From contig NC_088108.1 in the NCBI RefSeq assembly GCF_036370855.1, positions 14,159,448-14,223,447 on the forward strand: 64,000 nt of DNA, read 5' to 3'. This DNA is from Dromaius novaehollandiae (taxonomy: Eukaryota > Chordata > Aves > Casuariiformes > Dromaiidae). Numbering within the stretch: position 1 is the first letter of the stretch; every line of letters begins with the position of its first letter. Shown here piece after piece: positions 1 to 64,000 of this stretch. The position numbers were made by a program, and so were the translations under genes. The notes under the pieces are model-generated. The model saw only the letters and a program-made list of their open reading frames with translations, was not told the DNA's origin and did no database searches.

Positions 1-409
1 TGTTCATGTCTCGGTGGCCTGAAGGTGGTCTTGTTAGTCTGAGCGCTTGCAGCTCTGGGTTGGAGGTGGTGTCTTGTGAAGACCTGGGCAGTAGTTGGTT
101 TGCTGCTTGTGGAGTTGCTGCTGGCTGGAGGTGAGCTGCTTGAGGGAAGAGAGATGTTCTTGCAGCCTGTGAGTGCCGCGCTCGGGCTTTTCAGCTGGTT
201 TGTGTCATAAGCAGCTACCCTGAGCCCCTCAGTCGCACTGGGGCTGCGATGCAGGCTGAGTAGCTGTGTTGTTTGTGGAGCAGCTTGTGTGAGGCCTGGT
301 TGCCGCAAGGAAGAGGGTGCGGAGCTGCTGGAGCAGAAGTGCCCATGAAGGTTGTGCTGGAAGACCTCAAACCCAGGAGCAGTTGAGGTTGGAAGGGCTG
401 CCTGGAGGC
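1..409. other. Non-coding stretch before the CpG island, unit 1
   Basis: G/T-rich on the plus strand with many ctg and ttg trinucleotides. I see no gene, splice-site pair or repeat element in it. A phrase near 385-405 (ggttggaagggctgcctgg) faintly resembles the avian CR1 LINE tail but is too short to call. Confidence 0.5.
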
Positions 410-727
410 CCCTGAATGCGCTGGCATGCCCAAAGCGGGTCTAATTCACCCGGGCAGCTCGGGGCCTCGTGCAGTCGTGTCTCCAACTGCCCAGGTCTGG
501 GAAAAGCCGGCATTTCCTCTTTGTGGCCTTGCGGTCACTGGACTGTGTGGAGACCGTGTGGGCTGTGGTGTGCGGTTTGGCCTCTTTGCTGGTGTGATGC
601 GCGAGCTGGCACAGGGAGCAGCGAAGCCGCGAGCTCCTGGTGGAGAAGCCCCGGAGGCGCTGACGAGCCGTGCGGCTTTGCCCCGCTCGTCTCGAAGGGG
701 CCCGGCTCCCGAAGCGCCTGCGAGAGT

Positions 728-733
728 CACGTG
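728..733. promoter_or_regulatory. CACGTG E-box in the CpG island
   Basis: Sits in GTCACGTGAG, a good match to USF/MITF-TFE type sites. Present at the same offset in all units. CpG-containing, so methylation would block most such factors. Confidence 0.4.
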
Positions 734-1141
734 AGAACGGCGGCGGTTCTCCGCAGGAGATGCAGGGGCCCTGTGCGCGTGCAGCAGCTCTTTTTGAAGC
801 ACTCTGCAGCGGTCTGTGGTTATTCTGCCATCGTGTGGCTGTGAAGAGCTGGCGGGCCGAGGTTTCTGCAGGAGGTGATGAGACCGCGCTTCTCAGAGCA
901 GGAGCAGCCCAGCGCGTCGCGGGGGGTGTCGCCAGGGCTGTCGGCGCGGTTTGCGCCTTGCCGCAGGCTGCTGTGCGGGAAAGGGGCTTTGGAGCAGTTG
1001 CCCCACGGGCATGGCGGAGGAGCGCTGGGAAGGGGTCGTGGGCGTGGGGTGGTGGAGCTGGGGCGCCTGTGGGAGCTGCGTGCGCGTGTCAGGGCGCGCG
1101 GAGCGGCAGAGGAGGGCAGCAGGCTGCCCGAGCGCCGGGCG

Positions 1142-1153
1142 CCGCTAGGGCGC
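1142..1153 (+). promoter_or_regulatory. CTCF-like core motif, one per unit
   Basis: CCGCTAGGGCGC agrees with the CTCF core CCASYAGRKGGC at 10 of 12 positions. It lies in the CpG island at the same place in every unit (for example 6836-6847 in unit 2). Binding is not shown by sequence alone. Confidence 0.35.
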
Positions 1154-1332
1154 AGGTGGTGGCTGTGGCGGGGAGGGGGCTTTGCTGCACGGGGCAGTGG
1201 GACAGAGCGCCCGCCGCCTCCAGCCCCGGCGCCGCAGCCGGGCTCCGGCTGTGCCCGCACGGCTGCTGCCGAGGCCCCGAGGCCTGGCCACCGGGACGCT
1301 CTGCAGCCCCGCGTTGGAAAGCCCCATTACTT

Positions 1333-1402
1333 GGATTTAGAAATCCTAGTTAGCTGGATTTAGAAATCCTAGTTAGTTGGATTTAACCCATTCAAGAGTG
1401 CC
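1333..1402. repeat. 23-bp short tandem repeat inside each unit
   Basis: Two full 23-base copies of ggatttagaaatcctagtta plus gct/gtt start at 1333 and 1356. A third, diverged copy starting at 1379 continues into taacccattcaagagtg. It is an AT-rich patch inside the CpG island and is present in all units. Confidence 0.85.
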
Positions 1403-1741
1403 GCCGGCGCAGCCACGGGCAGTGCGGAGCACAGACAGGCCATGAGCCGCCAGCAGGGTTGTGGCGCTTCCCGGCCCTGCTGGGTGGGCACGAGTGAGTT
1501 GTGGCCGGGAGCCGGCGCGAAAGCGCGGGGAGCGAACGCGGGGCTGCGGGCCCACGGCCCTGTGTCTGGCTCTTGTAGCTGGCGTCCCCCACGCTCCCTC
1601 TCGCACGGGAGCGCTCCTGGCCAAAGCCCTCAGGCCCAGCCGTGTTGGTGCTGGAGCGCGTGCGAGTGGAGGAGCTCTGTGCCCCAAGGCCTGTGGGTGG
1701 GAGAGATCCCCCCCACCCCCGGCCCCCGCGAGCTGCTCTAA

Positions 1742-1792
1742 GGAAACACCACTCTGGCATTGCGTGAGCTCTGCCTCCTCTCTGTCTTTATT
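1742..1792 (-). terminator. Polyadenylation signal and downstream element of unit 1 gene
   Basis: AATAAA on the minus strand at 1792-1787, about 395 bases after the stop, followed 34-45 bases later by a G/T-rich AGTGGTGTTTCC (1753-1742). Spacing fits a vertebrate cleavage site near 1765-1775. The arrangement recurs at the same offset in every complete unit. The same bases form a pyrimidine tract on the other strand, so chance is possible. Confidence 0.6.
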
Positions 1793-1798
1793 GCCCAG

Positions 1799-2010
1799 GG
1801 GCCTCCTCGTGCGGGTGGCCGTGCGCAATGATGGCGCCGGCCCGAGACGGAGGAGCACGGTGCGGGCAGGCTGGGCGGAGGGACGGTGCCGTGGCCTGGT
1901 GTCGGGGCCGGCTGTGGCTTTGCGGGCACGCTCTGGAGCAGGCGCAGGCCTGGGGCAGCGGCCGCAGACTCTCTGCGCTTTGGGCAACAGAGTTGTGGGC
2001 ACGCGGGGAG
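1799..2010 (+). other. Candidate plus-strand internal exon, antisense to the gene's 3' UTR
   Basis: Acceptor ctctctgtctttattgcccag|GG (AG at 1797-1798) and donor gggag|gtgagt at 2010/2011 are both strong, bounding 212 bases with two open frames. The encoded sequences are Arg/Gly/Ala-rich and resemble nothing I know, so a non-coding transcript is as likely as a coding one. I could not find a convincing partner exon. Confidence 0.25.
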
Positions 2011-2184
2011 GTGAGTTTGTGGGCGCACGGGCCGGTGCTTCGCCAGGGCTCTGCTGGGCTCTGGCTGACGTGTCCGAGCATCGGCGTCGCTCTCGTCGTG
2101 CCTCAGTGGCCCCGGTGCCCGTCTCCCACCGCACGGCCCCAGTCTGGCTCGGTGTCGGTGTGCCTAGCCCAGCGTGCTGCCCGC

Positions 2185-2269
2185 TCAGGCCTCGTCGCTG
2201 GTCAGTGCTTCGAGCCTGCCCGTGCCAGGCGCACCTGCATCTGCAGTGTTCTCCTCCTGCGTGGTGGCA
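2185..2269 (-). CDS. Exon 4 (C-terminus and stop) of unit 1 gene
   Basis: Acceptor ggcttccatttcag|TGCC has a good pyrimidine tract. The exon completes Ser133 and encodes ATTQEENTADAG, APGTGRLEALTSDEA and TGA (2187-2185). A 3' untranslated region of roughly 415 bases follows to the polyadenylation signal. Confidence 0.72.
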
Positions 2270-4272
2270 CTGAAATGGAAGCCGGGGTTGTGTGCAGTAA
2301 CTCTCTGAAGGGCACACTGGCCAGCCCCAAGGGAAAGGGAGCAGGAGAATATGCCCTTAAGCCGCCCCAAAGCAAGCCCGCCCTTGAAAGGGGCGCAGCG
2401 TAGCCTGAGCAAGGTGTCTTCTGCTTCTGTGGTGGTGATTACCTGTCCCTGGAAGAGCTTCTGCTGAACCCTCCCAAGCCTGGTGTGGGAGGCCAGGGTG
2501 GAAGAAGGAGGCCGCCATAGAGATATTCGTCTCCGTTGCTTGTGTTGCTGCCGAACTCTAAGCTTGCAGCGCTTGGAGAAGCACACCTGGAGCAGGTACA
2601 CTGCAGGCTGGCGGGATGCTGGAAATAACGCATTAGCAGATGAACTTTGTGTTGGTGCGAGTTTGAAGAGGGCAAGGTTTGAAGGGACTTGCTCGGATGG
2701 AGCTTTTTGTCCTGGAGGCAGGACAGAACTCACCTCTCCAGAGTGGCAGCGGGTCTGGCAAGCGGATGCCTCGGCATCGTCCTCTGGAGACCTAGGAATC
2801 GTACCGAGAGGTATGGTAAAGGATTTTTAGTTGTCCTTTTGAAAGGAAGCGCGCTGCCTAGTAGGGAACTTGTGCTCTGTTCCATTTGCCAGGGAAAGCC
2901 CCTCGGAGACTAGCAGGGCTCTGCGTCTTTGGTCAGGTCTGCCGCCTTTGGAAAGGGTTAAAATGCCGGCCTGGGAGCTTTCTGGGAAGCCTTGAGAGTA
3001 CCTGTGGGCTTCAGGTAAGCACTTTGTGCAGCTGTGTAATGGCTGCCTTGCAGGTGTGCTGTTCCTTCTGCCTGGCCCTGAGAGCAGATTGGCAAGAGAG
3101 GACCCCCAAGAAGGGGGCTGGTTAGTTGGATTTAACCCATTTAGAAGTGATGCCCAGAAGTCCTTCAGCATCTGTCTTGGCAGCCTGTGGAGTGCAGCTG
3201 TAGATTTCCCTGCCCGCGCAAGTGGTGTCCGAGTCCTGGGCTCAGGTCAGCACTTGGCTGTCGCTTTCTGCCCATCTTTCTGCTGTCTGCCAGCTGTGGA
3301 GCAGGAGGGTTGGAGGGCTGTGGGTCAGGGCTAGAAGGGAGTTGCTCTGGGTGGACCCTGACTCCTCCTGCGAGAGGCTAAAGCTAGGGCTGTGCCCGCA
3401 CTGGGAGCTGCTTTGCAAGGTATCGCTTTGTAAGGGATGTGAATTTTAAACGTTACCTTTCTTTCCTGGTCTTGAGTCGGTAGTAAAGCCAAACACAAAA
3501 TGCGAAGAAGATGATCAAAACGACGAGCGTTAAAGTGTTGGCAACGATGATGACGATTTTGTGTTTTGGAGGGCTGGGGTCAGCCTCTGCAGGACCCTTG
3601 GGGGAGAGTACTGCAAAACAGTGGCCAGAGATCAGCGTTTAATAAAAACGTGCATGCTGTGGTAGGTGAAAGGTAGGAAGGGGAGGGCTGAAGCGTGAAG
3701 AGCCCAAGCGCAGCAGCACACGCGTTACGGCCGTGGGGACGTGGCGTCCCAGCACGTGCGGGATGCCACGTGACATACTAGTTTGGTGCCGTGCATTGAG
3801 AAAATGCCCCATTCTTCTCTTCTCCCCCCTGTTGCTTTTGGTGGTGTTGCTCCTCCTCTCACACCCCCTCCTTCCTGCACTGGGAGAAAGGGAAGCAGGA
3901 GCCTGCTGTCACGAGCGAGACCCGCTCTTGTGCTGGGCCGAGGCTCGGCAGATGCTTGTGTGTGCCCAGGAGGGCGGCGCAGAAGGCTGTGGAAAGCCGC
4001 GTCTCTGCAGAAGAGCTCCTCCTCAAGTGTTCTCAGCTTTGGAAGGGAGCCCCCTGTTCTGCCTGTGCCCCCAGGTGCTGGCAGGGGCCCGTGGGAGCGC
4101 TGCCTTGCCCCTGGAGATTCACCCTTAGACAATGTTAGTGGGGGAGAGGAGGTCTTGCGTCGGAGTACGTACCTTCAGACAGCACCGAAGCCTCTCTTTC
4201 CCCAGGTATGGGGACCCCGTGTACAAGGAGAGTACACAGGAGAAGGCACACCAAGGCAGAGCAGCCAGCCAT
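2185..4272 (-). CDS. Unit 1 copy: unrecognised 160-aa single-pass type I membrane protein, four exons
   Basis: The model joins 4272-4173, 3610-3457, 2586-2443 and 2269-2185 (483 bases, 160 residues plus TGA). Residues 1-19 are a signal peptide (hydrophobic LVCLLLCTLLV, likely cut after VHG). Residues 20-51 are a short Ser/Pro-rich ectodomain with no N-glycosylation site. Residues 52-77 are a transmembrane helix (IVIIVANTLTLVVLIIFF onward) containing Asn58, followed by basic RLKTRK. Residues 78-160 are a tail with DEYLYGGLL (Y108-G-G-L, a YxxL-type motif), PPWPPTP (114-120) and an acidic C-terminus. Introns are 562, 870 and 173 bp, and I saw no other convincing coding in them. The family is not recognised; role in receptor signalling or adaptor recruitment is inference from the tail. 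Topology and phase-matched splicing make chance unlikely, but expression is unproven. Confidence 0.75.
2443..2586 (-). CDS. Exon 3 (cytoplasmic tail) of unit 1 gene
   Basis: Acceptor ctgctccag|GTGTG and donor GGACAG|gtaatc, phase 2 to phase 2, 144 bases. It completes Arg85 and encodes residues 86-132, with DEYLYGGLL and PPWPPTPG. The acceptor has a weak pyrimidine tract. A competing AG 14 bases upstream would shift the frame to an early stop. A second reading frame of this exon is also open, but reads as a basic low-complexity peptide. Confidence 0.68.
3120..3149. repeat. Second copy of the gttagttggatttaaccca element
   Basis: ggttagttggatttaaccca followed by tttagaagtg matches 1373-1402 over about 28 bases with few differences, same orientation, 1.75 kb away. 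This copy sits in intron 2 of the minus-strand gene. Probably the two are relics of an internal duplication or a small dispersed element. Confidence 0.7.
3457..3610 (-). CDS. Exon 2 (ectodomain stalk and transmembrane helix) of unit 1 gene
   Basis: Acceptor ctgttttgcag|TACTC and donor GAAAG|gtaacg, entering in phase 1 and leaving in phase 2. It encodes Val34 (split codon), stalk LSPKGPAEADPSPPKHK, then the membrane helix and LYYRLKTRKE. The exon is a local AT-rich island in very GC-rich surroundings, which favours real coding constraint. Sequence identical in all eleven units by eye. Confidence 0.78.
3753..3772. promoter_or_regulatory. Twin CACGTG boxes in intron 1 of group-A units
   Basis: CACGTG at 3753-3758 and again at 3767-3772, starts 14 bases apart. 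Units 1, 3, 4, 5 and 6 have both. In units 2 and 7-11 the second is replaced by catgtg within a four-base-change block (catgtggtatcc). Confidence 0.4.
4173..4272 (-). CDS. Exon 1 (signal peptide) of unit 1 gene
   Basis: ATG at 4272-4270 in a favourable context (gacATGG: G at -3 and +4). The exon encodes 33 residues, MAGCSALVCLLLCTLLVHG followed by VPIPGEREASVLSE, and ends GAAG|gtacgt in phase 1. The frame stays open upstream to a further ATG at 4458, but the hydrophobic segment would then lie internally, so I prefer the start that puts it at the N-terminus. Untranslated exons upstream cannot be excluded. Confidence 0.72.
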
Positions 4273-5694
4273 GTCTGCTGGTACTCCCAAAGCTGTGTGC
4301 GCAAATGAGGCCTGCCCGGCAACGGGGCCCTGGGTTGCCCTGGCGGTGCTGTGACATCGCCGGCGGGCGTGCAGACCTTGTGAAGGTGTCAGGAGCTCCT
4401 CACAATGGGCCGCTGAGCGTGCGTGCGGCCTGCCAGCTCCTTCCCAGTCACCCTGCACAGGTGTGACCTCAGTGCCACCGGCTGTTTGTTGTAGGCCGTG
4501 CTTCTCCTGAGCGCCGTTTGGCGGGGAGGCGGTCTTTCACGGAGCCGGGCAGGCTGTGCAGACGAGCCTCTGCAGGGCCTGACGAAAGCTAGGGAGGATG
4601 CGCAGGAGCAGGCTGGGAGACTGTCTGGCTCCGTGCATTTCCCCACAGTAAAACAGTAGCCACAGTAAAACACTAGGCACATAAGGGAGTGCTTAAATGG
4701 GTACGTCTGCTTTAGACCCCACGACAGGCAGAGGCTTTCCTTTCCCCGAAGAAAGGGAGGTGGCTGTGACCCTCCCCTTGCTTCTTGGGCTGACACGCTG
4801 CCCCGGCAAGGCAGCGGAAGCCCCGTCTCAGCCAGGCCCGGCCCCACAGAGAGGAAGCAAAGCAAGTCTGACTGGAGCTTCCTAGGTTGTGAGGGAGCTG
4901 GTAGGCTTCGAGTCTGGGTTTGGTGGGAGCTGAAGCAGCTCGCGGGTGCTGTAGGGGGGACTGTGCTTTCTGAAGGAGCTTGTCCTTAAAACGCAGCTTC
5001 CCCTGTTCGTGTCCCACATGTGGCCCAAGCGGGAAGGAGCTGCGTGTGCCCTGTAGAGTCGGCAGTGAGTGCGGTTGTGCGCTCAGAGCCGTGTCTCTGG
5101 CAGGGGTGGGCAGAGACGGGGAGCGTCTCTGGAGAGAATGGTACCCGCAGGGCTCGAGCGTGGCCCAGAATCCCTTCTGCTGGGGTCTGAAGGCCATTTT
5201 TCCATGGGGTCCGCTGCCCTGTAAGCGGGGATTGCTAACGGAGGGCGAGTGAGAGCTACGTCGGGAGGCACCTTCACTGGTAGGAAGTCTTCTGAAGTCC
5301 GGGGAGTCTGCTGGGTGCCTTTCAAGCATGGCGTCGCTGTCCTGCACCTGTGCTTGTGGTGTTGGCAGTTAGGCAGGCTTTTGAGGAAGAGCGGTGCGTG
5401 CAGGCAGTGCTTGCTGTGCCTCAAGAGAAGTGGCAGTGGCACAGCAGAAGAGAAAGGATCAGCTGCACCACGGTGCCTGGGGCCACAGGCTGATGCTGCT
5501 TGTGCCATGGTGTGTCCGGCGGGGGCTGAGGGTCGAGCCCGTTGTCTCTGGAGCAAGGTGCAACTGAACCGGGATGTGGTTAAGGCACGCTTTTGTGGAT
5601 GTGGTGGCGTTTGGGGTGTAGGAAGTGGGTGTAGATGCATTTGTGTCCTCCTCCTGGGATCTGTGCTGCCTGGTGGTGGGCAGCGGTGGGTTAT
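4273..5694. other. 5' flank of the unit 1 gene, no recognised gene
   Basis: Lies upstream of the minus-strand ATG and must hold its promoter and any untranslated first exon. No TATA box at a plausible distance. Visible features are a CRE-like TGACATCG (plus strand, about 4351), a TGACCT half-site (about 4464) and a direct repeat cacagtaaaaca at about 4646 and 4663. Open frames on both strands show no known domain. Confidence 0.5.
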
Positions 5695-8600
5695 TGTTCA
5701 TGTCTCGGTGGCCTGAAGGTGGTCTTGTTAGTCTGAGCGCTTGCAGCTCTGGGTTGGAGGTGGTGTCTTGTGAAGACCTGGGCAGTAGTTGGTTTGCTGC
5801 TTGTGGAGTTGCTGCTGGCTGGAGGTGAGCTGCTTGAGGGAAGAGAGATGTTCTTGCAGCCTGTGAGTGCCGCGCTCGGGCTTTTCAGCTGGTTTGTGTC
5901 ATAAGCAGCTACCCTGAGCCCCTCAGTCGCACTGGGGCTGCGATGCAGGCTGAGTAGCTGTGTTGTTTGTGGAGCAGCTTGTGTGAGGCCTGGTTGCCGC
6001 AAGGAAGAGGGTGCGGAGCTGCTGGAGCAGAAGTGCCCATGAAGGTTGTGCTGGAAGACCTCAAACCCAGGAGCAGTTGAGGTTGGAAGGGCTGCCTGGA
6101 GGCCCCTGAATGCGCTGGCATGCCCAAAGCGGGTCTAATTCACCCGGGCAGCTCGGGGCCTCGTGCAGTCGTGTCTCCAACTGCCCAGGTCTGGGAAAAG
6201 CCGGCATTTCCTCTTTGTGGCCTTGCGGTCACTGGACTGTGTGGAGACCGTGTGGGCTGTGGTGTGCGGTTTGGCCTCTTTGCTGGTGTGATGCGCGAGC
6301 TGGCACAGGGAGCAGCGAAGCCGCGAGCTCCTGGTGGAGAAGCCCCGGAGGCGCTGACGAGCCGTGCGGCTTTGTCCCGCTCGTCTCGAAGGGGCCCGGC
6401 TCCCGAAGCGCCTGCGAGAGTCACGTGAGAACGGCGGCGGTTCTCCGCAGGAGATGCAGGGGCCCTGTGCGCGTGCAGCAGCTCTTTTTGAAGCACTCTG
6501 CAGCGGTCTGTGGTTATTCTGCCATCGTGTGGCTGTGAAGAGCTGGCGGGCCGAGGTTTCTGCAGGAGGTGATGAGACCGCGCTTCTCAGAGCAGGAGCA
6601 GCCCAGCGCGTCGCGGGGGGTGTCGCCAGGGCTGTCGGCGCGGTTTGCGCCTTGCCGCAGGCTGCTGTGCGGGAAAGGGGCTTTGGAGCAGTTGCCCCAC
6701 GGGCATGGCGGAGGAGCGCTGGGAAGGGGTCGTGGGCGTGGGGTGGTGGAGCTGGGGCGCCTGTGGGAGCTGCGTGCGCGTGTCAGGGCGCGCGGAGCGG
6801 CAGAGGAGGGCAGCAGGCTGCCCGAGCGCCGGGCGCCGCTAGGGCGCAGGTGGTGGCTGTGGCGGGGAGGGGGCTTTGCTGCACGGGGCAGTGGGACAGA
6901 GCGCCCGCCGCCTCCAGCCCCGGCGCCGCGGCCGGGCTCCGGCTGTGCCCGCACGGCTGCTGCCGAGGCCCCGAGGCCTGGCCACCGGGACGCTCTGCAG
7001 CCCCGCGTTGGAAAGCCCCATTACTTGGATTTAGAAATCCTAGTTAGCTGGATTTAGAAATCCTAGTTAGTTGGATTTAACCCATTCAAGAGTGCCGCCG
7101 GCGCAGCCGCGGGCAGTGCGGAGCACAGACAGGCCATGAGCCGCCAGCAGGGTTGTGGCGCTTCCCGGCCCTGCTGGGTGGGCACGAGTGAGTTGTGGCC
7201 GGGAGCCGGCGCGAAAGCGCGGGGAGCGAACGCGGGGCTGCGGGCCCACGGCCCTGTGTCTGGCTCTTGTAGCTGGCGTCCCCCACGCTCCCTCTCGCAC
7301 GGGAGCGCTCCTGGCCAAAGCCCTCAGGCCCAGCCGTGTTGGTGCTGGAGCGCGTGCGAGTGGAGGAGCTCTGTGCCCCAAGGCCTGTGGGTGGGAGAGA
7401 TCCCCCCCCACCCCCGGCCCCCGCGAGCTGCTCTAAGGAAACACCACTCTGGCATTGCGTGAGCTCTGCCTCCTCTCTGTCTTTATTGCCCAGGGGCCTC
7501 CTCGTGCGGGTGGCCGTGCGCAATGATGGCGCCGGCCCGAGACGGAGGAGCACGGTGCGGGCAGGCTGGGCGGAGGGACGGTGCCGTGGCCTGGTGTCGG
7601 GGCCGGCTGTGGCTTTGCGGGCACGCTCTGGAGCAGGCGCAGGCCTGGGGCAGCGGCCGCAGACTCTCTGCGCTTTGGGCAACAGAGTTGTGGGCACGCG
7701 GGGAGGTGAGTTTGTGGGCGCACGGGCCGGTGCTTCGCCAGGGCTCTGCTGGGCTCTGGCTGACGTGTCCGAGCATCGGCGTCGCTCTCGTCGTGCCTCA
7801 GTGGCCCCGGTGCCCGTCTCCCACCGCACGGCCCCAGTCTGGCTCGGTGTCGGTGTGCCTAGCCCAGCGTGCTGCCCGCTCAGGCCTCGTCGCTGGTCAG
7901 TGCTTCGAGCCTGCCCGTGCCAGGCGCACCTGCATCTGCAGTGTTCTCCTCCTGCGTGGTGGCACTGAAATGGAAGCCGGGGTTGTGTGCAGTAACTCTC
8001 TGAAGGGCACACTGGCCAGCCCCAAGGGAAAGGGAGCAGGAGAATATGCCCTTAAGCCGCCCCAAAGCAAGCCCGCCCTTGAAAGGGGCGCAGCGTAGCC
8101 TGAGCAAGGTGTCTTCTGCTTCTGTGGTGGTGATTACCTGTCCCTGGAAGAGCTTCTGCTGAACCCTCCCAAGCCTGGTGTGGGAGGCCAGGGTGGAAGA
8201 AGGAGGCCGCCATAGAGATATTCGTCTCCGTTGCTTGTGTTGCTGCCGAACTCTAAGCTTGCAGCGCTTGGAGAAGCACACCTGGAGCAGGTACACTGCA
8301 GGCTGGCGGGATGCTGGAAATAACGCATTAGCAGATGAACTTTGTGTTGGTGCGAGTTTGAAGAGGGGAAGGTTTGAAGGGACTTGCTCGGATGGAGCTT
8401 TTTGTCCTGGAGGCAGGACAGAACTCACTTCTCCAGAGTGGCAGCGGGTCTGGCAAGCGGATGCCTCGGCATCGTCCTCTGGAGACCTAGGAATCGTACC
8501 GAGAGGTATGGTAAAGGATTTTTAGTTGTCCTTTTGAAAGGAAGCGCGCTGCCTAGTAGGGAACTTGTGCTCTGTTCCATTTGCCAGGGAAAGCCCCTCG

Positions 8601-11403
8601 GAGACTAGCAGGGCTCTGCGTCTTTGGTCAGGTCTGCCGCCTTTGGAAAGGGTTAAAATGCTGGCCTGGGAGCTTTCTGGGAAGCCTTGAGAGTACCTGT
8701 GGGCTTCAGGTAAGCACTTTGTGCAGCTGTGTAATGGCTGCCTTGCAGGTGTGCTGTTCCTTCTGCCTGGCCCTGAGAGCAGATTGGCAAGAGAGGACCC
8801 CCAAGAAGGGGGCTGGTTAGTTGGATTTAACCCATTTAGAAGTGATGCCCAGAAGTCCTTCAGCATCTGTCTTGGCAGCCTGTGGAGTGCAGCTGTAGAT
8901 TTCCCTGCCCGCGCAAGTGGTGTCCGAGTCCTGGGCTCAGGTCAGCACTTGGCTGTCGCTTTCTGCCCATCTTTCTGCTGTCTGCCAGCTGTGGAGCAGG
9001 AGGGTTGGAGGGCTGTGGGTCAGGGCTAGAAGGGAGTTGCTCTGGGTGGACCCTGACTCCTCCTGCGAGAGGCTAAAGCTAGGGCCGTGCCCGCACTGGG
9101 AGCTGCTTTGCAAGGTATCGCTTTGTAAGGGATGTGAATTTTAAACGTTACCTTTCTTTCCTGGTCTTGAGTCGGTAGTAAAGCCAAACACAAAATGCGA
9201 AGAAGATGATCAAAACGACGAGCGTTAAAGTGTTGGCAACGATGATGACGATTTTGTGTTTTGGAGGGCTGGGGTCAGCCTCTGCAGGACCCTTGGGGGA
9301 GAGTACTGCAAAACAGTGGCCAGAGATCAGCGTTTAATAAAAACGTGCATGCTGTGGTAGGTGAAAGGTAGGAAGGGGAGGGCTGAAGCGTGAAGAGCCC
9401 AAGCACAGCAGCACACGCGTTACGGCCGTGGGGACGTGGCGTCCCAGCACGTGCGGGATGCCATGTGGTATCCTAGTTTGGTGCCGTGCATTGAGAAAAC
9501 GCCCCATTCTTCTCTTCTCCCCCCTGTTGCTTTTGGTGGTGTTGCTCCTCCTCTCACACCCCCTCCTTCCTGCACTGGGAGAAAGGGAAGCAGGAGCCTG
9601 CTGTCACGAGCGAGACCCACTCTTGTGCTGGGCCGAGGCTCGGCAGATGCTTGTGTGTGCCCAGGGCGGGCAGCGCAGGAGGGCGGCGCAGAAGGCTGTG
9701 GAAAGCCGCGTCTCTGCAGAAGAGCTCCTCCTCAAGTGTTCTCAGCTTTGGAAGGGAGCCCCCTGTTCTGCCTGTGCCCCCAGGTGCTGGCAGGGGCCCG
9801 TGGGAGCGCTGCCTTGCCCCTGGAGATTCACCCTTAGACAATGTTAGTGGGGGAGAGGAGGTCTTGCGTCGGAGTACGTACCTTCAGACAGCACCGAAGC
9901 CTCTCTTTCCCCAGGTATGGGGACCCCGTGTACAAGGAGAGTACACAGGAGAAGGCACACCAAGGCAGAGCAGCCAGCCATGTCTGCTGGTACTCCCAAA
10001 GCTGTGTGCGCAAATGAGGCCTGCCCGGCAACGGGGCCCTGGGTTGCCCTGGCGGTGCTGTGACATCGCCGGCGGGCGTGCAGACCTTGTGAAGGTGTCA
10101 GGAGCTCCTCACAATGGGCCGCTGAGCGTGCGCGCGGCCTGCCAGCTCCTTCCCAGTCACCCTGCACAGGCGTGACCTCAGTGCCACCGGCTGTTTGTTG
10201 TAGGCCGTGCTTCTCCTGAGCGCCGTTTGGCGGGGAGGCGGTCTTTCACGGAGCCGGGCAGGCTGTGCAGACGAGCCTCTGCAGGGCCTGACGAAAGCTA
10301 GGGAGGATGCGCAGGAGCAGGCTGGGAGACTGTCTGGCTCCGTGCATTTCCCCACAGTAAAACAGTAGCCACAGTAAAACACTAGGCACATAAGGGAGTG
10401 CTTAAATGGGTACGTCTGCTTTAGACCCCACGACAGGCAGAGGCTTTCCTTTCCCCGAAGAAAGGGAGGTGGCTGTGACCCTCCCCTTGCTTCTTGGGCT
10501 GACACGCTGCCCCGGCAAGGCAGCGGAAGCCCCGTCTCAGCCAGGCCCGGCCCCACAGAGAGGAAGCAAAGCAAGTCTGACTGGAGCTTCCTAGGTTGTG
10601 AGGGAGCTGGTAGGCTTCGAGTCTGGGTTTGGTGGGAGCTGAAGCAGCTCGCGGGTGCTGTAGGGGGGACTGTGCTTTCTGAAGGAGCTTGTCCTTAAAA
10701 CGCAGCTTCCCCTGTTCGTGTCCCACATGTGGCCCAAGCGGGAAGGAGCTGCGTGTGCCCTGTAGAGTCGGCAGTGAGTGCGGTTGTGCGCTCAGAGCCG
10801 TGTCTCTGGCAGGGGTGGGCAGAGACGGGGAGCGTCTCTGGAGAGAATGGTACCCGCAGGGCTCGAGCGTGGCCCAGAATCCCTTCTGCTGGGGTCTGAA
10901 GGCCATTTTTCCATGGGGTCCGCTGCCCTGTAAGCGGGGATTGCTAACGGAGGGCGAGTGAGAGCTACGTCGGGAGGCACCTTCACTGGTAGGAAGTCTT
11001 CTGAAGTCCAGGGAGTCTGCTGGGTGCCTTTCAAGCATGGCGTCGCTGTCCTGCACCTGTGCTTGTGGTGTTGGCAGTTAGGCAGGCTTTTGAGGAAGAG
11101 CGGTGCGTGCAGGCCGTGCTTGCTGTGCCTCAAGAGAAGTGGCAGTGGCACAGCAGAAGAGAAAGGATCAGCTGCACCACGGTGCCTGGGGCCACAGGCT
11201 GATGCTGCTTGTGCCATGGTGTGTCCGGCGGGGGCTGAGGGTCGAGCCCGTTGTCTCTGGAGCAAGGTGCAACTGAACCAGGATGTGGTTAAGGCACGCT
11301 TTTGTGGATGTGGTGGCGTTTGGGGTGTAGGAAGTGGGTGTAGATGCATTTGTGTCCTCCTCCTGGGATCTGTGCTGCCTGGTGGTGGGCAGCGGTGGGT
11401 TAT
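5695..11403. repeat. Macrosatellite unit 2 (5709 bp, mosaic)
   Basis: Has the 14-bp insertion (9665-9678) and a C8 run near 7407. It carries the group-B block around 9462-9500 (catgtggtatcc, aaaacgcc) but group-A bases at the neighbouring sites tgcactgg, cccctgttctg and the exon-1 donor. Private changes include caagcacagc, agtccaggg, aggccgtgctt and gaaccaggat. The mixture suggests past conversion or crossing-over. CpG island about 6095-7955. Confidence 0.97.
7880..9981 (-). CDS. Unit 2 copy of the 160-aa membrane-protein gene
   Basis: Join 9981-9882, 9305-9152, 8281-8138, 7964-7880. Predicted protein identical to the unit 1 copy. Intron 1 is 576 bp because of the 14-bp insertion. Exon-1 donor is gtacgt. 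Intron 2 has a private change at 8429 (actcac|tt instead of actcac|ct) that weakens a cryptic donor described in the findings. AATAAA at 7482-7487. Confidence 0.74.
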
Positions 11404-14400
11404 TGTTCATGTCTCGGTGGCCTGAAGGCGGTCTTGTTAGTCTGAGCGCTTGCAGCTCTGGGTTGGAGGTGGTGTCTTGTGAAGACCTGGGCAGTAGTTG
11501 GTTTGCTGCTTGTGGAGTTGCTGCTGGCTGGAGGTGAGCTGCTTGAGGGAAGAGAGATGTTCTTGCAGCCTGTGAGTGCCGCGCTCGGGCTTTTCAGCTG
11601 GTTTGTGTCATAAGCAGCTACCCTGAGCCCCTCAGTCGCACTGGGGCTGCGATGCAGGCTGAGTAGCTGTGTTGTTTGTGGAGCAGCTTGTGTGAGGCCT
11701 GGTTGCCGCAAGGAAGAGGGTGCGGAGCTGCTGGAGCAGAAGTGCCCATGAAGGTTGTGCTGGAAGACCTCAAACCCAGGAGCAGTTGAGGTTGGAAGGG
11801 CTGCCTGGAGGCCCCTGAATGCGCTGGCATGCCCAAAGCGGGTCTAATTCACCCGGGCAGCTCGGGGCCTCGTGCAGTCGTGTCTCCAACTGCCCAGGTC
11901 TGGGAAAAGCCGGCATTTCCTCTTTGTGGCCTTGCGGTCACTGGACTGTGTGGAGACCGTGTGGGCTGTGGTGTGCGGTTTGGCCTCTTTGCTGGTGTGA
12001 TGCGCGAGCTGGCACAGGGAGCAGCGAAGCCGCGAGCTCCTGGTGGAGAAGCCCCGGAGGCGCTGACGAGCCGTGCGGCTTTGCCCCGCTCGTCTCGAAG
12101 GGGCCCGGCTCCCGAAGCGCCTGCGAGAGTCACGTGAGAACGGCGGCGGTTCTCCGCAGGAGATGCAGGGGCCCTGTGCGCGTGCAGCAGCTCTTTTTGA
12201 AGCACTCTGCAGCGGTCTGTGGTTATTCTGCCATCGTGTGGCTGTGAAGAGCTGGCGGGCCGAGGTTTCTGCAGGAGGTGATGAGACCGCGCTTCTCAGA
12301 GCAGGAGCAGCCCAGCGCGTCGCGGGGGGTGTCGCCAGGGCTGTCGGCGCGGTTTGCGCCTTGCCGCAGGCTGCTGTGCGGGAAAGGGGCTTTGGAGCAG
12401 TTGCCCCACGGGCATGGCGGAGGAGCGCTGGGAAGGGGTCGTGGGCGTGGGGTGGTGGAGCTGGGGCGCCTGTGGGAGCTGCGTGCGCGTGTCAGGGCGC
12501 GCGGAGCGGCAGAGGAGGGCAGCAGGCTGCCCGAGCGCCGGGCGCCGCTAGGGCGCAGGTGGTGGCTGTGGCGGGGAGGGGGCTTTGCTGCACGGGGCAG
12601 TGGGACAGAGCGCCCGCCGCCTCCAGCCCCGGCGCCGCGGCCGGGCTCCGGCTGTGCCCGCACGGCTGCTGCCGAGGCCCCGAGGCCTGGCCACCGGGAC
12701 GCTCTGCAGCCCCGCGTTGGAAAGCCCCATTACTTGGATTTAGAAATCCTAGTTAGCTGGATTTAGAAATCCTAGTTAGTTGGATTTAACCCATTCAAGA
12801 GTGCCGCCGGCGCAGCCGCGGGCAGTGCGGAGCACAGACAGGCCATGAGCCGCCAGCAGGGTTGTGGCGCTTCCCGGCCCTGCTGGGTGGGCACGAGTGA
12901 GTTGTGGCCGGGAGCCGGCGCGAAAGCGCGGGGAGCGAACGCGGGGCTGCGGGCCCACGGCCCTGTGTCTGGCTCTTGTAGCTGGCGTCCCCCACGCTCC
13001 CTCTCGCACGGGAGCGCTCCTGGCCAAAGCCCTCAGGCCCAGCCGTGTTGGTGCTGGAGCGCGTGCGAGTGGAGGAGCTCTGTGCCCCAAGGCCTGTGGG
13101 TGGGAGAGATCCCCCCCACCCCCGGCCCCCGCGAGCTGCTCTAAGGAAACACCACTCTGGCATTGCGTGAGCTCTGCCTCCTCTCTGTCTTTATTGCCCA
13201 GGGGCCTCCTCGTGCGGGTGGCCGTGCGCAATGATGGCGCCGGCCCGAGACGGAGGAGCACGGTGCGGGCAGGCTGGGCGGAGGGACGGTGCCGTGGCCT
13301 GGTGTCGGGGCCGGCTGTGGCTTTGCGGGCACGCTCTGGAGCAGGCGCAGGCCTGGGGCAGCGGCCGCAGACTCTCTGCGCTTTGGGCAACAGAGTTGTG
13401 GGCACGCGGGGAGGTGAGTTTGTGGGCGCACGGGCCGGTGCTTCGCCAGGGCTCTGCTGGGCTCTGGCTGACGTGTCCGAGCATCGGCGTCGCTCTCGTC
13501 GTGCCTCAGTGGCCCCGGTGCCCGTCTCCCACCGCACGGCCCCAGTCTGGCTCGGTGTCGGTGTGCCTAGCCCAGCGTGCTGCCCGCTCAGGCCTCGTCG
13601 CTGGTCAGTGCTTCGAGCCTGCCCGTGCCAGGCGCACCTGCATCTGCAGTGTTCTCCTCCTGCGTGGTGGCACTGAAATGGAAGCCGGGGTTGTGTGCAG
13701 TAACTCTCTGAAGGGCACACTGGCCAGCCCCAAGGGAAAGGGAGCAGGAGAATATGCCCTTAAGCCGCCCCAAAGCAAGCCCGCCCTTGAAAGGGGCGCA
13801 GCGTAGCCTGAGCAAGGTGTCTTCTGCTTCTGTGGTGGTGATTACCTGTCCCTGGAAGAGCTTCTGCTGAACCCTCCCAAGCCTGGTGTGGGAGGCCAGG
13901 GTGGAAGAAGGAGGCCGCCATAGAGATATTCGTCTCCGTTGCTTGTGTTGCTGCCGAACTCTAAGCTTGCAGCGCTTGGAGAAGCACACCTGGAGCAGGT
14001 ACACTGCAGGCTGGCGGGATGCTGGAAATAACGCATTAGCAGATGAACTTTGTGTTGGTGCGAGTTTGAAGAGGGGAAGGTTTGAAGGGACTTGCTCGGA
14101 TGGAGCTTTTTGTCCTGGAGGCAGGACAGAACTCACCTCTCCAGAGTGGCAGCGGGTCTGGCAAGCGGATGCCTCGGCATCGTCCTCTGGAGACCTAGGA
14201 ATCGTACCGAGAGGTATGGTAAAGGATTTTTAGTTGTCCTTTTGAAAGGAAGCGCGCTGCCTAGTAGGGAACTTGTGCTCTGTTCCATTTGCCAGGGAAA
14301 GCCCCTCGGAGACTAGCAGGGCTCTGCGTCTTTGGTCAGGTCTGCCGCCTTTGGAAAGGGTTAAAATGCCGGCCTGGGAGCTTTCTGGGAAGCCTTGAGA

Positions 14401-17097
14401 GTACCTGTGGGCTTCAGGTAAGCACTTTGTGCAGCTGTGTAATGGCTGCCTTGCAGGTGTGCTGTTCCTTCTGCCTGGCCCTGAGAGCAGATTGGCAAGA
14501 GAGGACCCCCAAGAAGGGGGCTGGTTAGTTGGATTTAACCCATTTAGAAGTGATGCCCAGAAGTCCTTCAGCATCTGTCTTGGCAGCCTGTGGAGTGCAG
14601 CTGTAGATTTCCCTGCCCGCGCAAGTGGTGGCCGAGTCCTGGGCTCAGGTCAGCACTTGGCTGTCGCTTTCTGCCCATCTTTCTGCTGTCTGCCAGCTGT
14701 GGAGCAGGAGGGTTGGAGGGCTGTGGGTCAGGGCTAGAAGGGAGTTGCTCTGGGTGGACCCTGACTCCTCCTGCGAGAGGCTAAAGCTAGGGCCGTGCCC
14801 GCACTGGGAGCTGCTTTGCAAGGTATCGCTTTGTAAGGGATGTGAATTTTAAACGTTACCTTTCTTTCCTGGTCTTGAGTCGGTAGTAAAGCCAAACACA
14901 AAATGCGAAGAAGATGATCAAAACGACGAGCGTTAAAGTGTTGGCAACGATGATGACGATTTTGTGTTTTGGAGGGCTGGGGTCAGCCTCTGCAGGACCC
15001 TTGGGGGAGAGTACTGCAAAACAGTGGCCAGAGATCAGCGTTTAATAAAAACGTGCATGCTGTGGTAGGTGAAAGGAAGGAAGGGGAGGGCTGAAGCGTG
15101 AAGAGCCCAAGCGCAGCAGCACACGCGTTACGGCCGTGGGGACGTGGCGTCCCAGCACGTGCGGGATGCCACGTGACATACTAGTTTGGTGCCGTGCATT
15201 GAGAAAATGCCCCATTCTTCTCTTCTCCCCCCTGTTGCTTTTGGTGGTGTTGCTCCTCCTCTCACACCCCCTCCTTCCTGCACTGGGAGAAAGGGAAGCA
15301 GGAGCCTGCTGTCACGAGCGAGACCCACTCTTGTGCTGGGCCGAGGCTCGGCAGATGCTTGTGTGTGCCCAGGAGGGCGGCGCAGAAGGCTGTGGAAAGC
15401 CGCGTCTCTGCAGAAGAGCTCCTCCTCAAGTGTTCTCAGCTTTGGAAGGGAGCCCCCTGTTCTGCCTGTGCCCCCAGGTGCTGGCAGGGGCCCGTGGGAG
15501 CGCTGCCTTGCCCCTGGAGATTCACCCTTAGACAATGTTAGTGGGGGAGAGGAGGTCTTGCGTCGGAGTACGTACCTTCAGACAGCACCGAAGCCTCTCT
15601 TTCCCCAGGTATGGGGACCCCGTGTACAAGGAGAGTACACAGGAGAAGGCACACCAAGGCAGAGCAGCCAGCCATGTCTGCTGGTACTCCCAAAGCTGTG
15701 TGCGCAAATGAGGCCTGCCCGGCAACGGGGCCCTGGGTTGCCCTGGCGGTGCTGTGACATCGCCGGCGGGCGTGCAGACCTTGTGAAGGTGTCAGGAGCT
15801 CCTCACAATGGGCCGCTGAGCGTGCGCGCGGCCTGCCAGCTCCTTCCCAGTCACCCTGCACAGGCGTGACCTCAGTGCCACCGGCTGTTTGTTGTAGGCC
15901 GTGCTTCTCCTGAGCGCCGTTTGGCGGGGAGGCGGTCTTTCACGGAGCCGGGCAGGCTGTGCAGACGAGCCTCTGCAGGGCCTGACGAAAGCTAGGGAGG
16001 ATGCGCAGGAGCAGGCTGGGAGACTGTCTGGCTCCGTGCATTTCCCCACAGTAAAACAGTAGCCACAGTAAAACACTAGGCACATAAGGGAGTGCTTAAA
16101 TGGGTACGTCTGCTTTAGACCCCACGACAGGCAGAGGCTTTCCTTTCCCCGAAGAAAGGGAGGTGGCTGTGACCCTCCCCTTGCTTCTTGGGCTGACACG
16201 CTGCCCCGGCAAGGCAGCGGAAGCCCCGTCTCAGCCAGGCCCGGCCCCACAGAGAGGAAGCAAAGCAAGTCTGACTGGAGCTTCCTAGGTTGTGAGGGAG
16301 CTGGTAGGCTTCGAGTCTGGGTTTGGTGGGAGCTGAAGCAGCTCGCGGGTGCTGTAGGGGGGACTGTGCTTTCTGAAGGAGCTTGTCCTTAAAACGCAGC
16401 TTCCCCTGTTTGTGTCCCACATGTGGCCCAAGCGGGAAGGAGCTGCGTGTGCCCTGTAGAGTCGGCAGTGAGTGCGGTTGTGCGCTCAGAGCCGTGTCTC
16501 TGGCAGGGGTGGGCAGAGACGGGGAGCGTCTCTGGAGAGAATGGTACCCGCAGGGCTCGAGCGTGGCCCAGAATCCCTTCTGCTGGGGTCTGAAGGCCAT
16601 TTTTCCATGGGGTCCGCTGCCCTGTAAGCGGGGATTGCTAACGGAGGGCGAGTGAGAGCTACGTCGGGAGGCACCTTCACTGGTAGGAAGTCTTCTGAAG
16701 TCCGGGGAGTCTGCTGGGTGCCTTTCAAGCATGGCGTCGCTGTCCTGCACCTGTGCTTGTGGTGTTGGCAGTTAGGCAGGCTTTTGAGGAAGAGCGGTGC
16801 GTGCAGGCAGTGCTTGCTGTGCCTCAAGAGAAGTGGCAGTGGCACAGCAGAAGAGAAAGGATCAGCTGCACCACGGTGCCTGGGGCCACAGGCTGATGCT
16901 GCTTGTGCCATGGTGTGTCCGGCGGGGGCTGAGGGTCGAGCCCGTTGTCTCTGGAGCAAGGTGCAACTGAACCGGGATGTGGTTAAGGCACGCTTTTGTG
17001 GATGTGGTGGCGTTTGGGGTGTAGGAAGTGGGTGTAGATGCATTTGTGTCCTCCTCCTGGGATCTGTGCTGCCTGGTGGTGGGCAGCGGTGGGTTAT
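11404..17097. repeat. Macrosatellite unit 3 (5694 bp, group A)
   Basis: No 14-bp insertion. Shares agtggtggccgag (about 14630) and aaaggaaggaagg (about 15073) with unit 4, its closest relative. Differs from unit 4 at ggaaaagccggc versus ggaaaagctggc and gctttgccccgc versus gctttgtcccgc. CpG island about 11803-13663. Confidence 0.97.
13588..15675 (-). CDS. Unit 3 copy of the 160-aa membrane-protein gene
   Basis: Join 15675-15576, 15013-14860, 13989-13846, 13672-13588. Same predicted protein as unit 1; short intron 1 (562 bp); intact gtacgt donor. AATAAA at 13190-13195. Confidence 0.74.
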
Positions 17098-20000
17098 TGT
17101 TCATGTCTCGGTGGCCTGAAGGCGGTCTTGTTAGTCTGAGCGCTTGCAGCTCTGGGTTGGAGGTGGTGTCTTGTGAAGACCTGGGCAGTAGTTGGTTTGC
17201 TGCTTGTGGAGTTGCTGCTGGCTGGAGGTGAGCTGCTTGAGGGAAGAGAGATGTTCTTGCAGCCTGTGAGTGCCGCGCTCGGGCTTTTCAGCTGGTTTGT
17301 GTCATAAGCAGCTACCCTGAGCCCCTCAGTCGCACTGGGGCTGCGATGCAGGCTGAGTAGCTGTGTTGTTTGTGGAGCAGCTTGTGTGAGGCCTGGTTGC
17401 CGCAAGGAAGAGGGTGCGGAGCTGCTGGAGCAGAAGTGCCCATGAAGGTTGTGCTGGAAGACCTCAAACCCAGGAGCAGTTGAGGTTGGAAGGGCTGCCT
17501 GGAGGCCCCTGAATGCGCTGGCATGCCCAAAGCGGGTCTAATTCACCCGGGCAGCTCGGGGCCTCGTGCAGTCGTGTCTCCAACTGCCCAGGTCTGGGAA
17601 AAGCTGGCATTTCCTCTTTGTGGCCTTGCGGTCACTGGACTGTGTGGAGACCGTGTGGGCTGTGGTGTGCGGTTTGGCCTCTTTGCTGGTGTGATGCGCG
17701 AGCTGGCACAGGGAGCAGCGAAGCCGCGAGCTCCTGGTGGAGAAGCCCCGGAGGCGCTGACGAGCCGTGCGGCTTTGTCCCGCTCGTCTCGAAGGGGCCC
17801 GGCTCCCGAAGCGCCTGCGAGAGTCACGTGAGAACGGCGGCGGTTCTCCGCAGGAGATGCAGGGGCCCTGTGCGCGTGCAGCAGCTCTTTTTGAAGCACT
17901 CTGCAGCGGTCTGTGGTTATTCTGCCATCGTGTGGCTGTGAAGAGCTGGCGGGCCGAGGTTTCTGCAGGAGGTGATGAGACCGCGCTTCTCAGAGCAGGA
18001 GCAGCCCAGCGCGTCGCGGGGGGTGTCGCCAGGGCTGTCGGCGCGGTTTGCGCCTTGCCGCAGGCTGCTGTGCGGGAAAGGGGCTTTGGAGCAGTTGCCC
18101 CACGGGCATGGCGGAGGAGCGCTGGGAAGGGGTCGTGGGCGTGGGGTGGTGGAGCTGGGGCGCCTGTGGGAGCTGCGTGCGCGTGTCAGGGCGCGCGGAG
18201 CGGCAGAGGAGGGCAGCAGGCTGCCCGAGCGCCGGGCGCCGCTAGGGCGCAGGTGGTGGCTGTGGCGGGGAGGGGGCTTTGCTGCACGGGGCAGTGGGAC
18301 AGAGCGCCCGCCGCCTCCAGCCCCGGCGCCGCGGCCGGGCTCCGGCTGTGCCCGCACGGCTGCTGCCGAGGCCCCGAGGCCTGGCCACCGGGACGCTCTG
18401 CAGCCCCGCGTTGGAAAGCCCCATTACTTGGATTTAGAAATCCTAGTTAGCTGGATTTAGAAATCCTAGTTAGTTGGATTTAACCCATTCAAGAGTGCCG
18501 CCGGCGCAGCCGCGGGCAGTGCGGAGCACAGACAGGCCATGAGCCGCCAGCAGGGTTGTGGCGCTTCCCGGCCCTGCTGGGTGGGCACGAGTGAGTTGTG
18601 GCCGGGAGCCGGCGCGAAAGCGCGGGGAGCGAACGCGGGGCTGCGGGCCCACGGCCCTGTGTCTGGCTCTTGTAGCTGGCGTCCCCCACGCTCCCTCTCG
18701 CACGGGAGCGCTCCTGGCCAAAGCCCTCAGGCCCAGCCGTGTTGGTGCTGGAGCGCGTGCGAGTGGAGGAGCTCTGTGCCCCAAGGCCTGTGGGTGGGAG
18801 AGATCCCCCCCACCCCCGGCCCCCGCGAGCTGCTCTAAGGAAACACCACTCTGGCATTGCGTGAGCTCTGCCTCCTCTCTGTCTTTATTGCCCAGGGGCC
18901 TCCTCGTGCGGGTGGCCGTGCGCAATGATGGCGCCGGCCCGAGACGGAGGAGCACGGTGCGGGCAGGCTGGGCGGAGGGACGGTGCCGTGGCCTGGTGTC
19001 GGGGCCGGCTGTGGCTTTGCGGGCACGCTCTGGAGCAGGCGCAGGCCTGGGGCAGCGGCCGCAGACTCTCTGCGCTTTGGGCAACAGAGTTGTGGGCACG
19101 CGGGGAGGTGAGTTTGTGGGCGCACGGGCCGGTGCTTCGCCAGGGCTCTGCTGGGCTCTGGCTGACGTGTCCGAGCATCGGCGTCGCTCTCGTCGTGCCT
19201 CAGTGGCCCCGGTGCCCGTCTCCCACCGCACGGCCCCAGTCTGGCTCGGTGTCGGTGTGCCTAGCCCAGCGTGCTGCCCGCTCAGGCCTCGTCGCTGGTC
19301 AGTGCTTCGAGCCTGCCCGTGCCAGGCGCACCTGCATCTGCAGTGTTCTCCTCCTGCGTGGTGGCACTGAAATGGAAGCCGGGGTTGTGTGCAGTAACTC
19401 TCTGAAGGGCACACTGGCCAGCCCCAAGGGAAAGGGAGCAGGAGAATATGCCCTTAAGCCGCCCCAAAGCAAGCCCGCCCTTGAAAGGGGCGCAGCGTAG
19501 CCTGAGCAAGGTGTCTTCTGCTTCTGTGGTGGTGATTACCTGTCCCTGGAAGAGCTTCTGCTGAACCCTCCCAAGCCTGGTGTGGGAGGCCAGGGTGGAA
19601 GAAGGAGGCCGCCATAGAGATATTCGTCTCCGTTGCTTGTGTTGCTGCCGAACTCTAAGCTTGCAGCGCTTGGAGAAGCACACCTGGAGCAGGTACACTG
19701 CAGGCTGGCGGGATGCTGGAAATAACGCATTAGCAGATGAACTTTGTGTTGGTGCGAGTTTGAAGAGGGGAAGGTTTGAAGGGACTTGCTCGGATGGAGC
19801 TTTTTGTCCTGGAGGCAGGACAGAACTCACCTCTCCAGAGTGGCAGCGGGTCTGGCAAGCGGATGCCTCGGCATCGTCCTCTGGAGACCTAGGAATCGTA
19901 CCGAGAGGTATGGTAAAGGATTTTTAGTTGTCCTTTTGAAAGGAAGCGCGCTGCCTAGTAGGGAACTTGTGCTCTGTTCCATTTGCCAGGGAAAGCCCCT

Positions 20001-22791
20001 CGGAGACTAGCAGGGCTCTGCGTCTTTGGTCAGGTCTGCCGCCTTTGGAAAGGGTTAAAATGCCGGCCTGGGAGCTTTCTGGGAAGCCTTGAGAGTACCT
20101 GTGGGCTTCAGGTAAGCACTTTGTGCAGCTGTGTAATGGCTGCCTTGCAGGTGTGCTGTTCCTTCTGCCTGGCCCTGAGAGCAGATTGGCAAGAGAGGAC
20201 CCCCAAGAAGGGGGCTGGTTAGTTGGATTTAACCCATTTAGAAGTGATGCCCAGAAGTCCTTCAGCATCTGTCTTGGCAGCCTGTGGAGTGCAGCTGTAG
20301 ATTTCCCTGCCCGCGCAAGTGGTGGCCGAGTCCTGGGCTCAGGTCAGCACTTGGCTGTCGCTTTCTGCCCATCTTTCTGCTGTCTGCCAGCTGTGGAGCA
20401 GGAGGGTTGGAGGGCTGTGGGTCAGGGCTAGAAGGGAGTTGCTCTGGGTGGACCCTGACTCCTCCTGCGAGAGGCTAAAGCTAGGGCCGTGCCCGCACTG
20501 GGAGCTGCTTTGCAAGGTATCGCTTTGTAAGGGATGTGAATTTTAAACGTTACCTTTCTTTCCTGGTCTTGAGTCGGTAGTAAAGCCAAACACAAAATGC
20601 GAAGAAGATGATCAAAACGACGAGCGTTAAAGTGTTGGCAACGATGATGACGATTTTGTGTTTTGGAGGGCTGGGGTCAGCCTCTGCAGGACCCTTGGGG
20701 GAGAGTACTGCAAAACAGTGGCCAGAGATCAGCGTTTAATAAAAACGTGCATGCTGTGGTAGGTGAAAGGAAGGAAGGGGAGGGCTGAAGCGTGAAGAGC
20801 CCAAGCGCAGCAGCACACGCGTTACGGCCGTGGGGACGTGGCGTCCCAGCACGTGCGGGATGCCACGTGACATACTAGTTTGGTGCCGTGCATTGAGAAA
20901 ATGCCCCATTCTTCTCTTCTCCCCCCTGTTGCTTTTGGTGGTGTTGCTCCTCCTCTCACACCCCCTCCTTCCTGCACTGGGAGAAAGGGAAGCAGGAGCC
21001 TGCTGTCACGAGCGAGACCCACTCTTGTGCTGGGCCGAGGCTCGGCAGATGCTTGTGTGTGCCCAGGAGGGCGGCGCAGAAGGCTGTGGAAAGCCGCGTC
21101 TCTGCAGAAGAGCTCCTCCTCAAGTGTTCTCAGCTTTGGAAGGGAGCCCCCTGTTCTGCCTGTGCCCCCAGGTGCTGGCAGGGGCCCGTGGGAGCGCTGC
21201 CTTGCCCCTGGAGATTCACCCTTAGACAATGTTAGTGGGGGAGAGGAGGTCTTGCGTCGGAGTACGTACCTTCAGACAGCACCGAAGCCTCTCTTTCCCC
21301 AGGTATGGGGACCCCGTGTACAAGGAGAGTACACAGGAGAAGGCACACCAAGGCAGAGCAGCCAGCCATGTCTGCTGGTACTCCCAAAGCTGTGTGCGCA
21401 AATGAGGCCTGCCCGGCAACGGGGCCCTGGGTTGCCCTGGCGGTGCTGTGACATCGCCGGCGGGCGTGCAGACCTTGTGAAGGTGTCAGGAGCTCCTCAC
21501 AATGGGCCGCTGAGCGTGCGCGCGGCCTGCCAGCTCCTTCCCAGTCACCCTGCACAGGCGTGACCTCAGTGCCACCGGCTGTTTGTTGTAGGCCGTGCTT
21601 CTCCTGAGCGCCGTTTGGCGGGGAGGCGGTCTTTCACGGAGCCGGGCAGGCTGTGCAGACGAGCCTCTGCAGGGCCTGACGAAAGCTAGGGAGGATGCGC
21701 AGGAGCAGGCTGGGAGACTGTCTGGCTCCGTGCATTTCCCCACAGTAAAACAGTAGCCACAGTAAAACACTAGGCACATAAGGGAGTGCTTAAATGGGTA
21801 CGTCTGCTTTAGACCCCACGACAGGCAGAGGCTTTCCTTTCCCCGAAGAAAGGGAGGTGGCTGTGACCCTCCCCTTGCTTCTTGGGCTGACACGCTGCCC
21901 CGGCAAGGCAGCGGAAGCCCCGTCTCAGCCAGGCCCGGCCCCACAGAGAGGAAGCAAAGCAAGTCTGACTGGAGCTTCCTAGGTTGTGAGGGAGCTGGTA
22001 GGCTTCGAGTCTGGGTTTGGTGGGAGCTGAAGCAGCTCGCGGGTGCTGTAGGGGGGACTGTGCTTTCTGAAGGAGCTTGTCCTTAAAACGCAGCTTCCCC
22101 TGTTTGTGTCCCACATGTGGCCCAAGCGGGAAGGAGCTGCGTGTGCCCTGTAGAGTCGGCAGTGAGTGCGGTTGTGCGCTCAGAGCCGTGTCTCTGGCAG
22201 GGGTGGGCAGAGACGGGGAGCGTCTCTGGAGAGAATGGTACCCGCAGGGCTCGAGCGTGGCCCAGAATCCCTTCTGCTGGGGTCTGAAGGCCATTTTTCC
22301 ATGGGGTCCGCTGCCCTGTAAGCGGGGATTGCTAACGGAGGGCGAGTGAGAGCTACGTCGGGAGGCACCTTCACTGGTAGGAAGTCTTCTGAAGTCCGGG
22401 GAGTCTGCTGGGTGCCTTTCAAGCATGGCGTCGCTGTCCTGCACCTGTGCTTGTGGTGTTGGCAGTTAGGCAGGCTTTTGAGGAAGAGCGGTGCGTGCAG
22501 GCAGTGCTTGCTGTGCCTCAAGAGAAGTGGCAGTGGCACAGCAGAAGAGAAAGGATCAGCTGCACCACGGTGCCTGGGGCCACAGGCTGATGCTGCTTGT
22601 GCCATGGTGTGTCCGGCGGGGGCTGAGGGTCGAGCCCGTTGTCTCTGGAGCAAGGTGCAACTGAACCGGGATGTGGTTAAGGCACGCTTTTGTGGATGTG
22701 GTGGCGTTTGGGGTGTAGGAAGTGGGTGTAGATGCATTTGTGTCCTCCTCCTGGGATCTGTGCTGCCTGGTGGTGGGCAGCGGTGGGTTAT
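17098..22791. repeat. Macrosatellite unit 4 (5694 bp, group A)
   Basis: Near-identical to unit 3, including no 14-bp insertion and the aaaggaaggaagg variant. It is the first unit with ggaaaagctggc, which all later units share. CpG island about 17497-19357. Confidence 0.97.
19282..21369 (-). CDS. Unit 4 copy of the 160-aa membrane-protein gene
   Basis: Join 21369-21270, 20707-20554, 19683-19540, 19366-19282. Same predicted protein; short intron 1; intact gtacgt donor. AATAAA at 18884-18889. Confidence 0.74.
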
Positions 22792-25700
22792 TGTTCATGT
22801 CTCGGTGGCCTGAAGGCGGTCTTGTTAGTCTGAGCGCTTGCAGCTCTGGGTTGGAGGTGGTGTCTTGTGAAGACCTGGGCAGTAGTTGGTTTGCTGCTTG
22901 TGGAGTTGCTGCTGGCTGGAGGTGAGCTGCTTGAGGGAAGAGAGATGTTCTTGCAGCCTGTGAGTGCCGCGCTCGGGCTTTTCAGCTGGTTTGTGTCATA
23001 AGCAGCTACCCTGAGCCCCTCAGTCGCACTGGGGCTGCGATGCAGGCTGAGTAGCTGTGTTGTTTGTGGAGCAGCTTGTGTGAGGCCTGGTTGCCGCAAG
23101 GAAGAGGGTGCGGAGCTGCTGGAGCAGAAGTGCCCATGAAGGTTGTGCTGGAAGACCTCAAACCCAGGAGCAGTTGAGGTTGGAAGGGCTGCCTGGAGGC
23201 CCCTGAATGCGCTGGCATGCCCAAAGCGGGTCTAATTCACCCGGGCAGCTCGGGGCCTCGTGCAGTCGTGTCTCCAACTGCCCAGGTCTGGGAAAAGCTG
23301 GCATTTCCTCTTTGTGGCCTTGCGGTCACTGGACTGTGTGGAGACCGTGTGGGCTGTGGTGTGCGGTTTGGCCTCTTTGCTGGTGTGATGCGCGAGCTGG
23401 CACAGGGAGCAGCGAAGCCGCGAGCTCCTGGTGGAGAAGCCCCGGAGGCGCTGACGAGCCGTGCGGCTTTGCCCCGCTCGTCTCGAAGGGGCCCGGCTCC
23501 CGAAGCGCCTGCGAGAGTCACGTGAGAACGGCGGCGGTTCTCCGCAGGAGATGCAGGGGCCCTGTGCGCGTGCAGCAGCTCTTTTTGAAGCACTCTGCAG
23601 CGGTCTGTGGTTATTCTGCCATCGTGTGGCTGTGAAGAGCTGGCGGGCCGAGGTTTCTGCAGGAGGTGATGAGACCGCGCTTCTCAGAGCAGGAGCAGCC
23701 CAGCGCGTCGCGGGGGGTGTCGCCAGGGCTGTCGGCGCGGTTTGCGCCTTGCCGCAGGCTGCTGTGCGGGAAAGGGGCTTTGGAGCAGTTGCCCCACGGG
23801 CATGGCGGAGGAGCGCTGGGAAGGGGTCGTGGGCGTGGGGTGGTGGAGCTGGGGCGCCTGTGGGAGCTGCGTGCGCGTGTCAGGGCGCGCGGAGCGGCAG
23901 AGGAGGGCAGCAGGCTGCCCGAGCGCCGGGCGCCGCTAGGGCGCAGGTGGTGGCTGTGGCGGGGAGGGGGCTTTGCTGCACGGGGCAGTGGGACAGAGCG
24001 CCCGCCGCCTCCAGCCCCGGCGCCGCGGCCGGGCTCCGGCTGTGCCCGCACGGCTGCTGCCGAGGCCCCGAGGCCTGGCCACCGGGACGCTCTGCAGCCC
24101 CGCGTTGGAAAGCCCCATTACTTGGATTTAGAAATCCTAGTTAGCTGGATTTAGAAATCCTAGTTAGTTGGATTTAACCCATTCAAGAGTGCCGCCGGCG
24201 CAGCCGCGGGCAGTGCGGAGCACAGACAGGCCATGAGCCGCCAGCAGGGTTGTGGCGCTTCCCGGCCCTGCTGGGTGGGCACGAGTGAGTTGTGCCCGGG
24301 AGCCGGCGCGAAAGCGCGGGGAGCGAACGCGGGGCTGCGGGCCCACGGCCCTGTGTCTGGCTCTTGTAGCTGGCGTCCCCCACGCTCCCTCTCGCACGGG
24401 AGCGCTCCTGGCCAAAGCCCTCAGGCCCAGCCGTGTTGGTGCTGGAGCGCGTGCGAGTGGAGGAGCTCTGTGCCCCAAGGCCTGTGGGTGGGAGAGATCC
24501 CCCCCACCCCCGGCCCCCGCGAGCTGCTCTAAGGAAACACCACTCTGGCATTGCGTGAGCTCTGCCTCCTCTCTGTCTTTATTGCCCAGGGGCCTCCTCG
24601 TGCGGGTGGCCGTGCGCAATGATGGCGCCGGCCCGAGACGGAGGAGCACGGTGCGGGCAGGCTGGGCGGAGGGACGGTGCCGTGGCCTGGTGTCGGGGCC
24701 GGCTGTGGCTTTGCGGGCACGCTCTGGAGCAGGCGCAGGCCTGGGGCAGCGGCCGCAGACTCTCTGCGCTTTGGGCAACAGAGTTGTGGGCACGCGGGGA
24801 GGTGAGTTTGTGGGCGCACGGGCCGGTGCTTCGCCAGGGCTCTGCTGGGCTCTGGCTGACGTGTCCGAGCATCGGCGTCGCTCTCGTCGTGCCTCAGTGG
24901 CCCCGGTGCCCGTCTCCCACCGCACGGCCCCAGTCTGGCTCGGTGTCGGTGTGCCTAGCCCAGCGTGCTGCCCGCTCAGGCCTCGTCGCTGGTCAGTGCT
25001 TCGAGCCTGCCCGTGCCAGGCGCACCTGCATCTGCAGTGTTCTCCTCCTGCGTGGTGGCACTGAAATGGAAGCCGGGGTTGTGTGCAGTAACTCTCTGAA
25101 GGGCACACTGGCCAGCCCCAAGGGAAAGGGAGCAGGAGAATATGCCCTTAAGCCGCCCCAAAGCAAGCCCGCCCTTGAAAGGGGCGCAGCGTAGCCTGAG
25201 CAAGGTGTCTTCTGCTTCTGTGGTGGTGATTACCTGTCCCTGGAAGAGCTTCTGCTGAACCCTCCCAAGCCTGGTGTGGGAGGCCAGGGTGGAAGAAGGA
25301 GGCCGCCATAGAGATATTCGTCTCCGTTGCTTGTGTTGCTGCCGAACTCTAAGCTTGCAGCGCTTGGAGAAGCACACCTGGAGCAGGTACACTGCAGGCT
25401 GGCGGGATGCTGGAAATAACGCATTAGCAGATGAACTTTGTGTTGGTGCGAGTTTGAAGAGGGGAAGGTTTGAAGGGACTTGCTCGGATGGAGCTTTTTG
25501 TCCTGGAGGCAGGACAGAACTCACCTCTCCAGAGTGGCAGCGGGTCTGGCAAGCGGATGCCTCGGCATCGTCCTCTGGAGACCTAGGAATCGTACCGAGA
25601 GGTATGGTAAAGGATTTTTAGTTGTCCTTTTGAAAGGAAGCGCGCTGCCTAGTAGGGAACTTGTGCTCTGTTCCATTTGCCAGGGAAAGCCCCTCGGAGA

Positions 25701-28499
25701 CTAGCAGGGCTCTGCGTCTTTGGTCAGGTCTGCCGCCTTTGGAAAGGGTTAAAATGCCGGCCTGGGAGCTTTCTGGGAAGCCTTGAGAGTACCTGTGGGC
25801 TTCAGGTAAGCACTTTGTGCAGCTGTGTAATGGCTGCCTTGCAGGTGTGCTGTTCCTTCTGCCTGGCCCTGAGAGCAGATTGGCAAGAGAGGACCCCCAA
25901 GAAGGGGGCTGGTTAGTTGGATTTAACCCATTTAGAAGTGATGCCCAGAAGTCCTTCAGCATCTGTCTTGGCAGCCTGTGGAGTGCAGCTGTAGATTTCC
26001 CTGCCCGCGCAAGTGGTGTCCGAGTCCTGGGCTCAGGTCAGCACTTGGCTGTCGCTTTCTGCCCATCTTTCTGCTGTCTGCCAGCTGTGGAGCAGGAGGG
26101 TTGGAGGGCTGTGGGTCAGGGCTAGAAGGGAGTTGCTCTGGGTGGACCCTGACTCCTCCTGCGAGAGGCTAAAGCTAGGGCCGTGCCCGCACTGGGAGCT
26201 GCTTTGCAAGGTATCGCTTTGTAAGGGATGTGAATTTTAAACGTTACCTTTCTTTCCTGGTCTTGAGTCGGTAGTAAAGCCAAACACAAAATGCGAAGAA
26301 GATGATCAAAACGACGAGCGTTAAAGTGTTGGCAACGATGATGACGATTTTGTGTTTTGGAGGGCTGGGGTCAGCCTCTGCAGGACCCTTGGGGGAGAGT
26401 ACTGCAAAACAGTGGCCAGAGATCAGCGTTTAATAAAAACGTGCATGCTGTGGTAGGTGAAAGGTAGGAAGGGGAGGGCTGAAGCGTGAAGAGCCCAAGC
26501 GCAGCAGCACACGCGTTACGGCCGTGGGGACGTGGCGTCCCAGCACGTGCGGGATGCCACGTGACATACTAGTTTGGTGCCGTGCATTGAGAAAATGCCC
26601 CATTCTTCTCTTCTCCCCCCTGTTGCTTTTGGTGGTGTTGCTCCTCCTCTCACACCCCCTCCTTCCTGCACTGGGAGAAAGGGAAGCAGGAGCCTGCTGT
26701 CACGAGCGAGACCCACTCTTGTGCTGGGCCGAGGCTCGGCAGATGCTTGTGTGTGCCCAGGGCGGGCAGCGCAGGAGGGCGGCGCAGAAGGCTGTGGAAA
26801 GCCGCGTCTCTGCAGAAGAGCTCCTCCTCAAGTGTTCTCAGCTTTGGAAGGGAGCCCCCTGTTCTGCCTGTGCCCCCAGGTGCTGGCAGGGGCCCGTGGG
26901 AGCGCTGCCTTGCCCCTGGAGATTCACCCTTAGACAATGTTAGTGGGGGAGAGGAGGTCTTGCGTCGGAGTACGTACCTTCAGACAGCACCGAAGCCTCT
27001 CTTTCCCCAGGTATGGGGACCCCGTGTACAAGGAGAGTACACAGGAGAAGGCACACCAAGGCAGAGCAGCCAGCCATGTCTGCTGGTACTCCCAAAGCTG
27101 TGTGCGCAAATGAGGCCTGCCCGGCAACGGGGCCCTGGGTTGCCCTGGCGGTGCTGTGACATCGCCGGCGGGCGTGCAGACCTTGTGAAGGTGTCAGGAG
27201 CTCCTCACAATGGGCCGCTGAGCGTGCGCGCGGCCTGCCAGCTCCTTCCCAGTCACCCTGCACAGGCGTGACCTCAGTGCCACCGGCTGTTTGTTGTAGG
27301 CCGTGCTTCTCCTGAGCGCCGTTTGGCGGGGAGGCGGTCTTTCACGGAGCCGGGCAGGCTGTGCAGACGAGCCTCTGCAGGGCCTGACGAAAGCTAGGGA
27401 GGATGCGCAGGAGCAGGCTGGGAGACTGTCTGGCTCCGTGCATTTCCCCACAGTAAAACAGTAGCCAGAGTAAAACACTAGGCACATAAGGGAGTGCTTA
27501 AATGGGTACGTCTGCTTTAGACCCCACGACAGGCAGAGGCTTTCCTTTCCCCGAAGAAAGGGAGGTGGCTGTGACCCTCCCCTTGCTTCTTGGGCTGACA
27601 CGCTGCCCCGGCAAGGCAGCGGAAGCCCCGTCTCAGCCAGGCCCGGCCCCACAGAGAGGAAGCAAAGCAAGTCTGACTGGAGCTTCCTAGGTTGTGAGGG
27701 AGCTGGTAGGCTTCGAGTCTGGGTTTGGTGGGAGCTGAAGCAGCTCGCGGGTGCTGTAGGGGGGACTGTGCTTTCTGAAGGAGCTTGTCCTTAAAACGCA
27801 GCTTCCCCTGTTTGTGTCCCACATGTGGCCCAAGCGGGAAGGAGCTGCGTGTGCCCTGTAGAGTCGGCAGTGAGTGCGGTTGTGCGCTCAGAGCCGTGTC
27901 TCTGGCAGGGGTGGGCAGAGACGGGGAGCGTCTCTGGAGAGAATGGTACCCGCAGGGCTCGAGCGTGGCCCAGAATCCCTTCTGCTGGGGTCTGAAGGCC
28001 ATTTTTCCATGGGGTCCGCTGCCCTGTAAGCGGGGATTGCTAACGGAGGGCGAGTGAGAGCTACGTCGGGAGGCACCTTCACTGGTAGGAAGTCTTCTGA
28101 AGTCCGGGGAGTCTGCTGGGTGCCTTTCAAGCATGGCGTCGCTGTCCTGCACCTGTGCTTGTGGTGTTGGCAGTTAGGCAGGCTTTTGAGGAAGAGCGGT
28201 GCGTGCAGGCAGTGCTTGCTGTGCCTCAAGAGAAGTGGCAGTGGCACAGCAGAAGAGAAAGGATCAGCTGCACCACGGTGCCTGGGGCCACAGGCTGATG
28301 CTGCTTGTGCCATGGTGTGTCCGGCGGGGGCTGAGGGTCGAGCCCGTTGTCTCTGGAGCAAGGTGCAACTGAACCGGGATGTGGTTAAGGCACGCTTTTG
28401 TGGATGTGGTGGCGTTTGGGGTGTAGGAAGTGGGTGTAGATGCATTTGTGTCCTCCTCCTGGGATCTGTGCTGCCTGGTGGTGGGCAGCGGTGGGTTAT
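22792..28499. repeat. Macrosatellite unit 5 (5708 bp, group A with insertion)
   Basis: Combines the 14-bp insertion (26761-26774) with the group-A E-box block, a combination seen only here and in unit 6. Private changes are gttgtgcccggg (about 24294) and cagagtaaaaca (about 27470). CpG island about 23191-25051. Confidence 0.97.
24976..27077 (-). CDS. Unit 5 copy of the 160-aa membrane-protein gene
   Basis: Join 27077-26978, 26401-26248, 25377-25234, 25060-24976. Same predicted protein; intron 1 with the 14-bp insertion; intact gtacgt donor. The 5' flank has a private C-to-G in one of the paired cacagtaaaaca elements near 27470. AATAAA at 24578-24583. Confidence 0.74.
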
Positions 28500-31400
28500 T
28501 GTTCATGTCTCGGTGGCCTGAAGGCGGTCTTGTTAGTCTGAGCGCTTGCAGCTCTGGGTTGGAGGTGGTGTCTTGTGAAGACCTGGGCAGTAGTTGGTTT
28601 GCTGCTTGTGGAGTTGCTGCTGGCTGGAGGTGAGCTGCTTGAGGGAAGAGAGATGTTCTTGCAGCCTGTGAGTGCCGCGCTCGGGCTTTTCAGCTGGTTT
28701 GTGTCATAAGCAGCTACCCTGAGCCCCTCAGTCGCACTGGGGCTGCGATGCAGGCTGAGTAGCTGTGTTGTTTGTGGAGCAGCTTGTGTGAGGCCTGGTT
28801 GCCGCAAGGAAGAGGGTGCGGAGCTGCTGGAGCAGAAGTGCCCATGAAGGTTGTGCTGGAAGACCTCAAACCCAGGAGCAGTTGAGGTTGGAAGGGCTGC
28901 CTGGAGGCCCCTGAATGCGCTGGCATGCCCAAAGCGGGTCTAATTCACCCGGGCAGCTCGGGGCCTCGTGCAGTCGTGTCTCCAACTGCCCAGGTCTGGG
29001 AAAAGCTGGCATTTCCTCTTTGTGGCCTTGCGGTCACTGGACTGTGTGGAGACCGTGTGGGCTGTGGTGTGCGGTTTGGCCTCTTTGCTGGTGTGATGCG
29101 CGAGCTGGCACAGGGAGCAGCGAAGCCGCGAGCTCCTGGTGGAGAAGCCCCGGAGGCGCTGACGAGCCGTGCGGCTTTGCCCCGCTCGTCTCGAAGGGGC
29201 CCGGCTCCCGAAGCGCCTGCGAGAGTCACGTGAGAACGGCGGCGGTTCTCCGCAGGAGATGCAGGGGCCCTGTGCGCGTGCAGCAGCTCTTTTTGAAGCA
29301 CTCTGCAGCGGTCTGTGGTTATTCTGCCATCGTGTGGCTGTGAAGAGCTGGCGGGCCGAGGTTTCTGCAGGAGGTGATGAGACCGCGCTTCTCAGAGCAG
29401 GAGCAGCCCAGCGCGTCGCGGGGGGTGTCGCCAGGGCTGTCGGCGCGGTTTGCGCCTTGCCGCAGGCTGCTGTGCGGGAAAGGGGCTTTGGAGCAGTTGC
29501 CCCACGGGCATGGCGGAGGAGCGCTGGGAAGGGGTCGTGGGCGTGGGGTGGTGGAGCTGGGGCGCCTGTGGGAGCTGCGTGCGCGTGTCAGGGCGCGCGG
29601 AGCGGCAGAGGAGGGCAGCAGGCTGCCCGAGCGCCGGGCGCCGCTAGGGCGCAGGTGGTGGCTGTGGCGGGGAGGGGGCTTTGCTGCACGGGGCAGTGGG
29701 ACAGAGCGCCCGCCGCCTCCAGCCCCGGCGCCGCGGCCGGGCTCCGGCTGTGCCCGCACGGCTGCTGCCGAGGCCCCGAGGCCTGGCCACCGGGACGCTC
29801 TGCAGCCCCGCGTTGGAAAGCCCCATTACTTGGATTTAGAAATCCTAGTTAGCTGGATTTAGAAATCCTAGTTAGTTGGATTTAACCCATTCAAGAGTGC
29901 CGCCGGCGCAGCCGCGGGCAGTGCGGAGCACAGACAGGCCATGAGCCGCCAGCAGGGTTGTGGCGCTTCCCGGCCCTGCTGGGTGGGCACGAGTGAGTTG
30001 TGGCCGGGAGCCGGCGCGAAAGCGCGGGGAGCGAACGCGGGGCTGCGGGCCCACGGCCCTGTGTCTGGCTCTTGTAGCTGGCGTCCCCCACGCTCCCTCT
30101 CGCACGGGAGCGCTCCTGGCCAAAGCCCTCAGGCCCAGCCGTGTTGGTGCTGGAGCGCGTGCGAGTGGAGGAGCTCTGTGCCCCAAGGCCTGTGGGTGGG
30201 AGAGATCCCCCCCACCCCCGGCCCCCGCGAGCTGCTCTAAGGAAACACCACTCTGGCATTGCGTGAGCTCTGCCTCCTCTCTGTCTTTATTGCCCAGGGG
30301 CCTCCTCGTGCGGGTGGCCGTGCGCAATGATGGCGCCGGCCCGAGACGGAGGAGCACGGTGCGGGCAGGCTGGGCGGAGGGACGGTGCCGTGGCCTGGTG
30401 TCGGGGCCGGCTGTGGCTTTGCGGGCACGCTCTGGAGCAGGCGCAGGCCTGGGGCAGCGGCCGCAGACTCTCTGCGCTTTGGGCAACAGAGTTGTGGGCA
30501 CGCGGGGAGGTGAGTTTGTGGGCGCACGGGCCGGTGCTTCGCCAGGGCTCTGCTGGGCTCTGGCTGACGTGTCCGAGCATCGGCGTCGCTCTCGTCGTGC
30601 CTCAGTGGCCCCGGTGCCCGTCTCCCACCGCACGGCCCCAGTCTGGCTCGGTGTCGGTGTGCCTAGCCCAGCGTGCTGCCCGCTCAGGCCTCGTCGCTGG
30701 TCAGTGCTTCGAGCCTGCCCGTGCCAGGCGCACCTGCATCTGCAGTGTTCTCCTCCTGCGTGGTGGCACTGAAATGGAAGCCGGGGTTGTGTGCAGTAAC
30801 TCTCTGAAGGGCACACTGGCCAGCCCCAAGGGAAAGGGAGCAGGAGAATATGCCCTTAAGCCGCCCCAAAGCAAGCCCGCCCTTGAAAGGGGCGCAGCGT
30901 AGCCTGAGCAAGGTGTCTTCTGCTTCTGTGGTGGTGATTACCTGTCCCTGGAAGAGCTTCTGCTGAACCCTCCCAAGCCTGGTGTGGGAGGCCAGGGTGG
31001 AAGAAGGAGGCCGCCATAGAGATATTCGTCTCCGTTGCTTGTGTTGCTGCCGAACTCTAAGCTTGCAGCGCTTGGAGAAGCACACCTGGAGCAGGTACAC
31101 TGCAGGCTGGCGGGATGCTGGAAATAACGCATTAGCAGATGAACTTTGTGTTGGTGCGAGTTTGAAGAGGGGAAGGTTTGAAGGGACTTGCTCGGATGGA
31201 GCTTTTTGTCCTGGAGGCAGGACAGAACTCACCTCTCCAGAGTGGCAGCGGGTCTGGCAAGCGGATGCCTCGGCATCGTCCTCTGGAGACCTAGGAATCG
31301 TACCGAGAGGTATGGTAAAGGATTTTTAGTTGTCCTTTTGAAAGGAAGCGCGCTGCCTAGTAGGGAACTTGTGCTCTGTTCCATTTGCCAGGGAAAGCCC

Positions 31401-34207
31401 CTCGGAGACTAGCAGGGCTCTGCGTCTTTGGTCAGGTCTGCCGCCTTTGGAAAGGGTTAAAATGCCGGCCTGGGAGCTTTCTGGGAAGCCTTGAGAGTAC
31501 CTGTGGGCTTCAGGTAAGCACTTTGTGCAGCTGTGTAATGGCTGCCTTGCAGGTGTGCTGTTCCTTCTGCCTGGCCCTGAGAGCAGATTGGCAAGAGAGG
31601 ACCCCCAAGAAGGGGGCTGGTTAGTTGGATTTAACCCATTTAGAAGTGATGCCCAGAAGTCCTTCAGCATCTGTCTTGGCAGCCTGTGGAGTGCAGCTGT
31701 AGATTTCCCTGCCCGCGCAAGTGGTGGCCGAGTCCTGGGCTCAGGTCAGCACTTGGCTGTCGCTTTCTGCCCATCTTTCTGCTGTCTGCCAGCTGTGGAG
31801 CAGGAGGGTTGGAGGGCTGTGGGTCAGGGCTAGAAGGGAGTTGCTCTGGGTGGACCCTGACTCCTCCTGCGAGAGGCTAAAGCTAGGGCCGTGCCCGCAC
31901 TGGGAGCTGCTTTGCAAGGTATCGCTTTGTAAGGGATGTGAATTTTAAACGTTACCTTTCTTTCCTGGTCTTGAGTCGGTAGTAAAGCCAAACACAAAAT
32001 GCGAAGAAGATGATCAAAACGACGAGCGTTAAAGTGTTGGCAACGATGATGACGATTTTGTGTTTTGGAGGGCTGGGGTCAGCCTCTGCAGGACCCTTGG
32101 GGGAGAGTACTGCAAAACAGTGGCCAGAGATCAGCGTTTAATAAAAACGTGCATGCTGTGGTAGGTGAAAGGTAGGAAGGGGAGGGCTGAAGCGTGAAGA
32201 GCCCAAGCGCAGCAGCACACGCGTTACGGCCGTGGGGACGTGGCGTCCCAGCACGTGCGGGATGCCACGTGACATACTAGTTTGGTGCCGTGCATTGAGA
32301 AAATGCCCCATTCTTCTCTTCTCCCCCCTGTTGCTTTTGGTGGTGTTGCTCCTCCTCTCACACCCCCTCCTTCCTGCACTGGGAGAAAGGGAAGCAGGAG
32401 CCTGCTGTCACGAGCGAGACCCACTCTTGTGCTGGGCCGAGGCTCGGCAGATGCTTGTGTGTGCCCAGGGCGGGCAGCGCAGGAGGGCGGCGCAGAAGGC
32501 TGTGGAAAGCCGCGTCTCTGCAGAAGAGCTCCTCCTCAAGTGTTCTCAGCTTTGGAAGGGAGCCCCCTGTTCTGCCTGTGCCCCCAGGTGCTGGCAGGGG
32601 CCCGTGGGAGCGCTGCCTTGCCCCTGGAGATTCACCCTTAGACAATGTTAGTGGGGGAGAGGAGGTCTTGCGTCGGAGTACGTACCTTCAGACAGCACCG
32701 AAGCCTCTCTTTCCCCAGGTATGGGGACCCCGTGTACAAGGAGAGTACACAGGAGAAGGCACACCAAGGCAGAGCAGCCAGCCATGTCTGCTGGTACTCC
32801 CAAAGCTGTGTGCGCAAATGAGGCCTGCCCGGCAACGGGGCCCTGGGTTGCCCTGGCGGTGCTGTGACATCGCCGGCGGGCGTGCAGACCTTGTGAAGGT
32901 GTCAGGAGCTCCTCACAATGGGCCGCTGAGCGTGCGCGCGGCCTGCCAGCTCCTTCCCAGTCACCCTGCACAGGCGTGACCTCAGTGCCACCGGCTGTTT
33001 GTTGTAGGCCGTGCTTCTCCTGAGCGCCGTTTGGCGGGGAGGCGGTCTTTCACGGAGCCGGGCAGGCTGTGCAGACGAGCCTCTGCAGGGCCTGACGAAA
33101 GCTAGGGAGGATGCGCAGGAGCAGGCTGGGAGACTGTCTGGCTCCGTGCATTTCCCCACAGTAAAACAGTAGCCACAGTAAAACACTAGGCACATAAGGG
33201 AGTGCTTAAATGGGTACGTCTGCTTTAGACCCCACGACAGGCAGAGGCTTTCCTTTCCCCGAAGAAAGGGAGGTGGCTGTGACCCTCCCCTTGCTTCTTG
33301 GGCTGACACGCTGCCCCGGCAAGGCAGCGGAAGCCCCGTCTCAGCCAGGCCCGGCCCCACAGAGAGGAAGCAAAGCAAGTCTGACTGGAGCTTCCTAGGT
33401 TGTGAGGGAGCTGGTAGGCTTCGAGTCTGGGTTTGGTGGGAGCTGAAGCAGCTCGCGGGTGCTGTAGGGGGGACTGTGCTTTCTGAAGGAGCTTGTCCTT
33501 AAAACGCAGCTTCCCCTGTTTGTGTCCCACATGTGGCCCAAGCGGGAAGGAGCTGCGTGTGCCCTGTAGAGTCGGCAGTGAGTGCGGTTGTGCGCTCAGA
33601 GCCGTGTCTCTGGCAGGGGTGGGCAGAGACGGGGAGCGTCTCTGGAGAGAATGGTACCCGCAGGGCTCGAGCGTGGCCCAGAATCCCTTCTGCTGGGGTC
33701 TGAAGGCCATTTTTCCATGGGGTCCGCTGCCCTGTAAGCGGGGATTGCTAACGGAGGGCGAGTGAGAGCTACGTCGGGAGGCACCTTCACTGGTAGGAAG
33801 TCTTCTGAAGTCCGGGGAGTCTGCTGGGTGCCTTTCAAGCATGGCGTCGCTGTCCTGCACCTGTGCTTGTGGTGTTGGCAGTTAGGCAGGCTTTTGAGGA
33901 AGAGCGGTGCGTGCAGGCAGTGCTTGCTGTGCCTCAAGAGAAGTGGCAGTGGCACAGCAGAAGAGAAAGGATCAGCTGCACCACGGTGCCTGGGGCCACA
34001 GGCTGATGCTGCTTGTGCCATGGTGTGTCCGGCGGGGGCTGAGGGTCGAGCCCGTTGTCTCTGGAGCAAGGTGCAACTGAACCGGGATGTGGTTAAGGCA
34101 CGCTTTTGTGGATGTGGTGGCGTTTGGGGTGTAGGAAGTGGGTGTAGATGCATTTGTGTCCTCCTCCTGGGATCTGTGCTGCCTGGTGGTGGGCAGCGGT
34201 GGGTTAT
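28500..34207. repeat. Macrosatellite unit 6 (5708 bp, group A with insertion)
   Basis: Carries the 14-bp insertion (32469-32482), the group-A E-box block and the agtggtggccgag variant of units 3 and 4, so it joins features of units 3/4 and unit 5. CpG island about 28899-30759. Confidence 0.97.
30684..32785 (-). CDS. Unit 6 copy of the 160-aa membrane-protein gene
   Basis: Join 32785-32686, 32109-31956, 31085-30942, 30768-30684. Same predicted protein; intron 1 with insertion; intact gtacgt donor. AATAAA at 30286-30291. Confidence 0.74.
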
Positions 34208-37200
34208 TGTTCATGTCTCGGTGGCCTGAAGGCGGTCTTGTTAGTCTGAGCGCTTGCAGCTCTGGGTTGGAGGTGGTGTCTTGTGAAGACCTGGGCAGTA
34301 GTTGGTTTGCTGCTTGTGGAGTTGCTGCTGGCTGGAGGTGAGCTGCTTGAGGGAAGAGAGATGTTCTTGCAGCCTGTGAGTGCCGCGCTCGGGCTTTTCA
34401 GCTGGTTTGTGTCATAAGCAGCTACCCTGAGCCCCTCAGTCGCACTGGGGCTGCGATGCAGGCTGAGTAGCTGTGTTGTTTGTGGAGCAGCTTGTGTGAG
34501 GCCTGGTTGCCGCAAGGAAGAGGGTGCGGAGCTGCTGGAGCAGAAGTGCCCATGAAGGTTGTGCTGGAAGACCTCAAACCCAGGAGCAGTTGAGGTTGGA
34601 AGGGCTGCCTGGAGGCCCCTGAATGCGCTGGCATGCCCAAAGCGGGTCTAATTCACCCGGGCAGCTCGGGGCCTCGTGCAGTCGTGTCTCCAACTGCCCA
34701 GGTCTGGGAAAAGCTGGCATTTCCTCTTTGTGGCCTTGCGGTCACTGGACTGTGTGGAGACCGTGTGGGCTGTGGTGTGCGGTTTGGCCTCTTTGCTGGT
34801 GTGATGCGCGAGCTGGCACAGGGAGCAGCGAAGCCGCGAGCTCCTGGTGGAGAAGCCCCGGAGGCGCTGACGAGCCGTGCGGCTTTGCCCCGCTCGTCTC
34901 GAAGGGGCCCGGCTCCCGAAGCGCCTGCGAGAGTCACGTGAGAACGGCGGCGGTTCTCCGCAGGAGATGCAGGGGCCCTGTGCGCGTGCAGCAGCTCTTT
35001 TTGAAGCACTCTGCAGCGGTCTGTGGTTATTCTGCCATCGTGTGGCTGTGAAGAGCTGGCGGGCCGAGGTTTCTGCAGGAGGTGATGAGACCGCGCTTCT
35101 CAGAGCAGGAGCAGCCCAGCGCGTCGCGGGGGGTGTCGCCAGGGCTGTCGGCGCGGTTTGCGCCTTGCCGCAGGCTGCTGTGCGGGAAAGGGGCTTTGGA
35201 GCAGTTGCCCCACGGGCATGGCGGAGGAGCGCTGGGAAGGGGTCGTGGGCGTGGGGTGGTGGAGCTGGGGCGCCTGTGGGAGCTGCGTGCGCGTGTCAGG
35301 GCGCGCGGAGCGGCAGAGGAGGGCAGCAGGCTGCCCGAGCGCCGGGCGCCGCTAGGGCGCAGGTGGTGGCTGTGGCGGGGAGGGGGCTTTGCTGCACGGG
35401 GCAGTGGGACAGAGCGCCCGCCGCCTCCAGCCCCGGCGCCGCGGCCGGGCTCCGGCTGTGCCCGCACGGCTGCTGCCGAGGCCCCGAGGCCTGGCCACCG
35501 GGACGCTCTGCAGCCCCGCGTTGGAAAGCCCCATTACTTGGATTTAGAAATCCTAGTTAGCTGGATTTAGAAATCCTAGTTAGTTGGATTTAACCCATTC
35601 AAGAGTGCCGCCGGCGCAGCCGCGGGCAGTGCGGAGCACAGACAGGCCATGAGCCGCCAGCAGGGTTGTGGCGCTTCCCGGCCCTGCTGGGTGGGCACGA
35701 GTGAGTTGTGGCCGGGAGCCGGCGCGAAAGCGCGGGGAGCGAACGCGGGGCTGCGGGCCCACGGCCCTGTGTCTGGCTCTTGTAGCTGGCGTCCCCCACG
35801 CTCCCTCTCGCACGGGAGCGCTCCTGGCCAAAGCCCTCAGGCCCAGCCGTGTTGGTGCTGGAGCGCGTGCGAGTGGAGGAGCTCTGTGCCCCAAGGCCTG
35901 TGGGTGGGAGAGATCCCCCCCACCCCCGGCCCCCGCGAGCTGCTCTAAGGAAACACCACTCTGGCATTGCGTGAGCTCTGCCTCCTCTCTGTCTTTATTG
36001 CCCAGGGGCCTCCTCGTGCGGGTGGCCGTGCGCAATGATGGCGCCGGCCCGAGACGGAGGAGCACGGTGCGGGCAGGCTGGGCGGAGGGACGGTGCCGTG
36101 GCCTGGTGTCGGGGCCGGCTGTGGCTTTGCGGGCACGCTCTGGAGCAGGCGCAGGCCTGGGGCAGCGGCCGCAGACTCTCTGCGCTTTGGGCAACAGAGT
36201 TGTGGGCACGCGGGGAGGTGAGTTTGTGGGCGCACGGGCCGGTGCTTCGCCAGGGCTCTGCTGGGCTCTGGCTGACGTGTCCGAGCATCGGCGTCGCTCT
36301 CGTCGTGCCTCAGTGGCCCCGGTGCCCGTCTCCCACCGCACGGCCCCAGTCTGGCTCGGTGTCGGTGTGCCTAGCCCAGCGTGCTGCCCGCTCAGGCCTC
36401 GTCGCTGGTCAGTGCTTCGAGCCTGCCCGTGCCAGGCGCACCTGCATCTGCAGTGTTCTCCTCCTGCGTGGTGGCACTGAAATGGAAGCCGGGGTTGTGT
36501 GCAGTAACTCTCTGAAGGGCACACTGGCCAGCCCCAAGGGAAAGGGAGCAGGAGAATATGCCCTTAAGCCGCCCCAAAGCAAGCCCGCCCTTGAAAGGGG
36601 CGCAGCGTAGCCTGAGCAAGGTGTCTTCTGCTTCTGTGGTGGTGATTACCTGTCCCTGGAAGAGCTTCTGCTGAACCCTCCCAAGCCTGGTGTGGGAGGC
36701 CAGGGTGGAAGAAGGAGGCCGCCATAGAGATATTCGTCTCCGTTGCTTGTGTTGCTGCCGAACTCTAAGCTTGCAGCGCTTGGAGAAGCACACCTGGAGC
36801 AGGTACACTGCAGGCTGGCGGGATGCTGGAAATAATGCATTAGCAGATGAACTTTGTGTTGGTGCGAGTTTGAAGAGGGGAAGGTTTGAAGGGACTTGCT
36901 CGGATGGAGCTTTTTGTCCTGGAGGCAGGACAGAACTCACCTCTCCAGAGTGGCAGCGGGTCTGGCAAGCGGATGCCTCGGCATCGTCCTCTGGAGACCT
37001 AGGAATCGTACCGAGAGGTATGGTAAAGGATTTTTAGTTGTCCTTTTGAAAGGAAGCGCGCTGCCTAGTAGGGAACTTGTGCTCTGTTCCATTTGCCAGG
37101 GAAAGCCCCTCGGAGACTAGCAGGGCTCTGCGTCTTTGGTCAGGTCTGCCGCCTTTGGAAAGGGTTAAAATGCTGGCCTGGGAGCTTTCTGGGAAGCCTT

Positions 37201-39915
37201 GAGAGTACCTGTGGGCTTCAGGTAAGCACTTTGTGCAGCTGTGTAATGGCTGCCTTGCAGGTGTGCTGTTCCTTCTGCCTGGCCCTGAGAGCAGATTGGC
37301 AAGAGAGGACCCCCAAGAAGGGGGCTGGTTAGTTGGATTTAACCCATTTAGAAGTGATGCCCAGAAGTCCTTCAGCATCTGTCTTGGCAGCCTGTGGAGT
37401 GCAGCTGTAGATTTCCCTGCCCGCGCAAGTGGTGTCCGAGTCCTGGGCTCAGGTCAGCACTTGGCTGTCGCTTTCTGCCCATCTTTCTGCTGTCTGCCAG
37501 CTGTGGAGCAGGAGGGTTGGAGGGCTGTGGGTCAGGGCTAGAAGGGAGTTGCTCTGGGTGGACCCTGACTCCTCCTGCGAGAGGCTAAAGCTAGGGCCGT
37601 GCCCGCACTGGGAGCTGCTTTGCAAGGTATCGCTTTGTAAGGGATGTGAATTTTAAACGTTACCTTTCTTTCCTGGTCTTGAGTCGGTAGTAAAGCCAAA
37701 CACAAAATGCGAAGAAGATGATCAAAACGACGAGCGTTAAAGTGTTGGCAACGATGATGACGATTTTGTGTTTTGGAGGGCTGGGGTCAGCCTCTGCAGG
37801 ACCCTTGGGGGAGAGTACTGCAAAACAGTGGCCAGAGATCAGCGTTTAATAAAAACGTGCATGCTGTGGTAGGTGAAAGGTAGGAAGGGGAGGGCTGAAG
37901 CGTGAAGAGCCCAAGCGCAGCAGCACACGCGTTACGGCCGTGGGGACGTGGCGTCCCAGCACGTGCGGGATGCCATGTGGTATCCTAGTTTGGTGCCGTG
38001 CATTGAGAAAACGCCCCATTCTTCTCTTCTCCCCCCTGTTGCTTTTGGTGGTGTTGCTCCTCCTCTCACACCCCCTCCTTCCTGCGCTGGGAGAAAGGGA
38101 AGCAGGAGCCTGCTGTCACGAGCGAGACCCACTCTTGTGCTGGGCCGAGGCTCGGCAGATGCTTGTGTGTGCCCAGGGCGGGCAGCGCAGGAGGGCGGCG
38201 CAGAAGGCTGTGGAAAGCCGCGTCTCTGCAGAAGAGCTCCTCCTCAAGTGTTCTCAGCTTTGGAAGGGAGCCCCCTATTCTGCCTGTGCCCCCAGGTGCT
38301 GGTAGGGGCCCGTGGGAGCGCTGCCTTGCCCCTGGAGATTCACCCTTAGACAATGTTAGTGGGGGAGAGGAGGTCTTGCGTCGGAGTATGTACCTTCAGA
38401 CAGCACCGAAGCCTCTCTTTCCCCAGGTATGGGGACCCCGTGTACAAGGAGAGTACACAGGAGAAGGCACACCAAGGCAGAGCAGCCAGCCATGTCTGCT
38501 GGTACTCCCAAAGCTGTGTGCGCAAATGAGGCCTGCCCGGCAACGGGGCCCTGGGTTGCCCTGGCGGTGCTGTGACATCGCCGGCGGGCGTGCAGACCTT
38601 GTGAAGGTGTCAGGAGCTCCTCACAATGGGCCGCTGAGCGTGCGCGCGGCCTGCCAGCTCCTTCCCAGTCACCCTGCACAGGCGTGACCTCAGTGCCACC
38701 GGCTGTTTGTTGTAGGCCGTGCTTCTCCTGAGCGCCGTTTGGCGGGGAGGCGGTCTTTCACGGAGCCGGGCAGGCTGTGCAGACGAGCCTCTGCAGGGCC
38801 TGACGAAAGCTAGGGAGGATGCGCAGGAGCAGGCTGGGAGACTGTCTGGCTCCGTGCATTTCCCCACAGTAAAACAGTAGCCACAGTAAAACACTAGGCA
38901 CATAAGGGAGTGCTTAAATGGGTACGTCTGCTTTAGACCCCACGACAGGCAGAGGCTTTCCTTTCCCCGAAGAAAGGGAGGTGGCTGTGACCCTCCCCTT
39001 GCTTCTTGGGCTGACACGCTGCCCCGGCAAGGCAGCGGAAGCCCCGTCTCAGCCAGGCCCGGCCCCACAGAGAGGAAGCAAAGCAAGTCTGACTGGAGCT
39101 TCCTAGGTTGTGAGGGAGCTGGTAGGCTTCGAGTCTGGGTTTGGTGGGAGCTGAAGCAGCTCGCGGGTGCTGTAGGGGGGACTGTGCTTTCTGAAGGAGC
39201 TTGTCCTTAAAACGCAGCTTCCCCTGTTTGTGTCCCACATGTGGCCCAAGCGGGAAGGAGCTGCGTGTGCCCTGTAGAGTCGGCAGTGAGTGCGGTTGTG
39301 CGCTCAGAGCCGTGTCTCTGGCAGGGGTGGGCAGAGACGGGGAGCGTCTCTGGAGAGAATGGTACCCGCAGGGCTCGAGCGTGGCCCAGAATCCCTTCTG
39401 CTGGGGTCTGAAGGCCATTTTTCCATGGGGTCCGCTGCCCTGTAAGCGGGGATTGCTAACGGAGGGCGAGTGAGAGCTACGTCGGGAGGCACCTTCACTG
39501 GTAGGAAGTCTTCTGAAGTCCGGGGAGTCTGCTGGGTGCCTTTCAAGCATGGCGTCGCTGTCCTGCACCTGTGCTTGTGGTGTTGGCAGTTAGGCAGGCT
39601 TTTGAGGAAGAGCGGTGCGTGCAGGCAGTGCTTGCTGTGCCTCAAGAGAAGTGGCAGTGGCACAGCAGAAGAGAAAGGATCAGCTGCACCACGGTGCCTG
39701 GGGCCACAGGCTGATGCTGCTTGTGCCATGGTGTGTCCGGCGGGGGCTGAGGGTCGAGCCCGTTGTCTCTGGAGCAAGGTGCAACTGAACCGGGATGTGG
39801 TTAAGGCACGCTTTTGTGGATGTGGTGGCGTTTGGGGTGTAGGAAGTGGGTGTAGATGCATTTGTGTCCTCCTCCTGGGATCTGTGCTGCCTGGTGGTGG
39901 GCAGCGGTGGGTTAT
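34208..39915. repeat. Macrosatellite unit 7 (5708 bp, group B)
   Basis: First unit with the full group-B set: aataatgcatt, tgcgctggg, cccctattctg, ctggtagggg and the exon-1 donor +5 change at 38389. Insertion at 38177-38190. CpG island about 34607-36467. Confidence 0.97.
36392..38493 (-). CDS. Unit 7 copy of the 160-aa membrane-protein gene (weaker exon-1 donor)
   Basis: Join 38493-38394, 37817-37664, 36793-36650, 36476-36392. Same predicted protein, but the exon-1 donor reads gtacat: plus-strand T at 38389 removes the +5 G that pairs with U1 snRNA. Splicing may be less efficient in this copy. AATAAA at 35994-35999. Confidence 0.72.
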
Positions 39916-42900
39916 CGTTCATGTCTCGGTGGCCTGAAGGCGGTCTTGTTAGTCTGAGCGCTTGCAGCTCTGGGTTGGAGGTGGTGTCTTGTGAAGACCT
40001 GGGCAGTAGTTGGTTTGCTGCTTGTGGAGTTGCTGCTGGCTGGAGGTGAGCTGCTTGAGGGAAGAGAGATGTTCTTGCAGCCTGTGAGTGCCGCGCTCGG
40101 GCTTTTCAGCTGGTTTGTGTCATAAGCAGCTACCCTGAGCCCCTCAGTCGCACTGGGGCTGCGATGCAGGCTGAGTAGCTGTGTTGTTTGTGGAGCAGCT
40201 TGTGTGAGGCCTGGTTGCCGCAAGGAAGAGGGTGCGGAGCTGCTGGAGCAGAAGTGCCCATGAAGGTTGTGCTGGAAGACCTCAAACCCAGGAGCAGTTG
40301 AGGTTGGAAGGGCTGCCTGGAGGCCCCTGAATGCGCTGGCATGCCCAAAGCGGGTCTAATTCACCCGGGCAGCTCGGGGCCTCGTGCAGTCGTGTCTCCA
40401 ACTGCCCAGGTCTGGGAAAAGCTGGCATTTCCTCTTTGTGGCCTTGCGGTCACTGGACTGTGTGGAGACCGTGTGGGCTGTGGTGTGCGGTTTGGCCTCT
40501 TTGCTGGTGTGATGCGCGAGCTGGCACAGGGAGCAGCGAAGCCGCGAGCTCCTGGTGGAGAAGCCCCGGAGGCGCTGACGAGCCGTGCGGCTTTGTCCCG
40601 CTCGTCTCGAAGGGGCCCGGCTCCCGAAGCGCCTGCGAGAGTCACGTGAGAACGGCGGCGGTTCTCCGCAGGAGATGCAGGGGCCCTGTGCGCGTGCAGC
40701 AGCTCTTTTTGAAGCACTCTGCAGCGGTCTGTGGTTATTCTGCCATCGTGTGGCTGTGAAGAGCTGGCGGGCCGAGGTTTCTGCAGGAGGTGATGAGACC
40801 GCGCTTCTCAGAGCAGGAGCAGCCCAGCGCGTCGCGGGGGGTGTCGCCAGGGCTGTCGGCGCGGTTTGCGCCTTGCCGCAGGCTGCTGTGCGGGAAAGGG
40901 GCTTTGGAGCAGTTGCCCCACGGGCATGGCGGAGGAGCGCTGGGAAGGGGTCGTGGGCGTGGGGTGGTGGAGCTGGGGCGCCTGTGGGAGCTGCGTGCGC
41001 GTGTCAGGGCGCGCGGAGCGGCAGAGGAGGGCAGCAGGCTGCCCGAGCGCCGGGCGCCGCTAGGGCGCAGGTGGTGGCTGTGGCGGGGAGGGGGCTTTGC
41101 TGCACGGGGCAGTGGGACAGAGCGCCCGCCGCCTCCAGCCCCGGCGCCGCGGCCGGGCTCCGGCTGTGCCCGCACGGCTGCTGCCGAGGCCCCGAGGCCT
41201 GGCCACCGGGACGCTCTGCAGCCCCGCGTTGGAAAGCCCCATTACTTGGATTTAGAAATCCTAGTTAGCTGGATTTAGAAATCCTAGTTAGTTGGATTTA
41301 ACCCATTCAAGAGTGCCGCCGGCGCAGCCGCGGGCAGTGCGGAGCACAGACAGGCCATGAGCCGCCAGCAGGGTTGTGGCGCTTCCCGGCCCTGCTGGGT
41401 GGGCACGAGTGAGTTGTGGCCGGGAGCCGGCGCGAAAGCGCGGGGAGCGAACGCGGGGCTGCGGGCCCACGGCCCTGTGTCTGGCTCTTGTAGCTGGCGT
41501 CCCCCACGCTCCCTCTCGCACGGGAGCGCTCCTGGCCAAAGCCCTCAGGCCCAGCCGTGTTGGTGCTGGAGCGCGTGCGAGTGGAGGAGCTCTGTGCCCC
41601 AAGGCCTGTGGGTGGGAGAGATCCCCCCCACCCCCGGCCCCCGCGAGCTGCTCTAAGGAAACACCACTCTGGCATTGCGTGAGCTCTGCCTCCTCTCTGT
41701 CTTTATTGCCCAGGGGCCTCCTCGTGCGGGTGGCCGTGCGCAATGATGGCGCCGGCCCGAGACGGAGGAGCACGGTGCGGGCAGGCTGGGCGGAGGGACG
41801 GTGCCGTGGCCTGGTGTCGGGGCCGGCTGTGGCTTTGCGGGCACGCTCTGGAGCAGGCGCAGGCCTGGGGCAGCGGCCGCAGACTCTCTGCGCTTTGGGC
41901 AACAGAGTTGTGGGCACGCGGGGAGGTGAGTTTGTGGGCGCACGGGCCGGTGCTTCGCCAGGGCTCTGCTGGGCTCTGGCTGACGTGTCCGAGCATCGGC
42001 GTCGCTCTCGTCGTGCCTCAGTGGCCCCGGTGCCCGTCTCCCACCGCACGGCCCCAGTCTGGCTCGGTGTCGGTGTGCCTAGCCCAGCGTGCTGCCCGCT
42101 CAGGCCTCGTCGCTGGTCAGTGCTTCGAGCCTGCCCGTGCCAGGCGCACCTGCATCTGCAGTGTTCTCCTCCTGCGTGGTGGCACTGAAATGGAAGCCGG
42201 GGTTGTGTGCAGTAACTCTCTGAAGGGCACACTGGCCAGCCCCAAGGGAAAGGGAGCAGGAGAATATGCCCTTAAGCCGCCCCAAAGCAAGCCCGCCCTT
42301 GAAAGGGGCGCAGCGTAGCCTGAGCAAGGTGTCTTCTGCTTCTGTGGTGGTGATTACCTGTCCCTGGAAGAGCTTCTGCTGAACCCTCCCAAGCCTGGTG
42401 TGGGAGGCCAGGGTGGAAGAAGGAGGCCGCCATAGAGATATTCGTCTCCGTTGCTTGTGTTGCTGCCGAACTCTAAGCTTGCAGCGCTTGGAGAAGCACA
42501 CCTGGAGCAGGTACACTGCAGGCTGGCGGGATGCTGGAAATAATGCATTAGCAGATGAACTTTGTGTTGGTGCGAGTTTGAAGAGGGGAAGGTTTGAAGG
42601 GACTTGCTCGGATGGAGCTTTTTGTCCTGGAGGCAGGACAGAACTCACCTCTCCAGAGTGGCAGCGGGTCTGGCAAGCGGATGCCTCGGCATCGTCCTCT
42701 GGAGACCTAGGAATCGTACCGAGAGGTATGGTAAAGGATTTTTAGTTGTCCTTTTGAAAGGAAGCGCGCTGCCTAGTAGGGAACTTGTGCTCTGTTCCAT
42801 TTGCCAGGGAAAGCCCCTCGGAGACTAGCAGGGCTCTGCGTCTTTGGTCAGGTCTGCCGCCTTTGGAAAGGGTTAAAATGCTGGCCTGGGAGCTTTCTGG

Positions 42901-45623
42901 GAAGCCTTGAGAGTACCTGTGGGCTTCAGGTAAGCACTTTGTGCAGCTGTGTAATGGCTGCCTTGCAGGTGTGCTGTTCCTTCTGCCTGGCCCTGAGAGC
43001 AGATTGGCAAGAGAGGACCCCCAAGAAGGGGGCTGGTTAGTTGGATTTAACCCATTTAGAAGTGATGCCCAGAAGTCCTTCAGCATCTGTCTTGGCAGCC
43101 TGTGGAGTGCAGCTGTAGATTTCCCTGCCCGCGCAAGTGGTGTCCGAGTCCTGGGCTCAGGTCAGCACTTGGCTGTCGCTTTCTGCCCATCTTTCTGCTG
43201 TCTGCCAGCTGTGGAGCAGGAGGGTTGGAGGGCTGTGGGTCAGGGCTAGAAGGGAGTTGCTCTGGGTGGACCCTGACTCCTCCTGCGAGAGGCTAAAGCT
43301 AGGGCCGTGCCCGCACTGGGAGCTGCTTTGCAAGGTATCGCTTTGTAAGGGATGTGAATTTTAAACGTTACCTTTCTTTCCTGGTCTTGAGTCGGTAGTA
43401 AAGCCAAACACAAAATGCGAAGAAGATGATCAAAACGACGAGCGTTAAAGTGTTGGCAACGATGATGACGATTTTGTGTTTTGGAGGGCTGGGGTCAGCC
43501 TCTGCAGGACCCTTGGGGGAGAGTACTGCAAAACAGTGGCCAGAGATCAGCGTTTAATAAAAACGTGCATGCTGTGGTAGGTGAAAGGTAGGAAGGGGAG
43601 GGCTGAAGCGTGAAGAGCCCAAGCGCAGCAGCACACGCGTTACGGCCGTGGGGACGTGGCGTCCCAGCACGTGCGGGATGCCATGTGGTATCCTAGTTTG
43701 GTGCCGTGCATTGAGAAAACGCCCCATTCTTCTCTTCTCCCCCCTGTTGCTTTTGGTGGTGTTGCTCCTCCTCTCACACCCCCTCCTTCCTGCGCTGGGA
43801 GAAAGGGAAGCAGGAGCCTGCTGTCACGAGCGAGACCCACTCTTGTGCTGGGCCGAGGCTCGGCAGATGCTTGTGTGTGCCCAGGGCGGGCAGCGCAGGA
43901 GGGCGGCGCAGAAGGCTGTGGAAAGCCGCGTCTCTGCAGAAGAGCTCCTCCTCAAGTGTTCTCAGCTTTGGAAGGGAGCCCCCTATTCTGCCTGTGCCCC
44001 CAGGTGCTGGTAGGGGCCCGTGGGAGCGCTGCCTTGCCCCTGGAGATTCACCCTTAGACAATGTTAGTGGGGGAGAGGAGGTCTTGCGTCGGAGTATGTA
44101 CCTTCAGACAGCACCGAAGCCTCTCTTTCCCCAGGTATGGGGACCCCGTGTACAAGGAGAGTACACAGGAGAAGGCACACCAAGGCAGAGCAGCCAGCCA
44201 TGTCTGCTGGTACTCCCAAAGCTGTGTGCGCAAATGAGGCCTGCCCGGCAACGGGGCCCTGGGTTGCCCTGGCGGTGCTGTGACATCGCCGGCGGGCGTG
44301 CAGACCTTGTGAAGGTGTCAGGAGCTCCTCACAATGGGCCGCTGAGCGTGCGCGCGGCCTGCCAGCTCCTTCCCAGTCACCCTGCACAGGCGTGACCTCA
44401 GTGCCACCGGCTGTTTGTTGTAGGCCGTGCTTCTCCTGAGCGCCGTTTGGCGGGGAGGCGGTCTTTCACGGAGCCGGGCAGGCTGTGCAGACGAGCCTCT
44501 GCAGGGCCTGACGAAAGCTAGGGAGGATGCGCAGGAGCAGGCTGGGAGACTGTCTGGCTCCGTGCATTTCCCCACAGTAAAACAGTAGCCACAGTAAAAC
44601 ACTAGGCACATAAGGGAGTGCTTAAATGGGTACGTCTGCTTTAGACCCCACGACAGGCAGAGGCTTTCCTTTCCCCGAAGAAAGGGAGGTGGCTGTGACC
44701 CTCCCCTTGCTTCTTGGGCTGACACGCTGCCCCGGCAAGGCAGCGGAAGCCCCGTCTCAGCCAGGCCCGGCCCCACAGAGAGGAAGCAAAGCAAGTCTGA
44801 CTGGAGCTTCCTAGGTTGTGAGGGAGCTGGTAGGCTTCGAGTCTGGGTTTGGTGGGAGCTGAAGCAGCTCGCGGGTGCTGTAGGGGGGACTGTGCTTTCT
44901 GAAGGAGCTTGTCCTTAAAACGCAGCTTCCCCTGTTTGTGTCCCACATGTGGCCCAAGCGGGAAGGAGCTGCGTGTGCCCTGTAGAGTCGGCAGTGAGTG
45001 CGGTTGTGCGCTCAGAGCCGTGTCTCTGGCAGGGGTGGGCAGAGACGGGGAGCGTCTCTGGAGAGAATGGTACCCGCAGGGCTCGAGCGTGGCCCAGAAT
45101 CCCTTCTGCTGGGGTCTGAAGGCCATTTTTCCATGGGGTCCGCTGCCCTGTAAGCGGGGATTGCTAACGGAGGGTGAGTGAGAGCTACGTCGGGAGGCAC
45201 CTTCACTGGTAGGAAGTCTTCTGAAGTCCGGGGAGTCTGCTGGGTGCCTTTCAAGCATGGCGTCGCTGTCCTGCACCTGTGCTTGTGGTGTTGGCAGTTA
45301 GGCAGGCTTTTGAGGAAGAGCGGTGCGTGCAGGCAGTGCTTGCTGTGCCTCAAGAGAAGTGGCAGTGGCACAGCAGAAGAGAAAGGATCAGCTGCACCAC
45401 GGTGCCTGGGGCCACAGGCTGATGCTGCTTGTGCCATGGTGTGTCCGGCGGGGGCTGAGGGTCGAGCCCGTTGTCTCTGGAGCAAGGTGCAACTGAACCG
45501 GGATGTGGTTAAGGCACGCTTTTGTGGATGTGGTGGCGTTTGGGGTGTAGGAAGTGGGTGTAGATGCATTTGTGTCCTCCTCCTGGGATCTGTGCTGCCT
45601 GGTGGTGGGCAGCGGTGGGTTAT
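39916..45623. repeat. Macrosatellite unit 8 (5708 bp, group B)
   Basis: Group B, with insertion at 43885-43898 and donor +5 change at 44097. Shares gagggtgagtg (about 45174) only with unit 10. Its first base is C rather than T, as in unit 9. CpG island about 40315-42175. Confidence 0.97.
42100..44201 (-). CDS. Unit 8 copy of the 160-aa membrane-protein gene (weaker exon-1 donor)
   Basis: Join 44201-44102, 43525-43372, 42501-42358, 42184-42100. Same predicted protein; donor gtacat (change at 44097). AATAAA at 41702-41707. Confidence 0.72.
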
Positions 45624-48600
45624 CGTTCATGTCTCGGTGGCCTGAAGGCGGTCTTGTTAGTCTGAGCGCTTGCAGCTCTGGGTTGGAGGTGGTGTCTTGT
45701 GAAGACCTGGGCAGTAGTTGGTTTGCTGCTTGTGGAGTTGCTGCTGGCTGGAGGTGAGCTGCTTGAGGGAAGAGAGATGTTCTTGCAGCCTGTGAGTGCC
45801 GCGCTCGGGCTTTTCAGCTGGTTTGTGTCATAAGCAGCTACCCTGAGCCCCTCAGTCGCACTGGGGCTGCGATGCAGGCTGAGTAGCTGTGTTGTTTGTG
45901 GAGCAGCTTGTGTGAGGCCTGGTTGCCGCAAGGAAGAGGGTGCGGAGCTGCTGGAGCAGAAGTGCCCATGAAGGTTGTGCTGGAAGACCTCAAACCCAGG
46001 AGCAGTTGAGGTTGGAAGGGCTGCCTGGAGGCCCCTGAATGCGCTGGCATGCCCAAAGCGGGTCTAATTCACCCGGGCAGCTCGGGGCCTCGTGCAGTCG
46101 TGTCTCCAACTGCCCAGGTCTGGGAAAAGCTGGCATTTCCTCTTTGTGGCCTTGCGGTCACTGGACTGTGTGGAGACCGTGTGGGCTGTGGTGTGCGGTT
46201 TGGCCTCTTTGCTGGTGTGATGCGCGAGCTGGCACAGGGAGCAGCGAAGCCGCGAGCTCCTGGTGGAGAAGCCCCGGAGGCGCTGACGAGCCGTGCGGCT
46301 TTGTCCCGCTCGTCTCGAAGGGGCCCGGCTCCCGAAGCGCCTGCGAGAGTCACGTGAGAACGGCGGCGGTTCTCCGCAGGAGATGCAGGGGCCCTGTGCG
46401 CGTGCAGCAGCTCTTTTTGAAGCACTCTGCAGCGGTCTGTGGTTATTCTGCCATCGTGTGGCTGTGAAGAGCTGGCGGGCCGAGGTTTCTGCAGGAGGTG
46501 ATGAGACCGCGCTTCTCAGAGCAGGAGCAGCCCAGCGCGTCGCGGGGGGTGTCGCCAGGGCTGTCGGCGCGGTTTGCGCCTTGCCGCAGGCTGCTGTGCG
46601 GGAAAGGGGCTTTGGAGCAGTTGCCCCACGGGCATGGCGGAGGAGCGCTGGGAAGGGGTCGTGGGCGTGGGGTGGTGGAGCTGGGGCGCCTGTGGGAGCT
46701 GCGTGCGCGTGTCAGGGCGCGCGGAGCGGCAGAGGAGGGCAGCAGGCTGCCCGAGCGCCGGGCGCCGCTAGGGCGCAGGTGGTGGCTGTGGCGGGGAGGG
46801 GGCTTTGCTGCACGGGGCAGTGGGACAGAGCGCCCGCCGCCTCCAGCCCCGGCGCCGCGGCCGGGCTCCGGCTGTGCCCGCACGGCTGCTGCCGAGGCCC
46901 CGAGGCCTGGCCACCGGGACGCTCTGCAGCCCCGCGTTGGAAAGCCCCATTACTTGGATTTAGAAATCCTAGTTAGCTGGATTTAGAAATCCTAGTTAGT
47001 TGGATTTAACCCATTCAAGAGTGCCGCCGGCGCAGCCGCGGGCAGTGCGGAGCACAGACAGGCCATGAGCCGCCAGCAGGGTTGTGGCGCTTCCCGGCCC
47101 TGCTGGGTGGGCACGAGTGAGTTGTGGCCGGGAGCCGGCGCGAAAGCGCGGGGAGCGAACGCGGGGCTGCGGGCCCACGGCCCTGTGTCTGGCTCTTGTA
47201 GCTGGCGTCCCCCACGCTCCCTCTCGCACGGGAGCGCTCCTGGCCAAAGCCCTCAGGCCCAGCCGTGTTGGTGCTGGAGCGCGTGCGAGTGGAGGAGCTC
47301 TGTGCCCCAAGGCCTGTGGGTGGGAGAGATCCCCCCCCACCCCCGGCCCCCGCGAGCTGCTCTAAGGAAACACCACTCTGGCATTGCGTGAGCTCTGCCT
47401 CCTCTCTGTCTTTATTGCCCAGGGGCCTCCTCGTGCGGGTGGCCGTGCGCAATGATGGCGCCGGCCCGAGACGGAGGAGCACGGTGCGGGCAGGCTGGGC
47501 GGAGGGACGGTGCCGTGGCCTGGTGTCGGGGCCGGCTGTGGCTTTGCGGGCACGCTCTGGAGCAGGCGCAGGCCTGGGGCAGCGGCCGCAGACTCTCTGC
47601 GCTTTGGGCAACAGAGTTGTGGGCACGCGGGGAGGTGAGTTTGTGGGCGCACGGGCCGGTGCTTCGCCAGGGCTCTGCTGGGCTCTGGCTGACGTGTCCG
47701 AGCATCGGCGTCGCTCTCGTCGTGCCTCAGTGGCCCCGGTGCCCGTCTCCCACCGCACGGCCCCAGTCTGGCTCGGTGTCGGTGTGCCTAGCCCAGCGTG
47801 CTGCCCGCTCAGGCCTCGTCGCTGGTCAGTGCTTCGAGCCTGCCCGTGCCAGGCGCACCTGCATCTGCAGTGTTCTCCTCCTGCGTGGTGGCACTGAAAT
47901 GGAAGCCGGGGTTGTGTGCAGTAACTCTCTGAAGGGCACACTGGCCAGCCCCAAGGGAAAGGGAGCAGGAGAATATGCCCTTAAGCCGCCCCAAAGCAAG
48001 CCCGCCCTTGAAAGGGGCGCAGCGTAGCCTGAGCAAGGTGTCTTCTGCTTCTGTGGTGGTGATTACCTGTCCCTGGAAGAGCTTCTGCTGAACCCTCCCA
48101 AGCCTGGTGTGGGAGGCCAGGGTGGAAGAAGGAGGCCGCCATAGAGATATTCGTCTCCGTTGCTTGTGTTGCTGCCGAACTCTAAGCTTGCAGCGCTTGG
48201 AGAAGCACACCTGGAGCAGGTACACTGCAGGCTGGCGGGATGCTGGAAATAATGCATTAGCAGATGAACTTTGTGTTGGTGCGAGTTTGAAGAGGGGAAG
48301 GTTTGAAGGGACTTGCTCGGATGGAGCTTTTTGTCCTGGAGGCAGGACAGAACTCACCTCTCCAGAGTGGCAGCGGGTCTGGCAAGCGGATGCCTCGGCA
48401 TCGTCCTCTGGAGACCTAGGAATCGTACCGAGAGGTATGGTAAAGGATTTTTAGTTGTCCTTTTGAAAGGAAGCGCGCTGCCTAGTAGGGAACTTGTGCT
48501 CTGTTCCATTTGCCAGGGAAAGCCCCTCGGAGACTAGCAGGGCTCTGCGTCTTTGGTCAGGTCTGCCGCCTTTGGAAAGGGTTAAAATGCTGGCCTGGGA

Positions 48601-51332
48601 GCTTTCTGGGAAGCCTTGAGAGTACCTGTGGGCTTCAGGTAAGCACTTTGTGCAGCTGTGTAATGGCTGCCTTGCAGGTGTGCTGTTCCTTCTGCCTGGC
48701 CCTGAGAGCAGATTGGCAAGAGAGGACCCCCAAGAAGGGGGCTGGTTAGTTGGATTTAACCCATTTAGAAGTGATGCCCAGAAGTCCTTCAGCATCTGTC
48801 TTGGCAGCCTGTGGAGTGCAGCTGTAGATTTCCCTGCCCGCGCAAGTGGTGTCCGAGTCCTGGGCTCAGGTCAGCACTTGGCTGTCGCTTTCTGCCCATC
48901 TTTCTGCTGTCTGCCAGCTGTGGAGCAGGAGGGTTGGAGGGCTGTGGGTCAGGGCTAGAAGGGAGTTGCTCTGGGTGGACCCTGACTCCTCCTGCGAGAG
49001 GCTAAAGCTAGGGCCGTGCCCGCACTGGGAGCTGCTTTGCAAGGTATCGCTTTGTAAGGGATGTGAATTTTAAACGTTACCTTTCTTTCCTGGTCTTGAG
49101 TCGGTAGTAAAGCCAAACACAAAATGCGAAGAAGATGATCAAAACGACGAGCGTTAAAGTGTTGGCAACGATGATGACGATTTTGTGTTTTGGAGGGCTG
49201 GGGTCAGCCTCTGCAGGACCCTTGGGGGAGAGTACTGCAAAACAGTGGCCAGAGATCAGCGTTTAATAAAAACGTGCATGCTGTGGTAGGTGAAAGGTAG
49301 GAAGGGGAGGGCTGAAGCGTGAAGAGCCCAAGCGCAGCAGCACACGCGTTACGGCCGTGGGGACGTGGCGTCCCAGCACGTGCGGGATGCCATGTGGTAT
49401 CCTAGTTTGGTGCCGTGCATTGAGAAAACGCCCCATTCTTCTCTTCTCCCCCCTGTTGCTTTTGGTGGTGTTGCTCCTCCTCTCACACCCCCTCCTTCCT
49501 GCGCTGGGAGAAAGGGAAGCAGGAGCCTGCTGTCACGAGCGAGACCCACTCTTGTGCTGGGCCGAGGCTCGGCAGATGCTTGTGTGTGCCCAGGGCGGGC
49601 AGCGCAGGAGGGCGGCGCAGAAGGCTGTGGAAAGCCGCGTCTCTGCAGAAGAGCTCCTCCTCAAGTGTTCTCAGCTTTGGAAGGGAGCCCCCTATTCTGC
49701 CTGTGCCCCCAGGTGCTGGTAGGGGCCCGTGGGAGCGCTGCCTTGCCCCTGGAGATTCACCCTTAGACAATGTTAGTGGGGGAGAGGAGGTCTTGCGTCG
49801 GAGTACGTACCTTCAGACAGCACCGAAGCCTCTCTTTCCCCAGGTATGGGGACCCCGTGTACAAGGAGAGTACACAGGAGAAGGCACACCAAGGCAGAGC
49901 AGCCAGCCATGTCTGCTGGTACTCCCAAAGCTGTGTGCGCAAATGAGGCCTGCCCGGCAACGGGGCCCTGGGTTGCCCTGGCGGTGCTGTGACATCGCCG
50001 GCGGGCGTGCAGACCTTGTGAAGGTGTCAGGAGCTCCTCACAATGGGCCGCTGAGCGTGCGCGCGGCCTGCCAGCTCCTTCCCAGTCACCCTGCACAGGC
50101 GTGACCTCAGTGCCACCGGCTGTTTGTTGTAGGCCGTGCTTCTCCTGAGCGCCGTTTGGCGGGGAGGCGGTCTTTCACGGAGCCGGGCAGGCTGTGCAGA
50201 CGAGCCTCTGCAGGGCCTGACGAAAGCTAGGGAGGATGCGCAGGAGCAGGCTGGGAGACTGTCTGGCTCCGTGCATTTCCCCACAGTAAAACAGTAGCCA
50301 CAGTAAAACACTAGGCACATAAGGGAGTGCTTAAATGGGTACGTCTGCTTTAGACCCCACGACAGGCAGAGGCTTTCCTTTCCCCGAAGAAAGGGAGGTG
50401 GCTGTGACCCTCCCCTTGCTTCTTGGGCTGACACGCTGCCCCGGCAAGGCAGCGGAAGCCCCGTCTCAGCCAGGCCCGGCCCCACAGAGAGGAAGCAAAG
50501 CAAGTCTGACTGGAGCTTCCTAGGTTGTGAGGGAGCTGGTAGGCTTCGAGTCTGGGTTTGGTGGGAGCTGAAGCAGCTCGCGGGTGCTGTAGGGGGGACT
50601 GTGCTTTCTGAAGGAGCTTGTCCTTAAAACGCAGCTTCCCCTGTTTGTGTCCCACATGTGGCCCAAGCGGGAAGGAGCTGCGTGTGCCCTGTAGAGTCGG
50701 CAGTGAGTGCGGTTGTGCGCTCAGAGCCGTGTCTCTGGCAGGGGTGGGCAGAGACGGGGAGCGTCTCTGGAGAGAATGGTACCCGCAGGGCTCGAGCGTG
50801 GCCCAGAATCCCTTCTGCTGGGGTCTGAAGGCCATTTTTCCATGGGGTCCGCTGCCCTGTAAGCGGGGATTGCTAACGGAGGGCGAGTGAGAGCTACGTC
50901 GGGAGGCACCTTCACTGGTAGGAAGTCTTCTGAAGTCCGGGGAGTCTGCTGGGTGCCTTTCAAGCATGGCGTCGCTGTCCTGCACCTGTGCTTGTGGTGT
51001 TGGCAGTTAGGCAGGCTTTTGAGGAAGAGCGGTGCGTGCAGGCAGTGCTTGCTGTGCCTCAAGAGAAGTGGCAGTGGCACAGCAGAAGAGAAAGGATCAG
51101 CTGCACCACGGTGCCTGGGGCCACAGGCTGATGCTGCTTGTGCCATGGTGTGTCCGGCGGGGGCTGAGGGTCGAGCCCGTTGTCTCTGGAGCAAGGTGCA
51201 ACTGAACCGGGATGTGGTTAAGGCACGCTTTTGTGGATGTGGTGGCGTTTGGGGTGTAGGAAGTGGGTGTAGATGCATTTGTGTCCTCCTCCTGGGATCT
51301 GTGCTGCCTGGTGGTGGGCAGCGGTGGGTTAT
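45624..51332. repeat. Macrosatellite unit 9 (5709 bp, group B, intact donor)
   Basis: Group B at the other sites but with the ancestral-looking exon-1 donor (gtacgt). It has the C8 run near 47336, shared only with unit 2. Insertion at 49594-49607. CpG island about 46023-47884. Confidence 0.97.
47809..49910 (-). CDS. Unit 9 copy of the 160-aa membrane-protein gene (intact donor)
   Basis: Join 49910-49811, 49234-49081, 48210-48067, 47893-47809. Same predicted protein. It is the only group-B unit that keeps the gtacgt donor, although its neighbours on both sides carry gtacat. AATAAA at 47411-47416. Confidence 0.74.
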
Positions 51333-54300
51333 TGTTCATGTCTCGGTGGCCTGAAGGCGGTCTTGTTAGTCTGAGCGCTTGCAGCTCTGGGTTGGAGGTG
51401 GTGTCTTGTGAAGACCTGGGCAGTAGTTGGTTTGCTGCTTGTGGAGTTGCTGCTGGCTGGAGGTGAGCTGCTTGAGGGAAGAGAGATGTTCTTGCAGCCT
51501 GTGAGTGCCGCGCTCGGGCTTTTCAGCTGGTTTGTGTCATAAGCAGCTACCCTGAGCCCCTCAGTCGCACTGGGGCTGCGATGCAGGCTGAGTAGCTGTG
51601 TTGTTTGTGGAGCAGCTTGTGTGAGGCCTGGTTGCCGCAAGGAAGAGGGTGCGGAGCTGCTGGAGCAGAAGTGCCCATGAAGGTTGTGCTGGAAGACCTC
51701 AAACCCAGGAGCAGTTGAGGTTGGAAGGGCTGCCTGGAGGCCCCTGAATGCGCTGGCATGCCCAAAGCGGGTCTAATTCACCCGGGCAGCTCGGGGCCTC
51801 GTGCAGTCGTGTCTCCAACTGCCCAGGTCTGGGAAAAGCTGGCATTTCCTCTTTGTGGCCTTGCGGTCACTGGACTGTGTGGAGACCGTGTGGGCTGTGG
51901 TGTGCGGTTTGGCCTCTTTGCTGGTGTGATGCGCGAGCTGGCACAGGGAGCAGCGAAGCCGCGAGCTCCTGGTGGAGAAGCCCCGGAGGCGCTGACGAGC
52001 CGTGCGGCTTTGTCCCGCTCGTCTCGAAGGGGCCCGGCTCCCGAAGCGCCTGCGAGAGTCACGTGAGAACGGCGGCGGTTCTCCGCAGGAGATGCAGGGG
52101 CCCTGTGCGCGTGCAGCAGCTCTTTTTGAAGCACTCTGCAGCGGTCTGTGGTTATTCTGCCATCGTGTGGCTGTGAAGAGCTGGCGGGCCGAGGTTTCTG
52201 CAGGAGGTGATGAGACCGCGCTTCTCAGAGCAGGAGCAGCCCAGCGCGTCGCGGGGGGTGTCGCCAGGGCTGTCGGCGCGGTTTGCGCCTTGCCGCAGGC
52301 TGCTGTGCGGGAAAGGGGCTTTGGAGCAGTTGCCCCACGGGCATGGCGGAGGAGCGCTGGGAAGGGGTCGTGGGCGTGGGGTGGTGGAGCTGGGGCGCCT
52401 GTGGGAGCTGCGTGCGCGTGTCAGGGCGCGCGGAGCGGCAGAGGAGGGCAGCAGGCTGCCCGAGCGCCGGGCGCCGCTAGGGCGCAGGTGGTGGCTGTGG
52501 CGGGGAGGGGGCTTTGCTGCACGGGGCAGTGGGACAGAGCGCCCGCCGCCTCCAGCCCCGGCGCCGTGGCCGGGCTCCGGCTGTGCCCGCACGGCTGCTG
52601 CCGAGGCCCCGAGGCCTGGCCACCGGGACGCTCTGCAGCCCCGCGTTGGAAAGCCCCATTACTTGGATTTAGAAATCCTAGTTAGCTGGATTTAGAAATC
52701 CTAGTTAGTTGGATTTAACCCATTCAAGAGTGCCGCCGGCGCAGCCGCGGGCAGTGCGGAGCACAGACAGGCCATGAGCCGCCAGCAGGGTTGTGGCGCT
52801 TCCCGGCCCTGCTGGGTGGGCACGAGTGAGTTGTGGCCGGGAGCCGGCGCGAAAGCGCGGGGAGCGAACGCGGGGCTGCGGGCCCACGGCCCTGTGTCTG
52901 GCTCTTGTAGCTGGCGTCCCCCACGCTCCCTCTCGCACGGGAGCGCTCCTGGCCAAAGCCCTCAGGCCCAGCCGTGTTGGTGCTGGAGCGCGTGCGAGTG
53001 GAGGAGCTCTGTGCCCCAAGGCCTGTGGGTGGGAGAGATCCCCCCCACCCCCGGCCCCCGCGAGCTGCTCTAAGGAAACACCACTCTGGCATTGCGTGAG
53101 CTCTGCCTCCTCTCTGTCTTTATTGCCCAGGGGCCTCCTCGTGCGGGTGGCCGTGCGCAATGATGGCGCCGGCCCGAGATGGAGGAGCACGGTGCGGGCA
53201 GGCTGGGCGGAGGGACGGTGCCGTGGCCTGGTGTCGGGGCCGGCTGTGGCTTTGCGGGCACGCTCTGGAGCAGGCGCAGGCCTGGGGCAGCGGCCGCAGA
53301 CTCTCTGCGCTTTGGGCAACAGAGTTGTGGGCACGCGGGGAGGTGAGTTTGTGGGCGCACGGGCCGGTGCTTCGCCAGGGCTCTGCTGGGCTCTGGCTGA
53401 CGTGTCCGAGCATCGGCGTCGCTCTCGTCGTGCCTCAGTGGCCCCGGTGCCCGTCTCCCACCGCACGGCCCCAGTCTGGCTCGGTGTCGGTGTGCCTAGC
53501 CCAGCGTGCTGCCCGCTCAGGCCTCGTCGCTGGTCAGTGCTTCGAGCCTGCCCGTGCCAGGCGCACCTGCATCTGCAGTGTTCTCCTCCTGCGTGGTGGC
53601 ACTGAAATGGAAGCCGGGGTTGTGTGCAGTAACTCTCTGAAGGGCACACTGGCCAGCCCCAAGGGAAAGGGAGCAGGAGAATATGCCCTTAAGCCGCCCC
53701 AAAGCAAGCCCGCCCTTGAAAGGGGCGCAGCGTAGCCTGAGCAAGGTGTCTTCTGCTTCTGTGGTGGTGATTACCTGTCCCTGGAAGAGCTTCTGCTGAA
53801 CCCTCCCAAGCCTGGTGTGGGAGGCCAGGGTGGAAGAAGGAGGCCGCCATAGAGATATTCGTCTCCGTTGCTTGTGTTGCTGCCGAACTCTAAGCTTGCA
53901 GCGCTTGGAGAAGCACACCTGGAGCAGGTACACTGCAGGCTGGCGGGATGCTGGAAATAATGCATTAGCAGATGAACTTTGTGTTGGTGCGAGTTTGAAG
54001 AGGGGAAGGTTTGAAGGGACTTGCTCGGATGGAGCTTTTTGTCCTGGAGGCAGGACAGAACTCACCTCTCCAGAGTGGCAGCGGGTCTGGCAAGCGGATG
54101 CCTCGGCATCGTCCTCTGGAGACCTAGGAATCGTACCGAGAGGTATGGTAAAGGATTTTTAGTTGTCCTTTTGAAAGGAAGCGCGCTGCCTAGTAGGGAA
54201 CTTGTGCTCTGTTCCATTTGCCAGGGAAAGCCCCTCGGAGACTAGCAGGGCTCTGCGTCTTTGGTCAGGTCTGCCGCCTTTGGAAAGGGTTAAAATGCCG

Positions 54301-57040
54301 GCCTGGGAGCTTTCTGGGAAGCCTTGAGAGTACCTGTGGGCTTCAGGTAAGCACTTTGTGCAGCTGTGTAATGGCTGCCTTGCAGGTGTGCTGTTCCTTC
54401 TGCCTGGCCCTGAGAGCAGATTGGCAAGAGAGGACCCCCAAGAAGGGGGCTGGTTAGTTGGATTTAACCCATTTAGAAGTGATGCCCAGAAGTCCTTCAG
54501 CATCTGTCTTGGCAGCCTGTGGAGTGCAGCTGTAGATTTCCCTGCCCGCGCAAGTGGTGTCCGAGTCCTGGGCTCAGGTCAGCACTTGGCTGTCGCTTTC
54601 TGCCCATCTTTCTGCTGTCTGCCAGCTGTGGAGCAGGAGGGTTGGAGGGCTGTGGGTCAGGGCTAGAAGGGAGTTGCTCTGGGTGGACCCTGACTCCTCC
54701 TGCGAGAGGCTAAAGCTAGGGCCGTGCCCGCACTGGGAGCTGCTTTGCAAGGTATCGCTTTGTAAGGGATGTGAATTTTAAACGTTACCTTTCTTTCCTG
54801 GTCTTGAGTCGGTAGTAAAGCCAAACACAAAATGCGAAGAAGATGATCAAAACGACGAGCGTTAAAGTGTTGGCAACGATGATGACGATTTTGTGTTTTG
54901 GAGGGCTGGGGTCAGCCTCTGCAGGACCCTTGGGGGAGAGTACTGCAAAACAGTGGCCAGAGATCAGCGTTTAATAAAAACGTGCATGCTGTGGTAGGTG
55001 AAAGGTAGGAAGGGGAGGGCTGAAGCGTGAAGAGCCCAAGCGCAGCAGCACACGCGTTACGGCCGTGGGGACGTGGCGTCCCAGCACGTGCGGGATGCCA
55101 TGTGGTATCCTAGTTTGGTGCCGTGCATTGAGAAAACGCCCCATTCTTCTCTTCTCCCCCCTGTTGCTTTTGGTGGTGTTGCTCCTCCTCTCACACCCCC
55201 TCCTTCCTGCGCTGGGAGAAAGGGAAGCAGGAGCCTGCTGTCACGAGCGAGACCCACTCTTGTGCTGGGCCGAGGCTCGGCAGATGCTTGTGTGTGCCCA
55301 GGGCGGGCAGCGCAGGAGGGCGGCGCAGAAGGCTGTGGAAAGCCGCGTCTCTGCAGAAGAGCTCCTCCTCAAGTGTTCTCAGCTTTGGAAGGGAGCCCCC
55401 TATTCTGCCTGTGCCCCCAGGTGCTGGTAGGGGCCCGTGGGAGCGCTGCCTTGCCCCTGGAGATTCACCCTTAGACAATGTTAGTGGGGGAGAGGAGGTC
55501 TTGCGTCGGAGTATGTACCTTCAGACAGCACCGAAGCCTCTCTTTCCCCAGGTATGGGGACCCCGTGTACAAGGAGAGTACACAGGAGAAGGCACACCAA
55601 GGCAGAGCAGCCAGCCATGTCTGCTGGTACTCCCAAAGCTGTGTGCGCAAATGAGGCCTGCCCGGCAACGGGGCCCTGGGTTGCCCTGGCGGTGCTGTGA
55701 CATCGCCGGCGGGCGTGCAGACCTTGTGAAGGTGTCAGGAGCTCCTCACAATGGGCCGCTGAGCGTGCGCGCGGCCTGCCAGCTCCTTCCCAGTCACCCT
55801 GCACAGGCGTGACCTCAGTGCCACCGGCTGTTTGTTGTAGGCCGTGCTTCTCCTGAGCGCCGTTTGGCGGGGAGGCGGTCTTTCACGGAGCCGGGCAGGC
55901 TGTGCAGACGAGCCTCTGCAGGGCCTGACGAAAGCTAGGGAGGATGCGCAGGAGCAGGCTGGGAGACTGTCTGGCTCCGTGCATTTCCCCACAGTAAAAC
56001 AGTAGCCACAGTAAAACACTAGGCACATAAGGGAGTGCTTAAATGGGTACGTCTGCTTTAGACCCCACGACAGGCAGAGGCTTTCCTTTCCCCGAAGAAA
56101 GGGAGGTGGCTGTGACCCTCCCCTTGCTTCTTGGGCTGACACGCTGCCCCGGCAAGGCAGCGGAAGCCCCGTCTCAGCCAGGCCCGGCCCCACAGAGAGG
56201 AAGCAAAGCAAGTCTGACTGGAGCTTCCTAGGTTGTGAGGGAGCTGGTAGGCTTCGAGTCTGGGTTTGGTGGGAGCTGAAGCAGCTCGCGGGTGCTGTAG
56301 GGGGGACTGTGCTTTCTGAAGGAGCTTGTCCTTAAAACGCAGCTTCCCCTGTTTGTGTCCCACATGTGGCCCAAGCGGGAAGGAGCTGCGTGTGCCCTGT
56401 AGAGTCGGCAGTGAGTGCGGTTGTGCGCTCAGAGCCGTGTCTCTGGCAGGGGTGGGCAGAGACGGGGAGCGTCTCTGGAGAGAATGGTACCCGCAGGGCT
56501 CGAGCGTGGCCCAGAATCCCTTCTGCTGGGGTCTGAAGGCCATTTTTCCATGGGGTCCGCTGCCCTGTAAGCGGGGATTGCTAACGGAGGGTGAGTGAGA
56601 GCTACGTCGGGAGGCACCTTCACTGGTAGGAAGTCTTCTGAAGTCCGGGGAGTCTGCTGGGTGCCTTTCAAGCATGGCGTCGCTGTCCTGCACCTGTGCT
56701 TGTGGTGTTGGCAGTTAGGCAGGCTTTTGAGGAAGAGCGGTGCGTGCAGGCAGTGCTTGCTGTGCCTCAAGAGAAGTGGCAGTGGCACAGCAGAAGAGAA
56801 AGGATCAGCTGCACCACGGTGCCTGGGGCCACAGGCTGATGCTGCTTGTGCCATGGTGTGTCCGGCGGGGGCTGAGGGTCGAGCCCGTTGTCTCTGGAGC
56901 AAGGTGCAACTGAACCGGGATGTGGTTAAGGCACGCTTTTGTGGATGTGGTGGCGTTTGGGGTGTAGGAAGTGGGTGTAGATGCATTTGTGTCCTCCTCC
57001 TGGGATCTGTGCTGCCTGGTGGTGGGCAGCGGTGGGTTAT
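51333..57040. repeat. Macrosatellite unit 10 (5708 bp, group B)
   Basis: Group B with insertion at 55302-55315, donor +5 change at 55514 and gagggtgagtg (about 56590). It carries aaaatgccggcct, a group-A base. Private changes are gcgccgtggcc (about 52567) and cgagatggagg (about 53180). CpG island about 51732-53592. Confidence 0.97.
53517..55618 (-). CDS. Unit 10 copy of the 160-aa membrane-protein gene (weaker exon-1 donor)
   Basis: Join 55618-55519, 54942-54789, 53918-53775, 53601-53517. Same predicted protein; donor gtacat (change at 55514). AATAAA at 53119-53124. Confidence 0.72.
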
Positions 57041-60000
57041 TGTTCATGTCTCGGTGGCCTGAAGGCGGTCTTGTTAGTCTGAGCGCTTGCAGCTCTGGGT
57101 TGGAGGTGGTGTCTTGTGAAGACCTGGGCAGTAGTTGGTTTGCTGCTTGTGGAGTTGCTGCTGGCTGGAGGTGAGCTGCTTGAGGGAAGAGAGATGTTCT
57201 TGCAGCCTGTGAGTGCCGCGCTCGGGCTTTTCAGCTGGTTTGTGTCATAAGCAGCTACCCTGAGCCCCTCAGTCGCACTGGGGCTGCGATGCAGGCTGAG
57301 TAGCTGTGTTGTTTGTGGAGCAGCTTGTGTGAGGCCTGGTTGCCGCAAGGAAGAGGGTGCGGAGCTGCTGGAGCAGAAGTGCCCATGAAGGTTGTGCTGG
57401 AAGACCTCAAACCCAGGAGCAGTTGAGGTTGGAAGGGCTGCCTGGAGGCCCCTGAATGCGCTGGCATGCCCAAAGCGGGTCTAATTCACCCGGGCAGCTC
57501 GGGGCCTCGTGCAGTCGTGTCTCCAACTGCCCAGGTCTGGGAAAAGCTGGCATTTCCTCTTTGTGGCCTTGCGGTCACTGGACTGTGTGGAGACCGTGTG
57601 GGCTGTGGTGTGCGGTTTGGCCTCTTTGCTGGTGTGATGCGCGAGCTGGCACAGGGAGCAGCGAAGCCGCGAGCTCCTGGTGGAGAAGCCCCGGAGGCGC
57701 TGACGAGCCGTGCGGCTTTGTCCCGCTCGTCTCGAAGGGGCCCGGCTCCCGAAGCGCCTGCGAGAGTCACGTGAGAACGGCGGCGGTTCTCCGCAGGAGA
57801 TGCAGGGGCCCTGTGCGCGTGCAGCAGCTCTTTTTGAAGCACTCTGCAGCGGTCTGTGGTTATTCTGCCATCGTGTGGCTGTGAAGAGCTGGCGGGCCGA
57901 GGTTTCTGCAGGAGGTGATGAGACCGCGCTTCTCAGAGCAGGAGCAGCCCAGCGCGTCGCGGGGGGTGTCGCCAGGGCTGTCGGCGCGGTTTGCGCCTTG
58001 CCGCAGGCTGCTGTGCGGGAAAGGGGCTTTGGAGCAGTTGCCCCACGGGCATGGCGGAGGAGCGCTGGGAAGGGGTCGTGGGCGTGGGGTGGTGGAGCTG
58101 GGGCGCCTGTGGGAGCTGCGTGCGCGTGTCAGGGCGCGCGGAGCGGCAGAGGAGGGCAGCAGGCTGCCCGAGCGCCGGGCGCCGCTAGGGCGCAGGTGGT
58201 GGCTGTGGCGGGGAGGGGGCTTTGCTGCACGGGGCAGTGGGACAGAGCGCCCGCCGCCTCCAGCCCCGGCGCCGCGGCCGGGCTCCGGCTGTGCCCGCAC
58301 GGCTGCTGCCGAGGCCCCGAGGCCTGGCCACCGGGACGCTCTGCAGCCCCGCGTTGGAAAGCCCCATTACTTGGATTTAGAAATCCTAGTTAGCTGGATT
58401 TAGAAATCCTAGTTAGTTGGATTTAACCCATTCAAGAGTGCCGCCGGCGCAGCCGCGGGCAGTGCGGAGCACAGACAGGCCATGAGCCGCCAGCAGGGTT
58501 GTGGCGCTTCCCGGCCCTGCTGGGTGGGCACGAGTGAGTTGTGGCCGGGAGCCGGCGCGAAAGCGCGGGGAGCGAACGCGGGGCTGCGGGCCCACGGCCC
58601 TGTGTCTGGCTCTTGTAGCTGGCGTCCCCCACGCTCCCTCTCGCACGGGAGCGCTCCTGGCCAAAGCCCTCAGGCCCAGCCGTGTTGGTGCTGGAGCGCG
58701 TGCGAGTGGAGGAGCTCTGTGCCCCAAGGCCTGTGGGTGGGAGAGATCCCCCCCACCCCCGGCCCCCGCGAGCTGCTCTAAGGAAACACCACTCTGGCAT
58801 TGCGTGAGCTCTGCCTCCTCTCTGTCTTTATTGCCCAGGGGCCTCCTCGTGCGGGTGGCCGTGCGCAATGATGGCGCCGGCCCGAGACGGAGGAGCACGG
58901 TGCGGGCAGGCTGGGCGGAGGGACGGTGCCGTGGCCTGGTGTCGGGGCCGGCTGTGGCTTTGCGGGCACGCTCTGGAGCAGGCGCAGGCCTGGGGCAGCG
59001 GCCGCAGACTCTCTGCGCTTTGGGCAACAGAGTTGTGGGCACGCGGGGAGGTGAGTTTGTGGGCGCACGGGCCGGTGCTTCGCCAGGGCTCTGCTGGGCT
59101 CTGGCTGACGTGTCCGAGCATCGGCGTCGCTCTCGTCGTGCCTCAGTGGCCCCGGTGCCCGTCTCCCACCGCACGGCCCCAGTCTGGCTCGGTGTCGGTG
59201 TGCCTAGCCCAGCGTGCTGCCTGCTCAGGCCTCGTCGCTGGTCAGTGCTTCGAGCCTGCCCGTGCCAGGCGCACCTGCATCTGCAGTGTTCTCCTCCTGC
59301 GTGGTGGCACTGAAATGGAAGCCGGGGTTGTGTGCAGTAACTCTCTGAAGGGCACACTGGCCAGCCCCAAGGGAAAGGGAGCAGGAGAATATGCCCTTAA
59401 GCCGCCCCAAAGCAAGCCCGCCCTTGAAAGGGGCGCAGCGTAGCCTGAGCAAGGTGTCTTCTGCTTCTGTGGTGGTGATTACCTGTCCCTGGAAGAGCTT
59501 CTGCTGAACCCTCCCAAGCCTGGTGTGGGAGGCCAGGGTGGAAGAAGGAGGCCGCCATAGAGATATTCGTCTCCGTTGCTTGTGTTGCTGCCGAACTCTA
59601 AGCTTGCAGCGCTTGGAGAAGCACACCTGGAGCAGGTACACTGCAGGCTGGCGGGATGCTGGAAATAATGCATTAGCAGATGAACTTTGTGTTGGTGCGA
59701 GTTTGAAGAGGGGAAGGTTTGAAGGGACTTGCTCGGATGGAGCTTTTTGTCCTGGAGGCAGGACAGAACTCACCTCTCCAGAGTGGCAGCGGGTCTGGCA
59801 AGCGGATGCCTCGGCATCGTCCTCTGGAGACCTAGGAATCGTACCGAGAGGTATGGTAAAGGATTTTTAGTTGTCCTTTTGAAAGGAAGCGCGCTGCCTA
59901 GTAGGGAACTTGTGCTCTGTTCCATTTGCCAGGGAAAGCCCCTCGGAGACTAGCAGGGCTCTGCGTCTTTGGTCAGGTCTGCCGCCTTTGGAAAGGGTTA

Positions 60001-62748
60001 AAATGCTGGCCTGGGAGCTTTCTGGGAAGCCTTGAGAGTACCTGTGGGCTTCAGGTAAGCACTTTGTGCAGCTGTGTAATGGCTGCCTTGCAGGTGTGCT
60101 GTTCCTTCTGCCTGGCCCTGAGAGCAGATTGGCAAGAGAGGACCCCCAAGAAGGGGGCTGGTTAGTTGGATTTAACCCATTTAGAAGTGATGCCCAGAAG
60201 TCCTTCAGCATCTGTCTTGGCAGCCTGTGGAGTGCAGCTGTAGATTTCCCTGCCCGCGCAAGTGGTGTCCGAGTCCTGGGCTCAGGTCAGCACTTGGCTG
60301 TCGCTTTCTGCCCATCTTTCTGCTGTCTGCCAGCTGTGGAGCAGGAGGGTTGGAGGGCTGTGGGTCAGGGCTAGAAGGGAGTTGCTCTGGGTGGACCCTG
60401 ACTCCTCCTGCGAGAGGCTAAAGCTAGGGCCGTGCCCGCACTGGGAGCTGCTTTGCAAGGTATCGCTTTGTAAGGGATGTGAATTTTAAACGTTACCTTT
60501 CTTTCCTGGTCTTGAGTCGGTAGTAAAGCCAAACACAAAATGCGAAGAAGATGATCAAAACGACGAGCGTTAAAGTGTTGGCAACGATGATGACGATTTT
60601 GTGTTTTGGAGGGCTGGGGTCAGCCTCTGCAGGACCCTTGGGGGAGAGTACTGCAAAACAGTGGCCAGAGATCAGCGTTTAATAAAAACGTGCATGCTGT
60701 GGTAGGTGAAAGGTAGGAAGGGGAGGGCTGAAGCGTGAAGAGCCCAAGCGCAGCAGCACACGCGTTACGGCCGTGGGGACGTGGCGTCCCAGCACGTGCG
60801 GGATGCCATGTGGTATCCTAGTTTGGTGCCGTGCATTGAGAAAACGCCCCATTCTTCTCTTCTCCCCCCTGTTGCTTTTGGTGGTGTTGCTCCTCCTCTC
60901 ACACCCCCTCCTTCCTGCGCTGGGAGAAAGGGAAGCAGGAGCCTGCTGTCACGAGCGAGACCCACTCTTGTGCTGGGCCGAGGCTCGGCAGATGCTTGTG
61001 TGTGCCCAGGGCGGGCAGCGCAGGAGGGCGGCGCAGAAGGCTGTGGAAAGCCGCGTCTCTGCAGAAGAGCTCCTCCTCAAGTGTTCTCAGCTTTGGAAGG
61101 GAGCCCCCTATTCTGCCTGTGCCCCCAGGTGCTGGTAGGGGCCCGTGGGAGCGCTGCCTTGCCCCTGGAGATTCACCCTTAGACAATGTTAGTGGGGGAG
61201 AGGAGGTCTTGCGTCGGAGTATGTACCTTCAGACAGCACCGAAGCCTCTCTTTCCCCAGGTATGGGGACCCCGTGTACAAGGAGAGTACACAGGAGAAGG
61301 CACACCAAGGCAGAGCAGCCAGCCATGTCTGCTGGTACTCCCAAAGCTGTGTGCGCAAATGAGGCCTGCCCGGCAACGGGGCCCTGGGTTGCCCTGGCGG
61401 TGCTGTGACATCGCCGGCGGGCGTGCAGACCTTGTGAAGGTGTCAGGAGCTCCTCACAATGGGCCGCTGAGCGTGCGCGCGGCCTGCCAGCTCCTTCCCA
61501 GTCACCCTGCACAGGTGTGACCTCAGTGCCACCGGCTGTTTGTTGTAGGCCGTGCTTCTCCTGAGCGCCGTTTGGCGGGGAGGCGGTCTTTCACGGAGCC
61601 GGGCAGGCTGTGCAGACGAGCCTCTGCAGGGCCTGACGAAAGCTAGGGAGGATGCGCAGGAGCAGGCTGGGAGACTGTCTGGCTCCGTGCATTTCCCCAC
61701 AGTAAAACAGTAGCCACAGTAAAACACTAGGCACATAAGGGAGTGCTTAAATGGGTACGTCTGCTTTAGACCCCACGACAGGCAGAGGCTTTCCTTTCCC
61801 CGAAGAAAGGGAGGTGGCTGTGACCCTCCCCTTGCTTCTTGGGCTGACACGCTGCCCCGGCAAGGCAGCGGAAGCCCCGTCTCAGCCAGGCCCGGCCCCA
61901 CAGAGAGGAAGCAAAGCAAGTCTGACTGGAGCTTCCTAGGTTGTGAGGGAGCTGGTAGGCTTCGAGTCTGGGTTTGGTGGGAGCTGAAGCAGCTCGCGGG
62001 TGCTGTAGGGGGGACTGTGCTTTCTGAAGGAGCTTGTCCTTAAAACGCAGCTTCCCCTGTTCGTGTCCCACATGTGGCCCAAGCGGGAAGGAGCTGCGTG
62101 TGCCCTGTAGAGTCGGCAGTGAGTGCGGTTGTGCGCTCAGAGCCGTGTCTCTGGCAGGGGTGGGCAGAGACGGGGAGCGTCTCTGGAGAGAATGGTACCC
62201 GCAGGGCTCGAGCGTGGCCCAGAATCCCTTCTGCTGGGGTCTGAAGGCCATTTTTCCATGGGGTCCGCTGCCCTGTAAGCGGGGATTGCTAACGGAGGGC
62301 GAGTGAGAGCTACGTCGGGAGGCACCTTCACTGGTAGGAAGTCTTCTGAAGTCCGGGGAGTCTGCTGGGTGCCTTTCAAGCATGGCGTCGCTGTCCTGCA
62401 CCTGTGCTTGTGGTGTTGGCAGTTAGGCAGGCTTTTGAGGAAGAGCGGTGCGTGCAGGCAGTGCTTGCTGTGCCTCAAGAGAAGTGGCAGTGGCACAGCA
62501 GAAGAGAAAGGATCAGCTGCACCACGGTGCCTGGGGCCACAGGCTGATGCTGCTTGTGCCATGGTGTGTCCGGCGGGGGCTGAGGGTCGAGCCCGTTGTC
62601 TCTGGAGCAAGGTGCAACTGAACCGGGATGTGGTTAAGGCACGCTTTTGTGGATGTGGTGGCGTTTGGGGTGTAGGAAGTGGGTGTAGATGCATTTGTGT
62701 CCTCCTCCTGGGATCTGTGCTGCCTGGTGGTGGGCAGCGGTGGGTTAT
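57041..62748. repeat. Macrosatellite unit 11 (5708 bp, group B)
   Basis: Group B with insertion at 61010-61023 and donor +5 change at 61222. At its distal end it shares aggtgtgacc (about 61512) with unit 1 and ctgttcgtgtcc (about 62060) with units 1 and 2. It has a private T in gctgcctgctc (59221), just downstream of the gene's stop. CpG island about 57440-59300. Confidence 0.97.
59225..61326 (-). CDS. Unit 11 copy of the 160-aa membrane-protein gene (weaker exon-1 donor)
   Basis: Join 61326-61227, 60650-60497, 59626-59483, 59309-59225. Same predicted protein; donor gtacat (change at 61222). A private C-to-T at 59221 lies four bases beyond the stop codon, in the 3' untranslated region. AATAAA at 58827-58832. 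Confidence 0.72.
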
Positions 62749-64000
62749 TGTTCATGTCTCGGTGGCCTGAAGGCGGTCTTGTTAGTCTGAGCGCTTGCAG
62801 CTCTGGGTTGGAGGTGGTGTCTTGTGAAGACCTGGGCAGTAGTTGGTTTGCTGCTTGTGGAGTTGCTGCTGGCTGGAGGTGAGCTGCTTGAGGGAAGAGA
62901 GATGTTCTTGCAGCCTGTGAGTGCCGCGCTCGGGCTTTTCAGCTGGTTTGTGTCATAAGCAGCTACCCTGAGCCCCTCAGTCGCACTGGGGCTGCGATGC
63001 AGGCTGAGTAGCTGTGTTGTTTGTGGAGCAGCTTGTGTGAGGCCTGGTTGCCGCAAGGAAGAGGGTGCGGAGCTGCTGGAGCAGAAGTGCCCATGAAGGT
63101 TGTGCTGGAAGACCTCAAACCCAGGAGCAGTTGAGGTTGGAAGGGCTGCCTGGAGGCCCCTGAATGCGCTGGCATGCCCAAAGCGGGTCTAATTCACCCG
63201 GGCAGCTCGGGGCCTCGTGCAGTCGTGTCTCCAACTGCCCAGGTCTGGGAAAAGCTGGCATTTCCTCTTTGTGGCCTTGCGGTCACTGGACTGTGTGGAG
63301 ACCGTGTGGGCTGTGGTGTGCGGTTTGGCCTCTTTGCTGGTGTGATGCGCGAGCTGGCACAGGGAGCAGCGAAGCCGCGAGCTCCTGGTGGAGAAGCCCC
63401 GGAGGCGCTGACGAGCCGTGCGGCTTTGTCCCGCTCGTCTCGAAGGGGCCCGGCTCCCGAAGCGCCTGCGAGAGTCACGTGAGAACGGCGGCGGTTCTCC
63501 GCAGGAGATGCAGGGGCCCTGTGCGCGTGCAGCAGCTCTTTTTGAAGCACTCTGCAGCGGTCTGTGGTTATTCTGCCATCGTGTGGCTGTGAAGAGCTGG
63601 CGGGCCGAGGTTTCTGCAGGAGGTGATGAGACCGCGCTTCTCAGAGCAGGAGCAGCCCAGCGCGTCGCGGGGGGTGTCGCCAGGGCTGTCGGCGCGGTTT
63701 GCGCCTTGCCGCAGGCTGCTGTGCGGGAAAGGGGCTTTGGAGCAGTTGCCCCACGGGCATGGCGGAGGAGCGCTGGGAAGGGGCCGTGGGCGTGGGGTGG
63801 TGGAGCTGGGGCGCCTGTGGGAGCTGCGTGCGCGTGTCAGGGCGCGCGGAGCGGCAGAGGAGGGCAGCAGGCTGCCCGAGCGCCGGGCGCCGCTAGGGCG
63901 CAGGTGGTGGCTGTGGCGGGGAGGGGGCTTTGCTGCACGGGGCAGTGGGACAGAGCGCCCGCCGCCTCCAGCCCCAGCGCCGCGGCCGGGCTCCGGCTGT
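62749..64000. repeat. Macrosatellite unit 12 (partial, first 1252 bp)
   Basis: Cut by the window edge inside the CpG island, so its gene copy lies outside. Private changes are ggggccgtggg (about 63784) and ccccagcgccgcgg (about 63975). Confidence 0.97.

Follow-up and report, generated by a model that had tools for sequence, protein, structure and literature searches.

Each complete unit of a 5.7-kb tandem repeat in the genome of Dromaius novaehollandiae contains, on the minus strand, a four-exon gene predicted to encode a small membrane protein, and the same gene is found in two further tandem arrays. That the gene lies on three arrays, which differ most from each other in its exons, goes beyond the preliminary description of this DNA. 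The sequence data support the interpretation of the repeat as a coding macrosatellite whose units contain an entire gene for a small membrane protein. The gene probably encodes a type I single-pass membrane protein and would have been amplified into three arrays, between which conversion would have acted while selection kept the transmembrane and tail exons different.

In the first unit of the window (the 64,000-nucleotide stretch analyzed here), the gene extends over positions 2185..4272, from exon 4 to exon 1, with all exons on the minus strand. Exon 1 (4173..4272) includes the ATG, the predicted signal peptide and the start of the stalk, and ends in phase 1; exon 2 (3457..3610) encodes the stalk, the transmembrane (TM) helix and a basic KTRKER stop-transfer sequence, and ends in phase 2; exon 3 (2443..2586), also ending in phase 2, encodes a Cys-Ser juxtamembrane stretch, the YGGL and PPTP motifs and a serine-rich tail; and exon 4 (2185..2269), identified in the joined frame and in the array copies, encodes the end of the tail and the TGA stop. 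Joined, the four exons yield an in-frame sequence of 483 nucleotides that lacks internal stops and is translated into 160 residues, in agreement with the preliminary description; the intron phases, 1, 2 and 2, were the same upon recomputation. The introns are of the GT-AG type in all 14 copies of this array (array 1), with the donors GTACGT (10 copies) or GTACAT (4 copies), GTAACG (14) and GTAATC (14), and the acceptors GCAG, CCAG and TCAG, each in 14 of 14 copies. The AATAAA polyadenylation signal expected beyond the stop codon is located 392 nucleotides downstream (1787..1792, minus strand) and is present in all copies examined in the three arrays (14/14, 9/9 and 1/1). The four exons are confirmed as features of the sequence.

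The hydropathy profile is consistent with the proposed signal peptide and TM helix: the N-terminus is hydrophobic, with the best 19-residue mean of 2.24, and from about residue 52 onward a TM segment reaches a mean of 2.89. The predicted stalk, of about 30 residues, lacks cysteines, and the TM core lacks charged residues. The YYRLKTRKERC juxtamembrane stretch is identical in the three array versions of the protein; its YYRL part sits at the membrane, and YGGL is the only motif of the tail proper that is kept in all three versions.

The eleven-fold recurrence of the gene on the repeat holds as well. Copies 2 to 11, from exon 4 to exon 1 and all on the minus strand, are located at 7880..9981, 13588..15675, 19282..21369, 24976..27077, 30684..32785, 36392..38493, 42100..44201, 47809..49910, 53517..55618 and 59225..61326, which makes 11 complete exon sets in the window and 14 in the whole of array 1 (C11:14155264-14234507). 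In the window, the 11 complete units have lengths of 5,694-5,709 bp, with a 14-bp indel in intron 1 accounting for part of the difference, and their identity to unit 1 is 99.3 percent or higher; with its kilobase-size, head-to-tail units in many near-identical copies, array 1 is a macrosatellite. All 14 copies contain a complete, intact reading frame and encode one identical protein, the only two exon variants being synonymous. The fraction of variable sites is not significantly lower in the exons (2/483) than outside them (26/2517, P 0.30), the latter count coming from a pattern-based set that missed some copies.

Array 1 forms a block of 62 percent GC within sequence of 42-46 percent GC in a 28-Mb contig, with a CpG observed/expected ratio of 0.60 in the window compared with 0.17-0.19 in the flanks; among the matches listed for the 35 kb to the left and the 29 kb to the right of the array, no recognizable genes were found by eye. 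Within each complete unit, a CpG-rich stretch of 70 percent GC (594..2094 in unit 1, with approximate boundaries from 300-bp steps) has a ratio of 0.80-0.81 compared with 0.50-0.51 in the rest of the unit. This stretch, which is present in 11 of the 11 complete units of the window, runs from the 3' UTR past the polyadenylation signal to about 2 kb upstream of the ATG of the next copy. The 500 bp immediately 5' of the ATG (4273..4772, minus strand), a candidate promoter or 5' leader, differ between arrays 1 and 3 at only 15 of 500 positions (3 percent). Searches of the 600 bp before the ATG with simple patterns detected no TATA, CCAAT or GC box, and an X-box reading of the GGCAAC/GTTGCC pair at -67 and -51 was discarded as a pattern mismatch.

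The lack of these elements next to the ATG, together with the location of the CpG-rich stretch, would fit a real gene for which the present model is incomplete, with a noncoding first exon in the CpG-rich stretch or with additional coding exons, an extension that we regard as possible but somewhat doubtful. Against it, the ATG followed by a signal peptide, the stop codon and the AATAAA delimit what appears to be a complete coding part, and intron 1 contains non-triplet indels, both between units and between arrays, so that no conserved coding exon can be hidden in those parts; the possibility that intron 1 conceals an immunoglobulin exon, or any other coding exon, was rejected on the same grounds.

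The product could not be assigned to a family, in line with the preliminary description: the best match in Pfam was Amastin, with an E-value of 0.046, under the cut-off of that family, and the best match in PDB had an E-value of 0.26. No relatives of the TM exon were detected in viral contigs, a collection from which records close to this genome may be absent. Unit 1 contains 81 open frames of at least 50 residues; among the 16 longest, from both strands, none reached a Pfam cut-off (the closest matches, AAA_lid_14 with an E-value of 0.018 and PDE6_gamma with 0.024, were in one frame), which, at the level of these frames, argues against a more convincing gene model for the opposite strand, and neither these 16 nor the product matched the HIT domain. 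Open frames as such are, however, a poor guide: 51 and 61 of the 81 frames, on both strands, were matched in the other arrays, so that in GC-rich DNA such as this a conserved open frame is by itself hardly informative. No article describing this array was found in the literature listed, the sources including excerpts of PMC7397634, PMC7341801 and PMC9974502.

The gene recurs on two arrays that differ from array 1 in unit length and surroundings. Array 2, with 12-kb units and 49 TM exons, is located on the same contig as array 1 (C11) and on two other contigs, and array 3 has 4.0-kb units and 43 TM exons in the opposite orientation; altogether, about 106 gene copies were found in the three arrays, which are distributed over one contig and portions of two more. 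The exons, phases, GT-AG sites and polyadenylation signal are those of array 1. Finding this model intact also in arrays 2 and 3, which have diverged, indicates more than a chance assembly of open frames, and the presence of the gene on further, different tandem arrays suggests that it is being kept in its own right, rather than the repeat alone. The 12-kb units also contain 5' exons of NUP62, a gene present on C11, and its 3' half is found where array 2 begins on the left; NUP62 was considered as the original home of the gene but not adopted, given that the edges of the array do not place the membrane-protein gene in unique sequence. Searches with exons 1, 2 and 3 for a single-copy parent gene returned the array copies and only three matches at the chance level (E-values of 2.2, 3.1 and 5.1), although a diverged parent could escape such searches.

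Genome-wide, stop codons are present in none of the 107 first exons, none of the 106 TM exons and one of the 106 tail exons; among the complete copies read, 8 of 9 are intact in array 2, where one copy carries a stop, and 4 of 4 in array 3. The only two indels in the exons between arrays are of one codon (3 bp) each, whereas 6 of 7, 3 of 4 and 5 of 6 intron indels in the three array pairs are not multiples of three. The counts of open copies have to be weighed with caution because copies within an array are homogenized and are, therefore, not independent. The arrays could, accordingly, be what is left, in many copies, of a gene that was once functional: whether or not it is transcribed, its protein would be dispensable, and the frame would have stayed open only through recent homogenization from one intact founder per array. 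The near identity of the units, which undercuts the independence of the 106 open exons, the stop in array 2, the non-significant deficit of replacements in two of the three array pairs and the substantial probability that the frame stays open by chance after the observed number of changes (P 0.4-0.6 per pair) are all compatible with such remains. However, exons 2 and 3 of array 1 differ from those of the other arrays by 12-18 percent, and three founders would all have to be intact despite this divergence, with exon indels limited to single codons and with TM hydrophobicity, GT-AG sites and the polyadenylation signal all kept, and we consider this explanation quite unlikely. Still more improbable is that the unit works at the DNA level or through a noncoding transcript, for instance, as a chromatin boundary or a CpG-island array, with the frame as a passenger. 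The CpG-rich stretch in every complete unit and the close similarity between arrays of the 5' region and of some portions of the introns could be accommodated in this manner, but the frame, phases, signal peptide and TM helix persist even across the exons that diverge most, whereas the introns have accommodated indels of 47, 57 and 319 bp between arrays, and no Rfam family was detected at the Rfam thresholds in positions 1-11403 of the window.

The TM and tail exons diverge between arrays more than the introns do, synonymous sites included. In the three array pairs, the synonymous divergence of exons 2 and 3 is 27, 24 and 14.5 percent, whereas the introns diverge by 5.9, 4.6 and 5.1 percent (Fisher test, 7e-8, 6e-8 and 0.005, respectively); the excess is strong for array 1 versus arrays 2 and 3, and weaker for array 2 versus array 3 (P 0.04; 0.005 for synonymous sites). 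The 3' UTR and downstream sequence, with about 10 percent divergence between arrays 1 and 3, are also more divergent than the introns, which makes the latter an imperfect neutral reference; compared with this 3' sequence, the exon excess is weaker (P 0.01; 0.002 for synonymous sites). Additional divergence peaks mark the ends of intron 2 and the end of exon 4. Identical tracts between arrays are longer than in shuffled sequences (P <=0.0015), although rate variation could also yield such tracts, and the grouping of the arrays varies by region (P 6e-4, for regions chosen after looking). Replacements in the TM segment avoid polar residues (P 0.03, 0.01 and 0.03), and the deficit of nonsynonymous changes is weak (one array pair has a simulated P of 0.02, the other two 0.55 and 0.11). 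Selection at the protein level is supported only moderately.

A coding gene in which exons 2 and 3 diverged through accelerated evolution, that is, positive selection rather than resistance to conversion, would account for the nonsynonymous divergence of these exons (0.07-0.17) exceeding that of introns (0.05-0.06). The still greater divergence of their synonymous sites and the dN/dS of 0.36-0.63 over the whole gene make this unlikely, whereas the long identical tracts and the regional differences in grouping fit conversion; the same combination is found in the gibbon L/M opsins, according to the excerpted part of PMC3213168.

Under the favored reading, that of conversion combined with selection for exons that differ between arrays, each unit would encode a signal peptide, a stalk, a TM helix, the YYRLKTRKERC juxtamembrane stretch and a serine-rich tail with YGGL and PPTP, and the gene would have been amplified into three separate macrosatellites with units of 5.7, 12 and 4.0 kb. 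The copies of any one array would be held near-identical by unequal exchange and conversion, as their identity implies; between arrays, conversion is the putative cause of the homogeneity of the 5' region and of large parts of the introns, and selection may have held the TM and tail exons apart. Given that these exons are kept different, the arrays would encode three protein versions. With low confidence, the product could be a short-ectodomain membrane protein that acts mainly through its TM helix and tyrosine/proline cytoplasmic motifs, and, again with low confidence, it might have a role like that of a transmembrane or trafficking adaptor needed at a high dosage, perhaps, in the germ line.

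Macrosatellites are usually taken as structural DNA. Here, arrays of three designs have one gene in common, with its coding exons being their most divergent parts. If the favored reading is correct, these arrays are a natural experiment on concerted evolution versus selection over about 100 gene copies, and they add an undescribed membrane-protein family, of a kind that repeat masking could conceal from gene finders.

With respect to the predicted protein, the closest resemblance is to transmembrane adaptors. LAT, PAG, SIT and DAP10/DAP12 have a very short ectodomain, one TM segment, a juxtamembrane cysteine, and tyrosine or proline motifs in the tail, and the predicted protein shares this layout. 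Unlike these adaptors, it has an uncharged TM core and no ITAM or YxxM, nor were several SH2-binding tyrosine motifs found, given that the tail proper keeps only YGGL; searches of the product against Pfam and PDB yielded no match to a known adaptor family.

With respect to the arrays, the human D4Z4 and RS447-type macrosatellites encode DUX4 and USP17. The arrays described here resemble D4Z4, RS447 and CT47, human macrosatellites covered in the excerpts of PMC3599962, in having kilobase units that hold a gene and form long arrays, but the proteins are different and, here, three paralogous arrays differ most in their exons. In birds, coding macrosatellites are already known, so that, of the claim of a new coding macrosatellite, the complete gene stands, and is kept in two other arrays, whereas its novelty is reduced by the precedents of HINT1W and OR29G (both in the part of PMC9974502 available). 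HINT1W, a 5,648-bp unit repeated 52 times in tandem on the chicken W chromosome, is similar in being a complete bird gene in a tandem unit of nearly equal length, in a GC-rich array and in more than one cluster, according to the same excerpts; the differences are the lack of HIT-family matches in the open frames tested here, a membrane protein without a family match, and the location of the arrays on C11 and two other contigs, with three unit types. OR29G, with 386 intact copies, belongs to the testis-expressed multicopy genes of the pericentromeric heterochromatin of chicken dot chromosomes (PMC9974502, in part), which are comparable in having tens to hundreds of intact copies in a bird, but array 1 is a GC-rich block amid sequence of much lower GC content in a large contig. 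In primate L/M opsins, introns are homogenized by conversion, with the conversion tracts reported mostly in introns, and coding differences are kept by selection (PMC3213168, excerpts). Tentatively, and at somewhat less than even confidence, the present case can be viewed as an orphan bird membrane-protein family in a similar regime, in which three linked macrosatellites would be 'alleles in bulk', about 100 genes with promoters and introns homogenized by conversion and with TM and cytoplasmic exons held apart by selection for distinct protein versions. The two systems are alike in that exons, synonymous sites included, are more divergent than introns and dN is not above dS; they are non-homologous, and a pair or a few genes in the opsins (PMC3213168, excerpts) correspond to about 106 copies in the three arrays here.

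Each unit of the tandem array that holds the window (array 1; C11:14155264-14234507, where C11 is contig NC_088108.1) carries on the minus strand four exons that, when joined, give 483 nt in a single frame ending with TGA. The introns are GT-AG, in phases 1, 2 and 2 (the intron 1 donor is GTACGT in 10 of the 14 array 1 copies and GTACAT in the other four), and AATAAA lies 392 nt past the stop in all 14. The predicted protein consists, from the N-terminus, of a signal peptide (MAGCSALVCLLLCTLLVHG), a stalk, a transmembrane (TM) segment from about residue 52, the basic KTRKER and a tail with YGGL and PPTP. The preliminary description, which had proposed this architecture, the junction phases, the polyadenylation signal and the recurrence of the exon set in eleven units, is borne out, with 11 complete sets in the window, at C11:14159448-14223447, and 14 in the array. 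All 14 copies encode one identical protein; the exons contain two variants, each in one copy and both synonymous, and the 2517 non-exon columns contain 26 variable sites, with no significant difference in density (P 0.30).

The 11 complete units in the window (5,694-5,709 bp) are 99.3-99.8 percent identical to the first complete one. Array 1 is a GC-rich block (62 percent) between flanks of 42-46 percent GC (C11:14120000-14155263 and 14234508-14263447), in which no match to the array and no gene was recognised. The CpG observed-to-expected ratio is 0.60 in the window and 0.17-0.19 in the flanks; single units of the two further arrays described below, arrays 2 and 3, give 0.59 and 0.64, respectively. 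Such high ratios fit low germline methylation or GC-biased conversion, which an account of the bird HINT1W suggests for that gene (PMC9974502). All 11 complete units have, at the same place, a CpG-rich stretch (window about 594-2094; GC 70 percent, ratio 0.80-0.81) that begins within the 3' UTR of the gene, continues beyond the polyadenylation signal and stops ∼2 kb short of the next ATG; it may serve as a promoter for the copy that follows or for some other transcript. TGGATTTAGAAATCCTAGTTAGC and its relative TTAGTTGGATTTAACCCATT form short repeats at several unit positions (window 1332-1385; about 3119-3142, by eye), and the minus-strand RNA of the exon 1 region (window 4150-4290) has a more stable fold than its dinucleotide-shuffled versions (z -3.4).

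The globins of the genome (1.47 Gb, 271 contigs) make a bird its most likely source. Exon 2 of beta globin is closest in PDB to the hemoglobins 2zfb (parakeet) and 3wtg (emu); exon 2 of alpha-A is closest to 3wtg after six engineered human double chains, whose scores reflect the two copies that each contains. The globin matches are on contigs 1, 14 and 18, in line with the chromosomes of their chicken counterparts. The genome contains two further arrays. Array 2 came to light when 201 bases spanning the TM exon were used as a DNA query (89 percent identity; repeat period about 12 kb), and array 3 through a protein search (TM exon identity 71 percent; repeat period 4,023 bp); array 3 occupies C11:16.755-16.925 Mb in the opposite orientation. 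Genome-wide, there are at least 106 TM exons, all scored and none with a stop. Array 1 accounts for at least 14 of them, array 2 for 49 (30 on C11, eight and 11 on contigs C107 and C232) and array 3 for 43. The tail exon is present in at least 106 array copies, one with TGA, and exon 1 in at least 107, none with a stop, plus one and two chance matches, respectively. In the stretches examined, eight of the nine four-exon copies of array 2 are intact, the ninth having a TGA, as are all four of array 3, one with a single amino-acid change. All three versions of the protein are 160 residues long and share residues 1-29, YYRLKTRKERC, YGGL, PPTP and most of exon 4.

The array 2 unit is a chimera of the membrane-protein gene with 5' exons of NUP62, the product of the latter part matching Nup62 in PDB (E 1e-11). 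Among the matches listed, the first coding exon of NUP62 has 49 full copies and one partial copy, and in each of the full copies the frame around it runs for 156-429 residues without a stop. The Nsp1_C domain is matched at a single place, C11:14743641-14744479, outside the left edge of the C11 part of array 2 (about 14747271, with the end near 15113258; further parts are on C107 and C232, and loci L015-L026 and L038 belong to this array), so that the NUP62 3' half is linked to the first unit alone. This 12-kb macrosatellite contains the NUP62 promoter side and 5' exons copied about 50 times, adjoining the sole NUP62 3' half found. On the strand opposite NUP62, a short acidic open frame (MDMDIDSISSVSSLQSLAKLLSDAQEEDDDD...) without a Pfam match is present at L038:1701-1877 and in the 12-kb unit in locus L019 of the same array.

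Comparison of the arrays bears on whether the gene is coding. Only two exon indels separate them, one codon each in exons 2 and 3, and 6 of 7 (arrays 1-2), 3 of 4 (1-3) and 5 of 6 (2-3) intron indels are not multiples of three. For the same pairs, dN/dS is 0.36, 0.63 and 0.44. On its own, this deficit of replacements is modest support because simulation with the noncoding substitution spectrum yields so few replacements with P 0.02, 0.55 and 0.11 and an open frame by chance with P 0.4-0.6. Open copies inside one array are not independent of each other. Replacements in the TM segment avoid polar residues and stops (P 0.03, 0.01 and 0.03). Added to an exon structure that is identical across the three arrays, the replacement and TM tests make a good case, short of proof, for a coding gene.

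Divergence of exons 2 and 3 amounts to 12-18 percent when array 1 is compared with the other two and to 7-10 percent for arrays 2-3; for the three introns it is 3.4-9.3 percent (exons 2-3 against introns, P 1e-6 for arrays 1-2, 3e-11 for 1-3 and 0.04 for 2-3). Synonymous sites share the excess: they differ by 27, 24 and 14.5 percent, the intron values being 5.9, 4.6 and 5.1 percent (Fisher P 7e-8, 6e-8 and 0.005). In 50-bp windows, divergence peaks in the TM-coding part and the tail exon, with lesser maxima at the intron 2 ends and the end of exon 4, and reaches zero within stretches of exon 1, the introns and the 5' region. Identical tracts between arrays reach 187-203 bp, exceeding shuffles made without rate variation (P 0.0015 or less). 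Arrays 2 and 3 are grouped by most sites in exons 2-3 (32 of 52) but by 9 of 37 in a pool of exon 1, the 500 bp upstream of the ATG, intron 3 and the first half of intron 1 (P 6e-4, for regions picked after looking). The 3' UTR and downstream sequence, at about 10 percent divergence between arrays 1 and 3, count against a simple reading of the exon excess, which relative to them has P 0.01 (0.002 for synonymous sites). The best account, by analogy, appears to be the regime of the primate L/M opsins, whereby conversion would homogenise the arrays and selection would resist it in exons that distinguish the products. The likeness lies in exons exceeding introns in divergence, synonymous sites included, as described between gibbon L and M genes, where conversion tracts are mainly in introns (PMC3213168).

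The preliminary description recognised no family for the product, and indeed neither Pfam nor the solved structures yielded one. The ectodomain has about 30 residues and no cysteine and is therefore unlikely to bind a large ligand. The signal peptide and a Cys-containing juxtamembrane stretch are what the three versions have most in common, together with YGGL and the proline-rich motif of the tail; this tentatively suggests a transmembrane adaptor-like or trafficking protein. The TRAP/DAP adaptors differ in that the product lacks ITAM and YxxM and has no sequence match to them, so membership was rejected. Germ-line use would be a guess, prompted by the amplification and by the testis bias that multicopy genes are reported to show on seven out of ten dot chromosomes in chicken (PMC9974502).

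Coding macrosatellites are a known kind, birds included, and in this respect the claim of a new example needs qualification: the same account describes HINT1W, whose 5,648-bp unit has been duplicated 52 times, and 386 intact copies of OR29G (PMC9974502), and human D4Z4, RS447 and CT47 have been studied as macrosatellites (PMC3599962). Searches of the open-licence literature turned up neither this gene nor arrays differing mainly in exons. What is new compared with these systems is therefore a predicted protein family of no known kinship, whose gene is carried by macrosatellites of three designs and diverges preferentially in its exons.
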